Shown: positions 1-64,000 of the stretch, piece by piece | Numbering within the stretch: the first letter of the stretch is position 1 | Layout: the number at the start of each line of letters is the position of its first letter | Assembly (NCBI RefSeq): GCF_002735925.1 | Contig: NZ_PEDL01000004.1 | Span: 124,001 to 188,000 of the forward strand | DNA length: 64,000 nt | Origin: Sporanaerobium hydrogeniformans | GTDB lineage: Bacteria > Bacillota > Clostridia > Lachnospirales > Cellulosilyticaceae | Reading direction: 5' to 3' | Program-made: the position numbers and the translations under genes | The notes under the pieces: model-generated | Databases searched by the model: none | What the model saw: the letters and a program-made list of their open reading frames with translations, nothing else | What the model was told of the DNA's origin: nothing

Positions 1-643
1 CACCTGGTTGCAAATCAATATAGAGATTTTGATAAGGGTCACTATACTGCATTCGGCTTGGCACATCTACTTCTACACCACCTATCGTATCTACAATCTT
101 TCTAAAAGCTTCTAAATTGACAACGGCATAATTATCAATTGTGATACCTAAGATGTTTTCTAATTCATTCATCGTATACTTACGGATATTCTTCATTCCT
201 CCATAAGCAGTCATCTCATTGATTTTTGAAACATACTGAGTATACCCTTTATCTTCTTTAAGTGCTGCACGTTGCTCTTCTGACCAGACTACCTTTGTAT
301 CACGAGGTACAGAAACAACCTTTATCTTATTTGTCTTACTATTAAAATTAACCACTATAATAACGTCAGTACGTACCTCATCATCATCCACACCAAAAAC
401 AGCAATGGTTCTGTTAATTGTAGCTAATTCATGCTTTTCTTTTTCCTTATCTGTCATTTGTTCTAAATCACCAGACTCCTCTGTTTTTTTAGAACTTCCA
501 TCATAAATATATGTATTATAGCTCCATACGCCTATTACTACTATAATGAAAGCAACAAGTAATGTTATTCCGGCTGAAATGCCAAAGAATTTAAGGAGTG
601 TTTTTTTCTGACTCTGATTGAGCGGTCCTTGTTCTTCTTTCAT
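1..643 (-). CDS. LytR-CpsA-Psr (LCP) family protein, C-terminal part outside window
   Basis: My translation of the minus strand gives a short cytoplasmic N-terminus, one membrane helix (about residues 18-42), a charged linker, and then the start of an LCP domain with VFGVDDDEVRTDVIIV, SVPRDTKV and a later TIGGVEVDVP segment. LCP proteins transfer undecaprenyl-linked glycopolymers to peptidoglycan on the outer membrane face; the Asp and Arg residues in these motifs bind the lipid pyrophosphate. The ATG at 643 follows an AGAGGAGG site. About 214 residues are visible and the frame is still open at base 1. The family call is strong; the polymer attached is unknown. Confidence 0.88.
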   Translation of the reverse strand, partial: MKEEQGPLNQSQKKTLLKFFGISAGITLLVAFIIVVIGVWSYNTYIYDGSSKKTEESGDLEQMTDKEKEKHELATINRTIAVFGVDDDEVRTDVIIVVNFNSKTNKIKVVSVPRDTKVVWSEEQRAALKEDKGYTQYVSKINEMTAYGGMKNIRKYTMNELENILGITIDNYAVVNLEAFRKIVDTIGGVEVDVPSRMQYSDPYQNLYIDLQPG

Positions 644-683
644 TTCTATCCTCCTCTACTTTTACAACATCTTTTAATTGTAC

Positions 684-712
684 ACTATATTACATCAAAA
701 TACATTTGTCAT
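684..712 (-). promoter_or_regulatory. Candidate sigma-A promoter of the LCP gene
   Basis: Minus-strand ATGACA (712-707) and TATAGT (689-684) are separated by 17 bases, about 40 bases upstream of the LCP start. The -35 and -10 boxes each differ from consensus at one or two positions. Confidence 0.5.
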
Positions 713-827
713 AATCTATTAAATTATAAATAATATCTCTCAGTTATGCAACATATTTATGTATAATCCTGTAATAGCAAAGGAAGACTATCTGCTGATT
801 CCATCTATAATAAGCCCTTGTTTATCC

Positions 828-2108
828 TTAAAAATCAGTTTTCTCTAGTATTTCTTTAAAAACTTGTTGCCAAATTTCTTTACAATAGGATAGGCTAAAT
901 GCTTCATCCTGCTTTCTGATCTCATTTATTTGTGCTAATGCCTCTGTGTAATCTTGTAATCTATAAGTCGTTATATTACCTCTTCCTTTTTGTAAATGAG
1001 TAACAAGTGCTTGTGCGCCATATTCCTTAATGCCTACTTGTCCTTTCTCATCCCTTTCTAATGTAATTTTTGCCATAGCACCTAGCATACGCGCTGCTAC
1101 CCCTTTTCCAGATTCACTGGTTGAATTCACAAAATTACCTAGGGAATAATATACTAACGTTTTATGCCCATTTTTACCTTCTATCCATTCTATCGGCTCA
1201 ATAACATGAGGATGCGTACCTAAAATAAGATCTACTCCCTCATGAGCCATAAATTCTGCCCAGTACCGTTGCTCCTTTGTTGCTACATGCGTATATTCTG
1301 TTCCCCAATGAGGACATACAATGACAAAATCAGCAAGTGCCTTCGCCTTATTTATATCTTTTTTTAGTCTGTCCTCACCTAGTAAGTTTACCCAATAAGG
1401 CTGTCCATCAGGTAAGGGAATCCCATTCGTCCCATAGGTATAATTTAGTATAGCAATCTTGATGCCTTCTTTCTCATACACATAAATAGCATCCTCCTGC
1501 TCTTTTTGAGTATCTTGAATGCCTAAAACGCCTACCTGAGGGTAGTGGGTCTCCCAAAAATTTAAAGTATTTAAAATACCCTTTTTCCCTTTATCTAAAG
1601 TATGATTAGTAGCATGTAAAACTACGTTAAAACCTGCTTCTACTAATGCATCCCCCACTTCGTAAGGACCATTGAAAGTAGGGTAACCCGAAAGTCCTAA
1701 CTCCTTGCCACCTAATATAACCTCTTGATTCACAATAGCTAAATCTGCTTCTTGTATATCTTCCTTTACCTCTTTAAAGAGATGAGCGTAATTATAAACA
1801 TCATTTTCCCCTTTTCCACTTTCTGTGACAGGCGTGTGAAGAAGCACATCTCCTACCATAATAATAGAAACTTGTTCCTCAGTTATTACAATTTCCTTAT
1901 CTTTCTCTATATCCTGAATAGACTGACCCACTGTGTTTTCTATCTCTACTTTTGTTTCATCTACTTGTTCTTCTTTACTACTTCCTTGCTCTAGCCTAGT
2001 ATTTACTACCTCTGTATCTTGCTTCACATACCTTCCACACCCTACTAAATATATACCTAGCATAATACCTATTAACAACTTTACTAGGCTCCATTTACAC
2101 CTTCTCAC
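828..2108 (-). CDS. CapA-family (PGA_cap) lipoprotein, metallophosphatase fold
   Basis: The 426-residue protein starts at a GTG behind a GGAAG-type ribosome site. It has a basic N-terminus, a hydrophobic stretch and the lipobox LVGC, so it should be a membrane-anchored lipoprotein. A Glu/Gln-rich linker follows. The CapA domain shows MVGDVLLH, NQEVIL, NHTLDKG, HWGTEY, GTHPHVIE and GNFVNS, the metal-site motifs of the PGA_cap/metallophosphatase superfamily. Members act in poly-gamma-glutamate capsule export or in uncharacterised envelope processes. No capB, capC or capE gene is nearby, so a role in polyglutamate synthesis cannot be claimed. Confidence 0.85.
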   Translation of the reverse strand: MRRCKWSLVKLLIGIMLGIYLVGCGRYVKQDTEVVNTRLEQGSSKEEQVDETKVEIENTVGQSIQDIEKDKEIVITEEQVSIIMVGDVLLHTPVTESGKGENDVYNYAHLFKEVKEDIQEADLAIVNQEVILGGKELGLSGYPTFNGPYEVGDALVEAGFNVVLHATNHTLDKGKKGILNTLNFWETHYPQVGVLGIQDTQKEQEDAIYVYEKEGIKIAILNYTYGTNGIPLPDGQPYWVNLLGEDRLKKDINKAKALADFVIVCPHWGTEYTHVATKEQRYWAEFMAHEGVDLILGTHPHVIEPIEWIEGKNGHKTLVYYSLGNFVNSTSESGKGVAARMLGAMAKITLERDEKGQVGIKEYGAQALVTHLQKGRGNITTYRLQDYTEALAQINEIRKQDEAFSLSYCKEIWQQVFKEILEKTDF

Positions 2109-2226
2109 ATCGCTTCCCTTCTTTCCTCTACCTTTTCATCCTACCCATTTATAAGATAAAACTTCATAATTATCATTATTTTCGAACTCTATTATAACAT
2201 ATCTTTTAAATTTTTTATTAAAATAT

Positions 2227-2266
2227 AAAAAGTGACTATGGTCACTTCTTACCTTAGTCACTTTTT
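2227..2266 (-). terminator. Intrinsic terminator after the alcohol dehydrogenase gene
   Basis: Twelve-base arms AAAAAGTGACTA and TAGTCACTTTTT (2227-2238 and 2255-2266) form a perfect stem. On the minus strand it ends in a T-rich tail, 33 bases after the dehydrogenase stop codon. Confidence 0.8.
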
Positions 2267-2298
2267 CATTTTACATTTTTATTGTTTGTAACACTCTT

Positions 2299-3474
2299 TT
2301 AGAGCATTAATCTATAAATTTTCTCTACATCTTCTTGTTTTAAGGTGACAAAACCACCTAATGTACCATTATTTACATCACCATAGCAAGCAATATAGGC
2401 AAGCTTTTCAATGTCTTCTTCTCTTGCACCTAATTCTTCAAAGTTCTTTGGCATACCAATGGAAATTAAGAATTGACGTAATGCCTCAATACCTGCTTTT
2501 GCAGTTATCTCTGGATGATTAAAGTCCATTTGACATCCCCAAACCCTACAAGCTACCTGTGCAAACCGCATAATATTATGATGCATGTTATAGGTCATTA
2601 CAGCTGGCATAACCACTGCAAGCCCTGCACCATGTGCACAGTCGTACAAAGCAGATAATTCATGCTCAATAGCGTGACTTGTCCAGTCCTGAGACCTACC
2701 CACGCCACAGGAGTTATTATGAGCCATCATTCCTGCCCACATAATATTGGCACGTGCTTCATAGTTGTTAGGGTCAGCAATGGCTTTAGGTCCTTCCGTA
2801 ATCATAGTCAGCAGCAATGCCTCAATCATGCGGTCTGTTACTTCTACATCTTGGGTATTTGTCAAATATCTTTCATACAAGTGTGCCATAATATCTGTAA
2901 TCCCACATGCTGTTTGATAACTTGGCAAAGTCTGGGTAAGTGCTGGATTCAATATAGAAAATTTAGGACGTAGTGCTTCACCTGATGTAGCCCGCTTATA
3001 CATCCCATTTTCATGAGTAATTACTGAATCACCAGAGCCTTCACTTCCTGCTGCTGAGATAGTAAGTACTGTTCCTAATGGTAAAGCCTCTTTAACCTCT
3101 TTGCCTTGGTAATAATCCCAAAAATCCCCTTCGTAAACTGCTCCTGCTGCAATGGCTTTAGCGGAATCAATAGCACTTCCCCCACCAACAGCAAGGATAA
3201 AATCAATAGTTTCTTTCTTGCAAATCTCTATCCCTTTATATACAAGGCCACTTCTTGGATTAGGCTTTGCACCACCTAGTTCTATATAAGCTATATTTTC
3301 TTTATCTAATGATGCTTTTACACGATCTAATAATCCTGAAGCAACTACTGATCCTCCACCAAAGTGAATCAGCACCTTTGTACCTCCAAATTTTTTTATA
3401 TACTTTCCTGCCTCATTTTCTGTATCCTTTCCAAATGCAAAATAAGTGGGTGCATAAAATGTAAAGTTTTCCAT
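2299..3474 (-). CDS. Iron-containing (group III) alcohol dehydrogenase, butanol dehydrogenase/YqhD type
   Basis: The 391-residue protein has the usual length of the NAD(P)H-dependent BDH/YqhD subfamily. Visible motifs are FGGGSVVASGL and AVGGGSAIDSAKAIAAGA for nucleotide binding. DIMAHLYERY and HAIEHELSALYDCAHGAG carry the Asp and three His residues that bind the catalytic metal. It would interconvert aldehydes and alcohols in the cytosol as a fermentation or aldehyde-detoxification step. It lies downstream of an HxlR-type regulator on the same strand, an arrangement typical of aldehyde-responsive control. Exact substrate and cofactor preference cannot be read from sequence alone. Confidence 0.9.
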   Translation of the reverse strand: MENFTFYAPTYFAFGKDTENEAGKYIKKFGGTKVLIHFGGGSVVASGLLDRVKASLDKENIAYIELGGAKPNPRSGLVYKGIEICKKETIDFILAVGGGSAIDSAKAIAAGAVYEGDFWDYYQGKEVKEALPLGTVLTISAAGSEGSGDSVITHENGMYKRATSGEALRPKFSILNPALTQTLPSYQTACGITDIMAHLYERYLTNTQDVEVTDRMIEALLLTMITEGPKAIADPNNYEARANIMWAGMMAHNNSCGVGRSQDWTSHAIEHELSALYDCAHGAGLAVVMPAVMTYNMHHNIMRFAQVACRVWGCQMDFNHPEITAKAGIEALRQFLISIGMPKNFEELGAREEDIEKLAYIACYGDVNNGTLGGFVTLKQEDVEKIYRLML

Positions 3475-3507
3475 TATTCCTACCTTCTTTCTTGGTTATC
3501 TAAATTC

Positions 3508-3536
3508 ATTATATTTCTTTATTCCCCTTGACACAA
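3508..3536 (-). promoter_or_regulatory. Candidate sigma-A promoter of the alcohol dehydrogenase gene
   Basis: Minus-strand TTGTGT (3536-3531), a 17-base spacer and a consensus TATAAT (3513-3508) precede the dehydrogenase start, which has its own AGAAGG ribosome site. The gene therefore has a promoter separate from the upstream regulator. Confidence 0.6.
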
Positions 3537-3539
3537 GAA

Positions 3540-3574
3540 GGCACCTTTATCCCTATAGGTTACACAAAGGTGCC
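3540..3574 (-). terminator. Hairpin after the HxlR gene (possible weak terminator)
   Basis: GGCACCTTT (3540-3548) and AAAGGTGCC (3566-3574) form a perfect 9-base stem just after the HxlR stop codon. The downstream minus-strand sequence is CTTCTTGTG, not a clean T tract, so termination may be partial. It directly abuts the dehydrogenase promoter. Confidence 0.45.
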
Positions 3575-3578
3575 CTAC

Positions 3579-3935
3579 TTATTCTTCATAGCACTGACGA
3601 TTCATCACCTCATATTTATCGCCTTCATTTTCACTTCCCCAATTACACATCATTTCTAGGATAGGATATAAGGTCTCACCTTGTTTTGTCACAGAGTATT
3701 CTACCTGTATCGGAACAGTTGGATATACTTTTCTCTCTACAATCCCATCTTCTTCAAGCTCACGCAACTGACTCGTTAAAGTCTTTTTAGGTGCTCTTTC
3801 TAGAAAGCGTAAGATTTGATTATAACGCTTTGGTCCTTCTTCTTGTAAATAATGTATAATAAGGGGTTTCCATTTTCCTCCAATTACTCTAAGCGTAATT
3901 TCCATTTCACAAGTTACTTTTATTTTCTGAGACAT
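3579..3935 (-). CDS. HxlR-family winged-helix transcriptional regulator
   Basis: This 118-residue protein has the full HxlR layout: an N-terminal Cys (residue 9) as in redox- or aldehyde-sensing members, then VIGGKWKPLIIHYLQEEGPKRYNQI, a recognition helix around KTLTSQLRELEEDG, and the wing VPIQVEYSVTKQGE. HxlR proteins bind DNA as dimers and often control a neighbouring oxidoreductase in response to aldehydes or electrophiles. The next gene is an alcohol dehydrogenase. The link is an inference from position. The start ATG at 3935 follows AGGAGG. Confidence 0.88.
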   Translation of the reverse strand: MSQKIKVTCEMEITLRVIGGKWKPLIIHYLQEEGPKRYNQILRFLERAPKKTLTSQLRELEEDGIVERKVYPTVPIQVEYSVTKQGETLYPILEMMCNWGSENEGDKYEVMNRQCYEE

Positions 3936-4245
3936 ATTTTCCTCCTATAGTACAAGATTATCCTTTACTTCATTATACACTATTTTCTACCTTTATACCT
4001 CCGCTATCTTGACTGTTATACCGTAAGCCCTCTCTATCACTTAAAAAACCATAGCATCCTAAAGAAATTTACCATTCAAATGATTATTCTCTAAAAAGAT
4101 ATTGGTAGCCTTCCTCTTTCTAGTAGTTAATTTCTCTACCTATTTGATTCCCTTCTAATTATCTGCATTAATTTAACTATTATAAATAGTCAATCACTAT
4201 TTTTTTTGATATAATACTATTATTATCTTTCCAAGGAGGATGTAT
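3936..4245. other. Gene-free 310-base gap
   Basis: This gap separates the minus-strand HxlR gene from the plus-strand hemerythrin gene. It is AT-rich and contains the hemerythrin promoter near its right end. A minus-strand TATAAT lies at 3977-3972 and could be the HxlR -10 box, but I see no convincing -35. Nothing coding is visible. Confidence 0.6.
4187..4215 (+). promoter_or_regulatory. Candidate promoter of the hemerythrin gene
   Basis: TAGTCA (4187-4192), a 17-base spacer and TATAAT (4210-4215) lie 30 bases ahead of the gene. The -35 box is imperfect. The ribosome site AAGGAGG at 4233-4239 is near consensus. Confidence 0.55.
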
Positions 4246-4641
4246 ATGTACGAAATGAAACCTGAATACTTTATCGGTATTCCTTCTATTGATGAAGAAC
4301 ATAGCAGACTATTTGAAATAGCAGAAGAAATTTATCAGTTACAGCGTAATGAGTTTATTGTAGATAAATATGATAATATTTCAGCCATTCTACATAAGCT
4401 AAAAGACTACACCATTATGCATTTTAATAACGAAGAAGAATATATGATGCGTATTGGATATAAAAAGTTATTTACACAAAAGGTTCAACACGATGCATTT
4501 AAGCAAAAATTAGATGAACTTAACTTAGATCACTTAGATGATCATTCTGATGCTATGATTACAGAGCTTTTAAAATTCTTAACGGATTGGTTAGTTCATC
4601 ACATCTTAGAAACAGATAAGCAGATTGCTGAAGAAGTATAG
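4246..4641 (+). CDS. Bacteriohemerythrin
   Basis: A 131-residue single-domain hemerythrin, the only convincing intact plus-strand gene in the window. An ATG at 4240 overlaps the AAGGAGG site, so the ATG at 4246 (6-base spacing) is the better start. Hemerythrins hold a non-haem di-iron centre that binds O2 in the cytosol, useful to an anaerobe for oxygen sensing or scavenging. Candidate ligands are His19, His59, Glu63, His82, His119 and Asp124. The usual HxxxH pair before the third helix reads QxxxH (Gln78, His82), so one expected ligand is replaced. Confidence 0.85.
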   Translation: MYEMKPEYFIGIPSIDEEHSRLFEIAEEIYQLQRNEFIVDKYDNISAILHKLKDYTIMHFNNEEEYMMRIGYKKLFTQKVQHDAFKQKLDELNLDHLDDHSDAMITELLKFLTDWLVHHILETDKQIAEEV

Positions 4642-4645
4642 CTTT

Positions 4646-4690
4646 AAAAAAGTGCTTAAAAAACGAGTGTTTCGTTTTAAGCACTTTTTT
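4646..4690 (+). terminator. Strong intrinsic terminator of the hemerythrin gene
   Basis: Sixteen-base arms AAAAAAGTGCTTAAAA (4646-4661) and TTTTAAGCACTTTTTT (4675-4690) pair perfectly, and the right arm ends in a T run. By symmetry it could also act on minus-strand transcripts. Confidence 0.85.
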
Positions 4691-4717
4691 AATGTGTAAA
4701 TAGAAAATTTCCTAATA

Positions 4718-4748
4718 AATATCTTTCATATATTGATTGAAAGATATT
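4718..4748 (-). terminator. AT-rich hairpin, possible terminator of the GC-rich patch
   Basis: AATATCTTTCA (4718-4728) and TGAAAGATATT (4738-4748) form an 11-base stem with a 9-base loop. The minus-strand tail TTATTAGG is only weakly T-rich. Confidence 0.35.
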
Positions 4749-4770
4749 AACTCTTTGATAATCTAGGTAC

Positions 4771-4845
4771 TTACATAGTGTGGCTGGAGATCGCTAACTC
4801 CACGAAGCGGCGCAGCACTGCGGAAACCTCGGTGCGGATAGTGAA
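4771..4845 (-). pseudogene. In-frame remnant of an S-layer homology (SLH) domain C-terminus
   Basis: Directly after the TGA of the 618-residue gene, the same reading frame continues for 24 sense codons before a TAA at 4773-4771. The peptide includes TEVSAVLRRFVELAI, which matches the usual ending of SLH domains (ATRAEVSAVLRRFVEL-like). SLH domains anchor proteins to secondary cell-wall polymer. Only the last part of one repeat is present, so this looks like the tail of a lost or deleted gene, or an extension cut off by a stop codon. The homology is judged by eye. Confidence 0.6.
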
Positions 4846-6702
4846 TCAATCTTTGATGAAAACGATTCTGCCTAATTCAGGAGCAGAACCACTGATGGAA
4901 GAAACGAATACCGTGCCCCCAAAGGTGTTTACAAGCAGCGCTTGATTTTTGTAATCCCTGATTGTGCTGAATTTAGAATACGTGTTGATTCTCCACGAAT
5001 GGGGTACATTATTTGAGTGTAATTGCATGGATGCCGGGCAGCTAGTGTCCATATACACATAACGACCGTCATAAATAATTGTGTATTCCGGTCCGCGATC
5101 AGCACTGTTGTTTACAAGTTTAACACTAAATGGCTTATCGGGCTTGTCGGATGAAACTTCAAGCCAGTAATGATCCCCTCCCGCAGGGTAAATATATCTG
5201 TCGCCGATTTTCATATAGTAATCGCCGGATTCTAAAACAGTAGCGTTAGCGTTTGGCGATGTTGACGATGTGGCGGTTGACGCAGGGGTCGGAATTTCAA
5301 TTCTTTCAGCCCAAACATAATACTCCATGCCGTTCCAACGAACCCACGCATATCCGTCTCTCCTTTTCTCTAATAATAAAACCTTTGTGCCTTGGGGGAT
5401 TGTGCCTAAAACATTGCCCTCCGGCTTATTGCGGTAAGGTGCACCACCATATTCCTTGTTATTTAGAACTTTTACTTCCGGCACCGTTACAGCCGCGGCG
5501 GGCGATTTCACCGGTGCGGGAACGGGCGCGGCCTGCGCCGACACAGTCCCGTCATATACATGGATGGTATATTCCGCCACCTTTCTACCCGCGTACCGTA
5601 CTTCCACCACTCTGTTTTTTCTGGCGGTTGTGAAGGCGCGCCCCTGCGTCAATTGCACGTTATCCATATAAAAGGTGATTCTATCATTTACGTTTATGTT
5701 TTTGCCTCCATCATTTATAACCGCGTTAAACCCTGTGCTGTCAAAGCCGTTACCTACGCTGTATGCGGTTTTTTTGGGGAATGACAGGATGTTAAGCCCC
5801 GCCACCGTGTGCAGTACGCGCCGAATAGAAAAATTTCCCATGGTAATATTTACTGTAACTGAGCTTACGCCGAAATCGTACTCTCCGCCGAAAAACAGCC
5901 GGTTGCCGTTTCCTAATATACGCAGGCAGTCGCCGTTAATAAGCTGTGAACTGCCATCTTTGAAGGTAGCGCGGACTTCAAAGTCACTTGAACGAATTGT
6001 TGTATCTGTGCGGTTGCCGCCTTTCATAGGTTCCTGGGTCAATTCCACAGCTGTAACAAACGGGGTAACAGTAAAGGGTATAGTTAATTCCTTACCTACT
6101 ACCCTTACAATAAAGTCTCTTTCGCCCGCCTCAAAAAAACGGAAGCCCTGCTGAACCCGCACGCCATCCGCGTAACTGCGCATACCCCGTGGCCCCGCAA
6201 AAATCATTAAATCCTCGTGGTGCAAATCCTGTGTTTGACCGTTCCTAAAAGTAATCCGTACTACAATATCCCTTGGGTCAAACGGATCCGCCCCTTGGCG
6301 GTAGGTCGTTTTCGGTGGCGTGATAAGCGCAAGCTTACTGACGTTTTGCCAGCCGTGGTCTAAGCGGGGGATAACGTCAAATTTATATGGCGTTGCGACA
6401 ATATTGCCAGATCGCATGACCATTTCATACATCCCTACCTGCTTGAAAACATCGCCTTGCTTTATTTGAACGCCGTTTGCCCACCACTCCCTGTTTTTGG
6501 TATGAGAGATGATTCCGCCTTTTTTATGTTCATAAATCTCCCCTATCCCGTCAAAGGCATCACCTACGACAAAGGTTCTTGTCATCCCCCACGGCTCATT
6601 TGTTCCTATCAGCACATCCATGGGGCATCTGGCATAAGCCGTCATGTGCAAGGAGAGTACCATGCACAGGATGAGCAGGATGCTCATAATTCGTTTTTTC
6701 AT
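4846..6702 (-). CDS. Secreted multi-domain protein: Ig-like repeats, SH3b, beta-trefoil-like tail
   Basis: The 618-residue protein has a signal peptide (KKR, hydrophobic core, cleavage near AYA-RC). Three to four Ig-like repeats follow, seen in PPKTTYRQGADPFDP and FPKKTAYSVGNGFDSTGF, both of the P-KT-Y--G--FD type found in clostridial surface proteins. A Pro/Ala linker (about residues 390-410) precedes a bacterial SH3 domain (about 415-470) and a Thr/Ser linker. The C-terminal part (about 490-618) shows IGDRYIYP and DGRYVYMD and could be a ricin-like trefoil. It is visibly GC-richer than its neighbours and sits alone between terminators, suggesting transfer. No catalytic domain is recognised. 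The start follows AAGGAGG. Confidence 0.7.
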   Translation of the reverse strand: MKKRIMSILLILCMVLSLHMTAYARCPMDVLIGTNEPWGMTRTFVVGDAFDGIGEIYEHKKGGIISHTKNREWWANGVQIKQGDVFKQVGMYEMVMRSGNIVATPYKFDVIPRLDHGWQNVSKLALITPPKTTYRQGADPFDPRDIVVRITFRNGQTQDLHHEDLMIFAGPRGMRSYADGVRVQQGFRFFEAGERDFIVRVVGKELTIPFTVTPFVTAVELTQEPMKGGNRTDTTIRSSDFEVRATFKDGSSQLINGDCLRILGNGNRLFFGGEYDFGVSSVTVNITMGNFSIRRVLHTVAGLNILSFPKKTAYSVGNGFDSTGFNAVINDGGKNINVNDRITFYMDNVQLTQGRAFTTARKNRVVEVRYAGRKVAEYTIHVYDGTVSAQAAPVPAPVKSPAAAVTVPEVKVLNNKEYGGAPYRNKPEGNVLGTIPQGTKVLLLEKRRDGYAWVRWNGMEYYVWAERIEIPTPASTATSSTSPNANATVLESGDYYMKIGDRYIYPAGGDHYWLEVSSDKPDKPFSVKLVNNSADRGPEYTIIYDGRYVYMDTSCPASMQLHSNNVPHSWRINTYSKFSTIRDYKNQALLVNTFGGTVFVSSISGSAPELGRIVFIKD

Positions 6703-6745
6703 AATGTTGTTCCTCCTTAATTTTTTGTTTAGCTTTCATATTTTC

Positions 6746-6816
6746 ATTGTAGCGGCTGTTCCTCAAAAAAAACCGTCCATTGCATGAAACATGATTTTTC
6801 CGACATGAATCATGAT
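6746..6816 (-). promoter_or_regulatory. Promoter region with paired 13-base direct repeats (possible LytTR-type activator site)
   Basis: Minus-strand ATCATGATTCATG (6816-6804) and ATCATGTTTCATG (6795-6783) differ at one base and start exactly 21 bases apart, two helical turns. A -10-like TACAAT lies at 6751-6746 with no good -35, as expected for an activated promoter. The repeats would lie roughly at -45 to -77. Periodicity and placement resemble sites of LytTR response regulators (AgrA, VirR), but the sequence itself does not prove the family. Confidence 0.5.
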
Positions 6817-6860
6817 TAAAAGTATCTAAACGCATGGCTCATATGGTGTAAAATCATAAA

Positions 6861-6894
6861 AAAACACCCCAAACATAAGAGTTTGGGGTGTTTT
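6861..6894 (-). terminator. Intrinsic terminator of the rplM-rpsI operon
   Basis: AAAACACCCCAAAC and GTTTGGGGTGTTTT (6861-6874, 6881-6894) form a perfect 14-base stem with a 6-base loop, followed on the minus strand by a T run. It starts 15 bases after the rpsI stop codon. Confidence 0.92.
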
Positions 6895-6908
6895 CATTTT
6901 GTATAATA

Positions 6909-7301
6909 TTATCTCTTTGAGAATTGTGGTGCACGACGAGCTGCTTTGAGACCGTATTTCTTTCTTTCTTTCATTCTTGGGTCACGTGTTAAGAACCCTG
7001 CTTTTTTAAGAGCTGGACGGAATTCACCATCAGCTTGAAGTAATGCACGGCTGATTCCGTGACGGATTGCTCCAGCTTGACCTGTTGTTCCTCCACCATA
7101 TACGTTTACAAGTACATCAAATTTACCTAATGTATTAGTAAGAACTAATGGTTGACGAGTGATAACTTTTAAAGTCTCTAAACCAAAGTATTCTTCAATA
7201 TCTCTTTTATTAATTGTAATTTTTCCGTTGCCTGGTACAAGGTAAACACGTGCTACTGAACTTTTACGTCTACCTGTTCCGTAATATCTTACTCCTGCCA
7301 T
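6909..7301 (-). CDS. rpsI: 30S ribosomal protein S9
   Basis: A 130-residue S9 of normal length. [12 protein letters not shown] opens the protein, [19 protein letters not shown] marks the core, and the tail RRAPQFSKR is the family's conserved basic extension that reaches the P-site tRNA anticodon. It follows rplM by 22 bases, the universal L13-S9 pair, and shares its promoter and leader. Confidence 0.98.
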
Positions 7302-7323
7302 TTATATTTCCTCCTCTCGAAAA

Positions 7324-7755
7324 TTAGAATTTTAATTCTTTAGGTTGTTGTGCTTCATGTTTGTGGTCTGCACCAGCATAAACACGAAGTTTTGTAAGCA
7401 TTTGACGACCTAAGCTATTTTTTGGAAGCATACCTTTTACAGCGTGCATAAGAATTCTTTCTGGATGTGTATCTAACATATCACGAGCTGAAGTTTCTTT
7501 TAAACCACCTGCATAACCAGAGTGTCTTCTATATACTTTTTGATCTAATTTTTTACCTGTAAATACAGCTTTTTCTGCATTAATAATAATAACATGATCA
7601 CCGCAATCAACGTGTGGTGTGTATGTTGGTTTGTTTTTTCCTCTTAATACTGTTGCTACTTGACTTGCAAGTCTACCTACTGTTTGTCCAGTAGCGTCAA
7701 CTACGAACCATTCTCTTTCAACATTTTGAGCATTTGCCATATATGTTGTTCTCAT
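7324..7755 (-). CDS. rplM: 50S ribosomal protein L13
   Basis: A 143-residue L13, an early assembly protein that binds 23S rRNA. Diagnostic segments are [34 protein letters not shown] and [12 protein letters not shown]. The ATG at 7755 has a GGAGGG site 6 bases upstream. It is the first gene of a two-gene operon with a near-consensus promoter and a short structured leader, which suggests autoregulation by L13. Confidence 0.98.
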
Positions 7756-7853
7756 TGTATACCCTCCTTTGAGTCTTTAAAAATCTCATTTAAACCATCT
7801 ATCTCATATAAAATCCGGGGCTATTGGATTTTACAAGTGGGCTTATTCACACA
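7756..7853 (-). promoter_or_regulatory. Untranslated leader of rplM (L13 leader-like)
   Basis: About 100 bases lie between the predicted transcription start and rplM. A hairpin with arms AAAATCC and GGATTTT (7810-7816, 7826-7832) flanks a C/G-rich loop. L13 leaders are a known autoregulatory class in Firmicutes. Assignment to that class would need a covariance-model search, so here it rests on position and one hairpin. Confidence 0.5.
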
Positions 7854-7859
7854 ACTTAT

Positions 7860-7888
7860 ATTATATTATTCCAGCTAATACTTGTCAA
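7860..7888 (-). promoter_or_regulatory. Near-consensus sigma-A promoter of rplM-rpsI
   Basis: Minus-strand TTGACA (7888-7883), a 17-base spacer and TATAAT (7865-7860) match both consensus hexamers exactly. Confidence 0.9.
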
Positions 7889-7969
7889 CAAAAAGTTTAG
7901 TTGTCCACACTTTTCCAACTTTCCTCTTCATTTTTTTCTTCTTCTGTGGATAAGAGCTGCTCTTTCTGC

Positions 7970-8716
7970 TTAAGCTTCTTCTCCATATTCAATGTTCAGC
8001 ATCATTAGTCCTTGTGGAGGTGCTGTAGGACTAGCCAATTTACGATTTTTGCTTTCTATAATGGTGACTAAACTATCCGGTGCTTTTCTACCAATACCTA
8101 CTTCAATGAGTGTTCCTACTATAATCCTTACCATATTATAAAGAAAACCATTACCACAAATATCGATTTGAATAAGCTCCCCTTGCTTAGTGATTTCTAA
8201 ACGATAGACTTCTCTTATAGTTGTCTTTACACTGCTCCCAGCTGAGCAAAATGCCGCAAAATCATGCTTGCCTACTATATGTGTGGCTGCCTCCTGCATT
8301 TTCCTTAAATCTAATTTATAAGGATAAAAATAGGCATAACGATAGATAAAAGGATCTTGTACCTTACCATTATGAATTTGGTAGCGATAAGTCTTTCGCT
8401 TAGCAGCATATCGAGGATGGAATGCCTCTGAAACAAGCTCTATGCTCTGTACAACTACATCCCTAGGTAATTTAGAATTAATAGCTTTAACCAATCGTTC
8501 TGGCATTATCTCTGTAGTAGCATCAAAGACGCAGCACTGCGCCTTAGCATGTACTCCTGTATCTGTCCGTCCTGCTCCAATGACATGAATGGGCTGATTT
8601 AAAATAGCTTCTGCAGCCTTTTCTAATAGCTCTTGAATGGTTATACCATTAGGCTGTTTTGCAAAACCATGATAATGAGTTCCATCATAAGCTACTATTA
8701 ATTTAAACCGGGACAT
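7970..8716 (-). CDS. truA: tRNA pseudouridine(38-40) synthase TruA
   Basis: The 248-residue protein makes pseudouridine at positions 38-40 of the tRNA anticodon stem-loop. It shows VAYDGTHYHGFAKQPNG near the start, the catalytic Asp in GAGRTDTGVHAKAQ, and FLYNMVRIIVGTLIEVG near the end. The ATG at 8716 has GGAGG 7 bases upstream; a longer reading to 8743 lacks a ribosome site. It is last in the ecfA1-ecfA2-ecfT-truA operon, a common arrangement in Firmicutes. Confidence 0.96.
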   Translation of the reverse strand: MSRFKLIVAYDGTHYHGFAKQPNGITIQELLEKAAEAILNQPIHVIGAGRTDTGVHAKAQCCVFDATTEIMPERLVKAINSKLPRDVVVQSIELVSEAFHPRYAAKRKTYRYQIHNGKVQDPFIYRYAYFYPYKLDLRKMQEAATHIVGKHDFAAFCSAGSSVKTTIREVYRLEITKQGELIQIDICGNGFLYNMVRIIVGTLIEVGIGRKAPDSLVTIIESKNRKLASPTAPPQGLMMLNIEYGEEA

Positions 8717-8727
8717 CTCTCTTCCTC

Positions 8728-9519
8728 CTATAAAATAATACAACCTATAAAAAACAAGCTAGCAAGCACAAAAGCACAGTAATCAACCTTCTCATAGTGT
8801 AAGCTATGCAATCTTGTACGCCCTACTCCACCGCGATAACATCTTGCCTCCATGGCCATAGCTAATTCCTCAGCACGTCTAAAAGCTGAAATAAAAAGAG
8901 GTACCATAATTGGAATCATTGCTTTTGCACGTCTAATAATATTGCCACTTTCAAAATCTGCTCCTCTTGCCATTTGCGCTTTCATAATCTTATCCGTTTC
9001 TTCAAGCAAGATAGGAATAAAACGTAAAGATATACTCATCATCATGGCGATTTCATGAGCTGGCACTCCAATCCTTCGAAAAGGGTTAAGCAGGTTCTCA
9101 ATACCATCTGTAAGCTGTATAGGTGACGTTGTGAGTGTCAATAATGAAGAACCTATGATAAGTAGTATAAGTCTACATGCCATCTGTGCAGCAATTATGA
9201 GGCCTTGTTCTGTAATAGTTAAAAAACCCCAACTCCATAGCACCCTGCCACCTTGAGTAAAGAAAATATTGAGTGCTACTGTGAAGAGTAAAATAAATAG
9301 GATACTTCTTAGTCCTTTTAACATATAGCGAATAGGCACCTTACTCATCTGTATCGTTCCATATAGACAAAGCACTACAAAACCATACCCTATAAAATGA
9401 TTAATAAAGAATAAACCAATAATATAGGCAAAAGTAATAAGTATCTTTGCACGTGGGTCCATACGATGAATAGGAGAGTCTACTGGATAGTATTGCCCAA
9501 TGGTAATGTCCCTAAGCAT
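8728..9519 (-). CDS. ecfT: Energy-coupling factor transporter transmembrane protein EcfT
   Basis: A 263-residue membrane protein with about five or six hydrophobic helices. It is the scaffold that couples the two ATPases to interchangeable vitamin-binding S components. Its two cytoplasmic coupling motifs are visible as ARG in MARGADFESG and ARC in EARCYRGG. It overlaps ecfA2 by 8 bases, so translation is probably coupled. No S component gene is in the window, as expected for a group II module serving S proteins encoded elsewhere. Confidence 0.95.
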   Translation of the reverse strand: MLRDITIGQYYPVDSPIHRMDPRAKILITFAYIIGLFFINHFIGYGFVVLCLYGTIQMSKVPIRYMLKGLRSILFILLFTVALNIFFTQGGRVLWSWGFLTITEQGLIIAAQMACRLILLIIGSSLLTLTTSPIQLTDGIENLLNPFRRIGVPAHEIAMMMSISLRFIPILLEETDKIMKAQMARGADFESGNIIRRAKAMIPIMVPLFISAFRRAEELAMAMEARCYRGGVGRTRLHSLHYEKVDYCAFVLASLFFIGCIIL

Positions 9520-10378
9520 TATTGTCCCTCCTTTTAAGTAAGTATGCTTTAATTTGAAGGGCTGCTTCTTCTACTGTTAAGATATCAGTAGCTATATCCA
9601 TCCCCTTTTCCTTTAAAGTTTCTAATATATAAGCAATCTGTGGTCTTGCAAGTCCAATCTTCTCTAATTCATCACCATGTGCAAAAACTTCTTTAGGTGT
9701 ACCTTGATATTTGACCTTTCCTTTATAGAGAACAATCATACGTTGTGCATATCTTGCTACATCCTCCATGCTATGCGAAATGAGTACAATAGTAAGACCT
9801 AGCCCTTTATGCATTTCTTTTAATTTATTAAAAAGATCATCTCTACCTTTAGGGTCTAAACCTGCTGTAGGTTCATCTAGAATAAGGATACTCGGTTTCA
9901 TAGCTAGAACTCCTGCAATAGCCACCCTTCTTTTCTGCCCTCCTGAAAGCTCAAAAGGTGATTTCTGATAGTACTCTTCTCCTAAGCCCACTGCTTGCAA
10001 AGCATACGCAACTCTTTCTCTAATTTCTTCTTCATTAAGCCCTAAATTTTTAGGTCCAAAAGCCACATCTTCCCAAACAGTCATCTCAAAAAGCTGATAT
10101 TCTGGATATTGAAAGACAAGACCTACTTGTTGCCTTACAGCCTTTCTATCTACATTTTCTCCATGTATATCCTGCCCCTTGATATAAACCTGACCCATGG
10201 TCGGTTTAAGAAGTCCATTAAACATTTGAATAAGAGTACTTTTACCTGAACCAGTATGTCCAATTATACTCACAAATTCACCATCTTTTATTTCAATATT
10301 AATATCCTCTAACGCCGTTTTTTCAAAAGGCGTATTGGGATTATAGGTATGGGTTAAATGTTCTATCTTTATTGCCAT
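9512..10378 (-). CDS. ecfA2: Energy-coupling factor transporter ATPase EcfA2
   Basis: A 288-residue ABC ATPase with Walker A GHTGSGKST, signature LSGGQKRR, Walker B ILILDEPT and the switch His in VLISHSMED. The YNPNTPFEKTALEDIN opening is typical of the EcfA2 paralogue. It forms a heterodimer with EcfA1 on the inner membrane face to drive vitamin uptake. Its start overlaps the end of ecfA1 by 10 bases. Confidence 0.95.
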   Translation of the reverse strand: MAIKIEHLTHTYNPNTPFEKTALEDINIEIKDGEFVSIIGHTGSGKSTLIQMFNGLLKPTMGQVYIKGQDIHGENVDRKAVRQQVGLVFQYPEYQLFEMTVWEDVAFGPKNLGLNEEEIRERVAYALQAVGLGEEYYQKSPFELSGGQKRRVAIAGVLAMKPSILILDEPTAGLDPKGRDDLFNKLKEMHKGLGLTIVLISHSMEDVARYAQRMIVLYKGKVKYQGTPKEVFAHGDELEKIGLARPQIAYILETLKEKGMDIATDILTVEEAALQIKAYLLKRRDNNA

Positions 10379-11217
10379 AACTCTTGTGCCACCTCTTCTG
10401 CAGTTAATACATCACTTTTAAACTGGAACCCTTCTTTGTTAAGCAGATACATCAAATAAGTTGCTGCTGGAACGTCCAAACCAATCCTTTTGAGTGTTTC
10501 TACCTCTTTAAATACATTTTTAGGTGTTCCCTCTAATAAAACTTCACCTTTTTCCATTACTACAATACGATCTGCGAGTATGGCTTCTTCCATATAATGC
10601 GTAATATGAACAATGGTAATACCGTACTCTTTGTTGAGCTTCTTCATAGTTGCCATGACTTGCCTTCTTCCAATAGGGTCAAGCATAGCTGTAGATTCAT
10701 CAAAAACGATACATTCTGGTTTCATCGCAATCACACCTGCTATGGCAATACGTTGCTTCTGCCCTCCTGAAAGCTGATTAGGTGATACTCTTTTGTAATC
10801 TAACATATTAACAGTTTCTAATGCTTCATCTACTCTTTTTCGAATTTCCTTTGGTGGTATACCTATATTTTCTGGGCCAAAGGCTACATCCTCTTCTACT
10901 ACTGTAGCTACAATTTGATTATCTGGATTTTGAAAAACCATCCCCACTTCTTTACGGATTTCCCATATGTTTTGAGGATCTGTAGCGTCTATGCCTTTTA
11001 CAAAGAGTGTTCCTGATTTTGGGGTAAGTATCCCATTTAATTGTTTTGCAAAAGTAGATTTTCCTGAACCATTATGTCCTAAAATAACTAAGAACTCACC
11101 TTGCTTAATAGAGACACTGGTATGGTTAAGGGCTGTTATCGCTTCCTTTTGTTCACCATTTTCATCATAATTATAATACTCAAATACAATATCTTTTGCT
11201 TCAATAATATGCTCCAT
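10369..11217 (-). CDS. ecfA1: Energy-coupling factor transporter ATPase EcfA1
   Basis: A 282-residue ABC ATPase. Walker A is GHNGSGKST, the signature LSGGQKQR and Walker B CIVFDESTAML, with DEST in place of the usual DEAT or DEPT. The FEYYNYDENG stretch near the start is characteristic of EcfA1. The ATG at 11217 lies 8 bases after GGAGGAG; a GTG at 11226 overlaps that site and is rejected. First gene of its operon, it lies just below a striking 51-base palindrome. Confidence 0.95.
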   Translation of the reverse strand: MEHIIEAKDIVFEYYNYDENGEQKEAITALNHTSVSIKQGEFLVILGHNGSGKSTFAKQLNGILTPKSGTLFVKGIDATDPQNIWEIRKEVGMVFQNPDNQIVATVVEEDVAFGPENIGIPPKEIRKRVDEALETVNMLDYKRVSPNQLSGGQKQRIAIAGVIAMKPECIVFDESTAMLDPIGRRQVMATMKKLNKEYGITIVHITHYMEEAILADRIVVMEKGEVLLEGTPKNVFKEVETLKRIGLDVPAATYLMYLLNKEGFQFKSDVLTAEEVAQELWQ

Positions 11218-11235
11218 TGTTAGCACTCCTCCATC

Positions 11236-11286
11236 TATAGGTATAAATAAATACTTTCATCATGAAAGTATTTATTTATACCTATA
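11236..11286. repeat. Perfect 51-base palindrome in the ecfA1 leader
   Basis: Arms of 25 bases (11236-11260 and 11262-11286) are perfect reverse complements around a single central base. The left arm begins TATAGGTATAAATAAATA. It lies between the predicted ecf promoter and the ecfA1 ribosome site, so the transcript should carry a very long AT-rich hairpin. See findings. Confidence 0.85.
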
Positions 11287-11316
11287 CACTTTTTCAACCT
11301 AACCTATCTTCCATTA

Positions 11317-11345
11317 AATATAATAAAAAACCTATCATTATGCAA
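11317..11345 (-). promoter_or_regulatory. Candidate promoter of the ecfA1-ecfA2-ecfT-truA operon
   Basis: Minus-strand TTGCAT (11345-11340), a 17-base spacer and TATATT (11322-11317) lie between the rplQ terminator and the palindrome. This gives the ecf genes a start separate from the ribosomal cluster. Confidence 0.6.
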
Positions 11346-11363
11346 TCTTTTTATATGAAGAAA

Positions 11364-11390
11364 AGGGATTAAGAATAGTTCTTAATCCCT
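11364..11390 (-). terminator. Terminator of the S10-spc-alpha supercluster
   Basis: AGGGATTAAGAA and TTCTTAATCCCT (11364-11375, 11379-11390) form a perfect 12-base stem right after rplQ. The minus-strand tail is TTTTCTTC. Confidence 0.8.
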
Positions 11391-11395
11391 CTAGC

Positions 11396-11923
11396 TTATA
11401 CTAATTCGATGATTACTTCTTCAGCACCGTCACCTTTACGTGGTCCGATTTTGATGATTCTTGTATAACCACCATTACGGTCTACATATTTAGGAGCGAT
11501 TTCACTAAATAATTTATCAGTTAAATCAACTTTTTTAGCTTGTCTTTTTTTGTTTGCTTCAACTTCTGTTATAGGGTATAACACCTTTAACATTTGTCTT
11601 CTAGCATGTAAACGAGAAGCACTATCTTTTTTGATAGTTTTTTGTACTTCTTCATATACTGTTACTTTTTTACCATCTACAACTTCTTTTACACGTTTAC
11701 CGTTAACGTCTAATTTAGGTTGTTTTTGAGTAATAGTAACTTCTTCATAATTATCTTTTTCACGAACAGCCATAGCAATTAAGCCTTCAGCAATTCTACG
11801 AATCTCTTTCGCTTTAGCTGTAGTTGTTCTGATTTTCCCATGGTATAAGAGATTTGTTACTTGGTTACGAAGTAATGCCATACGTCCTGCTGCATCACGT
11901 CCAAGCTTTCTTTGTCCAGCCAT
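11396..11923 (-). CDS. rplQ: 50S ribosomal protein L17 with internal insertion
   Basis: L17 is recognised by [19 protein letters not shown], the [13 protein letters not shown] segment and the ending [10 protein letters not shown]. At 175 residues it is about 50 longer than Bacillus L17. The extra charged block lies about residues 58-105 ([22 protein letters not shown] region) between two conserved halves. As far as I know, such insertions recur in Lachnospiraceae. It is the last gene of the alpha block. Confidence 0.95.
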
Positions 11924-11947
11924 GCCCTAACCTCCTTTTGTTTGTCA

Positions 11948-12907
11948 TTAATCTTCGCTTGGTTTAAGTGCAAAGCCAAGCTCTTCCAATTTCTGGAATA
12001 CCTCTTCTAATGACTTACGTCCTAAATTACGAACTTTCATCATTTCTTCTTCAGTTTTATTTGTTAAGTCTTCTACTGTGTTAATACCTGCACGTTTTAA
12101 GCAGTTAAAAGATCTTACTGAAAGATCTAATTCTTCTATGGTCATCTCTAAAGTTTTTTCTTTAGAATCATCTTCTTTTGTCACCATAATCTCTGTGGTG
12201 CGTGCATTTTCTGAAAGATCAATAAATAAGTTTAAATGTTCACTAAGCACTTTAGCCGCTAAACTAACAGCTTCATCTGGCTTAAGTGTACCATTTGTCC
12301 AAACTTCTAATGTAAGCTTATCATAATCTGTTTGTTGACCAACACGTGTATCTTCTACAGTGAAGTTTACACGCTCTACTGGTGTATAGTTGGCATCTAC
12401 AGGAATAACCCCAATTGGAAGTTCGGTTTTCTTAAGTTTATCTACACCTTCATATCCACGGCCTCTTGTAACAGTCATTTCAATAGACAGGTTGCAATTT
12501 GCACCACCATTTAAAGTAGCAATATGATGCTCTGGATTAAGAATTTCAATTTCTGGACCACACTTAATGTCTGCCCCAGTCACCGCACCTTCTCCCGTTG
12601 CTTCAATATAAACTACTTTTGGTTCCATGCTTAAGCTTGTATCACGAATAGCAAGCCCTTTAATGTTAAGAAGAATTTCGATAACATCTTCCTTCACTTG
12701 TGGGATAGAGCTAAATTCATGAAGTACCCCATCAATTTTGATGTTACTAACTGCAGCCCCTGGAAGAGAGGAAGATAAGATTCTACGTAGACTATTTCCT
12801 AAAGTAGTACCATATCCTCTCTCTAATGGTTCCACTACGAAGCAGCCGTATTTCCCATCAGCAGATAACTCTTTAATCTCAATTTGTGGTTTTTCAAATT
12901 CCAACAC
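11948..12907 (-). CDS. rpoA: DNA-directed RNA polymerase alpha subunit
   Basis: The 319-residue alpha subunit dimerises to scaffold beta and beta-prime. The N-terminal domain shows [19 protein letters not shown] and [18 protein letters not shown]. The C-terminal domain, with [16 protein letters not shown] and [12 protein letters not shown], contacts UP elements and activators. It stands between rpsD and rplQ, the standard alpha-operon position. Confidence 0.98.
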
Positions 12908-12958
12908 CGGATAAACCCTCCTTTGGTTTTAAAATAAAATATTGAGGGTAACGAACTA

Positions 12959-13585
12959 TTACTTAGAGTAAAGCTCAACAATAAGTGTTTCTTCGATGTC
13001 TGTATCGATTTGGTCACGAGCTGGGATAGCTTTAACTGTTCCTCTAAGGTTTTCGATATCCCCCTCTAACCATTCTGGTACAATACGAGAAGCTGTAACT
13101 TCTGTAATAAGTTTGAAACGCTCGAAGCTTTTTGCATCTTCTTTGATTTCAATAACATCACCAACGCGTACTTGGTAAGATGGAATGTTTACTCTTTTAC
13201 CATTTACTAAAACTAAGTTATGTCTTACAACTTGTCTAGCTTCTGTACGAGAACGACCTAAACCTAAACGGTATGCCACGTTATCTAAACGAAGTTCAAG
13301 TTGTACAAGTAAGTTTTCACCAGTGATACCTGCTTGACGGTCAGCTTTTTTAAAGTATGTTCTGAATGGGCCTTCAAGAACACCATAAATTCTTTTTGCT
13401 TTTTGTTTTTCACGTAACTGTAATCCATACTCAGATAATTTTGATTTAGCTTGACCATGCTGTCCTGGAGCATATGGTCTTTTTTCTACTGCACATGCAG
13501 CAGAGTAACATCTTTCACCTTTAAGGAACAATTTTTTTCCTTCACGACGGCATTGTTTACATTTAGAACCAATATATCTAGCCAT
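12959..13585 (-). CDS. rpsD: 30S ribosomal protein S4, zinc-binding form
   Basis: A 208-residue S4 that initiates 30S assembly and, in many bacteria, represses its own mRNA. The N-terminus carries Cys9, Cys12, Cys26 and Cys31, the zinc-containing C+ type. [10 protein letters not shown] follows, and the S4 RNA-binding domain includes [20 protein letters not shown]. Confidence 0.98.
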
Positions 13586-13603
13586 TTTTATCTACACCTC
13601 CTA

Positions 13604-14011
13604 TTAGACTCTTCTACGTTTTGGTGGACGACATCCATTGTGAGGTACAGGAGTTACATCTTTAATTAATGTTACTTCTAATCCTGCTGCTTGAAGCGCA
13701 CGGATTGCTGCTTCTCTACCTGATCCTGGGCCTTTAACCATAACTTCTACTGATTTTAAACCATGTTCCATTGCTGCTTTTGCTGCTGTTTCAGCTGCCA
13801 TTTGAGCTGCGTAAGGAGTTGATTTTCTAGAACCTCTAAAACCAAGTCCACCCGCACTTGCCCATGAAAGAGCATTTCCGTTTGTATCAGTTAATGTAAC
13901 CATTGTATTATTGAAAGTAGACTGAATGTGTGCTACTCCACGTTCTACATGCTTTCTGTCGCGACGTTTACGAGTTGCACCCTTTTTTGCCGCTTTTTTT
14001 GCTACTGCCAT
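13604..14011 (-). CDS. rpsK: 30S ribosomal protein S11
   Basis: A 135-residue S11 of the 30S platform, near the mRNA exit. THVERG-type motif ([17 protein letters not shown]), [19 protein letters not shown] and [17 protein letters not shown] are conserved family segments. The N-terminus is Lys/Arg/Ala-rich. It lies 22 bases downstream of rpsM. Confidence 0.98.
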
Positions 14012-14033
14012 GAGACTTAACCTCCTTTATTTA

Positions 14034-14402
14034 CTATTTTTTCTTATTCGCTACTGTTTTCTTAGGACCTTTACGTGTACGTGCATTTGTCTTTGTTTTT
14101 TGTCCTCTTACAGGAAGTCCACGTCTATGACGGATACCTCTGTAACAACCAATTTCCATTAATCTCTTAATGTTTAATGCAATCTCACGACGAAGGTCAC
14201 CTTCAACCATTGCTGTTTTGTCAATAAGTTCACGAATTTTTGCTACTTGATCGTCAGTTAAGTCTTTAACGCGTACATCAAAATCAATTCCAGCTTCTGT
14301 TAAAATTCTGCGAGAAGTTGGACGGCCGATACCAAAAATATAAGTAAGACCGATTTCTACACGTTTATTTTTTGGTAAGTCTACACCTGCAATACGTGCC
14401 AT
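14034..14402 (-). CDS. rpsM: 30S ribosomal protein S13
   Basis: A 122-residue S13 of the 30S head, contacting P-site tRNA and 50S bridges. [31 protein letters not shown] and the basic segment [22 protein letters not shown] are typical. It opens the alpha block and has its own promoter and hairpin leader upstream. Confidence 0.98.
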
Positions 14403-14445
14403 ACTTGTCTTGCACCTCCTATTAGTTTAAATATATATTTATACA

Positions 14446-14462
14446 GCATAATGACGTTATGC
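14446..14462 (-). promoter_or_regulatory. Hairpin in the rpsM leader
   Basis: GCATAA (14446-14451) and TTATGC (14457-14462) enclose a 5-base loop within about 90 bases of leader RNA; the flanks are G/C-rich on the upstream side. It is a candidate site for S4-type feedback on the alpha block, inferred from position only. Confidence 0.35.
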
Positions 14463-14496
14463 CGCAGCCGCTTAAAGTTAAACTTCACAAATAATT

Positions 14497-14525
14497 ATTA
14501 TATATCATCTAACATTATAAATCAA
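14497..14525 (-). promoter_or_regulatory. Internal promoter ahead of rpsM
   Basis: Minus-strand TTGATT (14525-14520), a 17-base spacer and consensus TATAAT (14502-14497) lie in the 153-base rpmJ-rpsM gap. This would let the alpha block be transcribed separately. Confidence 0.7.
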
Positions 14526-14555
14526 TATTTGTTTCGTTAAGCTACTAAGCTTTTA

Positions 14556-14669
14556 TTAGCCTTGTTTTTGTTTGTGTTTTGGATTTTCACAGATAACGCA
14601 AACACGACCTTTTCTTTTAATGATTTTACATTTTTCACAAATCTTTTTTACTGATGGACGTACTTTCAT
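14556..14669 (-). CDS. rpmJ: 50S ribosomal protein L36, zinc-ribbon form
   Basis: My translation gives 37 residues: [20 protein letters not shown], then [17 protein letters not shown]. Cys11, Cys14, Cys24 and Cys27 (His32 also fits the canonical set) form the zinc ribbon of the C+ type. It sits between infA and rpmM-side genes exactly as in other Firmicutes (infA-rpmJ-rpsM). The ATG at 14669 follows AGAAAGGAG. Confidence 0.96.
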
Positions 14670-14697
14670 TTTCTGTTCTCCTTTCTTTTTATACCAT

Positions 14698-14916
14698 TTA
14701 TTTAGAACGCCATACAATTCGTCCTTTGGTTAAATCATACGGAGAAAGTTCTATAGTTACTTTATCACCCGGTAATACACGGATGAAATTCATACGAAGT
14801 TTACCAGAGATATGACCAAGAACAATATGTCCTCCTTCAATCTCTACCTTAAACATTGCGTTTGGTAACTTTTCTATCACTGTTCCCTCTACTTCTATTA
14901 CATCACCTTTAGCCAA
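14698..14916 (-). CDS. infA: Translation initiation factor IF-1 (TTG start)
   Basis: A 72-residue S1/OB-fold protein that occupies the 30S A site during initiation. [20 protein letters not shown] and [14 protein letters not shown] are the conserved ends. The first codon read as Met is TTG, 8 bases after GAGGAGG; no ATG fits the family N-terminus. A weak start codon on IF-1 may matter for expression level. Confidence 0.97.
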
Positions 14917-14929
14917 GTTTCAAACCTCC

Positions 14930-15211
14930 TCATTCCACAGAAGATTGCCCTAAATACTCATCTAGAGCTTTTCTAACATCATTATTGGTTAGACGATTCT
15001 CTTCTATAATTTTTAGTTTAATCCATTCCATAATTGTATTTGTCTTTTGAACATGCTTTTTCTTCTTCAGTTTAGGGTTGTCTACTTTACGTAATTTGCC
15101 GTCTACTAAATGTACATATTCTTCTTCGATACTTACGACTATAAATGGTTTTCCTTGATCACGTCCGCATTTTGAGAAAACAATTTGTCCTAATTCAAAC
15201 TCGTTATTCAT
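14930..15211 (-). CDS. KOW-domain RNA-binding protein
   Basis: A 93-residue protein with an N-terminal KOW fold (FELGQIVFSKCGRDQGKPFIVVSIE) like that of the L14e/L6e/L27e group, then a basic stretch (KLKKKKHVQK) and a helical tail. A homologue between map and infA is common in Clostridia. It probably binds rRNA or the ribosome, but its role is not established. Spacing of about 13 bases on either side indicates one transcription unit. Confidence 0.85.
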   Translation of the reverse strand: MNNEFELGQIVFSKCGRDQGKPFIVVSIEEEYVHLVDGKLRKVDNPKLKKKKHVQKTNTIMEWIKLKIIEENRLTNNDVRKALDEYLGQSSVE

Positions 15212-15223
15212 ATAATCACCTCA

Positions 15224-15982
15224 TTACTTACCTATTCGTAATGTAAGTATTTCTGGAATATCATCTGTAATAACCACTGTATTCTCATAATGTGCAGATG
15301 GAAGTCCATCTCTTGTTACGAACGTCCAATTGTCATCTAGCGCTTTAACTTGCCAAGTTCCCATGTTAATCATAGGTTCTATAGCTAGCACCATACCTTT
15401 TTGAAGTTTGGGTCCTCTTCCAGGTGTTTTGTAGTTTGGAACTTGTGGTTCTTCGTGCAATTCTTTTCCTACACCATGTCCAACTAAATCTCTTACTACA
15501 CCATAGCCAAAACTCTCAGCATAGGCTTGAATCGCAACAGATATCTGTCCTAGATGATTGCCTGCTTTAGCATATTTTAAACCTTCGAAAAAACATTGTT
15601 TTGTCACTTCAATAAGTTTTAATGCCTCTGCTGACACATCACCTACTGGGTAGGTTCTTGCAGCATCTGAGTGATATCCCTTATAGTATACCCCAAGGTC
15701 AACACTTACTATGTCACCTTGTTTGAGCTTTCTCTTTCCTGGAATGCCATGAACAACTTCTTCATTAATTGAGATACAAGCTGAGCCTGGATATCCATGG
15801 TAACCTTTAAATGAAGGCACGGCACCACGACTTCTGATAAACTTTTCAGCTATAGCATCTAGCTCACCTGTTGTAATGCCTGCTTCAATAGATTTCGCTA
15901 CCAGCTCGTGAGCTTCTATTAGAATGGCTCCTGAAGCTTTCATCAAGCTTATTTCCGCATCAGATTTAATGGGAATTGGCAT
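15224..15982 (-). CDS. map: Methionine aminopeptidase, type I
   Basis: The 252-residue enzyme removes N-terminal Met from nascent proteins. Metal ligands are visible in order: Asp in VSVDLGVYYKGYHSDAA (two), His in VGHGVGKELHEEP, Glu in AIEPMINMG and Glu in HYENTVVI. It follows adk by one base, the usual secY-adk-map-infA order. Confidence 0.98.
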   Translation of the reverse strand: MPIPIKSDAEISLMKASGAILIEAHELVAKSIEAGITTGELDAIAEKFIRSRGAVPSFKGYHGYPGSACISINEEVVHGIPGKRKLKQGDIVSVDLGVYYKGYHSDAARTYPVGDVSAEALKLIEVTKQCFFEGLKYAKAGNHLGQISVAIQAYAESFGYGVVRDLVGHGVGKELHEEPQVPNYKTPGRGPKLQKGMVLAIEPMINMGTWQVKALDDNWTFVTRDGLPSAHYENTVVITDDIPEILTLRIGK

Positions 15983-15983
15983 T

Positions 15984-16631
15984 TTAGTTCACTCCTAATG
16001 CTTTCATAACTCTTGCTCTTACTTGATCTACACTGCCTACACCATCAATATCAAGTACCTTGTCTTGACCTTTGTAGTAAGCAATAAGTGGCTCAGTTTG
16101 AGCATGATAAACGTCTAAACGTTTTTTAACAGTTTCGGCTTTGTCATCTTCTCTTTGGATAAGGTCCTTACCGCAAAGATCACATTTACCAGCCACTTTT
16201 TCAATCTTATTTGTTTTATGATAAGAAGCGCCGCAGCTTGGGCAAACCGTTCTGCCAGCCATACGGTCAATAATCATCTCATCTGGCACATCTACATTAA
16301 TAACATAGTCGATTGGAATACTTAACTCTTTAAGCATTGCATCCAATGCCTCAGCTTGGGGAATTGTCCTAGGAAAACCATCAAAAATCATGCCATTTTT
16401 GCAGTCTTCTTGTGTAATCCTACTTTTAACAAGCTCTATAACAAGAGAATCTGGTACCAACTTTCCTTCATCCATAAATGCTTTAGCTTGTTTGCCCAGA
16501 TCAGTGTTTTTAGAGATATGTTCTCTAAAGATGTTACCTGTAGAAATGCATGGGATGTTGTAAAGCTTAGTAAGCATTTCTGCTTGTGTCCCTTTACCTG
16601 CACCTGGTGCACCTAATAATACTAATCTCAT
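15984..16631 (-). CDS. adk: Adenylate kinase, zinc-lid form
   Basis: A 215-residue adenylate kinase interconverting ATP + AMP and 2 ADP. P-loop GAPGAGKGTQ is at residues 7-16 and FDGFPRT near 84. The long lid carries Cys130, Cys133, Cys150 and Cys153, the structural zinc site of Gram-positive enzymes. It lies 17 bases after secY. Confidence 0.98.
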   Translation of the reverse strand: MRLVLLGAPGAGKGTQAEMLTKLYNIPCISTGNIFREHISKNTDLGKQAKAFMDEGKLVPDSLVIELVKSRITQEDCKNGMIFDGFPRTIPQAEALDAMLKELSIPIDYVINVDVPDEMIIDRMAGRTVCPSCGASYHKTNKIEKVAGKCDLCGKDLIQREDDKAETVKKRLDVYHAQTEPLIAYYKGQDKVLDIDGVGSVDQVRARVMKALGVN

Positions 16632-16648
16632 TGCGGCTCCCCCCTATT

Positions 16649-17908
16649 TTACAAAAATCCTTTATAATGTCTCATAAGCATCTGTGACTCAATCTGTTTA
16701 AGCGTTTCTAATGCTACACCTACAACGATTAAGAGAGATGTTCCTGAGAATGCAACTTGCACTTTAAATATGAGCTGAAATACGAGTGGAAGTACGGCAA
16801 GTATTGCTAAAAATATGGCTCCTAATAAGGTAATACGGGTAGCTACATCTGATAAATAATCTGATGTTGGTTTACCAGGTCTAATCCCTGGGATGAAACC
16901 ACTACCTTTTTTCATATTTGATGCAATCTCCATAGGATTAAATGCAATGGTAGAGTAAAAGAAAGCAAATGCAAATATAAGAACAACATAAATAACTGTT
17001 CCTACTGGATGGGTCCAGTTAAGATAAAGTAAAATTTGTGACCATATTTCATTTGTTGTACCACCAAATAAATTGGTGATAATTTGTGGAAAATTCATGA
17101 TGGACATTGCAAAGATAATTGGAAGTACCCCTGCAAGATTAACTTTAATTGGTATATGTTGTGATTGACCACCATAAATTTTACGTCCTACAGTACGTTT
17201 AGCATACTGTACAGGAACTCTTCTTTCTCCTTGTGCCATTAAGACAACAAAGCCTATTACTAATACAAATAATAAAATGATAATAAGTGGTTTTATATAT
17301 CCAGAAGTCTGGAACATAAGGTAAACATCTTTTGGAAGTCTCGCAATGATGTTGATAAAGATAATTAATGAAATACCATTACCCACACCTTTTTGAGTAA
17401 TTTGTTCACCTATCCACATAACAAGCATTGAACCTGCTACTAAACCAATAAGTACAACTAAGAAAGTCCAAATAGACTGGTTAACAAGAACCCCTTGACT
17501 CCTAATTGTATAGGTTGTAGCAGCACCTTGAATAAGTGCTAAACCTAAAGTTACATAACGTGTGTATTTGTTAATTTTCTTACGGCCAATTTCGCCTTCT
17601 TTAGCAAGCTCTTCAAGCTTTGTAATAGCTATTTGAAGAAGTTGCATAATAATGCTGGCTGTAATGTAGGGGCCTACACCTAGAGCAAATAATGCCATAG
17701 TTTTGAAGGCTCCTCCTGTTACAACATCCATTAGGTTTAAAACATTGTTTTGACTGTTCATCATAGAGCTTAGGGCTGCTGTATCAATACCTGGTACTGT
17801 TACATGTGCACCTATTCTAATAAAAGCAAACATCCAAAGTGTATATATCATTTTTTTGCGTAGTTCTGGTACTCTCCATGCATTTTTAAGCGTTTTGAAT
17901 AAATCCAC
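16649..17908 (-). CDS. secY: Preprotein translocase subunit SecY
   Basis: A 419-residue protein with ten predicted membrane helices, the channel of the Sec translocon. MQLLQIAITKLEELAKEGEIGRKK region, GVGNGISLIIFINI and PGIRPGKPTSDYL are characteristic. It begins with GTG directly after the rplO stop codon, with GAGGTG inside the end of rplO as the ribosome site, so its translation is likely coupled. Its partner secE is at 57495-57674. Confidence 0.98.
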   Translation of the reverse strand: MDLFKTLKNAWRVPELRKKMIYTLWMFAFIRIGAHVTVPGIDTAALSSMMNSQNNVLNLMDVVTGGAFKTMALFALGVGPYITASIIMQLLQIAITKLEELAKEGEIGRKKINKYTRYVTLGLALIQGAATTYTIRSQGVLVNQSIWTFLVVLIGLVAGSMLVMWIGEQITQKGVGNGISLIIFINIIARLPKDVYLMFQTSGYIKPLIIILLFVLVIGFVVLMAQGERRVPVQYAKRTVGRKIYGGQSQHIPIKVNLAGVLPIIFAMSIMNFPQIITNLFGGTTNEIWSQILLYLNWTHPVGTVIYVVLIFAFAFFYSTIAFNPMEIASNMKKGSGFIPGIRPGKPTSDYLSDVATRITLLGAIFLAILAVLPLVFQLIFKVQVAFSGTSLLIVVGVALETLKQIESQMLMRHYKGFL

Positions 17909-18352
17909 CTACATCACCTCTTCTGTTTTTCCACCCACAGCTTCGATTTTTTCTTTTGCACCAGCACTAAAAGCATTTGCTTGTACTGTTAATTTTTTAG
18001 TTAAGTCACCTTTACCAAGAATTTTAACACCGTCTCTTGGGTTTTTAATGATACCTGCTTCAATCATAGCATCTACTGTTACAACCGCACCATCTTCAAA
18101 GCGATTTAAAAGATCAACATTGATACCAACGATTTCTAAGCTATTACGGTTTGTGAAGCCACGTTTTGGAAGTCTTCTGTATAATGGCATTTGACCACCT
18201 TCAAAACCTGGTCTAACTCCACCACCTGTTCTTGCTTTTTGTCCTTTATGTCCTCTACCAGCTGTTTTACCGTTACCTGAACCATGGCCACGGCCAACGC
18301 GGAAAGATGATTTTTTTGAACCTTCAACTGGTCTTAATTCACTTAAATTCAT
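17909..18352 (-). CDS. rplO: 50S ribosomal protein L15
   Basis: A 147-residue L15 with the Gly-rich basic N-terminus [20 protein letters not shown] and [17 protein letters not shown]. It is a late-assembly 50S protein. Its stop codon abuts the secY start. Confidence 0.98.
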
Positions 18353-18385
18353 GTCTTTGGCACCTCCTTCTATCTAGTATTTCTA

Positions 18386-18571
18386 TTACTCGTTAATCTC
18401 TTCAACTTTAACTAAGTGTTTTATTTGATCAACCATTCCACGAATTGCAGCGTTATCTTCGTGAATGTTTGAGCTATTAATTTTTCCTAAACCGAGAGCT
18501 TGTACAGTTTTCTTATGCTTTGGAATTGCCCCGATTGTGGATCTTACTAAAGTTACTTTTATTTTAGCCAC
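18386..18571 (-). CDS. rpmD: 50S ribosomal protein L30
   Basis: A 61-residue L30 ([29 protein letters not shown]). Bacterial L30 is short, as here. It lies between rpsE and rplO, the standard spc order. Confidence 0.97.
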
Positions 18572-18587
18572 TTGAACATTCCTCCTC

Positions 18588-19100
18588 TTATCCTAAAAGC
18601 TCTTCTACTGTTTTGCCGCGAAGTTTAGCAACTTCTGCTGGTGTTTTTAATGTTCTAAGTCCTTCAATTGTTGCATGAACGACATTTTTCTTGTTATTTG
18701 AACCTAAAGATTTAGTTCTGATATTACGGATACCTGCAAGTTCAAGGACAGCACGAGCTGGGCCACCTGCGATAACTCCTGTACCTTCTTTAGCTGGTTT
18801 AAGAAGTACTCTAGCACTTCCAAATTCACCAGTATATTCATGATAAATACTATCTGCATCATTTCTTTGGATGTAGATAAGATTTTTCTTAGCATCGTCG
18901 ATAGCTTTTTGAATAGCATTTGGGATTTCCATTGCTTTTCCTAAGCCTACACCAACATGACCATTTCCGTCTCCAACTACTACTAAAGCAGAGAAACGGA
19001 ATGTACGACCACCTTTAACAACTTTTGTTACACGTTTAATTGTAACAACTTTTTCTTGAAGATCCAATGCTGTAGGATCGATTCTTAATTGATTAGCCAC
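18588..19100 (-). CDS. rpsE: 30S ribosomal protein S5
   Basis: A 170-residue S5 involved in decoding fidelity and mRNA unwinding. [40 protein letters not shown] and [19 protein letters not shown] are the double-stranded RNA-binding and core motifs. It starts with GTG behind a GGAGG site. Confidence 0.98.
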
Positions 19101-19117
19101 CGTCTTTCCCTCCTTTA

Positions 19118-19486
19118 TTAGAATTGTAATCCAGCCTCACGGGCTGCATCTGCTAATGCTTTAACTCTACCATGATATAAGAATCCACCACGGTCAAATA
19201 CTACTTCTTCAATTCCTTTAGCTTTTGCTTTTTCAGCAATTGCTGTTCCAACTGCCTCTGCAGCTGCTACATTAGATGTGCCTTCAAGTTTAGAAGCGAT
19301 TGCTTTTTCAACTGTTGAAGCTGCTACTAATGTATTACCTGTTTGATCATCTATAATTTGTGCATAAATGTGTTTTTCACTTCTAAATACAGAAAGTCTT
19401 GGTCTAGCAGCTGTGCCAGCAAGATTTTTACGCATTCTGTTGTGTTTTTTTACACGGATAGCACTACGTGATTGTTTGCTTACCAT
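19118..19486 (-). CDS. rplR: 50S ribosomal protein L18
   Basis: A 122-residue L18 that binds 5S rRNA with L5. [20 protein letters not shown] and the ending [20 protein letters not shown] are diagnostic. Confidence 0.98.
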
Positions 19487-19507
19487 TTGTTAGTTCACCC
19501 CTTTGCT

Positions 19508-20047
19508 TTATTTTTTACCTGTTTTACCTTCTTTACGTCTGATTACTTCATCAACGTATTTAATCCCTTTACCTTTGTAAGGTTCTGGTGGACGTTTGAA
19601 TCTGATTTCAGCCGCAAGTTGGCCAACTTCTTCTTTATTAATTCCAGAAACAGTAATTTTATTACCTTCTACTGTAGTTGTAAGACCTTCTGGATCTTCC
19701 ATTTCTACTGGGTGAGAGTATCCTAATGAAAGAACTAATTTTTTACCTTGTTTTTGTGCTCTATATCCAACACCATTGATTTCTAACACTTTTGTGAAAC
19801 CGTTAGTAACACCTTCAACCATGTTTGCAATAAGTGTTCTTGTTAAACCATGAAGAGATCTATTTCTTTTAAGATCGTTTGGTCTAGTAACTATGATTTC
19901 GTTACCTTCTTGTGCAATATTCATTGCTAAGTCAAATGTTCTCGTAAGTGTTCCTTTTGGTCCTTTAACTGTTACTACATTGCCTTCAGCAATTGTAACT
20001 GTTACGCCTGCAGGAACCTGAACTGGTAATTTACCAATACGTGACAT
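19508..20047 (-). CDS. rplF: 50S ribosomal protein L6
   Basis: A 179-residue L6 near the sarcin-ricin loop. [15 protein letters not shown] opens it; the C-terminal RNA-binding motif [13 protein letters not shown] is intact. Confidence 0.98.
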
Positions 20048-20076
20048 TCTCGCACCTCCTTATATTTTTTTGTCTA

Positions 20077-20478
20077 CTACCAAATAAATGCGATAACTTC
20101 TCCGCCTACGTTTTGTTTTCTAGCTTCTTTGTCAGTGATTACACCTTTATTTGTAGAAATAATCGCTGTTCCAAGTCCGCCTAATACTTTAGGTAAGTTT
20201 TCTGTATCTGCGTATACACGAAGACCTGGTTTAGAAATTTTCTTAATACCAGAGATAACTTTTTCATTCTTATCTTTACCATATTTTAAAGTAATACGAA
20301 TATTTGCTTTCACACCGTCTCCGATTACTTCGAAACTTTTAATGTAACCCTCGTTTAAAAGGATTTCTGCAATTGCTTTTTTCATTTTAGATGCAGGGAA
20401 CTCTACAACATCATGTTTTGCAATATTTGCATTTCTGATTCTTGTAAGCATATCTGCAATAGGATCGCTCATTGTCAT
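20077..20478 (-). CDS. rpsH: 30S ribosomal protein S8
   Basis: A 133-residue S8 binding the central domain of 16S r[23 protein letters not shown] and the ending [17 protein letters not shown] are typical. The first ATG (20478) lies 9 bases after GGAGG and is preferred over an in-frame ATG 6 bases later. Confidence 0.97.
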
Positions 20479-20499
20479 TTTTAGTTGCCTCCTTCCTTC

Positions 20500-20685
20500 T
20501 TACCAGCTTGCTTTTTTAACGCCTGGGATTTGACCTTTATAGGCTAATTCTCTGAAACAAATACGACAGATACCGAATTTTCTAATGTACGCATGTGGAC
20601 GTCCACAGATACGGCATCTTGTGTATTCTTGAGTTGAAAATTTAGCAGGTCTTTGTTGCTTAACTTTCATAGATGTTTTTGCCAT
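20500..20685 (-). CDS. rpsZ: 30S ribosomal protein S14, zinc-ribbon type Z
   Basis: A 61-residue S14 of the short zinc form. Cys24, Cys27, Cys40 and Cys43 in [20 protein letters not shown] and RICFREL bind zinc. It is the housekeeping C+ form in Firmicutes; gene names rpsN and rpsZ are both used. Confidence 0.97.
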
Positions 20686-20699
20686 TCTATTTACCCTCC

Positions 20700-21239
20700 T
20701 TATTTTTGAAAAGGCATTCCGAATTGTGTTAACAGCTCACGTGCTTCTTCATCCGTTTCTGCTGTTGTTACAATAATAACGTCCATACCACGAACTTTAT
20801 CGATTTTATCATACTCGATTTCTGGGAAAATAAGTTGCTCCTTGATACCTAAAGCATAGTTACCACGACCATCAAATGCTGCAGAGCTTACTCCACGGAA
20901 GTCACGTACACGTGGAAGCGCTAAGTTTACTAAACGATCAAGAAACTCATACATTTTTTCTCCACGAAGAGTTACTTTACATCCGATAGGCATACCTTCA
21001 CGAAGTTTGAATGCCGCTACAGATTTTTTTGCTTTTGTAATGATAGGTTTTTGGCCAGAGATAATTTCCATATCTGATGTAGCTGCTTCTAATGCTTTTG
21101 CATTATCTTTCGCTTCACCAACGCCCATGTTAATTACAATTTTATGAATTTTAGGTACTTCTAATTGATTTTTATAATTGAACTTTTGAGTCATAGCGCT
21201 CACAATTTCATTTCTATAAATGTCCTTTAATCTTGCCAT
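20700..21239 (-). CDS. rplE: 50S ribosomal protein L5
   Basis: A 179-residue L5, a 5S rRNA-binding protein of the central protuberance. [40 protein letters not shown] and [19 protein letters not shown] are conserved. Confidence 0.98.
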
Positions 21240-21263
21240 AGCTTATATTTCCTCCTTCCTAGC

Positions 21264-21575
21264 TTAGTCGATTACAAAACGTTCTTTGTTTACAATCGCT
21301 ACGCGAACTTTTTTTCCATCGTTTATTTGAACACCTAAGCGTGCTGGTTTACCATTATGAACATACATCACGTTAGAAATGTGAACGGGTGCTTCTCTTT
21401 CGATTAAACCACCTTGATTACCTGCATTTGCTTTTTGATGTTTTGTAACTTTATTACAACCTTCTACAACCACACGGCCATCTTTACGGTTGATAAAAGT
21501 AATGTTACCTTCTTTGCCCTTATCTTTACCGGCAATAATAACTACTCTATCACCTTTTTTAAGTTTAGTTTTCAC
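21264..21575 (-). CDS. rplX: 50S ribosomal protein L24
   Basis: A 103-residue L24, one of two assembly initiators of the 50S subunit. The KOW motif KKGDRVVIIAGKDKGKEGNI is at the N-terminus. It starts with GTG; the CACACCTCC just upstream on the plus strand gives the ribosome site GGAGGTG. Confidence 0.97.
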   Translation of the reverse strand: MKTKLKKGDRVVIIAGKDKGKEGNITFINRKDGRVVVEGCNKVTKHQKANAGNQGGLIEREAPVHISNVMYVHNGKPARLGVQINDGKKVRVAIVNKERFVID

Positions 21576-21588
21576 TATTCACACCTCC

Positions 21589-21957
21589 TTATAAAACTTC
21601 TGGAGCAAGTGATAAGATTTTTGTGTATTTCTTTTCTCTTAACTCTCTTGCTACTGGTCCAAAAATACGTGTTCCTCTTGGGTTTTTGTCTTCTTTAATA
21701 ATAACAGCTGCATTTTCGTCAAATTTGATATAAGAACCATCTTGTCTTCTTACACCTTTAACTGTACGAACTACTACTGCTTTCACTACATCACCTTTTT
21801 TAACAACGCCGCCTGGTGTTGCATCTTTTACTGTAGCTACAATAACATCACCGATGTTAGCATATCTTCTTGTAGAACCGCCAAGTACACGGATGCAAAG
21901 AAGTTCTTTGGCTCCTGTATTATCAGCTACTCTTAATCTACTTTCTTGTTGGATCAT
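21589..21957 (-). CDS. rplN: 50S ribosomal protein L14
   Basis: A 122-residue L14 at the subunit interface. [20 protein letters not shown] and the segment [20 protein letters not shown] are nearly invariant family motifs. Confidence 0.98.
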
Positions 21958-21988
21958 GAGAAGTGCCCTCCTTTCAAGATTACTAATA

Positions 21989-22246
21989 CTATTTTGCTTT
22001 TTCTACAATTTCAACAAGTCTAAAACGTTTTGATTTAGATAGTGGTCTTGTTTCCATCACTTTAACTCTATCACCGATCTGGCACTCATTGTTTTCATCA
22101 TGAGCATGTAATTTATAAGTTCTTTTTACGATTTTACCGTAAAGAGGATGCTTTACATTGTTTACTACTGCAACAGTAATAGTTTTATCCATTTTGTTGC
22201 TCACTACATTACCAATTAATGTTTTACGTAAATTTCTTTCTGACAC
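21989..22246 (-). CDS. rpsQ: 30S ribosomal protein S17
   Basis: An 85-residue S17, an early 16S-binding OB-fold protein. [20 protein letters not shown] and [20 protein letters not shown] are typical. It starts with GTG behind GGAGG. Confidence 0.97.
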
Positions 22247-22264
22247 GACTTGACCTCCTCTCTA

Positions 22265-22474
22265 TTACACGGTTGCTTTTTGTGTAATAATCGTTTGAAT
22301 ACGTGCGATATTCTTTCTTACTTCTTTGATTCTTGCTGTATTATCTAATTGATTGGTAGCGTTTTGGAATCTTAAGTTAAAAAGTTCTTTTTTCGCATTC
22401 ACCAATTCAACATTTAATTCTTCAGCTGATTTTGTTCTTATTTCTTCTAAGAATGCTCTACTCTTCACTACCAT
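22265..22474 (-). CDS. rpmC: 50S ribosomal protein L29
   Basis: A 69-residue two-helix protein at the exit tunnel ([40 protein letters not shown]). The ATG at 22474 lies inside the end of rplP, giving a 17-base overlap. A longer upstream reading would run through rplP and is rejected. Confidence 0.95.
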
Positions 22475-22898
22475 CACCTGCCATTTCTTGTTCAGCACGA
22501 GATACTATCTTACACTTCATAGGTAATTTGTGAACTGCAAGTCTTAATGCTTCTCTAGCTGTTTCTTCTGCTACACCTGATAATTCAAACATAACTCTAC
22601 CTGGTTTTACTACTGCTACCCAATATTCTGGAGAACCTTTACCAGAACCCATACGTGTTTCAGCTGGTTTAGCTGTAACTGGTTTATCTGGGAAGATTTT
22701 AATCCATACTTTACCACCACGTTTAATGTAACGAGTCATAGCAATACGGGCTGCTTCGATTTGATTTGACTTAATCCAAGCTGGCTCCATTGCAACGATA
22801 CCGTAATCACCGTAAGTGATTTTATTTCCACGGGTAGCTTTACCTGTCATACGTCCACGGAACTGTTTGCGACGTTTTACTCTTTTAGGCATTAACAT
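22458..22898 (-). CDS. rplP: 50S ribosomal protein L16
   Basis: A 146-residue L16 near the peptidyl-transferase centre and A-site t[34 protein letters not shown]-type core (here [20 protein letters not shown]) and [19 protein letters not shown] are diagnostic. Its ATG overlaps the rpsC TAA by one base. Confidence 0.98.
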
Positions 22899-23557
22899 TA
22901 GTTATCGCTCCCTTCCTTTTTCGCTTTTACTGGAAGTACTTCTCCTTTGTAGATCCATACTTTCACACCGATTTTACCATAAGTTGTATCTGCTTCTGCA
23001 AAACCGTATTCAATGTCTGCTCTTAATGTTTGAAGTGGAATATTACCATCTGAATAATGTTCTGTACGAGCCATTTCAGCTCCACCTAAACGACCTGAAC
23101 AAGATACTTTGATACCTTTTGCGCCAGATTTAAATGCTTTACCCATTGCTTGTTTCATAGCACGACGGAAAGAAACACGGTTCTCTAATTGAAGTGCAAT
23201 GTTTTCTGCTACTAATTGTGCACAAGCTTCTGGTCTTTTAACTTCCACAATGTTGATAGAAACCTTATTTGGTGTAAGTTTTTCAACTTGTTTACGAAGT
23301 TCATCGATAGATGCTCCACCTTTACCAATTACAATACCTGGTTTAGAGGTATAAACGTGGATTCTAATACGCTTAGACATTCTTTCGATTCCAATTTTAT
23401 CTATTCCTGCAGCATAAAGCTTTTTCTTGATAAATGTTCTTATCTTATTGTCTTCTACAAGGTAGTTACCAAATTCTTTTTTGTCTGCATACCATTTAGC
23501 ATCCCAGTCCTTGATAATACCTACTCTTAATCCATGAGGATTTACCTTTTGACCCAT
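22898..23557 (-). CDS. rpsC: 30S ribosomal protein S3
   Basis: A 219-residue S3 with a type II KH domain ([20 protein letters not shown]) at the mRNA entry and the C-terminal [17 protein letters not shown]-like motif ([20 protein letters not shown]). It lies 13 bases after rplV. Confidence 0.98.
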
Positions 23558-23569
23558 TAGTTAACCTCC

Positions 23570-23956
23570 TTATCTTTCATTTAATACCACTGTAATGTGG
23601 CTAGTTTGTTTCTGAATTTGATATGCACGACCTTGAGCACGTGGACGAATTCTCTTAAGTGTTGGTCCTTTTGTTGAAAAAGCTTCGTCAACATATAGCT
23701 TAGATACATCCATTCCCATATTGTGCTCAGCATTAGCAATCGCTGATTTTAATACTTTTTCTATTACACGTGCACCCCATCTTGGTGTATATGCAAGTAT
23801 TGCAAGTGCAGTATTTACATCTTTACCTTTAATTTGGTCAAGCACGATATTTGCTTTAGTACTTGATAAACGTACAAATGTTACTCTTGCTTTTGGTCTT
23901 GAGTCTTTTTGAGCGTTTCTCTCTTTTTTAATCTGGCTTCTATGTCCTTTTGCCAT
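23570..23956 (-). CDS. rplV: 50S ribosomal protein L22
   Basis: A 128-residue L22 lining the peptide exit tunnel. [20 protein letters not shown] and the hairpin tip [20 protein letters not shown], a site of macrolide-resistance changes in other bacteria, appear unaltered. Confidence 0.98.
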
Positions 23957-23986
23957 TTTTAAAGACCTCCTTCCGTAAATAATTAA

Positions 23987-24271
23987 TTAGCGAACTCTTG
24001 ATTTTTTCTCTGCATCTTTACCATGTCCACGGTAAGTTCTTGTAAGTGCAAATTCACCTAATTTGTGTCCTACCATATCTTCTGTAACATATACAGGTAC
24101 ATGTTTTCTACCGTCGTGTACAGCGATAGTATGTCCTACCATGCTTGGGAAGATTGTTGAACGACGTGACCATGATTTAATTACATTTTTCTCACCAGCA
24201 GCGTTCATTGCGTCGATTTTCTTTAATAAATGACTATCTGCAAATGGTCCTTTTTTGATGGAACGAGCCAT
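23987..24271 (-). CDS. rpsS: 30S ribosomal protein S19
   Basis: A 94-residue S19 of the 30S head. [40 protein letters not shown] and [20 protein letters not shown] are conserved. Confidence 0.98.
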
Positions 24272-24302
24272 TAATGATGCCTCCTTTCAAAGTGCCACAT
24301 AA

Positions 24303-25133
24303 TTATTTATTACGTGGACGTACAATGTATTTATTAGAATGTTTGTTTTTCTTTCTTGTTTTGTATCCAAGAGCTGGTTTACCCCATGGAGTACATGGAT
24401 TTGGACGTCCAATTGGTGATCTACCTTCACCACCACCGTGAGGGTGATCATTAGGGTTCATTACAGAACCACGAACGGTTGGGCGAATACCCATGTGACG
24501 TTTACGTCCTGCTTTACCAATATTAATAAGCTCGTGATCGATATTACCAACTTGACCGATTGTTGCACGGCAGTTAATTGGTAAAAGTCTCATTTCGCCA
24601 GATGGTAATTTAACTGTAGCATGTTTACCTTCTTTAGCCATAAGTTGAGCAGACATACCTGCTGAACGTACTAATTGTCCACCTTTACCTGGTTTCATTT
24701 CGATGTTGTGAATCGTTGCACCTACTGGCATATCTTTCATTTCAAGACAGTTACCAACACGTATTTCTGCTGTTTCACCACTCATTACTGTATCGCCAGC
24801 TTTAAGTCCTAATGGAGCTAAAATGTAGCGTTTTTCACCATCTGCATAAGCAAGTAGTGCGATGTTCGCTGTTCTGTTTGGATCGTACTCGATACCTACA
24901 ACTTTTGCTGGAACACCATCTTTGTTACGTTTGAAATCGATGACTCTGTATTTGATTGTTGCACCGCCACCACGATGACGAACTGTAATTTTACCTTGAT
25001 TGTTTCTACCTGAGTTTTTCTTTAAAGTAACAATTAAAGATTTTTCAGGAGTAACTTTAGTGATTTCTTCAAATGTAGAAGAAGTCATATGTCTTCTTGA
25101 AGGGGTATATGGTCTATATTTTTTGATACCCAT
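24303..25133 (-). CDS. rplB: 50S ribosomal protein L2
   Basis: A 276-residue L2, required for subunit association and peptidyl transfer. [20 protein letters not shown], the [20 protein letters not shown] region and [20 protein letters not shown], including the conserved active-site-proximal His, are present. Confidence 0.98.
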
Positions 25134-25198
25134 CTCATTTCACTCCTTTCAATCATTTCATTTACACTTAGCCGTGTGTTTCATCTTGCTCTATTAAA

Positions 25199-25498
25199 CT
25201 ACATTCCTTGGAAAAAGTCAATGTCTTTGCTTTCTTGGGTAAGTTTAACAATTGCCTTTTTGTAGTCATTGGTTTTTCCAACTGTTTTTCCACGACGTTT
25301 TGTTTTACCATCGAAGTTAGCTGTATTTACCTTTTCTACTTTTGTTCCTTCGAACATTTTTTCTACTGCATCTTTAATTTGTCCTTTAGTTGCAGTTTTG
25401 TGTACTTGGAATGTGTATTTCTTTTCTGCCATTTGGTTCATACTTTTTTCAGTAATCACTGGCTTTAAAATGACATCATAAAATTTTAAATCTGCCAT
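25199..25498 (-). CDS. rplW: 50S ribosomal protein L23
   Basis: A 99-residue L23 at the exit tunnel, the docking site for SRP and trigger factor. [20 protein letters not shown] and [20 protein letters not shown] are typical. Its ATG shares one base with the rplD stop codon. Confidence 0.98.
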
Positions 25499-26121
25499 TA
25501 TGCGTACACCTCCTCAATTTTGCTTAATGCTTCTTTAGTTACAACGAATGTATCATATTTTAAAATATCATATACATTGATGTTGTTTACTGCTGATGTT
25601 TTAATGCCTTGGATGTTGCGAGCTGATAACATAACATTTCTGCTTGCTTCACCTTCTGTAACAATTAATGCTTTGTTTAATTTAAGAGCAGCTAATACAT
25701 TAGCCATTGCTTTTGTTTTAATTTCAGCAAGCTCTAACGAATCTAAAACGATCATTTTGCTAGCATTTACTCTGCTTGTTAAAGCTGATTTTAATGCAAG
25801 TTGTTTTTCTTTTCTGTTTAATTTTACAGAGTAGTCACGAGGTTTTGGTGCAAATGCAACTCCACCACCTGTCCATTGTACAGAACGAATAGAACCTTGT
25901 CTTGCTCTACCTGTACCTTTTTGTCTCCATGGTTTTCTACCACCACCACGTACTTCTGCACGTGTTTTAGCACTTTGTGTACCTTGACGTCTATTTGCAA
26001 GATGTGCCACAACTGCTGCGTGAACTAAATGTTCTTTTACATCTACTGCAAAGATTGAATCGTTTAATTCTACTTCGCCTACTTGTTGTCCATTTATATT
26101 ATAAACAGCTATATTTGCCAT
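25498..26121 (-). CDS. rplD: 50S ribosomal protein L4
   Basis: A 207-residue L4 from the ATG at 26121, which follows AAAGGAGG; an upstream in-frame start lacks a ribosome site. The tunnel loop [20 protein letters not shown] is intact. In enterobacteria L4 represses the S10 operon; whether it does so here is unknown. Confidence 0.97.
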
Positions 26122-26147
26122 TCTTTTTTCCTCCTTTCTGACCTTCA

Positions 26148-26777
26148 TTAAGCTTTAACGCTATCTTTGATTGCAATGATAGTACCTTTTGGTCCTGGCA
26201 CTGCACCTTTTAATAGGATTAAGTTTTTGTCTACATCAATACGAGCAACTTCAAGGTTTTGAACAGTAATTTGGTTGCATCCCATATGTGATGGAAGACC
26301 TTTACCCTTCATAACACGTCCTGGACTTGTTGCTGCACCCATAGAACCTGCTACACGGTGAGACTTAGAACCATGTCCCATTGGCCCACGACTTTGGCCA
26401 TATTTTTTGATTGCACCTTGATATCCTTTACCTTTTGAAGTACCAGTAACATCTACTTTATCTCCAGCAGCAAATATATCCGCTTTGATTTCTGCACCTA
26501 CTTCGTAGCTACTAATATCTTCTAAACGGAATTCTTTTAAGTGTTTCTTTGGTGCTACGCCAGCTTTTTTAAAGTGACCTAATTCTGGTTTAATCATGCG
26601 TTTTTCTTTTACTTCACCAAAACCGATTTGGATTGCTTCGTATCCATCGTTTTCGATTGTTTTCTTTTGAGAAACTACACATGGACCTGCTTCTAATACT
26701 GTAACAGGAATTAAGTTTGCATTTTCATCAAAAATTTGTGTCATACCAATTTTTTTAGCTAATATTGCTTTTTTCAT
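26148..26777 (-). CDS. rplC: 50S ribosomal protein L3
   Basis: A 209-residue L3, the other initiator of 50S assembly. [20 protein letters not shown] and [20 protein letters not shown], which leads towards the peptidyl-transferase centre, identify it. Confidence 0.98.
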
Positions 26778-26862
26778 TTCCTTTACACCTCCTAATATCT
26801 ACAGCGGATTACCATTTAGATAATCATCCTAGACGATTAATCAACCGCCCACTATGCGAAAA

Positions 26863-27171
26863 TTATTTCGCGTCAACTTTGATATCTACGCCTGCTGGTA
26901 AATCGATACGCATAAGTGCATCGCCAGTTTTTGGTGTAGCTTCAACGTCGATTAATCTTTTGTGAGTTCTAAGTTCAAATTGCTCACGAGAATCTTTGTA
27001 CTTGTGAACAGCACGAAGAATAGTTACCACTTCCTTTTTAGTTGGTAATGGTATTGGACCACTTACTTGTGCTCCTGTTTTCTTAGCAATTTCAACGATC
27101 TCAGCTGCTGTTTGATCAATTAATTTGTGATCATAAGCTTTTAAAGTAATACGGATTTTTTGACTTGCCAT
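26863..27171 (-). CDS. rpsJ: 30S ribosomal protein S10
   Basis: A 102-residue S10 (NusE), which also joins the NusB antitermination complex. [19 protein letters not shown] and [17 protein letters not shown] are diagnostic. The ATG at 27171 follows AAGGAGGGG; the open frame upstream to 27258 is leader RNA, not protein. It is the first gene of the S10 operon. Confidence 0.97.
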
Positions 27172-27407
27172 AAAAAAAGTCCCCTCCTTTTCGTACTTTT
27201 TTGAAAGCAGTACGACCAGTGGTGACTGTACACTCGACCTTGCGTGCCACATACGCATATAGGCATAGCTTGGCTATCCTTCATGCATAGGGTACAAATT
27301 CTATAGTACAGTGACCTGGCGCCTGGTTTCTTGAACCGGACATTCGCTCCCTAGAAATTCATCTTACGATGGTAACCTTCTAGATCATAGTTCTCAATGT
27401 CACAACA
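27172..27407 (-). promoter_or_regulatory. Long untranslated leader of the S10 operon
   Basis: About 235 bases separate the predicted transcription start from rpsJ. The stretch is markedly less AT-rich than other gaps and contains many short complementary blocks, for example AGTACGA/TCGTACT near 27200-27230 and ACTATGATCTAGAAGG-type segments upstream. It has the appearance of structured regulatory RNA. No known leader class can be assigned by eye. Confidence 0.6.
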
Positions 27408-27413
27408 ATATTG

Positions 27414-27442
27414 AGTATACACTATGGTTTCTCCTTTTACAA
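27414..27442 (-). promoter_or_regulatory. Promoter of the S10-spc-alpha supercluster
   Basis: Minus-strand TTGTAA (27442-27437), a 17-base spacer and TATACT (27419-27414) lie about 240 bases ahead of rpsJ. From here to the tuf terminator the DNA is strongly AT-rich and empty of genes. Confidence 0.7.
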
Positions 27443-27593
27443 GGTTTTTTTTTATTTTTTACGTAATTTTTTAAGGGATTTTTATCCATTTATTTTTACT
27501 TCTATTTATTTGTTTCTATAATATAGTGAGATCTCTTTTATATCTTCCTACTTTATTAATACCCTTCTCTAAATTAATCACCACATTATAAAA

Positions 27594-27618
27594 GGAGTAC
27601 ACCTAGAAGGTGTACTCC
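27594..27618 (-). terminator. Intrinsic terminator of tuf
   Basis: GGAGTACACCT and AGGTGTACTCC (27594-27604, 27608-27618) make a perfect 11-base stem with a 3-base loop, followed on the minus strand by TTTTATAAT. Confidence 0.88.
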
Positions 27619-27633
27619 CTATACTAAAAAATA

Positions 27634-28827
27634 TTATTCAATAATACTTGCTACAGCACCAGAACCTACTGTACGACCACCTTCACGGATAGCGAAACGA
27701 AGACCTTGGCTCATAGCGATTGGGTGGATAAGTTCAATAGTCATTTGAACGTTATCACCAGGCATACACATTTCTACACCTTCTGGTAACTCAATAACTC
27801 CAGTTACGTCAGTTGTACGGAAGTAGAATTGTGGTCTATAGTGAGAGAAGAATGGTTTATGACGGCCACCTTCATCTTTTTTAAGAACGTATACTTGTGC
27901 TTCAAATTTTGTATGAGGTGTGATTGAACCTGGTTTACAAAGAACTTGTCCTCTTTCGATTTCTGTTCTTTGAATACCACGAAGAAGTGCACCGATGTTA
28001 TCACCAGCTTCAGCTTGGTCAAGAAGTTTACGGAACATTTCTACTCCAGTACAAACTACTTTACGAGTTTCTTCATGGATACCTACTAATTCAACTTCAT
28101 CTTGAACTTTAAGAACACCTGATTCTACTCTACCAGTTGCAACTGTACCACGACCTGTGATAGAGAATACGTCTTCTACTGGCATTAAGAATGGTTTATC
28201 TACAGCACGTTCTGGAGTTGGGATATATTCGTCAATGATTTCAAATAACTCAACAATTTTATCTCCCCATGGTCCCATTGGATCATTAAGAGCTTGAAGA
28301 GCTGAACCACGGATGATTGGTGTATCATCGCCTGGGAAATCATAAGAGCTTAATAAGTCTCTAATTTCCATTTCAACTAATTCTAATAACTCTTCGTCAT
28401 CAACCATATCACATTTGTTTAAGAAAACAACGATGTATGGAACACCTACTTGACGAGAAAGAAGGATGTGCTCACGAGTTTGAGCCATTGGACCATCTGT
28501 AGCTGCACAAACAAGGATAGTACCATCCATTTGAGCTGCTCCTGTGATCATGTTTTTAACGTAGTCAGCATGCCCTGGGCAGTCAACGTGCGCATAGTGA
28601 CGGTTTGGAGTTTCATATTCAACGTGAGATGTAGAAATTGTAATACCACGTTCTCTTTCTTCTGGTGCTTTATCAATATTGTCAAAATCTACAGCTTCAC
28701 CAAGTTTATATCTTTCGTGAAGTGTTTTTGTAATTGCCGCTGTTAATGTAGTTTTACCGTGGTCAACGTGTCCGATTGTACCAATGTTAACATGTGGCTT
28801 GGTTCTTTCAAATTTAGATTTAGCCAT
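27634..28827 (-). CDS. tuf: Elongation factor Tu
   Basis: The 397-residue GTPase delivers aminoacyl-tRNA to the ribosome. G1 [10 protein letters not shown]3 [12 protein letters not shown] and G4 [10 protein letters not shown] are intact, and domain 2-3 motifs such as [13 protein letters not shown] follow. It is the last gene after fusA but has its own promoter and terminator, so it can be made independently of the str operon. Confidence 0.99.
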
Positions 28828-28878
28828 TTGTCATTTCCTCCTTTAATATGAGCTGAGTATTTTTCCTCAGATAATTTG

Positions 28879-28907
28879 ATTATATTCAATTTGTAGCTAC
28901 TTTGCAA
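28879..28907 (-). promoter_or_regulatory. Promoter of tuf, overlapped by a perfect dyad
   Basis: Minus-strand TTGCAA (28907-28902), a 17-base spacer and TATAAT (28884-28879). A dyad with 14-base arms, ATTTGTAGCTACTT and AAGTAGCTACAAAT (28889-28902, 28906-28919), covers the -35 box and spacer. It may be the fusA terminator, although it lacks a T tract on the minus strand. Confidence 0.7.
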
Positions 28908-28941
28908 GTAGCTACAAATGATTTATTAGTTTAAAAGTATA

Positions 28942-31029
28942 TTAGTTACCACGGCGATCCGCAACAACTTTTTCTTGAATATTTTTAGGACAAGCTTCAT
29001 AATGATGGAACTCCATAGAGTAGTTACCACGACCTTGTGTTCTAGAACGAAGATCTGTGGCATATCCAAACATTTCAGCAAGTGGAACATATGCTCTAAT
29101 CTCTTGTCCACCACCGATTGCTTCCATACCTTCCATACGACCACGACGAGAGTTGATACTTCCGATAACATCTCCCATGTAATCTTCTGGACAAGTTACA
29201 ATAACTTTCATGATTGGCTCAAGAAGTACCCCACCTGCTTTTCTCATAGCATCTTTAAATGCCATAGAACCAGCAATTTTGAAGGCCATTTCTGAAGAGT
29301 CAACTTCATGGTAAGATCCATCGTAACAATCTGCTTTAACACCAAGTACCTTGAAGCCTGCAAGTGGTCCTGCATTCATTGCTTCTTGAATACCTTTATC
29401 AACAGCTGGGATATATTCTTTTGGTATAGAACCACCCACTACTGAGCTTACGAATTCATAAGTGTGTTCAGAGTTAGGGTCAAGTTGTGTAAAGCGTACT
29501 TTACAGTGACCGTATTGACCACTACCACCAGATTGTTTTACATACTTAGATTCAACATCTACAGCTTTAGCAATTGTTTCTTTGTATGCAACTTGTGGTG
29601 CACCTACGTTAGCTTCTACTTTGAATTCTCTCATTAAACGATCAACGATGATTTCAAGGTGTAGCTCACCCATACCAGCGATGATAGTTTGTCCAGTTTC
29701 TTCATCTGTCCAAGTTCTAAAGGTTGGATCTTCTTCTGCAAGTTTAGCAAGAGCAATACCCATTTTTTCTTGACCAACTTTGGTTTTAGGTTCAATAGCA
29801 ACTTGAATAACTGGTTCTGGGAATTCCATTGATTCAAGGATTACTGGATGATCTTCATTACAAAGTGTATCACCCGTTGTTGTTATTTTAAGACCAACAG
29901 CTGCTGCGATGTCTCCTGAATAAACTGTAGTAATCTCTTGACGTGCATTGGCATGCATCTGTAAGATACGACCAAGACGCTCTTTTTTATTTTTAGTTGA
30001 GTTCAGTACATAAGACCCTGCATCAATTGTACCTGAATAAACACGGAAGAAAGCAAGCTTTCCTACGAATGGGTCAGTCATAATCTTGAAGGCAAGAGCT
30101 GCAAATGGTTCTTCATCAGATGAATGTTTATCCATTTCTTCTCCTGTTTCAGGATCTATACCTCTGATAGCTGGAATATCTGTTGGTGCTGGCATGAATT
30201 CTACAATGGCATCAAGAAGTTTTTGTACCCCTTTATTTTTGTAAGCTGAACCACAAAGAACTGGGATAATTTGTACATTAATAACTGCATTACGAAGAGC
30301 CTTACGAAGATCTTCTTCTGAAATCTCCTCCCCTTCAAGATATTGCATCATTAAGTCTTCATCTGTTTCACAGATTGCTTCAACCATTGCTGAACGATAT
30401 TCTTCAGCTAGATCTTTCATATCTTCTGGTATTTCTTGTTCTTCAATTACTTTACCTAAATCATCTTTATAGATGAAGGCTTTCATTTTGAATAGGTCAA
30501 TAACACCAACGAATAAATCTTCTGCACCGATTGGTAATTCGATAGGTATTGCATTAGCACCTAATCTTTCTCTCATCATGCCTACTGCTCTGAAGAAGTC
30601 AGCACCCATGATATCCATTTTATTTACAAACGCCATACGAGGTACTTTGTATTTGTCAGCTTGACGCCATACTGTTTCAGATTGTGGTTCAACACCACCT
30701 TTTGCGCAGAATACGCCTACTGCACTATCAAGTACACGTAGTGAACGTTCAACTTCTACAGTAAAGTCAACGTGTCCAGGAGTATCAATAACATTGATAC
30801 GGTTATTTAACCAGAAACAAGTTGTTGCAGCAGATGTGATAGTGATACCACGTTCTTGCTCTTGCGCCATCCAGTCCATAGTAGCAGTACCTTCATGGCT
30901 CTCACCAAGCTTATGACTTCTACCTGTATAGAAAAGGATACGTTCTGTAAGAGTTGTTTTACCTGCGTCAATATGAGCCATGATACCAATATTTCTAGTA
31001 CGCTCAAGTGGATATTCTCTTCCTGCCAA
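28942..31029 (-). CDS. fusA: Elongation factor G (TTG start)
   Basis: The 695-residue translocase GTPase has G1 [16 protein letters not shown]3 [16 protein letters not shown]4 NKMD and the domain IV tip region [14 protein letters not shown]. The Met codon is TTG, 7 bases after GGAGG. Length and domains match the housekeeping EF-G rather than a tetracycline-protection relative. Confidence 0.98.
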
Positions 31030-31056
31030 GGTATTTCCTCCTTTAAATTAAATAGC

Positions 31057-31527
31057 CTACCATCTGTAGTGAGCAAATGCTTTGTTTGCTTCTGCCATTT
31101 TGTGTGTATCTTCTTTTTTCTTAACTGCTCCACCTGTGTTATTAAGTGCATCTAATAACTCAGCCGCAAGAGCTTCTGTTGTTGTTTTTTCTCCACGTTT
31201 ACGTGTATGAATGGTTAACCAACGAAGTCCTAATGTTTGACGTCTTTCTGGACGAACCTCCATAGGTACTTGGTAAGTCGCACCTCCTACACGGCGTGCT
31301 TTTACTTCTAACACTGGCATGATGTTTTCTAAAGCTTCTTGGAAAACTTCTAATGCATCTCTACCTGTCTTTTCTTTAATGATGTCAAACGCACCATAAA
31401 CTATTTTTTGAGCTGTTCCTCTTTTACCATCTAACATAATGTTATTAATAAGTTTTGTAACTAACTTACTATTGTAAAGTGGATCGGCTAATACGTCTCT
31501 TTTTGCTACATGTCCTTTACGTGGCAC
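31057..31527 (-). CDS. rpsG: 30S ribosomal protein S7
   Basis: A 156-residue S7 that nucleates the 30S head. [40 protein letters not shown] and the ending [11 protein letters not shown] are diagnostic. It starts with GTG behind GGAGGG. The 145-base spacer to rpsL is unusually long and structured. Confidence 0.98.
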
Positions 31528-31672
31528 GGTCTTCCCTCCTTAACTAAATATCATGAAATATCATCGGTACTCGTCCTCTTTTTAGAGAGGATCGTGCGTG
31601 CCCACTCATTTATTTAAATCTGATTTGTCAGCTTTATTTTCGTAAGTTGGGCACCAATTCATTTCTTAAAAA
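31528..31672 (-). promoter_or_regulatory. Structured rpsL-rpsG spacer, candidate S7 site
   Basis: Two inverted repeats are visible. GTGCCCA and TGGGCAC (31598-31604, 31648-31654) could close a long-range helix. TCCTCT and AGAGGA (31574-31579, 31586-31591) make a local hairpin close to the rpsG ribosome site. In Escherichia coli, S7 represses translation through the same spacer; equivalence here is an inference. Confidence 0.45.
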
Positions 31673-32107
31673 TTATTTTTTGCCTTTTACAGCACCTTTT
31701 TTGCCTTTTTTAGCACCGTATTTAGAACGAGCTTGTTGTCTGTTAGCTACACCAGCTGTATCTAATGTACCACGAATGATGTGGTAACGTGTACCTGGTA
31801 AGTCTTTTACCCTACCACCACGGATTAATACAACACTGTGCTCTTGAAGGTTATGTCCTTCACCTGGAATATAAGCTGTTACTTCAATTCCGTTTGTAAG
31901 ACGTACCCTTGCAATTTTACGAAGAGCAGAGTTTGGTTTTTTAGGTGTTGCTGTTTTTACTGCTGTACAAACACCTCTTTTTTGTGGCGCAGAGATATCT
32001 GTACTACGTTTTTGAAGAGAGTTAAACCCTTTTTGTAACGCTGGTGCAGTAGATTTTTTCTCGATTTCTTTTCTTCCTTTACGAACTAATTGGTTAAATG
32101 TTGGCAT
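31673..32107 (-). CDS. rpsL: 30S ribosomal protein S12
   Basis: A 144-residue S12 of the decoding centre. [20 protein letters not shown], the [20 protein letters not shown] loop (wild-type Lys at the classical streptomycin-resistance position) and [20 protein letters not shown] are conserved. The N-terminal part includes a short family-variable stretch. Confidence 0.98.
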
Positions 32108-32122
32108 TCTGGCACCTCCTCC

Positions 32123-32362
32123 TTACTCAATAATTGCTGCAATTGCAGTTTTTACTTCTACGTTACATTTCTTGCCCAGCTCGCACATCGTGTTGATATA
32201 CTCCACTGGTACATTGTTAGCTTTTGCAAGCTCCACCGCTTGACCTGTAACTTTGTCATCGGCATCTTTGGCAACAAATAGAACTTTAACGTTATTTTTT
32301 TCTAACTGTCTCAAAGTTTGCTTTGTACCAACTATCTTTTTTGTGTCTTCAAAATGGTACAC
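32123..32362 (-). CDS. L7Ae/L30e-family RNA-binding protein (YbxF-like)
   Basis: A 79-residue protein from a GTG that follows AAAAGGGGG; the longer reading to 32407 lacks a ribosome site there. VGTKQTLRQLEKNNVKVLFV, AKDADDKVTGQAVELAK and TMCELGKKCNVEVKTAIAA match bacterial L7Ae-like proteins such as Bacillus YbxF and RplGB, which bind kink-turn RNA. The gene just ahead of rpsL is its usual place in Firmicutes. Confidence 0.92.
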   Translation of the reverse strand: MYHFEDTKKIVGTKQTLRQLEKNNVKVLFVAKDADDKVTGQAVELAKANNVPVEYINTMCELGKKCNVEVKTAIAAIIE

Positions 32363-32413
32363 TACAAATCCCCCTTTTGGTAGATTTTTATGCATACTAT
32401 TACACACTGAGCC

Positions 32414-32442
32414 AGTTTATCACTTCAAGCTTAAATTGTCAA
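32414..32442 (-). promoter_or_regulatory. Promoter of the str operon
   Basis: Minus-strand TTGACA (32442-32437), a 17-base spacer and TAAACT (32419-32414) lie about 50 bases ahead of the L7Ae-like gene. Confidence 0.78.
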
Positions 32443-32558
32443 GGTTTTTTTACTTCACTACTTTTTAAACTTAGTGGCTTTATATCACTCTTTTAAAAGT
32501 TATCTTTAACTATTTAAGCTTCAAATAAATGTTATCCTTTTGATTTACAAGTAAAAAA

Positions 32559-32586
32559 GTAAGAGCCACCCTTAGGATGCTCCTAC
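32559..32586 (-). terminator. Terminator of rpoB-rpoC
   Basis: A hairpin (GTAGGAGCATCC pairing imperfectly with GGGTGGCTCTTAC on the minus strand) lies 11 bases after rpoC and ends in a run of six T. Confidence 0.75.
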
Positions 32587-32596
32587 CTTTTCTAAT

Positions 32597-35500
32597 TTAT
32601 TCTTCATTTATTGTGATATCAAGCTTACGGTATTTATCCATACCTGTACCAGCTGGAATAAGTTTACCTATAATTACATTTTCTTTGAGACCAATAAGTG
32701 GGTCTGTTTTACCTTTAATTGCTGCTTCTGTGAGAACTTTAGTTGTTTCTTGGAAAGAAGCCGCTGATAAGAAGGACTCAGTTGCTAGTGAGGCTTTTGT
32801 GATACCCAGAAGAACATTTTTACCTACAGCAGGCTCTAAACCGGCCTCTATAGCTTTTTTATTTACCTCTTCATATTCTAAAATATCTATTGAGCTACCT
32901 GGTAATAAATCTGTATCGCCACTCTCTTCAATTTTAACTTTTTTAAGCATTTGGCGAACAATGACTTCAATGTGCTTATCATTTATATCAACCCCTTGAA
33001 GACGGTATACACGTTGTACCTCTTGAATCATATAGTGTTGTACCCCTGTAATACCTTTGATTTTTAAGATATCGTGTGGATTAACACTACCTTCTGTTAG
33101 TTCATCTCCAGCTTCAATATAATCACCATCATGAACTTTAATACGTGATCCGTAGGGGATAACATAAGATTTAGTTTGTCCATTTTCGTTATCCGTAATA
33201 GTTACTTCACGTTTTTTCTTAGTATCTGTAAGAGTCACAATACCTGGAATTTCTGAGATAATCGCAAGACCTTTTGGTTTACGTGCCTCAAAAAGCTCTT
33301 CCACACGAGGAAGACCTTGTGTGATATCATCCCCTGCAATACCTCCTGTATGGAAGGTACGCATAGTAAGCTGTGTACCTGGCTCTCCGATGGATTGAGC
33401 AGCAATGATACCTACTGATTCCCCTACCCTTACTTCATTACCAGATGCCATATTAGCACCGTAGCATCTTGCACATACGCCAATCTTAGATTTACAGGTA
33501 AGTGCATTACGGATTTTAACCTTTTGAATACCTAGTTTTTCAATAAGTTCTGCTGTATTGGGTACAATCATTTCATTGACATCTACAAGCATTTCACCTG
33601 TTTCTGGATGAATAACTGGTTCGGCTGCAAAACGTCCTGAAATACGTTCAAATAGTGGCTCAATAACTTCTGCACCATCCATATAAGCTTTTACCCACAT
33701 ACCAGGAATAGCTTCATGTGGTGCATGCTCATGGCAGTCTGTTTCTCTAACAATAACGTCTTGTGATACGTCAACAAGACGACGTGTAAGATAACCTGAA
33801 TCGGCTGTACGAAGAGCTGTATCACTAAGTCCTTTACGTGCACCGTGAGCAGAGATAAAGTATTCAAGTACACCAAGACCTTCACGGAAGTTAGCCTTAA
33901 TAGGAAGTTCGATTGTACGACCTGATGTCGAAGCCATCAGACCACGCATACCTGCTAATTGTTTAATCTGGTTTGTTGAACCACGGGCACCTGAGTTAGC
34001 CATCATATAAATATTGTTGTATTTTCCAAGGTTATCAAGAAGTGCCTTAGTAATCTTGTCATTAGCAACGTTCCAAGCCATAATTACTTTATTGTAACGC
34101 TCTTCATCTGTCATAAGCCCACGCCTAAATAGTTTAGTTACTTTATCTACTTCTGCTTGTGCTTCATCTAGGAATTCTTGTTTTTGTTTAGGAATAGCCA
34201 TATCTGACACAGATACGGTAAGTGCACCACGTGTAGAAAATTTGAAGCCTAGGTCTTTAATATTATCAAGTAGGATAGCTGTTTCAGTTGCTCCATGGGT
34301 ATTGATACATTTTTTGATAATTTGACCAAGTTGCTTTTTACCTACTAAAAAGTCTATCTCAAACTTAAGTTTGTTGTCTTCAACCGTTCTATCTACAAAA
34401 CCTAAATCCTGAGGGATGATTTCATTAAAGATAATACGTCCCACTGTTGTTTGAGTAATACCTGTTATCTCTTCACCATTTACTATAACTGTACGACGTA
34501 CGTTAATACGTGCATGTAAACTGATATTTTTGGTTTCATATGCTAAAATGGCTTCATTCGTATTACGGAAGTATTTACCTTCTCCCATTTCCCCTTCCTT
34601 ATCCAAGGTAAGATAATAGGTACCAAGCACCATATCCTGTGAAGGAACCGTAACAGGTGCCCCATCAGAAAGTTTTAAGAGGTTGTTTGGTGCAAGAAGT
34701 AAGAAACGGCATTCTGCTTGTGCTTCTACTGAAAGAGGTACGTGAACAGCCATTTGGTCACCATCGAAGTCAGCGTTGTAAGCTGTACATACAAGTGGGT
34801 GTAGTTTAATTGCGCGACCTTCTACCAAGATGGGTTCAAAGGCCTGAATACCCAAACGGTGAAGTGTGGGGGCACGGTTAAGCATCACTGGATGCTCTCT
34901 AATAACCTCTTCTAATACATCCCATACTTGTGGTTGTAATCTTTCAATCATATGTTTAGCATTTTTGATATTGTGGGCAATACCATCAGATACTAATTTT
35001 TTCATAACAAATGGTTTAAAGAGTTCAATTGCCATTTCTTTTGGCAACCCACATTGATAAATCTTAAGACTTGGTCCTACTACGATAACTGAACGTCCTG
35101 AGTAATCAACACGTTTACCAAGTAAGTTTTGACGGAAACGTCCTGATTTACCTTTTAACATGTCTGATAAAGATTTAAGTGGCCTATTACCAGGGCCTGT
35201 TACAGGTTTGCCACGACGACCATTATCAATAAGGGCATCCACAGCTTCTTGTAGCATACGCTTTTCATTTCTTACAATAATATTAGGTGCACCTAAGTCA
35301 AGAAGTCTTTTTAAACGGTTATTACGGTTAATAACCCTTCTATAAAGATCATTTAAGTCAGAAGTTGCAAAACGTCCACCATCTAATTGAATCATTGGTC
35401 TAAGATCTGGTGGCAGAACTGGAATCACATCGAGTACCATCCACTCCGGTCTATTACCAGATAAACGGAAGGCTTCAATTACTTCAAGCCTCTTAATGAC

Positions 35501-36127
35501 ACGTACACGCTTTTGACCTGTTGTAGTCTTTAACATTTCTTTTAATTCCATGCTTTCTTTCTCCAAATCAATGTCAGAAAGCAAACGCTTTATAGCTTCA
35601 GCACCCATCTCCGCTACGAAGGAACCTGAACCGTATTTCTCTTCAGCTTCACGGTATTCTTTTTCGCCTAAAATCTCTTTGTATTCAAGACCTGTATCTT
35701 TTGGGTCAAGTACAATATAAGATGCAAAGTATAATATTTTTTCAAGCTTTCCTGGGGTAATATCTAATATTAACCCCATTCTGCTTGGAATTCCTTTAAA
35801 GTACCAGATGTGTGATACTGGAGCAGCAAGCTCAATATGTCCCATTCTCTCACGTCTAACTTTTGCTTTTGTAACCTCTACACCACAACGATCACAAATA
35901 ACGCCTTTATATCTAATTCTCTTATATTTTCCACAATGACATTCCCAGTCTTTGCTTGGTCCAAAGATTTTTTCACAGAACAGTCCGTCACGTTCTGGTC
36001 TTTGTGTACGATAATTAATAGTTTCTGGTTTTTTTACTTCTCCTCGTGACCACTCGCGGATTTTATCAGGGGAAGCGAGTCCTATCTTTATACTCTCAAA
36101 AAAGATAGATTGATCCATGTTTGACAT
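32597..36127 (-). CDS. rpoC: DNA-directed RNA polymerase beta-prime subunit
   Basis: A 1176-residue subunit from the ATG at 36127, which is well spaced from GGGAG; a GTG 9 bases upstream is too close to that site. The N-terminal zinc site is visible in [20 protein letters not shown]. The catalytic [12 protein letters not shown] holds the three Mg-binding Asp residues. The second zinc site appears near [16 protein letters not shown]. It follows rpoB by 21 bases. Confidence 0.98.
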
Positions 36128-36148
36128 GCTATGCACTCCCTTCTATAT

Positions 36149-39100
36149 TTATAAATCTAAATCGTCTACTACAACATCTTCTGAAAACAATATATCATCT
36201 TCAGGTTCAAAATCTAATTCGATAGGCTCCTCAAAGATATCTGGGTCTACTTCAGCATCTACGTCAACCTCAACCTCAACATCTATGTCACCTATATAAT
36301 CATCAGCTACAGGCACATCCTCAAGACCTTCAATGTTAACGCTAATACCTTGACCATCATCTACAGTTTCTTTGATATCCACTTCATTTAAGTCACTTGT
36401 CAGAACTCTTACATCAAGAGCAAGTGATTGTAGCTCTTTAAGAAGTACCTTGAAGGATTCTGGAATACCTGGTTCAGGTATGTTTTCACCTTTAACGATC
36501 GATTCATAAGTTTTTACACGACCAACAACGTCGTCTGATTTAATAGTTAATATTTCTTGAAGTGTATAAGCAGCACCATAAGCCTCAAGTGCCCAAACCT
36601 CCATCTCTCCGAAACGTTGTCCACCGAATTGCGCCTTACCTCCAAGTGGTTGTTGCGTAATAGTCGCATAAGGTCCTGTTGAACGTGCATGCATTTTATC
36701 ATCTACTAAGTGGTGTAGTTTAAGGTAATGCATATAGCCTACAGTAACAGGATTATCGAATTCTTCTCCTGTACGACCATCTCTTAATCGGATTTTACCT
36801 GTCCTATCAATAGGAACACCTTTCCACTCTGAACGATGCTCTCTATTTTCATCAAGATAATTTATAACACCCTCATTGACTTTTTCAGACCATTTTGCCG
36901 TAAAAGTATTGGTTAAATCTTCTTGTTGTCTTTCTTTAGCTTCTGTCTCATCCCAAGGTAAATTAACGTAGTCATTAGCCATCTCAAGTGTATCCATGAT
37001 ATCTTGCTCTGTTGCACCATTAAATACTGGCGTTTCAATTTTGAAACCAAGAGCCTTAGAAGCAAGACCTAAGTGAATTTCAAGTACCTGTCCAATATTC
37101 ATACGTGAGGGTACCCCTAGTGGGTTAAGAACGATATCTAATGCTCTACCATTTGGAAGGAAAGGCATATCCTCTACTGGAAGTACTCTAGAGATAACCC
37201 CTTTGTTACCATGTCTTCCTGCCATTTTATCTCCTACAGAGATTTTTCTCTTTTGAGCGATATAGCAGCGCACCATACGATTAACACCTGGGTCTAATTC
37301 ATCTCCGTTTTCGCGTGTAAAAATCTTTACATCTACGATAATACCTGCTTCACCATGAGGCACACGTAAAGAAGTATCTCTTACTTCACGTACTTTTTCT
37401 CCAAAGATAGCACGTAAAAGTCTTTCTTCTGCTGTAAGTTCCGTCTCACCCTTTGGTGTAACACGACCTACTAAAATATCTCCTGAACGCACTTCCGCAC
37501 CAATACGAATGATCCCACGCTCATCTAAATCTTTAAGAGCATCTTCCCCTACATTAGGAATGTCTCTTGTGATTTCTTCTGGTCCTACTTTCGTATCACG
37601 TGCCTCAAGCTCATATTCTTCAATATGAATAGAGGTATAAACATCCTCTTCTACAAGTCTTTCGCTAAGAAGAACCGCATCCTCGTAGTTGTAACCTTCC
37701 CATGTCATAAAACCAATAAGCGGATTCTGTCCAAGAGCTAGTTCACCATTTTGAGTAGAAGGTCCATCTGCAAGTACGTCTCCTGCCTTAACCACATCAC
37801 CCTTTGTTACAAGACAACGTTGATTAATACAAGTTCCTGCATTACTACGCTCAAATTTAGCTAATTTATAAGAATGCTTTTTGCCTTCATTATCTTTAAT
37901 GATAATTTCTCTAGCAGATGCTTTTTCTACAACACCATCTTCTTTGGCAACTGCTAAAGCTCCAGAGTCCATACCAATCTTATATTCCATACCAGTCGCT
38001 ACAATTGGGCTATTGGTTGAAATAAGTGGTACAGCTTGACGTTGCATGTTCGCACCCATAAGAGCACGGTTCGCATCATCATTCTCAAGGAAAGGAATAA
38101 GTGCCGTTGCTACAGAAACAAGTTGCTTTGTAGAAACATCCATTAAATCCACATCTTTATAATCAAATGCAAGGATTTCCTCACCACGACGACCTGTTAC
38201 ACGTTTATTAACGAAATAACCTTCTTCTGTAAGAGGTTCTGTTCCTTGACAAATTGTATATTTTTCTTCTTCATCAGCTGTAATATAGATATATTCATCT
38301 GTTACACGTGGCTCTGATCCTGTTTTATCAATAATACGGTAAGGTGCTTCGATAAAACCATACTCATTAATACGTGCAAAAGTAGCTAATGAGTTAATAA
38401 GACCGATGTTAGGACCTTCAGGTGTCTCGATAGGACACATACGTCCATAGTGAGAGTGGTGAATATCACGCACCTCAAAACCAGCTCTTTCTCTTGAAAG
38501 ACCACCAGGTCCTAAAGCAGATAACCTTCTCTTATGAGTAAGCTCTGCTAATGGATTGTTTTGATCCATAAACTGTGAAAGTTGAGAGCTTCCAAAGAAT
38601 TCTTTTATAGCAGACGATACTGGCCTAATGTTAATAAAAGCTTGAGGATTAATTGCCTCTTGGTCTTGGATGGTCATCCTTTCACGAACAACTCTTTCCA
38701 TACGAGATAGCCCTATGCGGAATTGATTTTGGAAAAGCTCACCAATACCACGAATACGTCTATTCCCTAAGTGGTCAATATCATCTGTATAACCAATTTC
38801 ATATTCAAGATGAATATTATAGTTAACAGATGCAAAAATATCATCTAAAGTAATGCTTTTAGGAATAAGTTCATTCTTTCTAGTACGTACTTCTCTCTTA
38901 ATATCTTCAATATCTTGATACTGAGTTAAAATTTCTTCTAACACAGGGTAGTAAACAGTATCTCTAATTTCAAGTTCAGCTGGATTACAGTCAATAAAGC
39001 TAGAAATATCTACTGTTCTATTGGTAAGGATTTTGATAAGCCTGTCAGAGCCAGGTACTTCAACAAGAATAGCTTCTACTCCTGTATTTTGGATAGCATC

Positions 39101-40057
39101 TGCCGATTTAACGGTAATCCTCTCACCTTTACTAGCTACTACTTCACCTGTAAATGGATTAATGACGTTATCTGCTAAGATATATCCTGTTACGCGGTTA
39201 CGAAGTGCTAGCTTCTTGTTAAATTTATAACGTCCTACTTTTGCAAGGTCGTATCTCTTTGGATCAAAAAACATATTACGAAGAAGTGTTTCAGCACTAT
39301 CTACTGTGGGAGGTTCACCTGGACGAATACGTTTATACATCTCAAGGAGACCTTCTTCATAGGTTTTACTTGTATCCTTTTGAATGGTTTCAATAATTTT
39401 AGGCTCTTCGCCAAATTTCTCAATAATCTCAGCATCTGTTCCCAAACCTAAAGAACGCAATAATACAGTAATAGGTACTTTACGTGTACGGTCCACTCTT
39501 ACATAAAAAATATCGTTAGAGTCTGTCTCATACTCAAGCCAAGCCCCACGATTAGGGATAACAGAGGATGAAAATAATTTTTTACCTGTTTTATCAAAGG
39601 CAACACCATAATAAATACCAGGAGAACGTACTAACTGACTAACGATAACACGTTCAGCACCATTAATAATGAAGGTACCTGTTTCTGTCATTATAGGGAA
39701 ATCGCCCATAAAAACATCACTATCAACACTTGTGCCTGTTTCTTTGTTATGGAGACGTGCTCTTACTTTAAGCGGCGCTGAGTAAGTAGCATCTCTTTCC
39801 TTACATTCTTCAATAGTATACTTAGGTTTGCTATCTAAAAAGAAATCCACAAACTCCAAAATGAGGGTACCATTGAAATCAGTGATTGGAGAAATATCTT
39901 GAAAAACCTCTTTTAGACCTTCTGATAAAAACCATTCATAAGATGATTTTTGAATCTCAATAAGATTAGGAATTTCTAAAACTTCATCCTTTGTTTTAGC
40001 GTAGCTCATGCGAATTTGTTTACCCATGTTAACTGGGTGCATTGTAGATTTTTGCAT
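36149..40057 (-). CDS. rpoB: DNA-directed RNA polymerase beta subunit
   Basis: A 1302-residue subunit from the ATG at 40057, 6 bases after AAGGGGTGAG; an open reading up to 40168 is unlikely to be coding. The rifampicin region [20 protein letters not shown], with [20 protein letters not shown], appears wild-type. The C-terminus has an unusual acidic tail of about 80 residues rich in Asp, Glu and Val ([15 protein letters not shown] region) beyond the usual end of bacterial beta. Confidence 0.98.
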
Positions 40058-40190
40058 GTGTTTCTCACCCCTTGCAAAATTTATAAATAATGCAGCAAGC
40101 TGCATCGTTTCAGAATAGAAAATCAAAAATATGACACATTCACTTCTTAGAAACTTGTCCATAAACAATTAACTAAAATCAGAATATGTA

Positions 40191-40219
40191 TTGTAAATAG
40201 TTATTTCCTGTGCTATAAT
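40191..40219 (+). promoter_or_regulatory. Plus-strand sigma-A promoter with no downstream gene
   Basis: TTGTAA (40191-40196), a 17-base spacer ending TGTGC and TATAAT (40214-40219) read on the plus strand, against all neighbouring genes. The promoter would start RNA near 40226. Confidence 0.6.
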
Positions 40220-40240
40220 GATAAAAAATCAATGTGACTA
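40212..40240 (-). promoter_or_regulatory. Possible rpoB promoter
   Basis: Minus-strand TAGTCA (40240-40235), a 17-base spacer and TATAGC (40217-40212). The match is moderate, and its -10 overlaps the plus-strand promoter, so the two could interfere. Confidence 0.4.
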
Positions 40241-40309
40241 ATTAGCATATTAGCGCATTTTATAATGCTATCACAAAAAAAAGGTTAAGTCAACCTTTTT
40301 TCTTTTTTT
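40226..40309 (+). ncRNA. Candidate small RNA between rplL and rpoB
   Basis: A plus-strand promoter at 40191-40219 and a terminator at 40277-40309 bracket about 84 bases with no open reading frame of note. An internal short helix AGCAT/ATGCT is possible. Promoter, length and T-tailed terminator are what one expects of a small RNA. Expression is not shown. Confidence 0.45.
40277..40301. terminator. Bidirectional terminator in the rplL-rpoB gap
   Basis: AAAAAAGGTT and AACCTTTTTT (40277-40286, 40292-40301) form a perfect 10-base stem. On the plus strand a further T run follows (to 40309); on the minus strand eight T follow. Confidence 0.8.
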
Positions 40310-40438
40310 ATGCGTATTTTTTAGCATTTTGTATTTTCTATTTACTACCAAATTGAATTCAGTTTAACTATACCATTGCCCTTTTATGCTTTCAAGGGGT
40401 AAATGTATATGTATCACTTATTTTTACTTCTATATACA

Positions 40439-40468
40439 AAAGAGGAGATACCTAGGTATCTCCTCTTT
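40439..40468 (-). terminator. Terminator of rplJ-rplL
   Basis: A continuous perfect dyad centred on CCTAGG (arms AAAGAGGAGATACCT and its complement) lies 14 bases after rplL. On the minus strand it ends in CTCTTTTG. Confidence 0.75.
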
Positions 40469-40482
40469 ATTATTTACATTTA

Positions 40483-40854
40483 TTATTTTAATGTAACTTT
40501 AGCGCCAACTTCTTCTAATTTAGCTTTAATTGCTTCAGCATCTTCTTTAGATATGCCTTCTTTAAGAACTTTTGGAGCGCCATCTACAGCTTCTTTAGCT
40601 TCTTTTAAGCCAAGACCTGTGATTTCACGAACAACTTTGATAACTTTGATTTTTTCTGCGCCAGCTTCTGTAAGCTCAACATCAAATTCAGTTTTCTCTT
40701 CAGCTGCTGCTGCACCTGGAGCTGCTGCAACCATAACACCTGCTGCTGCTGATACACCAAATTCTTCTTCACATGCTGATACTAAATCGTTTAATTCTAA
40801 AATAGTTAATTCTTTAACTGCATCAATAATTTCTTGGATTGATAATTTTGCCAT
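40483..40854 (-). CDS. rplL: 50S ribosomal protein L7/L12
   Basis: A 123-residue stalk protein that recruits translation factors. [20 protein letters not shown] is the dimerisation domain, an Ala-rich hinge follows, and [20 protein letters not shown] is the factor-binding C-terminal domain. The ATG at 40854 is 8 bases after GGAGG. Confidence 0.98.
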
Positions 40855-40893
40855 TATAAGCACCTCCGTAATTTTTTATTAAAATAGTTTTTA

Positions 40894-41382
40894 TTATTCT
40901 GCTTTGTTTTCTGCAACTTGTTTGATAACACGTGCAAAACTTGCAATTGGAGACTTGAAGCTTCCAAGTAAACGACCAAGTAATTCTTCTCTTGGTGCAA
41001 TGTTACCGATAGCCATCATGCCTTTTGCGTCATAGTAGTGACCTTCTACAACACCTGATTTAAATCCGAGTTTTTCATTAGCTTTTGCTGCTTTTGCAAG
41101 AATTCTTGGTCCTGCTGTTGCATCTTCATAAGAAATAGCAATAGCTGTTGGTCCTTCAAGATCTTTAGAAATCTCAGCGAATTCTGTGCCTTCAATAGCA
41201 AAGTTAACCATAGTGTTTTTGAATACTTTGTATTCTACACCAGCTTCACGAAGTTCTTTACGAAGCTTAGTATCTTGGTCTACTGTAAGACCACGGTAGT
41301 CTACTAATAAAACCGATGAAGCTCCGTTAAGTTTTTCTTTAATTTGGTTAACAACCACTTGTTTTTGTTCTACTTTTGCCAT
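40894..41382 (-). CDS. rplJ: 50S ribosomal protein L10
   Basis: A 162-residue L10 that anchors L7/L12 dimers to 23S rRNA. LNGASSVLLVDYRGLTVDQD and LRKELREAGVEYKVFKNTM are typical. It is preceded by its own promoter and a classical L10 leader, so it is controlled separately from the island upstream. Confidence 0.98.
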   Translation of the reverse strand: MAKVEQKQVVVNQIKEKLNGASSVLLVDYRGLTVDQDTKLRKELREAGVEYKVFKNTMVNFAIEGTEFAEISKDLEGPTAIAISYEDATAGPRILAKAAKANEKLGFKSGVVEGHYYDAKGMMAIGNIAPREELLGRLLGSFKSPIASFARVIKQVAENKAE

Positions 41383-41399
41383 TGTTACACCTCCTTGTT

Positions 41400-41542
41400 T
41401 TACTCAATAAAAAAATCGTTTTGCTTATCTATCCGCAGGCAAAACGACACACTTCCGTCCTTATTATAAAGACCTCGGTAGGTTGCATTGCGTTAAGCCC
41501 TAAGGCACCTACTGTCTGCGGTACAGTATTCTTTTATTAACA
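41400..41542 (-). ncRNA. L10 leader (rplJ autoregulatory RNA)
   Basis: The minus-strand leader contains CCGCAGACAGTAGGTGCC, pairing with CAACCTACCGAGG, the hallmark of the L10(L12)4-binding leader known across Firmicutes. It ends in an attenuator: GCAAAACGA and TCGTTTTGC (41439-41447, 41416-41424) followed by a run of T. Excess L10-L12 complex is expected to favour termination. Confidence 0.88.
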
Positions 41543-41548
41543 TGAATT

Positions 41549-41577
41549 AGTATAACACTATAAAATAAGCTTGTCAA
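41549..41577 (-). promoter_or_regulatory. Promoter of rplJ-rplL
   Basis: Minus-strand TTGACA (41577-41572), a 17-base spacer and TATACT (41554-41549) lie only about 65 bases after the last island gene. The island ends exactly before this promoter. Confidence 0.9.
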
Positions 41578-41642
41578 CTTTTAATATCATGTAAAAAATA
41601 GGTATTGAAAGTTTTAATGCTATTATCCTTAGTAACTTTAAC

Positions 41643-42416
41643 CTACCATACTTTCCAAAAAGCTTTGTCTTTCTTCCACATATTAATTAATTGTCCTAAA
41701 TCTCTTTCATTATCCATACAAGTCCATAATCCCTCGTGCTTATAAACAGCTATTTTATCCATTTCAGCAAGCCTTTCAAATGTTCCATATTCTAAATCGC
41801 AATTATCATCTTCAGTAAGATAATCTAAAAGCTCTCTTTCAAATACCATATAACCTCCATTAATAAGCCCTTGTGAAGTTTGTGATTTCTCTTCAAAACT
41901 CTTCAGAATACCACCTTCCTCTATTAGTTCCCCAAATCTAGCTGGAGGATGTACTCCTGAGATTGTAACTAATTTTCGTTTGTTTAAATGATAATTAATT
42001 AGTTCATCAATATTAATGTTAGCTAATCCATCTCCATAAGTAAGTAGATTTATTCCTTCATCTAAATATTTTTCTACTTTCTTAAGTCTAGCACCTTTTA
42101 AAGCATCTAATCCTGTATCAACTAAGGTTACCTTCCATTCCTGTTCATCATGCTGAGTATGAAACTCTACTGTCCCATCTCCACAATGAACAGTAAAATC
42201 ATTCGTTCGCTCTTTGTAATGTAAAAAATAGTCTTTTATCAAATGTGATTTATAACCTAAGCAAATAACAAAGTCCTTAATACCGTAATGAGAATATATC
42301 TTCATGATATGCCATAATATAGGCTTACCACCTATTTCCACCATAGGCTTAGGAACAATGCTTGTAATTTCACCAAGTCGGCTTCCATAACCCCCTGCTA
42401 AAATAACTAGTTTCAT
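41643..42416 (-). CDS. rfbF: Glucose-1-phosphate cytidylyltransferase (RfbF/AscA)
   Basis: A 257-residue nucleotidyltransferase making CDP-glucose from CTP and glucose-1-phosphate, the first step of CDP-3,6-dideoxyhexose synthesis. LVILAGGYGSRLGEITSIVP, KPMVEIGGKPILWHIMKIYS and the metal motif TYGDGLANI are characteristic of RfbF rather than dTTP-using RfbA. It ends the island, 70 bases after a reductase-like gene. The dehydratase for the next step is at 61561-62643. Confidence 0.92.
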   Translation of the reverse strand: MKLVILAGGYGSRLGEITSIVPKPMVEIGGKPILWHIMKIYSHYGIKDFVICLGYKSHLIKDYFLHYKERTNDFTVHCGDGTVEFHTQHDEQEWKVTLVDTGLDALKGARLKKVEKYLDEGINLLTYGDGLANINIDELINYHLNKRKLVTISGVHPPARFGELIEEGGILKSFEEKSQTSQGLINGGYMVFERELLDYLTEDDNCDLEYGTFERLAEMDKIAVYKHEGLWTCMDNERDLGQLINMWKKDKAFWKVW

Positions 42417-42486
42417 ATACTTTACCTACCTTAATTTATATATTATTTATATCGACATTTTACTTATTTTAAAATAGTATCTACAA

Positions 42487-43386
42487 TTATTCTTCCCTAT
42501 CTATTTCCAACATCTTAGCAAGCCCATCTTTTAGATTTAATATTTCTTCATTTGCTAAAATATTTTTTTCTTTACATTGAATCTTCATTATTTCTCTTGT
42601 TCGATAAGGCCTCTTTCCCCAGTATACATTTAGTTTTCTATTACTTACCTCTTCAAATATCTTCACAACATTTTTTAGTGTTAAGTATTCTTTAGGTGAC
42701 ACAATATATGTCTTTTCCTCATGTGCCTTCATGGCTACTAATTCTTTTAATGCTTTTTTATAAGCCTTAATTACATCATCTATATAAACTAATCCTAATT
42801 CTTGTTCCCCACCTGACATTTCTAAAATTTTATTTGTTTGAGATGCATCCTTGATTAAATTAAGGATTTTTCCTCTTGAATCACGTGGTCCATAAGTATC
42901 CATTAATTTTAGCGTAATTATTCTTAAATCTGAAGTTTCCAAATAAAATTTTGCTATTTTTTCAAAAGCCTCTTTTGTTGCAGCATATAAGTTAACAGGA
43001 TTATAATCTTCTCCCAAATAATGTTGCCAATACGTTCCCGTATTAAGAAAATATTTTACTCCACACAATACACTAACCTCTAACAACTGGGCTCCAAATA
43101 AAATATTGCTACTAATAAGTCTTTCTACATCCTCTTTTTCATGATTCACCTTAAACAGTGATGCTAAATGTATAACTACTGTAGGTCTTACCTCATTAAA
43201 GATATCATTTAAATTTTGTATATCCTGGGTATATACATGAATATTTTTTTCTTTAATCTTACTTGCTATTAAACAATAATTCGAATCCTTTCTTACTAAA
43301 ACATGAACCTCATTTCCTTCTTCTATCAATTTATTCACTAAATTTGAACCAATATATCCTGTAGCTCCACTTACTAATATCTTCAT
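42487..43386 (-). CDS. NAD(P)-dependent epimerase/reductase of the SDR family (CDP-sugar pathway)
   Basis: A 299-residue extended SDR from the ATG at 43386, well spaced from AAAGG. The nucleotide motif is GATGYIGSNL, and the catalytic pair is YAATK with Thr/Ser upstream (NTGTYW). It sits between rfbH and rfbF, the place of reductases such as RfbJ (abequose) or AscF (ascarylose). With the RmlC-like epimerase in the same run, a final 4-keto reduction to an L-3,6-dideoxyhexose is the best guess. The exact sugar cannot be told. Confidence 0.75.
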   Translation of the reverse strand: MKILVSGATGYIGSNLVNKLIEEGNEVHVLVRKDSNYCLIASKIKEKNIHVYTQDIQNLNDIFNEVRPTVVIHLASLFKVNHEKEDVERLISSNILFGAQLLEVSVLCGVKYFLNTGTYWQHYLGEDYNPVNLYAATKEAFEKIAKFYLETSDLRIITLKLMDTYGPRDSRGKILNLIKDASQTNKILEMSGGEQELGLVYIDDVIKAYKKALKELVAMKAHEEKTYIVSPKEYLTLKNVVKIFEEVSNRKLNVYWGKRPYRTREIMKIQCKEKNILANEEILNLKDGLAKMLEIDREE

Positions 43387-43444
43387 GCATTTTTCCTTTC
43401 TGTATAATAAATACTCCAAAGAAATTAATCCTTGGAGTACTCGT

Positions 43445-44791
43445 TTATTCTCCCATAGAGCGTTGAACATATTGTTCTATGCACCTAACCATATAGTCAA
43501 GCATACTTCTGGTCATCCCTGGATAGACACCAATCCAAAATACATTATTCATTACATACTCTGTATTATGCAAATCACCTACTTGCCTATACTGCTTTGT
43601 ATCTCTTATTGTATCAAAACAAGGATGTTTTATAATGTTACCTGCAAATAGCATCCTCGTCTGAATCTTTTTAGATTCTAGGTACTTAACAATATCATTT
43701 CTATTAAAATGAGTATTAGCTTTTACCCCTATCACAAATCCAAACCAACTTGGCTCTGTATTTTCATCCATTTCCGGCAAAGTAAATACAGTATTCATAT
43801 GCTCTAATTTCCGCCTTAAGTATTCCCAATTTTCTTTCCTAGCTTTAATAAAATTGGGAAGCTTTTCTAATTGTGCACATCCAATAGCCGCTTGCATATC
43901 TGTAATCTTAAGATTATATCCCAAATGACCATACACATATTTATGATCATATCCCACTGGTAACTCTCCGTACTGCTTACTAAATCGACTACTACATAAA
44001 TTATCTACACCTGAAGGACAACAACAATCTCTCCCCCAGTCTCTTAAAGATAATAAAATTTTAGCCAAAATAGAATTGTTCGTATATACTGCTCCTCCCT
44101 CTCCCATGGTTATATGGTGTGGTGGATAGAAACTTGATGTTCCAATATCACCTATCGTTCCTGTATATTTCCATTCATTATCAATGTAATATTTAGAACC
44201 TAATGCATCGCAATTATCTTCTACTAGCCATAGATTATATCTATTACAAAACTGACGTATTTTTTCTAGGTTAAACGGATTCCCTAAAGTATGGGCTATC
44301 ATTACTGCCTTTGTTTTTTCTGTTCTTGCTAACTCTAACTGACTACAATCAATGTTGTACTCAGGAATAGTGATATCTACAAACACTGGTACAGCCCCAT
44401 ATTGAATAATAGGTGATATTGTAGTAGGAAAACCTGCTGCAACCGTAATCACCTCATCCCCCCTATTGATTCTCCTTTCACCTAAAAGAGGCGACGTAAG
44501 TGCCATAAATGCAAGTAAATTGGCACTAGAACCTGAGTTACAACTATAACAATATTTAACGTCTAGAAATTTTGCTAACCCTATTTCAAACTCCTTTGTA
44601 TATCTTCCAGATGTTAGCCAAAATTCCAAACTAGCATCTATAAGATTTTCAAGTTCTCTTTCGTCATATACTCTTGCCGCATAAGGAACTCTATCACCTT
44701 GTAAGTATTCATCATGTTTTAAATGTTCTTGCCGATAATACTCCTCAACCAACTTCATAATTTCTTGCTTTATTTGCTCTGAATTCTTCAT
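43445..44791 (-). CDS. rfbH: CDP-4-keto-6-deoxyglucose 3-dehydrase, E1 (RfbH/AscC/DdhC)
   Basis: A 448-residue PMP-dependent enzyme of the aminotransferase fold. In SFYPPHHITMGEGG the catalytic Lys of aminotransferases is replaced by His, the hallmark of E1. DNCDALGSKY binds PMP. The Cys-containing stretch GRDCCCPSGVDNLCSSRFSKQ fits the [2Fe-2S] region of E1. It removes the C3 hydroxyl together with an E3 flavoprotein; no E3 gene is visible in the window. It precedes the SDR gene by about 58 bases. Confidence 0.92.
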   Translation of the reverse strand: MKNSEQIKQEIMKLVEEYYRQEHLKHDEYLQGDRVPYAARVYDERELENLIDASLEFWLTSGRYTKEFEIGLAKFLDVKYCYSCNSGSSANLLAFMALTSPLLGERRINRGDEVITVAAGFPTTISPIIQYGAVPVFVDITIPEYNIDCSQLELARTEKTKAVMIAHTLGNPFNLEKIRQFCNRYNLWLVEDNCDALGSKYYIDNEWKYTGTIGDIGTSSFYPPHHITMGEGGAVYTNNSILAKILLSLRDWGRDCCCPSGVDNLCSSRFSKQYGELPVGYDHKYVYGHLGYNLKITDMQAAIGCAQLEKLPNFIKARKENWEYLRRKLEHMNTVFTLPEMDENTEPSWFGFVIGVKANTHFNRNDIVKYLESKKIQTRMLFAGNIIKHPCFDTIRDTKQYRQVGDLHNTEYVMNNVFWIGVYPGMTRSMLDYMVRCIEQYVQRSMGE

Positions 44792-44817
44792 GATAATCCC
44801 TCTTTTAAATCAATATA

Positions 44818-45420
44818 TTACTTATAAACAAATGGTGAATTGAACTGACATAGCTTCTTAAAAGATTGATCTCTTTCTGAAAGTATAAATTTTTCATTCC
44901 CCCAATTCATACCAAAGCTATCCCACCTAATACCACCTTCGTAGTCTTTATTATATTCATTGGACATCTTATAAAATATAATACTATCTTCCTCCAATGC
45001 CATATACCCATGAGCAAAGCCTTCTGGGATATACAGCATATTTCTCTTCTCTTCAGTAAGTTCTATAGTATCATATCGTCCATATGTCGGAGACCCTTCC
45101 CTTATATCTAAAATAACATCTTTAATCCTTCCCTTAATACAATAAACAAGTTTAGCCTGTCCAAAAGGTGGGTTTTGAAAATGCATACCACGAATAACAC
45201 CTTTTTTAGATGTTACCATTAAATCCTCAAAGAATTCTTCCTTTATATCTAGTAAATGAAAAGTTGACTTATGAAAATATTTTATAGATATACCTCGATT
45301 GTCGTAAAAACCATTACATATAATCTCCTTGCAACCTGGCAGTCTAGTATTATGTATAGTATATATGTTTTTACTAGATAAACATTTTCCCATAATTATA
45401 ATATCTCGCTTTCCCTTCAT
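44818..45420 (-). CDS. RmlC-like nucleotide-sugar 3,5- or 5-epimerase
   Basis: A 200-residue cupin of the RmlC family: TRLPGCKEIICNGFYDNRG, VIRGMHFQNPPFGQAKLVYC and IPEGFAHGYMAL carry the conserved Arg, His and Tyr region. In a cluster with rfbF and rfbH it is best read as an AscE-type epimerase acting on a CDP-4-keto-3,6-dideoxysugar. A dTDP-rhamnose role is less likely because no rmlA, rmlB or rmlD is present. The first ATG lacks a clear ribosome site and a start near residue 10 is possible. Confidence 0.78.
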   Translation of the reverse strand: MKGKRDIIIMGKCLSSKNIYTIHNTRLPGCKEIICNGFYDNRGISIKYFHKSTFHLLDIKEEFFEDLMVTSKKGVIRGMHFQNPPFGQAKLVYCIKGRIKDVILDIREGSPTYGRYDTIELTEEKRNMLYIPEGFAHGYMALEEDSIIFYKMSNEYNKDYEGGIRWDSFGMNWGNEKFILSERDQSFKKLCQFNSPFVYK

Positions 45421-45546
45421 GTACTACTATTTCATATTCAATTTCTTATTATCACGTTATTGAATATCTTTATTAAATAGTGCTTTAATTTATTCACATT
45501 AACATCAACAGCTATTTCAAATCAAACTTATGTCATTATATTTAAA

Positions 45547-47349
45547 CTATATTAAATCAGTCAAAGAAATGACTCTTACTATGGCTTTATATTCTGCTCT
45601 TGCTTGCTTTTCAATAACACTAAAATAGTCCACTAGGGGAATAATTATAGTATCTATTTTTTCTTGAGCAATAATTTCAGGAGAATATACAATTTTCCCA
45701 TTTAAAATACTGCCTTGTTTCATTTTTGATGAATCTATAAAGTAAATACCTTCATCACTAATCTGATCTACATACTCAAAAAATTCACATATGTAATCAT
45801 TAATTCCCCATACACCTATTTTCTTTGATTCCTTCAAAAGCTCTCCAAGATTTTTATTTATTTCAAGAACAATATCTTTCATGATAGGCATTTTATGACG
45901 TTGACCACATACTTTGCAAGTTATAGGGTTTCTATTGAATAGCCTCACATGTTCCCACACATTATCCGATTTGCATGTGGCACATTTAGCTCTAAAAGAT
46001 ATATTCTTTTTAATCTTATCAATTTCTACATTTCTTATCTGAAATGGTACCTTTAAATTTTGTTGTGGTAGTATAGATATCTGTTGAGATATATATGCAA
46101 CTTCATCCTTTGTCATTTTTGATATATTTATAGTGGGACACCCTTCTTTTAAGAAAGCAATTTCGTCTTTTATTATTCCTTTTTCAACGGCATATTTATA
46201 TATAGGTGTACCAGGAAAAGTGGTAACAAAAATTAATCCTATTGCATAATATGAATGTTCCTTCCACCAATTAAGCGTATTAGTTGCTGTTTCTATTGTT
46301 TCTTCAACATCACCAAAAATAAATGTTCCTTGAGTTGCAATACCCACATCATATGCTAACTTTAGTGCTTTTTCTGTCTGTTGTATGGTAATTCCCTTTT
46401 TCATGCTCTTTAAAATACGATTATCTGCACTTTCTAATCCAAATCCCATAATCTCACAGTTGCTATCTTTTAATAAGAGTACTAATTCCTCAGTAATATC
46501 ACATACTCTAAATTGAGCATGCCACTTTATATCATATTTTTTAATACATGAACAAAACTCTTTAACCCTCTCCATATTATAGGCAAAAAGTTCATCTGCT
46601 ATAAAGATATATTTAACACCATACTTTTCGACTAAATAATCTAATTCCTCAAAGAAATTGTTAAGTGAACGCTGCCTATACTTTTTCCCACTAGAATGAA
46701 AACAAAATGTACATTGAAATGGGCATGAACGACTGGATAACATAGTAATAGTGTTAGTATGATTAATCCCTAAAGTACAAGCCTCTGCGTTCATTATCTT
46801 ATCAAATCCAAACCCCTCATAGTCTGGGAACGGAATAGTATCTAGATCTTCTATTTCTGGTCTAGGTAAATTTCTGACATACTTTCCATCTTTCTTATAG
46901 ATAATGCCTTTAATTTTCCCTATGTTTTTACCCTCTTCTATAGCTTCAGTTAGTTCACAGTTTGTTATTTCTCCTTCACCAATAATTCCATAATCTACAA
47001 ATTCTAATGCCTCCATTGCAACCTCAGGAACACTAGTTATAATTCCTCCACCTACTATTGTCACGATATCTTTTTTTATATATTTTGCTTCTGATACTAT
47101 TTCCTTAATGGCATTATATTGAAAAGATAATCCACCAGTAGAAATAATTTCAATATCATTACGTTCTATCTCATACTTTAAAATGTCATATACATCACCT
47201 TCCACATTATTCAAGTTCAAAGTATATATATTATAACCTGCTCTTTTTAACGCAGAAGATACATACGGTATCCCTAAAGGAAATGTGTACCACTCTCCTA
47301 CTCTATCAACCACACGAGGCATAACTAGTAACTGATTTGCTTTTTTCAT
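45547..47349 (-). CDS. Radical SAM protein of the B12-binding/Elp3-like type with C-terminal zinc ribbon
   Basis: A 600-residue protein. Residues about 1-150 form a cobalamin-binding-like fold (IVGGGIITSVPEVA, YGIIGEGE), but the DxHxxG cobalamin motif is not visible. The radical SAM site is Cys209, Cys213, Cys216 (CPFQCTFC). A CATC/CKVCG ribbon lies near residues 440-475, followed by a Rossmann-like end (KKIGVWGINDYICEFFEY). B12-type radical SAM enzymes methylate or rearrange unactivated carbons; the substrate here is unknown, possibly a sugar. It has a good GGTGGGG ribosome site. Confidence 0.8.
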   Translation of the reverse strand: MKKANQLLVMPRVVDRVGEWYTFPLGIPYVSSALKRAGYNIYTLNLNNVEGDVYDILKYEIERNDIEIISTGGLSFQYNAIKEIVSEAKYIKKDIVTIVGGGIITSVPEVAMEALEFVDYGIIGEGEITNCELTEAIEEGKNIGKIKGIIYKKDGKYVRNLPRPEIEDLDTIPFPDYEGFGFDKIMNAEACTLGINHTNTITMLSSRSCPFQCTFCFHSSGKKYRQRSLNNFFEELDYLVEKYGVKYIFIADELFAYNMERVKEFCSCIKKYDIKWHAQFRVCDITEELVLLLKDSNCEIMGFGLESADNRILKSMKKGITIQQTEKALKLAYDVGIATQGTFIFGDVEETIETATNTLNWWKEHSYYAIGLIFVTTFPGTPIYKYAVEKGIIKDEIAFLKEGCPTINISKMTKDEVAYISQQISILPQQNLKVPFQIRNVEIDKIKKNISFRAKCATCKSDNVWEHVRLFNRNPITCKVCGQRHKMPIMKDIVLEINKNLGELLKESKKIGVWGINDYICEFFEYVDQISDEGIYFIDSSKMKQGSILNGKIVYSPEIIAQEKIDTIIIPLVDYFSVIEKQARAEYKAIVRVISLTDLI

Positions 47350-47379
47350 ACTGTCCCCACCTTTTAATATATATTAACT

Positions 47380-47419
47380 TACTCTATATATAAATCTAAC
47401 TACCATATATAAATTTAAC
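47380..47419 (-). repeat. Two imperfect tandem 19-21-base direct repeats
   Basis: Plus-strand TACTCTATATATAAATCTAAC (split as 47380-47400) is followed at once by TACCATATATAAATTTAAC (47401-47419). They lie in the leader of the 600-residue gene, after an ATTGCTAC/GTAGCAAT inverted repeat. They may be promoter elements or simple AT-rich duplication. Confidence 0.45.
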
Positions 47420-47463
47420 TTCCATAAATTGCTACAACATTTCTTTGTTTAATCTCGTAGCAA

Positions 47464-48477
47464 TTAAAGATAAAAATCAATCAACCTTTTGACCTCTTTA
47501 TCCAGTAAATCTTCTTCACTCATCATATATCTATATTGACTACATGTACGACATATAGGATATTCATTTTTTTGATTACTTAATTGTTTTAGCCGAAAAG
47601 AGTTAAATTCTTTTCCATTCCATATATCATAAAGACTGACTTCCGTACAGTTTCCCAAAATGGTTGTAGTCTCCATTGCACAACAAGGTACAATATTACC
47701 TTCTGGGTTAATCTGCATCATATAAAAGGGTTGAGGACATACTTGAGTTTCTAAAAGTTTATTTCCATTTTGCGTAACCGCATGGGTTGTCACATTAAAC
47801 TTACTCTTGTAATCAATTTGTGGAACTGCAGGTAATAAATGTTCAATGGCAATGGTGTCACAAATATCTCCAAACATGTCAAAAAATAATGTTTCTTCAT
47901 TCTTTTCAATAGCACAATCAATAATTTTTATGTATACTTGTGTTTCCTTTCGATTCTTATAAAAATAGCTTATATTTTGTACCAATTCTTCTAGATTTAC
48001 TTCCCTCTGTGTAATATTTTTATATTGCTTTTCTGTTACTCCCTGTATTGATATTCTTAATTTTGAAAGTCCTGCACTAATTAATTTATCTGCTAATTTT
48101 TTAGTAAGAAGTGCCCCATTGGTCACTATATCTATACTCTTAGCCACGCCCTTTTCTTTGGCATATGCTACCATTTCTGTAATATTAGGGTGCAACAAAG
48201 GCTCCCCTGTCCCTGCAAAGCGTAACATTTTAATAGGTTGTGGGAATCTAGTTAAATCATCTATACACTTTTTATAAACACCCAATTCCAACATCTTTTT
48301 ATCTGCAATATAACTTCTCTCATTTAAAGGTACAGAATGAATACAATATTCACAGCTAAAATTACATGCATACACCGGAAACACCTGTACAATATAGGGT
48401 GTATCTAGCGGTAATGCTTGGGCAAGATTTGTTCGTTTGCCTCCTGGGGTTTGACCATCTATCCTAATAGCCTTCAT
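47464..48477 (-). CDS. Radical SAM/SPASM protein, third of a tandem trio
   Basis: A 337-residue protein with the cluster Cys38, Cys42, Cys45 (CNFSCEYC), GTGEPLLHPN for SAM binding, and a C-terminal SPASM-type set in VCPQPF, IVPCCAMET and CRTCSQY. Its ATG overlaps the TGA of the previous gene by 4 bases, so the two are translationally coupled. SPASM enzymes modify peptides or sugars (for example the aminoglycoside enzymes AprD4 and BtrN). Here, among sugar genes, a sugar substrate is the simpler guess. Confidence 0.82.
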   Translation of the reverse strand: MKAIRIDGQTPGGKRTNLAQALPLDTPYIVQVFPVYACNFSCEYCIHSVPLNERSYIADKKMLELGVYKKCIDDLTRFPQPIKMLRFAGTGEPLLHPNITEMVAYAKEKGVAKSIDIVTNGALLTKKLADKLISAGLSKLRISIQGVTEKQYKNITQREVNLEELVQNISYFYKNRKETQVYIKIIDCAIEKNEETLFFDMFGDICDTIAIEHLLPAVPQIDYKSKFNVTTHAVTQNGNKLLETQVCPQPFYMMQINPEGNIVPCCAMETTTILGNCTEVSLYDIWNGKEFNSFRLKQLSNQKNEYPICRTCSQYRYMMSEEDLLDKEVKRLIDFYL

Positions 48478-49511
48478 TTTCTCCCACCACAACTTTTCTG
48501 TGTCTTACTATCAATTCTTGTTAGTAGTACCTCAACTTCATTATCCAAAACATCCTCTGGGTGAGAAACATCATCTGGTGCACAACACACTGCACAGCGT
48601 TTATTTTCATATCTATTGCCTTTTAGCTGCTCTCTCCAAAATTTTTTTAAAAGAGGTCCATTCCACATATCTAATAATAATCCATCATTAATATTCCCCA
48701 ACACAATAGGTTTGTAAATAGTATCACATGGCTCTACATCCCCATTAGGAAAAATTCCTAACATAAAAAAAGGAAGTGGACACACCTTTCGTTTTTCATG
48801 TTTTCTACCATACCGATCATAATCTACTTGCATATTTTTAGTTAAACTAACCCCATCATATGCAGGAAGCATCTTTTCTATGTACATCCTATCTGAGCAT
48901 TCTTCAAACAGTTTATAAAATTCCTGTTCTTCTTCCTTCGCTAATGCCACGTCCATAATCTTCACATAAAGTTTCGTTTGTTTCTTAGCTTTATAAAAGT
49001 ATCTTATATTTTCCATATATTTATCAAAATCAATACCGACACCACATATCTCTTGGTATTTATCTGAGGTAATCCCCTGTAAAGAAATCCTTAAGGTGTC
49101 TAATCCTGCTTCTATAAGGGCATTTGATAATTCTGGTGTAAGTAATGCTCCATTACTAATAATCTCTACTCTTTCAGCTATATTCGCTTCCTTTGCCATT
49201 CTCACCATAAGTGGCAAATTTTTATTAATAAGCGGTTCACCTTGTCCTGTAAGTGAAAGCATCTTCAATTTCTTTGGAAATTGTTTCATCTGAAAAATAA
49301 ATTTTTCATAAACTTCCATACTCATAGTTTCAGGTATAAAATCATAAGCTTCTTTCATCTTATTGTGCCCCATAGAATGCGCACAATAAACGCATTTGAA
49401 ATTGCAGTAAGTTGTAGGAAATACAAATATACTAAAAGGTGTATCTAAGGGAAGAACTTCTGATAACTTTGTTCTTTCCGTTCCATAAATAGGTTTAATT
49501 TCTGATGCCAT
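48474..49511 (-). CDS. Radical SAM/SPASM protein, second of a tandem trio
   Basis: 345 residues; cluster Cys36, Cys40, Cys43 (CNFKCVYC); LTGQGEPLINKNLP; SPASM-like Cys in KVCPLPFF, DVEPCDT and CAVCCAPDD. The opening EIKPIYGTERTKLSEVLPLD closely parallels the genes on either side, as expected from tandem duplication. It starts at an ATG behind GAGGGGG. Function is not known; differences around the SPASM Cys residues suggest that the three copies have diverged. Confidence 0.82.
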   Translation of the reverse strand: MASEIKPIYGTERTKLSEVLPLDTPFSIFVFPTTYCNFKCVYCAHSMGHNKMKEAYDFIPETMSMEVYEKFIFQMKQFPKKLKMLSLTGQGEPLINKNLPLMVRMAKEANIAERVEIISNGALLTPELSNALIEAGLDTLRISLQGITSDKYQEICGVGIDFDKYMENIRYFYKAKKQTKLYVKIMDVALAKEEEQEFYKLFEECSDRMYIEKMLPAYDGVSLTKNMQVDYDRYGRKHEKRKVCPLPFFMLGIFPNGDVEPCDTIYKPIVLGNINDGLLLDMWNGPLLKKFWREQLKGNRYENKRCAVCCAPDDVSHPEDVLDNEVEVLLTRIDSKTQKSCGGRK

Positions 49512-49539
49512 ATGTTACCCCCTCTATTATTGGATTTAT

Positions 49540-50565
49540 CTATTCAAAGTATTTAATTAAATTTTTAGCATCCATATCTAAATTTTCTGCTGAATTACTA
49601 ATGCACTTGAAAGTAGTACAATGATCACATGTAGGAATTGAATTTCTATTAAATTCTAGCATGGTTCTTAATAATTTCTTTCTTTTTTCACCATTCCAAA
49701 TTTCTAACAATGTATTTTCTTTTAAATTTCCCATTGACAAACTTACTGGTAATCCTGGATTAGGACATGGGAACAAATCATAATCACAACCAATTTGAAG
49801 AAAATAAAAAGACTGTGCACATACTTTCCTCTCATCCTCCATTTTTTCATTATAAAAATTTCTACTTTCATCTACTACTGCTTTTAGTTCTTCCATTTCC
49901 TTCTGCATTACTATAAGATGCTCAATATATATTTTATCACATATATTACCAAATATATCAAAAAAAGCTTGTTCGGCTTCTTTAGTTTTTAATGTGGCAT
50001 CAATGGCTTTAATATATATTTGAATATTACCTTTATGATCATATAAATACTTCAGATTATCAACAAATCTATTAAAGTCTATTTTCACACCACAAGTCTC
50101 CTCATACTGAATGGCAGAAATTCCTTGTATTGAAATATTAATATTAGTTACCCCTGCTTTAATAAGTTTATCACTTGTTTCAGGAGTTAATAAAGCTCCG
50201 TTTGTAATAATCTCTACTCTGTCAGCAACTCCACTATCTACTGCTAACTTCACCATATCTGGCAATGCAGGATTCATTAATGGTTCACCTAAACCTGAAA
50301 ATACTATTCTTTTTATTCCAGTTGGAAATTCTTTTAACTGCTTGATTATGAGCTCGAACATGTTAAAATCCATATGTTTTATCCTATGTCCAAGTTGTTG
50401 AAAAGCACCACCTTCTATATCTCGAGTGGCATGCATACAATAAAAACATTTAAAATTACAATATCTTGTTTGCTCAATATATACTGTAAAAGGCGCCTGT
50501 AAAGGAATAATTTCTGCTAATTTCTTTCTATTGGTATCATAATATGGTTTTAATTCTGCTTTCAT
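49540..50565 (-). CDS. Radical SAM/SPASM protein, first of a tandem trio
   Basis: 341 residues from the ATG at 50565, which lies inside the end of the glycosyltransferase gene. Cluster Cys36, Cys40, Cys43 (CNFKCFYC); FSGLGEPLMNPALP; SPASM-like Cys in VCAQSFYF, DLFPCPNPG and CDHCTTFKC. Same opening pattern (ELKPYYDTNRKKLAEIIPLQ) as its two neighbours. An upstream TTG start would add four residues. Confidence 0.82.
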   Translation of the reverse strand: MKAELKPYYDTNRKKLAEIIPLQAPFTVYIEQTRYCNFKCFYCMHATRDIEGGAFQQLGHRIKHMDFNMFELIIKQLKEFPTGIKRIVFSGLGEPLMNPALPDMVKLAVDSGVADRVEIITNGALLTPETSDKLIKAGVTNINISIQGISAIQYEETCGVKIDFNRFVDNLKYLYDHKGNIQIYIKAIDATLKTKEAEQAFFDIFGNICDKIYIEHLIVMQKEMEELKAVVDESRNFYNEKMEDERKVCAQSFYFLQIGCDYDLFPCPNPGLPVSLSMGNLKENTLLEIWNGEKRKKLLRTMLEFNRNSIPTCDHCTTFKCISNSAENLDMDAKNLIKYFE

Positions 50566-51802
50566 TTTTTTCAACAACCTCTCTTAATTTTTTATCTTGT
50601 GGAAAATACTTAACATAATGCTTTACTGAGCCTTTTGTCTCAGCAAAAGCATTGCCTGTAATCCTTTCATCATCTCCACTATAGCCACTCTTAAACCATT
50701 CATATGGTGTTGTTCCCACTACCCCCCTTATATCATGAAATGTCTTGTGCTTTTGCATCAACTTTATATAATGTGCATTTAGCCGTTCAACTGTTTTTTG
50801 CACACTATACTCTCTAATAATAAATGCTGATGCATTATTTCCTAATCTGATTCTCTCCTCTGGGTATTTAGATAACCAATGAATTGCTTCACCATATTCT
50901 TTAATATTATTTACAATGAGACCTGTTTTCATATGTTGAACAGTATACTTCTCTATACATTGGTTAAGCACTACAGGCACTACACCAGCAGCCATAGCTT
51001 CAAGTAACGCGTTCTCTGCTGTGCCATAATGCTCTGGATTAAGTGGGTATCCAAATACATCTAACTCTCTTAACTTTTCTTCTACATTTAAAACATATCC
51101 CTCGAATACTACCCTATCTTTTATTAGTGATGAGTTATTAACATCAACTTGTAATTGTCCTCCATAACTCATATCACCTATAATTTCAAAATTTATATTT
51201 GGTATATGAGCTGCCGCTTCACAAAATTTCACAAACTCTGGATGGATCTTATTATAACTTAAGAAACCTATATACCCTACATTAAACGTATTATGCTCTT
51301 TTTTAACAACTGCACCTTTAAAATCTACTCCCGAACTTATAATAACATCTGATATAGTTTTAATTTCTTCTCTTTGCTCTCTTGACCAACCACTATTTTC
51401 ATAAGAAAAAGGGGTGGAAAATAAAAATTGATCTGCCACTTTAACTAACTGTGGTGATATGTAAGGATAGTTGCACCCAGATATATGGCTCCATATTACT
51501 AATCTACATTTTATTTTTTCTAAATACTTACTCATAAATTCAGAGGTAAGGGGATGATGCCACCAATCCACCTGTACTATATCTGCTTCTTCTATTAACT
51601 CTTCAACATTACAGTTAGCCTGTCCTATAACTTGAATATCATGTTCCCTACATAAATCTTGAAATTGAGAAATTTGTGTCTCTTCCAAGGTCAAAATAGT
51701 ATGCCTAACCTGTTTATTTTCTTTTGAACAAATAGCTACGCTAGAAAGAATCCTGCCAATTCCTCCCCCTAAATGTGCTGCTACGTGGACAACCTGTATC
51801 AT
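50537..51802 (-). CDS. Glycosyltransferase, GT4-type (GT-B fold)
   Basis: A 421-residue cytosolic enzyme. The N-terminal acceptor domain has HLGGGIGRIL. The C-terminal donor domain has VGYIGFLSYNK, FEGYV and the retaining-GT4 donor motif EHYGTAENALLEAMAAG, where E-x7-E is seen. It transfers a nucleotide-activated sugar with retention. About 60 extra residues follow the usual end. The ATG lies behind GGAGG. It overlaps the first radical SAM gene. Confidence 0.85.
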   Translation of the reverse strand: MIQVVHVAAHLGGGIGRILSSVAICSKENKQVRHTILTLEETQISQFQDLCREHDIQVIGQANCNVEELIEEADIVQVDWWHHPLTSEFMSKYLEKIKCRLVIWSHISGCNYPYISPQLVKVADQFLFSTPFSYENSGWSREQREEIKTISDVIISSGVDFKGAVVKKEHNTFNVGYIGFLSYNKIHPEFVKFCEAAAHIPNINFEIIGDMSYGGQLQVDVNNSSLIKDRVVFEGYVLNVEEKLRELDVFGYPLNPEHYGTAENALLEAMAAGVVPVVLNQCIEKYTVQHMKTGLIVNNIKEYGEAIHWLSKYPEERIRLGNNASAFIIREYSVQKTVERLNAHYIKLMQKHKTFHDIRGVVGTTPYEWFKSGYSGDDERITGNAFAETKGSVKHYVKYFPQDKKLREVVEKNESRIKTIL

Positions 51803-51811
51803 CTCTTCCTC

Positions 51812-52978
51812 CTATTCAGTGGGAAAGGCATATAAAACTGTCTCAAACCCCATAAAGTTGTAACTTCTTAGATAAAACTTGTATCCTGAATAATAACTAC
51901 TAATTAAAAGTGGTATTTCCCATATATGAGAGATAGAATGATAAACACAAATAGCTAATTGTGGATGATTTTCTATTATTGTGTTTTTACAACCTTTTAT
52001 GGCATCTACCTCGGCACCTTCTATATCCATTTTAATAAAGCTAGGTTTAAATCCTTTTAATACATCATCTATAGCCACACACTGAATAATATCATCTCCA
52101 TGTGTATCTACTCTGGCAGATGATGTTGCTTCTGCACAGGTATTGAATTTTAGTTTTGCAAACTCTGAATGTACACCACATGGAAATACTGTTGCAAATT
52201 CAATACTTGGTGTTATCTTAATGTAATCTGCTATTTTTCTACATAAGTCATTTTGAGGTTCAAAAACAGCTATAGACTGAATATCAATATTACTATTAAT
52301 AAGATTCCTTATAGTATCCCCATCAAATCCACCACAGTCTATAAATCTAGAATAATCCTTTTTAATACTAATATCATCTGCTAAATATTGTTTGCATATG
52401 TCTTGAGGTAATTCTAAATTAGAAAAATCTGCTTTTAAACGTGATTCTATATATCCAATATACAATTTTCTATCTTGTTCTTCCTCTAACAATTTGAATG
52501 CTTGTATTACTTTGTCTCTATCTCTGTTTAATATATCTTCCTTATTATACGGATCATTGAATATTTCCTCATAAAATGCTTTATTCCTAATAGTGGAACA
52601 GTTAATTTCATTTAATCCATAAACATTTTTAAATCCAAGTTCATATAATCTATTTTTAATGTCTTTTGTAACACTTAAAGAAAATAATCCTGCCAAAATG
52701 ACTACTGCTTTACTTTTATATTCCTCTAATTCTACTGCCTCTGGTAAGTATACATTCACTTCATATATAGATTTATCTATTTCCTTATTTTTGTCTATAA
52801 ATCCCACTATATTAAATGTTCCTTCTTTTAACTTTCTATATAATTTCTTGCCTATATTGCCCGCTCCATAGAGTAAAATGGATTTTTTATCTAACTCTAC
52901 AACCTTATCCATATTTTTATCTAATAAATTATTTTCAAAGTCATCTAACATTTTTTCTAAATCATATATATTATTCAT
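51812..52978 (-). CDS. FkbM-family methyltransferase with N-terminal Rossmann-like domain
   Basis: A 388-residue protein. Residues about 30-130 (ILLYGAGNIGKKLYRKLKEG, NIVGFIDKNKEIDK) form a GxGxxG domain often fused to sugar-modifying enzymes. The C-terminal FkbM domain has FIDCGGFDGDTIRNL and FIKMDIEGAEVDAIKG, the SAM-binding and family signature. FkbM enzymes O-methylate sugars or polyketides. It lies 9 bases ahead of the GT4 gene. The start has only a weak ribosome site. Confidence 0.85.
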   Translation of the reverse strand: MNNIYDLEKMLDDFENNLLDKNMDKVVELDKKSILLYGAGNIGKKLYRKLKEGTFNIVGFIDKNKEIDKSIYEVNVYLPEAVELEEYKSKAVVILAGLFSLSVTKDIKNRLYELGFKNVYGLNEINCSTIRNKAFYEEIFNDPYNKEDILNRDRDKVIQAFKLLEEEQDRKLYIGYIESRLKADFSNLELPQDICKQYLADDISIKKDYSRFIDCGGFDGDTIRNLINSNIDIQSIAVFEPQNDLCRKIADYIKITPSIEFATVFPCGVHSEFAKLKFNTCAEATSSARVDTHGDDIIQCVAIDDVLKGFKPSFIKMDIEGAEVDAIKGCKNTIIENHPQLAICVYHSISHIWEIPLLISSYYSGYKFYLRSYNFMGFETVLYAFPTE

Positions 52979-53099
52979 GTCTTCACGCTCTCTATATAGT
53001 TTTACATATTACCTATTTTTTTCAGTACTAAAAATACTTCAAAAGAAAGTAGTTTCTATATCATAAAATCAATCTACATTTAATGTTTTACTTATTTTT

Positions 53100-54614
53100 T
53101 TACTTTTGAATGCATAAGAGATATTCTTTGCATACTATTCTATTTATTATCTCACTATCTTCTGGTAACTCAAGAGTTTGAAAAATAGTATTAATTACCC
53201 CTCTACCATTTTCATCAAGTTGATGATTTATAGCAGAAATTTTTATATCCTCTATATTCATTTGCTGCAAACATATAAATAAATCATCTATGGAAATATG
53301 TATTGGCATCTCTTTATCTACTATTTCCCTATTTCCCAAAATACCATACAACATTCTAACATCCATTGTATTAGTAAGCTTACATAGCAATACTCCTCCT
53401 TTTTCAAGTAATGCTAACAATCGTCCAATAATACGTATAGGCTTATCATATGTATTAATGGGTTCTCCTAGGAGAATACACCCTACTGACTCTTTATCAA
53501 AGTATTCTTCTAAATAATCCATTCTATCACACGCCACCTCTGTATTACATACCGTCTGCAAATCAGCATAATACTTAGCTTGCGTCGTAAAACCAGAGAT
53601 TAACAGCTGTTGTACATTAGAATTGCACCTTAAATAATTTTTAAGCTCTAACAAAGGTGCGCCACACCTAATATCAATTCCCAACAAATGAAGCTTTATC
53701 TTTTGTTTAATAACATTTGGTAACATTTGAATAAGGGGGGTTTCCATATTCAAAATATCTTCCCATGCATCTATACCATAATGCTTATCCTTAAAATTTT
53801 GTGCTCCCCTTGCTAAGGATTCTCTAAATACTTCTGAATCCTTATTTTCACCAATAAAAATATTATGATCATGATGAACAAATGTGTCACCTAATAATAT
53901 CATTTTATATCCGGCACGTCGTATTCTAAAGCACATATCATCCTCACCAAAATCATGAAAAAATCCTGTGTCAAACACGCCTACTGTATCAAGTACCTCT
54001 CTTCTAATCCCCATTATAGGAGTCACCAACCGCATTCTTTCTTGCCATTTTTTAGGATTGCTAATGTTAAATAGCCTTGCTTGTGCTTGCATCTCTTCAC
54101 ATGTTTTAAAATTTAGTCTTGGATCTTGAAGATTACTTACATTAGATGACATAGGAACAACTAGTCCTATCCTACAATCTGATTTTATACATCTTAAAAT
54201 ATTTGCTAACCAATTTTCTGTCACATAAACGTCATTACAAACTCCAACTAAAATATTTGCGGTGTAATGTCTAAGAATTTCACTTAATAGAAAACCGGTA
54301 CCTATATTTTTAGTAATTCTTATAATCTTTTTTCTAGGATGTACCACACTCTCAAAAAATTCTAACGTTCCATCAGTAGAACCGTTGTCCAATAATATGA
54401 GTTCGTAATCTACATTTTTAGTATGTGCTAAGATGCATTCTATGCAATAGCGTGTTTTGTCTAGTCTGTTATATGCTACGACATATATACTTACCTCAGG
54501 TATAGTTGCTCTCTCACGATTCGTATAGTTGTTTTTCCTTGATTCATAAAGATTACTACCCACCTTCGGAGTCTCCATAGTCTGTGTATCTATAATTATA
54601 ACTTCACCCTGCAT
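53100..54614 (-). CDS. GT2 glycosyltransferase fused to a methyltransferase-like domain
   Basis: A 504-residue protein from the ATG at 54614, 7 bases after GGGAG. The GT-A domain (about 40-290) shows VSIYVVAYNRLDKTRYCIEC, LILLDNGSTDGT, VGVCNDVYV as the DxD-like site and FGEDDMCFRIRRAGYKMIL. The remainder (about 310-504), with AKYYADLQTVC, EKGGVLLCKLTNT and ending in a Rossmann-like pattern, resembles a degenerate class I methyltransferase. It is the first gene of the island operon. Confidence 0.8.
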   Translation of the reverse strand: MQGEVIIIDTQTMETPKVGSNLYESRKNNYTNRERATIPEVSIYVVAYNRLDKTRYCIECILAHTKNVDYELILLDNGSTDGTLEFFESVVHPRKKIIRITKNIGTGFLLSEILRHYTANILVGVCNDVYVTENWLANILRCIKSDCRIGLVVPMSSNVSNLQDPRLNFKTCEEMQAQARLFNISNPKKWQERMRLVTPIMGIRREVLDTVGVFDTGFFHDFGEDDMCFRIRRAGYKMILLGDTFVHHDHNIFIGENKDSEVFRESLARGAQNFKDKHYGIDAWEDILNMETPLIQMLPNVIKQKIKLHLLGIDIRCGAPLLELKNYLRCNSNVQQLLISGFTTQAKYYADLQTVCNTEVACDRMDYLEEYFDKESVGCILLGEPINTYDKPIRIIGRLLALLEKGGVLLCKLTNTMDVRMLYGILGNREIVDKEMPIHISIDDLFICLQQMNIEDIKISAINHQLDENGRGVINTIFQTLELPEDSEIINRIVCKEYLLCIQK

Positions 54615-54864
54615 TATCTTACTCCCATCTCTCACAGTATAAATACATTTATATTATATTTCGACTTACTTCATAAATAATTAATATTAGCCTATAAATA
54701 TCTAACTATTGCTTACTCAACTTTACCATCTCAAAAGTGCGGTCAACGCTTGATAAATCAAGAAAAACAACTTGATAATTCAGTGCATTGACCTAAAAAA
54801 AGCACCTAACCTTGGTATAATAAGTTTAGTGAAAACAAAATCATACAAGAAAAGTGCTAAACTT

Positions 54865-55579
54865 ATGATAAACCATAATACTTCATATGACCATATCGAA
54901 AATCAATTTGCCAATGCCATCAAGGAATTAGGCGTTGGAAAGATGCTTTGGAAAGTCACTATTAGAAAACCCAGTGAAGTTCCAGCGTATTAAGTATTTA
55001 AATTTTTATTACTTCTAGTATTTTAGAGAAAGACTCTGTTTCATTTCCTGAATTCTAAACAGAAAAATTAGCCTGTTTCTAAAAATACTCGTCCTGAAAG
55101 AGTAAAGGTTTTTGTATTGGACAATTCTGTTATCACAGCTGATTACGTTTTGATGGATACTTGGTTTACCACTGAGTCAATGATTAAAGAGACCCTATCT
55201 CTTGGATTACACTCCATTGGAATGGTTAAGCAGTTAAAACAACGCTACACCTGCAAAAGCAAACAATACAAGCTTCCAAAATCGAGAAGGTTTGTAGATT
55301 TTGAAGGCGCTAGAGATGTATTTGGCTCTCTCCTTGTGACAACGAAAACAGAAATTTCAGCACCGTACCTATGATGTAGTGGTTAGCCATACAGCTATTA
55401 TATTTACCAGATATACCATTCTGGAGTGGGTCCGCTGGAATCAGGATGATCAAAAAACGTATGTTAAATTATTTTTCATGTTCTGTGAAGATATGTAGGA
55501 CATAGATTTAACCAATACACTGCAAAATCTTATGACTTTGTTTGTGGTACACATTTCAACTCTTTCAACAGAAAGTTGA
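54865..55579 (+). pseudogene. Decayed IS4-type (DDE) transposase
   Basis: Plus-strand pieces in different frames resemble one transposase. LWKVTIRKPSEVPAY is followed by a stop-broken FKFLLLLVF stretch. From 55117 comes ADYVLMDTWFTTESMIKETL with LGLHSIGMVKQLKQRY. After about 55370 a shifted frame reads AIIFTRYTILEWVRWNQDDQ and LFFMFCEDM. Frameshifts, stops and a missing central block show that it is dead. I see no clean terminal repeats. It is the only mobile-element trace near the rplA side of the island. Confidence 0.75.
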
Positions 55580-55589
55580 ACTATTCACA

Positions 55590-55639
55590 AAAAAGAGTTA
55601 TTGCATTAGCTATGTATCCGCTATGCAATAACTCTTTTT
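55590..55639 (-). terminator. Strong terminator after rplA
   Basis: Seventeen-base arms AAAAAGAGTTATTGCAT and ATGCAATAACTCTTTTT (55590-55606, 55623-55639) end on the minus strand in a run of six T, just 13 bases after rplA. Confidence 0.9.
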
Positions 55640-55652
55640 ATATATTTGCAGA

Positions 55653-56348
55653 TTATTCTTCAGCTTTCATTGGGTTGATTTTGATACCAGGGCCCATTGT
55701 TGATGAAACAGAGATGCTACGAAGGTATTGACCTTTAGCAGCAGCTGGTTTCGCTTTGATAACTGCACTCATTAATGTGTGGAAGTTGTCTTTTAATTTT
55801 TCTGTACCAAATGATACTTTACCAATTGGAACATGAATGATGTTTGTTTTATCAAGACGGTATTCGATTTTACCAGCTTTGATTTCATTGATAGCTTTTG
55901 TAACATCCATAGTTACAGTACCAGCTTTAGGGTTTGGCATTAAACCTTTTGGTCCAAGTACACGACCCAATCTACCTACAACACCCATCATATCTGGAGT
56001 TGCTACAACGATATCAAATTCAAACCAACCTTCATTTTGAATTTTTGGGATTAAATCTTCTGCTCCAACGAAGTCAGCACCTGCTGCTAATGCTTCATCA
56101 GCTTTAGGTCCTTTAGCAAATACTAAAACTCTTTGAGTTTTACCTGTACCATGTGGTAATACTACTGCACCACGAACTTGTTGGTCAGCATGACGGCTAT
56201 CTACACCTAATTTGATATGAGCTTCTACTGTCTCATCAAATTTAGCAGTTTTTGTTTTTTCAACTAACGCAAAAGCTTCTGATGGATCATACATTGCTGT
56301 ACGGTCTACAAGCTTAGCTGCTTCAATATATTTTTTTCCTCTTTTCAT
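55653..56348 (-). CDS. rplA: 50S ribosomal protein L1
   Basis: A 231-residue L1 of the mobile stalk that guides E-site tRNA release. [40 protein letters not shown] and [17 protein letters not shown] are diagnostic. L1 is also a translational repressor of its own operon in many bacteria; a candidate target motif precedes both rplA and rplK. Confidence 0.98.
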
Positions 56349-56361
56349 TACTTTACCTCCT

Positions 56362-56391
56362 TGTGGTTTTATCGGGGCATTGCCCTCCCAC
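56362..56391 (-). promoter_or_regulatory. Candidate L1-type mRNA motif ahead of rplA
   Basis: The minus strand reads GTGGGAGGGCAATGCCCC then CCACA, beginning 43 bases upstream of the start codon and running up to the AAGGAGG site. GTGG can pair with CCAC and GGG with CCC. Almost the same motif precedes rplK. Confidence 0.5.
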
Positions 56392-56424
56392 GTAATAAGT
56401 TACGCGCCTCTATAAATTCAAAGA

Positions 56425-56850
56425 TTATTTTACAATTGTGATTCCCATAGAACGAGCTGTTCCAGAAATCATGCTCATAGCTGCTTCAACGCTCGCTGCG
56501 TTTAAGTCAGGCATTTTAAGCTCAGCAATTTTACGAATTTCTTCTTCAGAAATCTTAGCAATTTTATTTTTGATAGAGTTTGCTGAACCAGATTCAATTT
56601 TACAAGCTTTCTTTAAAAGAACTGCAGCTGGTGGAGTTTTTGTAATGAAAGAGAAAGATCTGTCTGCATATACAGTAATAACTACTGGGATGATGAGACC
56701 AGCATCTTTTGCTGTTCTTTCATTAAACTCTTTTGTAAATTGAACGATATTTACACCGTGTTGACCAAGAGCTGGACCAACTGGTGGTGCTGGAGTTGCT
56801 TTACCAGCAGCAATTTGTAATTTGATCATTCCTGTAACTTTTTTTGCCAT
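56425..56850 (-). CDS. rplK: 50S ribosomal protein L11
   Basis: A 141-residue L11 of the GTPase-associated centre, the target of thiostrepton and trigger of the stringent response. [20 protein letters not shown] and [18 protein letters not shown] are typical, and [15 protein letters not shown] ends it. Confidence 0.98.
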
Positions 56851-56869
56851 TATCGGTACCTCCTAAAAA

Positions 56870-56898
56870 TGTGGTATTCGCGGGGAATTCCCTCCCAC
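56870..56898 (-). promoter_or_regulatory. Candidate L1-type mRNA motif ahead of rplK
   Basis: The minus strand reads GTGGGAGGGAATTCCCC then CCACA, ending 20 bases before the ATG. It is the counterpart of the motif before rplA. Confidence 0.5.
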
Positions 56899-56959
56899 TC
56901 GCGCGTCGTAATTTAATGATTACTCATATTGAAGCTTACATCGAAACCGGTGCAGGCCT

Positions 56960-57478
56960 TTAGACAAGCACTTCTATTTGATTCATGCTTATCTCTACTG
57001 GGAATTCTCGTCCAAAACCACTAACAGATACAACAACTGTACCTTTAGAAGCATGGACTTCTTTGACAATACCTTCTGAGCCCTCAAACGCACCTGTAAG
57101 AAGCGTTACCGCATCTCCAACAGCTACATTTGGCATGAGCACTGCTGTATCGATTCCCATATTTTTAACCTCATCTAATGAAAGTGAAACAGGTTTGGAG
57201 TCAGGACCTACAAATCCTGTAACCCCTCTGGTATTTCTTACCACATACCAAGTATCATCTGTCATTATCATCTTGATTAATACATACCCAGGGAAAACTT
57301 TTCTCTGTACGGTTTTCTTTACACCGTTTTTTTCTTCGATTTCTTGTTGCAAAGGAACTTCTACAGCGTGGATGAGTTCTTGCATATTTCGATTTTTAAT
57401 CGCTTTTTCTATATTAGCTTTTACTTTGTTTTCATAGCCTGAGAAAGTATGAACTACATACCAACTTGCTTTCTCCAT
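56960..57478 (-). CDS. nusG: Transcription termination/antitermination protein NusG
   Basis: A 172-residue NusG. The NGN domain (WYVVHTFSGYENKVKANIEK, FPGYVLIKMIM) binds the RNA polymerase clamp; the KOW domain (GDAVTLLTGAFEGSEGIVKE) contacts Rho or S10. It follows secE by 16 bases. Confidence 0.98.
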   Translation of the reverse strand: MEKASWYVVHTFSGYENKVKANIEKAIKNRNMQELIHAVEVPLQQEIEEKNGVKKTVQRKVFPGYVLIKMIMTDDTWYVVRNTRGVTGFVGPDSKPVSLSLDEVKNMGIDTAVLMPNVAVGDAVTLLTGAFEGSEGIVKEVHASKGTVVVSVSGFGREFPVEISMNQIEVLV

Positions 57479-57494
57479 GTTTGTTCCTCCATTA

Positions 57495-57674
57495 TTATAA
57501 TAATCCTTGTAATAAACTGATTACGGTGCTAAATGCATAATCCATTACAAAAATTATAAGTGCAACCATTACAGATAGTCCAACAACATTAAATGTCATC
57601 TTAAATAACTCTGGTCTGTTAGGCCATACCACTCGTTTACTTTCTGCAATAAAGTCTCTGAAAAATTCTACCAT
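57495..57674 (-). CDS. secE: Preprotein translocase subunit SecE
   Basis: My translation gives 59 residues: MVEFFRDFIAESKRVVWPNR is the conserved amphipathic region, then a single membrane helix (VVGLSVMVALIIFVMDYAF). It clamps SecY. It lies between rpmG and nusG as in most Firmicutes. The ATG at 57674 follows GGGAGGAAAAAGG. Confidence 0.95.
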   Translation of the reverse strand: MVEFFRDFIAESKRVVWPNRPELFKMTFNVVGLSVMVALIIFVMDYAFSTVISLLQGLL

Positions 57675-57708
57675 AACCTTTTTCCTCCCTGGCTATTTCT
57701 CACACAAA

Positions 57709-57861
57709 CTATTTTTTAGTTTCTTTGTGTGGTGTGTGTGTTTTGCAGAATCTGCAATATTTCTTAGTTTCCATGCGGTCTGGATGTTTTTTCTTATCCT
57801 TTGTCATGGTGTAGTTTCTTTGCTTGCATTCTTCACAAGCTAAAGTAATTTGTACTCTCAC
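57709..57861 (-). CDS. rpmG: 50S ribosomal protein L33, zinc form
   Basis: A 50-residue L33 from a GTG 8 bases after [23 protein letters not shown], then [17 protein letters not shown]. Cys pairs ECxxC (ACEEC) and CxxC (YCRFC) form a zinc ribbon. Longer readings upstream do not match the family. Confidence 0.95.
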
Positions 57862-57932
57862 TTTTGACACCTCCACTTGTGTTAAATCTCTTAAAATTGC
57901 CATAAAAAAAAGACCTATTAAGGTACACTTCA

Positions 57933-57962
57933 AATATATCATACTCTTAAATAGGTAGTCAA
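57933..57962 (-). promoter_or_regulatory. Promoter of rpmG-secE-nusG-rplK-rplA
   Basis: Minus-strand TTGACT (57962-57957), an 18-base spacer and TATATT (57938-57933). It separates the ribosomal block from the flagellar genes upstream. Confidence 0.7.
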
Positions 57963-57991
57963 GCTTATTATTCATTATTTTATTACTAAAT

Positions 57992-58423
57992 TTAGGATTT
58001 CTTTTGTTGTCTTTGATAGGCAGCAGTTACTTTTGCATGATTAGCTGGTAAAGCTACTTTTTCTGATTTCATTCTTACCCTTTTTTGCATTAAAAGTAAA
58101 TTGTTTTGTTCAGTCTCTACGATGATTTGTTGCATTTGTAAAATAGATCCTACTTGCTTTTGAATATCCGCTAGGCAATTACTTTCTGCTAAGCTTTGTT
58201 TGTGCATAGCATAAAGCTTTTGAAATTCATCTTCTTCTTTATGAAGTGCATTCATCATTTCATCCTTATAGGCCGCCATCTGCTCAATCATATCCAATAA
58301 GTTACTTTCTTCTTCTAAAGTTGTTATTTCACTTAGGAGCACAGTTGTTTGATTATCTGTAAGAGTTTTGATTTGCTCTAGCACTTCTATAATACCTTTT
58401 AGTTTTTGAAATAGCTCCTCCAT
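57992..58423 (-). CDS. Coiled-coil protein of the flagellar operon (FlgN-like, tentative)
   Basis: A 143-residue, almost wholly helical protein rich in Glu, Gln, Leu and Met, with heptad-like patterns ([40 protein letters not shown]). It ends in a basic tail. FlgN-type chaperones for hook-filament junction proteins look like this, and the place after fliS and a FliT-like gene supports a flagellar export role. I do not recognise a firm family. Confidence 0.5.
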
Positions 58424-58453
58424 ACCTTATCTCCTAATCTTATATAAAATAAT

Positions 58454-58810
58454 CTAAGTCCTTCTTTTATCAATAAATATACCTTCTTCGCTGGCTGTTG
58501 AATAAGGGTGATTATAGAAATGTGCTACCTTTTTTTGATTTCTTATTTTTCCTATCTCTTTTTTAGTAGCTTCAAGCTCCTGCTGAAAATAAGTATTCAT
58601 CCTTGCATCTACCTCTTGCAACTTTTTAACAAGTTGTTTCTCTGTTTCTGACCAATCCATCCCTTCTTTTTCTCTTACTACTTTTAACTGATGAATTAAG
58701 GTTTCTTTTTGATTAAGAAATTTCTCAAATTCCTCTATTTCATCATCCTCTAATGCTTTTTCTTGTGCAAGTGTTAACTGCCATAGTGCCTGTAGCAATT
58801 TTTCTTTCAT
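58454..58810 (-). CDS. Small helical flagellar protein, FliT-like (tentative)
   Basis: A 118-residue helical protein from the ATG at 58810, 8 bases after AAGGAAG. LLQALWQLTLAQEKALEDDE, FLNQKETLIHQLKVV and a helical middle resemble FliT/FlgN-type chaperones. FliT is the FliD chaperone and is usually encoded next to fliS, as here. Similarity is by layout rather than a clear motif. Confidence 0.5.
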   Translation of the reverse strand: MKEKLLQALWQLTLAQEKALEDDEIEEFEKFLNQKETLIHQLKVVREKEGMDWSETEKQLVKKLQEVDARMNTYFQQELEATKKEIGKIRNQKKVAHFYNHPYSTASEEGIFIDKRRT

Positions 58811-58845
58811 CGTTACCACTTCCTTTATCCTTTATATGAAAAAGC

Positions 58846-58878
58846 CCTAACTTCTCTTTTGTATCACTTAAAGTTAGG
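58846..58878 (-). terminator. Hairpin after fliS
   Basis: CCTAACTT and AAGTTAGG (58846-58853, 58871-58878) with a 17-base loop, followed on the minus strand by CTTTTTC. Probably a leaky terminator between fliS and the two small genes. Confidence 0.6.
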
Positions 58879-58894
58879 ACCTCTACTCTTTTTA

Positions 58895-59260
58895 TTATTT
58901 CTTTGCTTTAATGACCTCTTGCCAAGTATCTCTAAACTCTTTTATAAGTCCCTTGGCCTCCCTTAACTTTTGTACATCTTTTTTCATGTTCGCTTCTATT
59001 AGTAATTCATTAATATAATCATATAAGCGTTTCATCTCTGCTGCAATAGGATATTTATTATCTAAAGTTATTGTAAGTTCAGATATAATGTCCTGCACCT
59101 TAATAAGATAGATATGACTTAACTTAGGGTCCTGTTTCTCTATAGCTTCTTCAGCCTGAGTACAAAACTTAAGTGCTCCATTATAGAGCATAAGTGTCAG
59201 TTCGCCTGCTGGGGCAGTAAGAACACTATTTTGTTTGTATTGTTGATATGGATTTCTCAT
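58895..59260 (-). CDS. fliS: Flagellar export chaperone FliS
   Basis: A 121-residue four-helix protein that binds the flagellin C-terminus. NPYQQYKQNSVLTAPAGELT, LMLYNGALKFCTQAEEAIE and RDTWQEVIKA fit FliS well. Its ATG overlaps the fliD TAA by one base. Confidence 0.95.
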   Translation of the reverse strand: MRNPYQQYKQNSVLTAPAGELTLMLYNGALKFCTQAEEAIEKQDPKLSHIYLIKVQDIISELTITLDNKYPIAAEMKRLYDYINELLIEANMKKDVQKLREAKGLIKEFRDTWQEVIKAKK

Positions 59261-61479
59261 TACTTGTTCCCTCCAGAACTTAACATTCCTAAATAATTAC
59301 TTTGATTATTAAGCTGGTTCATCATTTTTTCCATGGCGGCCATCTTTTTATAGTAGTAATCCTCTTTTGCATTTAACCGATCTACCAATACATCATATTC
59401 ACTTTTAATGTCTTTCAATTCTTTATCCATTAAAAGGTCGTTAAACATAACTGTTGCGCTTTTCACATCTTGAATACCTGTATAGTGTTTACCTAATGCC
59501 TCATAAAGTCTTTCACCAACACCTTTAACCTTGTTTTTCCACACTGCTTTTTCTTCAGCTGATAAAGCTTCATAATCCGCTGCTGTCTTATCTTGATTCG
59601 CTTCTAGATAAACTGATTGGGCACTTCTGCCACCTGCAAACAAACTTGCTACTCCTTCAATATCTTCTGCTAAAGCTGCTTTTAGCTTATCTTCATCTAT
59701 CTCTAACTTACCATATTCTTTAAGTACACTCGAAGTTGTAATCCCTATAGTAGATAAGGTCTTTATACTACCTCCCTCAACTACACTCGCTAAAGCATTA
59801 CGCATCTCATAAAGTGTGTCTGTAAGTGTATCATCCCTTCTTAATAAGCTGTCTTTAATTTTCTTTTCCCACGCTTCTATATCACTTTCATTCATGCTCT
59901 CTTTTTCTTCACTGGTTAGGGGCTTTAGCTTGCCCGCACTATCCGCATTGCGCTTTTCATTTGCTTCGGCTATTAAACTGTTATAAGCTTCTACAAATTC
60001 TTTAATAAATTTAAAAGCTTCATCTGTATTGGCTGTGGAGGTAATCGTTACTGCTTCATTTGTTGTGCCATTAAAGGTGAGTTCCATGCCATTAACAGTA
60101 GCCGAGTTAGATTCTGATTGCATATCCACACCATTATACTTATAGTGTGCATTACTACCTTGCGCTGAAATGCTTGATGACACACTTACAGTTCCTGTTG
60201 TAAGAAGTCCCTTGTCTAGCCCACTTGCATCTGTAATTTTCATTGAAACAGGTTGGTTGACTCCCATATTGGTATTCATAAATATGAAATTCTTTCCGTC
60301 CCAACTTGCATCTACATTGGGAATTTGTGTATTTACCATATCTAAGATATCTTTTATTGTGTTTTCTCCTTTGAGGACAATATTAAAGCTTCGCATTCCA
60401 TCATTTAACTCTAACTTATCCCCATCTATAACTCCTAGTGTACTAAGTGCTGTACTTATATCTAACGTAGTATCTGATAATTTAACATTATTTGTTTTAT
60501 TCCCTATACCCAGTTTACTTAAAACCGAACTCATCCCTGAGTCCCCGTTTTTTACTCTTATTCCTATCTCCTGACTAGTCCCTGTCTTTTTAGTAGAGAT
60601 AAACAAAGCCCCTGCTGCTTCATCAAAGCTTACACTTGCATTGGGTGCAGCTTGCCTCATCTCTGCTGCAAATTCAGCTAGAGTCATATCTGGTTTAATC
60701 ATCAAATCTACTTCTTTGCTACCGACACTAATGCCCAGTGTATATTCAGAGGTAATACCTAATTCAGAAAGCTTTGTCGTTCCTGTAATCTTCTTTGTCT
60801 TTAATCCTATTTTCCCAAGTGCTTCATTATCATTACTGTCTAAGGCTGAAATACTTATATTTTGCGCATTTCCTGTTGTAGATAATATTTCAAACTTCTT
60901 ATTATCCTGATCAAAGCTTGTTCTAATGTTAAGTCCATCTCTTTGAGCTACTATATCAATAGCATCACTTAAATCTTCTAATGACCAGTCTTTGTTAACT
61001 TCTAATTCTGCTGTTTTTAAACCATCACTTATTTTAATGGTAATATTCTTTTCTAAACCTATCTCTGAAAGTTTAGTTGTTCCCGTTACGTTTTCTCCCT
61101 TGATAGCATCTGTCAATACTTTGCCAATAGAATGAGTCTCTATCGTTGCTGACTTAGCTAATTGTGAGACTTCATTAATGGTATGTGTACCTTCTGGTGC
61201 TGAACCTGAAGTTTTAACTGATACCTTACTTGTATCCGAACTTGTTAGCTCTTTTTTTAAGAAAGTGCTTTGCAAACGTGAGGAGCTTGCCTGCTTAGTG
61301 TAGAAGCTATAAAACTTTGTGTTCATGGCTTTATAAGCATCTTTTTTCCATTCAAGCAAGGTCTGTTCTTTCTTTTTATTATCCACCTTTGTCTGATATC
61401 TAGCCACCATAGCCTTTACCATATTCTCTGTATCTAACCCTGACGCCATGCCACTAAATCTTATTGTATTTGAAGCCAT
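59260..61479 (-). CDS. fliD: Flagellar hook-associated protein 2 (filament cap), enlarged
   Basis: FliD caps the filament and folds incoming flagellin. FSGMASGLDTENMVKAMV is the conserved N-terminus, and the C-terminal part has LSTIGITTSSVLKEYGKLEI and the coiled-coil end. At 739 residues it is much longer than Bacillus FliD (about 500). The excess is three tandem repeats of about 95 residues at roughly 133-228, 232-325 and 338-425, the first two opening with GTTKLSEIG and GTTKLSELG. They are likely surface-exposed and may bind or resist something outside. The start lies behind GGAGGTGG. Confidence 0.94.
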   Translation of the reverse strand: MASNTIRFSGMASGLDTENMVKAMVARYQTKVDNKKKEQTLLEWKKDAYKAMNTKFYSFYTKQASSSRLQSTFLKKELTSSDTSKVSVKTSGSAPEGTHTINEVSQLAKSATIETHSIGKVLTDAIKGENVTGTTKLSEIGLEKNITIKISDGLKTAELEVNKDWSLEDLSDAIDIVAQRDGLNIRTSFDQDNKKFEILSTTGNAQNISISALDSNDNEALGKIGLKTKKITGTTKLSELGITSEYTLGISVGSKEVDLMIKPDMTLAEFAAEMRQAAPNASVSFDEAAGALFISTKKTGTSQEIGIRVKNGDSGMSSVLSKLGIGNKTNNVKLSDTTLDISTALSTLGVIDGDKLELNDGMRSFNIVLKGENTIKDILDMVNTQIPNVDASWDGKNFIFMNTNMGVNQPVSMKITDASGLDKGLLTTGTVSVSSSISAQGSNAHYKYNGVDMQSESNSATVNGMELTFNGTTNEAVTITSTANTDEAFKFIKEFVEAYNSLIAEANEKRNADSAGKLKPLTSEEKESMNESDIEAWEKKIKDSLLRRDDTLTDTLYEMRNALASVVEGGSIKTLSTIGITTSSVLKEYGKLEIDEDKLKAALAEDIEGVASLFAGGRSAQSVYLEANQDKTAADYEALSAEEKAVWKNKVKGVGERLYEALGKHYTGIQDVKSATVMFNDLLMDKELKDIKSEYDVLVDRLNAKEDYYYKKMAAMEKMMNQLNNQSNYLGMLSSGGNK

Positions 61480-61521
61480 TTGTCCACCTCCACATTTCTT
61501 GCTTTATCTATTTATACTGTT

Positions 61522-61549
61522 ATATCGGCTATCCATTCTAAAATATTTA
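61522..61549 (-). promoter_or_regulatory. Sigma-D (FliA-type) promoter of the fliD operon
   Basis: Minus-strand TAAA (61549-61546), a 16-base spacer and GCCGATAT (61529-61522). The -10 matches the Bacillus sigma-D consensus exactly. It places fliD, fliS and the small genes in the late flagellar class. Confidence 0.78.
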
Positions 61550-61560
61550 GCTGGATTGCG

Positions 61561-62643
61561 TTATTTTGATGCTAGTTTTTCTGTATAATCCTCTATTTGC
61601 TGCTTGCACAACTCATAGACATTTTTACGTTGATAATTCTTATACCAATCTACTGTATAAAAAACTGTCTCTTCTAAACTTAAAATCGGATGCCAATCTA
61701 ATCTAAACTTAGCTTTACTAATATCTAAGTTAAGCATATTTGCCTCATGAAGATGTTTTCCATCTGATACATCTAGCATTTGTCCTTTTCCATAACATCT
61801 AATTAATTGGTCTACTATCTCTTGCACTGTTACTACAGACTTTAATAATGGGCCAAAATTCCAAGCCTCACTATAGGAGTTTGGTTCTAAAAGCATCCTT
61901 TGACCTAATAGCAAATAACCTCTCAGTGGCTCTAAAACATGTTGCCATGGTCTTACTGCATAGGGGCTTCTGATTTTTATAGCTTCATTAGCTTCTAATG
62001 CTTTTATACAATCAGGAATAATACGATCCTTTGCCCAATCTCCTCCACCTATGACATTTCCTGCACGAACAGAAGCAATAGCTTTACCATGTTCACTAAA
62101 ATGTAAAGGATTCATAAATGATTGCCGCCAAGAACTAATAGCTATCTCACACGCTCCTTTAGATGAACTATATGGGTCATAACCTCCTAAAGGATCTGTT
62201 TCCTTATATCCCCAAACTTGCTCTTTATTCTCATAACATTTGTCCGTTGTAATTAAAATTCCTACCTTTACACTAGGAGTGTTTTTTATACATTCAAGAA
62301 CATGAATCGTTCCCATAACGTTAACCTCATATGTATATACCGGTTGCTCATAGGACATCTTAACTAAAGGCTGCGCTGCTAAGTGAAATACCATATCTGG
62401 TTTATACTTAGCAAATACCTTTTGAAGTTTTTCCTTATCTCTTATATCTCCACGAATATCTATTATTTTTTCTTCTAGCCCTGTAAGCACAAAATTATCT
62501 TTTTTACTTGCTGGTTCTAAGGCATAACCTATTACAGTTGCTCCTAATTCCCTTAGCCATATACTCAGCCATGAACCTTTAAAACCTGTATGCCCTGTAA
62601 TAAGTACGGTTTTATCCTTATAAACATTGTCAAAGCTTCTCAT
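61561..62643 (-). CDS. rfbG: CDP-glucose 4,6-dehydratase (RfbG/AscB)
   Basis: A 360-residue extended SDR converting CDP-glucose to CDP-4-keto-6-deoxyglucose. ITGHTGFKGSWLSIWLRELG and VFHLAAQPLVKMSYEQPVYT are strongly characteristic of RfbG; the catalytic YSSSK and SVRAGNVIGGGDWAKDRIIP follow. It makes the substrate of RfbH, encoded about 17 kb downstream beyond the rpmG-rplA block. The ATG at 62643 is 10 bases after GGAAGG. Confidence 0.93.
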   Translation of the reverse strand: MRSFDNVYKDKTVLITGHTGFKGSWLSIWLRELGATVIGYALEPASKKDNFVLTGLEEKIIDIRGDIRDKEKLQKVFAKYKPDMVFHLAAQPLVKMSYEQPVYTYEVNVMGTIHVLECIKNTPSVKVGILITTDKCYENKEQVWGYKETDPLGGYDPYSSSKGACEIAISSWRQSFMNPLHFSEHGKAIASVRAGNVIGGGDWAKDRIIPDCIKALEANEAIKIRSPYAVRPWQHVLEPLRGYLLLGQRMLLEPNSYSEAWNFGPLLKSVVTVQEIVDQLIRCYGKGQMLDVSDGKHLHEANMLNLDISKAKFRLDWHPILSLEETVFYTVDWYKNYQRKNVYELCKQQIEDYTEKLASK

Positions 62644-62903
62644 TTTTATCAAACCTTCCATTTATAATAACCTAAAAATAATTCTTTATTAAAGGTAATT
62701 TATATTCTAAATAACTAATAAAATCTTTAATTCTCCATTTCATTATATGTATCGACTTTTTTAGTCTCTTATTTATATCTCTTTTCCTTTTCTAATATTT
62801 TAGATACTTTAAGGTTTTAATTTAATCGCCACTTTTCCTAAACCTAAATATACTTTACTTTTCATACTTAATAGTTCCATTTAAAGCTATAAAATAAAAA
62901 TAA

Positions 62904-62927
62904 ATGACATGCCCTAGGACATGCCAT
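62904..62927 (-). terminator. Hairpin after the partial methyltransferase gene
   Basis: The minus-strand sequence GGCATGTCCTAGGGCATGTC forms a short helix with two G-U pairs, 7 bases after the stop codon and before a T-rich tail. The following 260 bases up to rfbG are AT-rich and empty. Confidence 0.55.
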
Positions 62928-62933
62928 CTATTT

Positions 62934-64000
62934 TTATTTTATAGCTGTTATAATCATATATCCCTGTGAATCTATAGAGGCCTCATAATCTAAAGCTTCC
63001 AACCCTATAGATCGAATCATACTTTCAAGAGATTGCCTAGAAAAATAGTTGTACAGAGAGGGTTTGCTATTCTCTAAACATTTATCCTTTTCTATTTTTG
63101 CATAAGCACTCTTAAAATTAGGCGTTTTTATAGAGAGTATCCCCCCTTTGTTCAGCATCTCACCTATTTTCTCAAGTAGCTCCTTAGGTGTCTTACTCTT
63201 TTCAATTCCATTACTTAAAATAATGATATCATATTTCTTACTAGGCAGAACTTCCTTTACATCTTCAACAGCGTTTATCCCTTCAACAACGTATCCATAT
63301 TCTTCTGCAAGTAGCTGTAGTTCTTGTGTATTACTTCCTAGAATGAATAAGCTCCCTTGCTTCTTATAAGTTTTCACCTTTTCCATCATCTTCTGACCTA
63401 ATAAAATTTTCTTTGGAGACAGTTCATATGAATCCGTTAACTCTTCTTTTGGGCTACCAACAGGAATATTCTCTTGGAATCTATGTATACACCCTTCACA
63501 ATAACGCCACTTTTTAATAACCGGATAATTTCTTGAAAACTCAGGATTCCATAAGCTACTATATATACTTTCTAGCTTCGTTTCCCTCCCACACAGTGGA
63601 CATAATTTTTGAGTAGTTGTATCTACCTCTTCATAAATATAGTCTTTATTTATATTTTCACTCTCTCTAAAGGCTATCTGAGCATACGCCTTATTTAATT
63701 CAAATACTTTTTTATGACAATAATAAGCAAGTTCACTTTTGCCTATACGATTAAATGCTTCTGCAAGTTTAAACATCATTACTTCTCTATTAAAATCATT
63801 TCTAATGAATGTTACAAGAAGATCTATTACCTTTTTATCTGACCTTTGATTTAAATAAGCTTCCATTAAACCAGAAAGTGCCATTAAATAAAATTCTGGT
63901 AACTTACTTTCTTCATTCTTTAGGTAGTCGTCAAATGCATCCACAGACAACTCTACAATATCTACTTGATCTTCTAAATCAGGCAGTTCTTCTACCTTAT
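62934..64000 (-). CDS. TPR/methyltransferase protein with zinc site, N-terminus outside window
   Basis: The frame is open from 64000 to a TAA at 62936, giving about 354 visible residues. The first part is helical and TPR-like (LMALSGLMEAYLNQRSDK, KLAEAFNRIGKSELAYYCHK). A zinc-type pair CPLCGRE and YCEGCIHRF comes next. The last part has a class I methyltransferase pattern (GSLFILGSNTQELQLLAEEY, YDIIILSNGIEK, GGILSIKTPNF). Such proteins occur in flagellin-glycosylation loci of Clostridia. The substrate is unknown. Confidence 0.75.
   Translation of the reverse strand, partial: KVEELPDLEDQVDIVELSVDAFDDYLKNEESKLPEFYLMALSGLMEAYLNQRSDKKVIDLLVTFIRNDFNREVMMFKLAEAFNRIGKSELAYYCHKKVFELNKAYAQIAFRESENINKDYIYEEVDTTTQKLCPLCGRETKLESIYSSLWNPEFSRNYPVIKKWRYCEGCIHRFQENIPVGSPKEELTDSYELSPKKILLGQKMMEKVKTYKKQGSLFILGSNTQELQLLAEEYGYVVEGINAVEDVKEVLPSKKYDIIILSNGIEKSKTPKELLEKIGEMLNKGGILSIKTPNFKSAYAKIEKDKCLENSKPSLYNYFSRQSLESMIRSIGLEALDYEASIDSQGYMIITAIK

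Follow-up and report, generated by a model that had tools for sequence, protein, structure and literature searches.

We identified a block of glycan genes between rplA and rplJ of Sporanaerobium hydrogeniformans, which is likely cargo in a breakable ribosomal joint that entered in the ancestor of one clade and likely forms the far half of a flagellin-glycosylation locus. The window, meaning the whole stretch of 64,000 nucleotides that was analyzed, lies within a 191-kb contig of a 3.74 Mb genome. Along the direction of transcription (minus strand), the end of a flagellin gene is followed by a glycosyltransferase-methyltransferase gene, rfbG, fliD, fliS, a fliT-like gene and a gene for an unknown protein of 143 aa. 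The order continues with rpmG, secE, nusG, rplK, rplA, the block, rplJ, rplL, rpoB, rpoC and more ribosomal genes. The 14.0 kb block holds 11 glycan or radical SAM genes, all on the minus strand (41643-54635), and sets rplA and rplJ 14.3 kb apart. The G+C content of the gap is 31.6%, compared with 36-38% in the ribosomal flanks. The ribosomal genes and the edges of the block are as follows:

40483-40863, minus strand: rplL (L7/L12), open reading frame; the genome has one copy
40894-41382, minus strand: rplJ (L10), PF00466; one copy in the genome
41401-41539, minus strand: L10 leader RF00557, covariance model score 74.5 bits, above the gathering threshold of 44
41577-41549, minus strand: rplJ promoter TTGACA-17-TATACT, consensus score 11/12, aligned with relatives
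54740-55590, plus strand: broken frames, probable dead transposase by resemblance
about 55590-55639, minus strand: intrinsic terminator 3' of rplA, hairpin plus T-tract, fold -23.7 kcal/mol
55653-56348, minus strand: rplA (L1), open reading frame
56425-56850, minus strand: rplK (L11), named by sequence and place, homologues in relatives
56960-57478, minus strand: nusG, named by sequence and place, homologues in relatives
57495-57674, minus strand: secE (59 aa), named by sequence and place
57709-57861, minus strand: rpmG (L33), PF00471

A sequence-only reading of this DNA had placed a terminator after rplA, eleven glycan or radical SAM genes in the gap, and a promoter with an L10 leader before rplJ. 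All three were recovered, the terminator as a hairpin with a T-tract (-23.7 kcal/mol), the genes by open reading frames and Pfam, and the start signal as TTGACA-17-TATACT with RF00557 at 74.5 bits. Promoter-like matches in the consensus scan were overall at chance level (90 versus 85.1 expected), so support for the rplJ promoter comes from its site before the leader and from its counterpart in relatives. The consensus terminator scan, limited to loops of 3-8 bases, gave 4 matches versus 4.9 in shuffles, and the rplA terminator at 55590-55639 was not among them. Because rplA has its terminator and rplJ its own promoter and leader, both essential units should be able to work alone. The same reading had held that both ribosomal units stay functional; the predicted end signal for rplKA and start signal for rplJ were found, and function itself stays a prediction from these signals. 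It had also named a dead transposase after rplA. The broken frames at 54740-55590 (+) are there, and by resemblance we take them for a probable transposase. They gave no Pfam match, the 85-aa piece gave none up to E=1, and no second copy was found elsewhere in the genome.

Pfam and curated models assigned the gap genes, and the genes on the far side of rpmG-secE-nusG-rplKA, as follows:

41643-42416, minus strand: rfbF, glucose-1-phosphate cytidylyltransferase, TIGR02623 314 bits (cut-off 300.25)
42487-43383, minus strand: NAD-dependent epimerase/dehydratase-type protein, possibly a sugar reductase, PF01370
43445-44791, minus strand: rfbH (3-dehydrase, DegT family), NF011936 718 bits (cut-off 423)
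44818-45420, minus strand: RmlC-like sugar epimerase, PF00908; TIGR01221 151.8 bits, slightly below the cut-off of 155.75
45547-47349, minus strand: B12-binding radical SAM protein, PF02310 and PF04055
47464-48492, minus strand: radical SAM/SPASM protein 3, Pfam
48474-49511, minus strand: radical SAM/SPASM protein 2, Pfam
49540-50577, minus strand: radical SAM/SPASM protein 1, Pfam
50537-51802, minus strand: glycosyltransferase group 1, PF13692/PF00534
51812-52978, minus strand: FkbM-type methyltransferase, PF05050
53100-54635, minus strand: glycosyltransferase family 2 protein, PF00535
57992-61479, minus strand: 143-aa unknown, fliT-like (PF05400 below cut-off), fliS (PF02561) and fliD (PF07195 and PF02465)
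61561-62661, minus strand: rfbG, CDP-glucose 4,6-dehydratase, TIGR02622 504.5 bits (cut-off 278.45)
62934-63950, minus strand: C-terminal part of a 1009-aa protein that extends beyond the window, SunS-like glycosyltransferase (below cut-off) and methyltransferase

The CDP-3,6-dideoxyhexose (ascarylose/abequose) pathway uses rfbFGH, which are neighbors in other bacteria. RfbF and RfbG catalyze consecutive steps, and an AscD/RfbI-type reductase is the partner of RfbH. S. hydrogeniformans resembles this pathway in that the cytidylyltransferase RfbF, the 4,6-dehydratase RfbG and RfbH all score above their curated cut-offs. It differs in that rpmG-secE-nusG-rplKA splits the rfb genes and in that no RfbI/AscD-type iron-sulfur/flavin reductase is found among the 11 gap genes. 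The protein at 42487-43383 matched no NCBIfam family above its cut-off among the matches listed. CDP-glucose would be the product of RfbF and the substrate of the dehydratase RfbG, whose gene is next to fliD. The combined action of RfbH, the RmlC-like epimerase and a reductase would then yield a CDP-3,6-dideoxyhexose, our inferred sugar. The glycosyltransferases would use this sugar, and the FkbM-type and radical SAM enzymes would modify the product.

The state of the joint was compared in 24 family genomes including S. hydrogeniformans, and could be judged in 16. Eleven of the 24 have a compact joint of about 210-340 bp. Four have an expanded joint on one contig, namely S. hydrogeniformans (14.3 kb), G001 (5.1 kb), G004 (12.1 kb) and G003 (1.6 kb). 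In G006 the joint is expanded across a contig break, with no leader in the 211 bases 3' of rplA and with glycan genes before rplJ. The remaining 8 were uninformative (G002 with rplA only, G011 with rplJ only, and six with neither in the search). The five expanded genomes are S. hydrogeniformans and four members of its sister genus, and they form one clade in the concatenation of six proteins (99.2/99), in rpoB (96/95), in fusA (99/99) and in rplK (83/93). The rplJ tree also has this clade, with support left open (81/95) and poor resolution inside the sister genus, and the rplA tree lacks it (18% of bootstrap trees). The nusG tree places S. hydrogeniformans with a compact genus without rejecting the clade (p-AU 0.14); at this value the conflict is not significant, and we dropped it as a sign of gene exchange. 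Foreign genes lie between two otherwise intact operons in S. hydrogeniformans, compared with a compact state in 11 family relatives.

Beyond the family, 80 named rplA loci were collected as the best-scoring rplA relatives, an uneven sample in which a few are Epulopiscium records of the family itself. Four were dropped, with 111, 127, 643 and 1440 bases after rplA. The other 76 comprised 47 loci with rplJ within 600 bp, 11 with a larger gap, and 18 with no rplJ as judged on 5-10 kb after rplA. Among the matches listed, G202 exemplifies full separation of the operons: about 546 kb of its single contig separates rplA from rplJ. A broken joint had been called unusual, which is not supported. Such breaks are frequent in the relatives examined, with rplA and rplJ separated in 29 of the 76 informative named loci. 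For Proteobacteria, the available part of PMC4481853 places most splits at this joint, between rplKA and rplJL-rpoBC. The same joint is broken in our clade; the Proteobacterial splits, so far as that part of the text describes them, came without detected duplications. The available part of PMC8046335, which covers Gammaproteobacteria and Bacilli, describes an inter-operon gap invaded by a few genes with full separation later, proposes duplications and transposons as agents, and reports that Haemophilus influenzae lost rplJL from the operon and has a copy elsewhere. Our Clostridia resemble this account in that genes entered the inter-operon gap and separation is seen in other relatives. They differ from what that part of the study describes in their cargo turnover within one clade, the terminator at the split, and the 2-3 rplJL cassettes per genome in one genus. 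The words rplA and terminator are both absent from the available part of that text, and our literature search found no title on this arrangement in Clostridia.

The terminator follows the state of the joint. A hairpin with a T-tract lies 3' of rplA in 5/5 expanded and 0/6 compact family members, in which rplA leads straight into the rplJ promoter and leader. At a cut-off of -8 kcal/mol, named loci had a terminator in 11/11 cases with a larger gap and in 13/18 with a lost neighbor (24/29 separated loci), versus 1/47 compact loci, many of which offered less sequence because the scan ended at the leader wherever the leader motif was present. Fourteen compact loci were scanned over the full 140 bases, and none had a terminator. 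The signal is usual in separated loci, not universal, as five of them are without it. Terminator sequences differ among the five expanded genomes, with an outer stem common to the closest pair, G004 and G006. Since compact relatives mostly have no terminator, that of rplA is probably derived and came with or after the separation. A clean insertion between an existing terminator and promoter is not supported, given the near absence of the signal in compact loci (1/47 named; 0/6 in the family).

Cargo differs among the expanded gaps. The S. hydrogeniformans gap holds CDP-sugar genes, four radical SAM genes, two glycosyltransferases and an FkbM methyltransferase. G001 has a DegT aminotransferase, an ATP-grasp protein, a methyltransferase and a glycosyltransferase, and the available part of the G006 gap has a DegT end, WbqC, a PglD-like hexapeptide protein, a nucleotidyltransferase and a dehydratase. 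G004 has NeuB, UDP-GlcNAc 2-epimerase, a cytidylyltransferase, FkbM and a polysaccharide deacetylase on its sugar side, together with DAHP synthase, AMP-binding, oxidoreductase and one unmatched protein that have no plain link to sugars. In G003 there is a fragment of an 'Integrase core domain' (rve, PF00665), together with short pieces that matched nothing in Pfam. In an all-against-all comparison (E<=1e-8), no S. hydrogeniformans gap gene matched another gap at >=30%. The sole pair above 40% between gaps was the DegT of G001 and G006 (64% over 106 aa, with part of the G006 gap missing). As judged from these sequences, the joint is common to the clade and the cargo is not, having apparently been replaced almost wholly in each lineage. 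Fixed flanks with variable cargo had been proposed as the sign of a hotspot, and S. hydrogeniformans and its sister genus display this pattern. The hotspot itself stands within this one clade, where five genomes are expanded with near-wholly different cargo; 11 other family genomes are compact.

The two sides of rpmG-secE-nusG-rplKA share pathway genes. RfbG and rfbF are the sole strong copies in the genome and lie on opposite sides of this operon; rfbG has 4 other genome matches, all weak (26-36%), and rfbF has one, also weak (34% over 64 residues). The upstream half of the presumed glycan locus stands beside flagellin, fliD and fliS, with the flagellin end (Flagellin_C, PF00700) adjoining the 1009-aa protein beyond the window, and the gap half is set apart by the ribosomal operon. 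A homologue of the 143-aa gene lies upstream of rpmG in 9 of 10 family relatives with sequence there, and fliT, fliS, fliD or flagellin is also found there in several. Sugar genes occur on either side as well. Nonulosonate-type genes, located in the gap of G004, occur upstream of rpmG in G001 and G006: a NeuB-type gene is on the flagellar side in G006, and cytidylyltransferase and epimerase genes are on that side in G001. Near fliT, G013 has a radical SAM/SPASM protein that is 28% identical to radical SAM/SPASM protein 2 of the gap. The gap cargo is most likely the overflow, or far half, of a flagellin-glycosylation locus upstream of rpmG-secE-nusG-rplKA, and the two sides may be read as one functional locus. 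Flagellin would be the acceptor of the sugars made by the gap enzymes, which could also serve another surface glycan. As in a flagellin island, sugar-nucleotide synthesis and transferase genes occur together and vary between species and genera. According to the available part of PMC5109656, Geobacillus flagellin glycosylation islands likewise have variable glycan genes between flagellin genes, with strain-to-strain differences. The Geobacillus island described there lies in a flagellar locus found via comFA and raiA, whereas here a part lies past a ribosomal operon. No publication found in our literature search had both 'flagellin glycosylation' and 'rplJ'. A surface-glycan locus, the arrangement suggests, can extend across an essential ribosomal operon, so a glycan gene beside ribosomal genes need not mean shared function.

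Flagellar genes beside rpmG were also considered as a general trait of the order and rejected, since only 4 of the 67 named loci with >=4 kb upstream matched the window fliS or fliD, a count that a diverged fliS or fliD could escape. Among the four, L042 matched fliS and fliD and the other three matched fliD only, on the opposite strand.

The break of the operon cluster is already known in other bacteria; new here are the extra cassettes in the sister genus. G003 has 3 rplJ and 3 rplL, G006 has 2 and 2, and G004 has 1 rplJ and 2 rplL. All other family genomes with a match have a single rplJ and a single rplL, and in the order sample (n=196) rplJ was matched in 187 genomes, of which G003 and G006 alone have multiple copies. 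Every rplJ in the window and in the loci scanned, a set of 11 out of 13 initially chosen, has an L10 leader in front of it. This includes each copy of G003 and G006; the lone rplL of G004 is immediately preceded by a second leader. Within a genome, rplJ copies differ by ~7-12% in DNA, much as between species of the genus, and rplL copies differ less. For the rplJ copies, dN/dS is about 0.04-0.2, a sign of purifying selection. The rplJ tree, poorly resolved there, has no paralogue clade common to species. The copies may have been acquired from relatives, or an older duplication may have been obscured by gene conversion.

Several other origins were weighed against cargo that entered a breakable joint in the clade ancestor. 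A site-specific integrative island with its attachment site at the rplA 3' end or the rplJ leader would account for variable cargo between fixed flanks, and for the transposon-like broken frames after rplA and the rve fragment of G003, which we read as an insertion-sequence transposase. We set it aside as highly improbable, because the Pfam-scanned gap proteins of S. hydrogeniformans, G001, G004 and the available part of G006 include no recombinase family, the window has no tRNA, and the two ends share no 11-mer, direct or inverted (0 and 0). The two inverted 10-mers lie within the control mean of 2.5, and the junction terminators differ except for the outer stem in G004 and G006. A neutral break-up, in which any genes land in the joint and the glycan cargo has no connection with the flagellar locus, draws on the sugar/peptide ABC transporter-like, patatin-like and sensor-like genes that we read in the joints of named relatives, and on glycosyltransferases in the joints of L022, L041 and L092. 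This is a weightier alternative that we nonetheless regard as unlikely, given that all 4 clade gaps with intact genes (of 5) hold sugar genes and that genes of CDP-sugar and nonulosonate type are divided by the ribosomal operon or lie on different sides of it in different genomes.

Errors of assembly were considered as well. The evidence for expanded joints comes from five genomes, three of which (G003, G004 and G006) are drafts with contamination estimates of 5-6% and contig ends near repeats. The extra rplJL copies and some expanded joints might then reflect misassembly or mixed genomes, which we consider improbable, as single contigs of G003 (C6) and G006 (C158) each carry two copies, and the expanded joint recurs in one-contig G001 and in S. 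hydrogeniformans (0.41% contamination). An assembly join may also exist at the block junctions of S. hydrogeniformans; against this, the block sits inside the 191-kb contig and the one-contig G001 genome has the same block plan.

In the favored account, glycan genes would have entered between rpmG-secE-nusG-rplKA and rplJL-rpoBC in the ancestor of S. hydrogeniformans and its sister genus. They would have entered by insertion sequences or by a segmental duplication followed by asymmetric loss, and less likely by a site-specific element. Recombination within the conserved ribosomal genes on either side would then exchange the cargo. Candidate traces of duplication or transposon activity are the broken frames in S. 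hydrogeniformans, whose rplJ and rplL are single-copy, the rve fragment in G003, and the rplJ or rplL copies in G003, G004 and G006. The cassette forms resemble intermediates of duplication and asymmetric loss, which fits the model as given in the available part of PMC8046335. If so, such intermediates would still be present in our clade. Breakage of strictly conserved gene clusters is usually inferred from end states. Here, compact, expanded, duplicated and half-deleted forms of an essential joint occur within one family, alongside a terminator that would render the break harmless. This puts the duplication-and-loss model within reach of a direct test.

A further idea, which we offer tentatively and consider possible though doubtful, is that the promoter-L10-leader-rplJ-rplL cassette acts as a docking unit. 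Incoming glycan cargo with its own cassette would recombine beside the resident one to give essential cassettes in tandem, and subsequent loss of one of them would place the new cargo between rplA and a functional rplJL. Cargo could then be swapped without interrupting synthesis of the ribosomal stalk, and the diverged copies of G003 and G006 and the leader-rplL remnant of G004 would be snapshots of the exchange. Carriage of rplJL by mobile elements was examined separately and rejected; none of the 56 plasmid and 13 phage records exceeded 80% identity (best 60.4% and 62.0%), and we take these records for chromosomal pieces filed in the plasmid and phage collections. No rplJL relative was found in viral contigs. 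Promoter assignments for the additional rplJ copies come from visual inspection of the alignment, and the first hexamer is weaker in two of the three copies of G003.

Within the glycan block between rplA and rplJ, a second strong promoter-like site, TTGACT-18-TATAAT (window:45535-45564, minus strand), was located just upstream of the RmlC-like gene. This site scored 11/12; promoter-like matches in this region as a whole occur as often as expected by chance. Perhaps it drives the four sugar genes. Three radical SAM/SPASM proteins are encoded in a row at window:47464-50577, adjoining a B12 radical SAM protein. Among the matches listed, none of the three exceeded a curated NCBIfam cut-off.

Two single-contig genomes of the order-wide sample, G202 and G040, carry hundreds of kilobases between rplA and rplJ, a distance that amounts to complete separation of the two genes. 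In the sister genus, G003 and G006 (L003, L004, and L006) each possess two or three diverged cassettes of L10 leader, rplJ, and rplL. Among the 187 genomes of the order with an rplJ match, only these two had more than one rplJ. G004, also of the sister genus, harbors a lone rplL directly behind an L10 leader, with no intervening rplJ (L005:1934-2474). The unit could be an additional source of L7/L12 under leader control.

In the nusG tree (window:56960-57478), the window genome was placed with a compact genus, in which rplJ lies close behind rplA, and not with its sister genus; this conflict was not significant (p-AU 0.14). Window:57992-58423 encodes a 143-aa protein without a Pfam match, possibly an export chaperone, with homologues upstream of rpmG in nine of 10 family relatives. 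In the four sister-genus genomes with an expanded rplA-rplJ joint (G001, G003, G004, and G006), matches to the window rpoC were interrupted near residues 511-520, and the aligned RpoC proteins were at least 33 aa longer than that of the window. Together, the break and the extra length suggest that rpoC of the sister genus carries an insertion.
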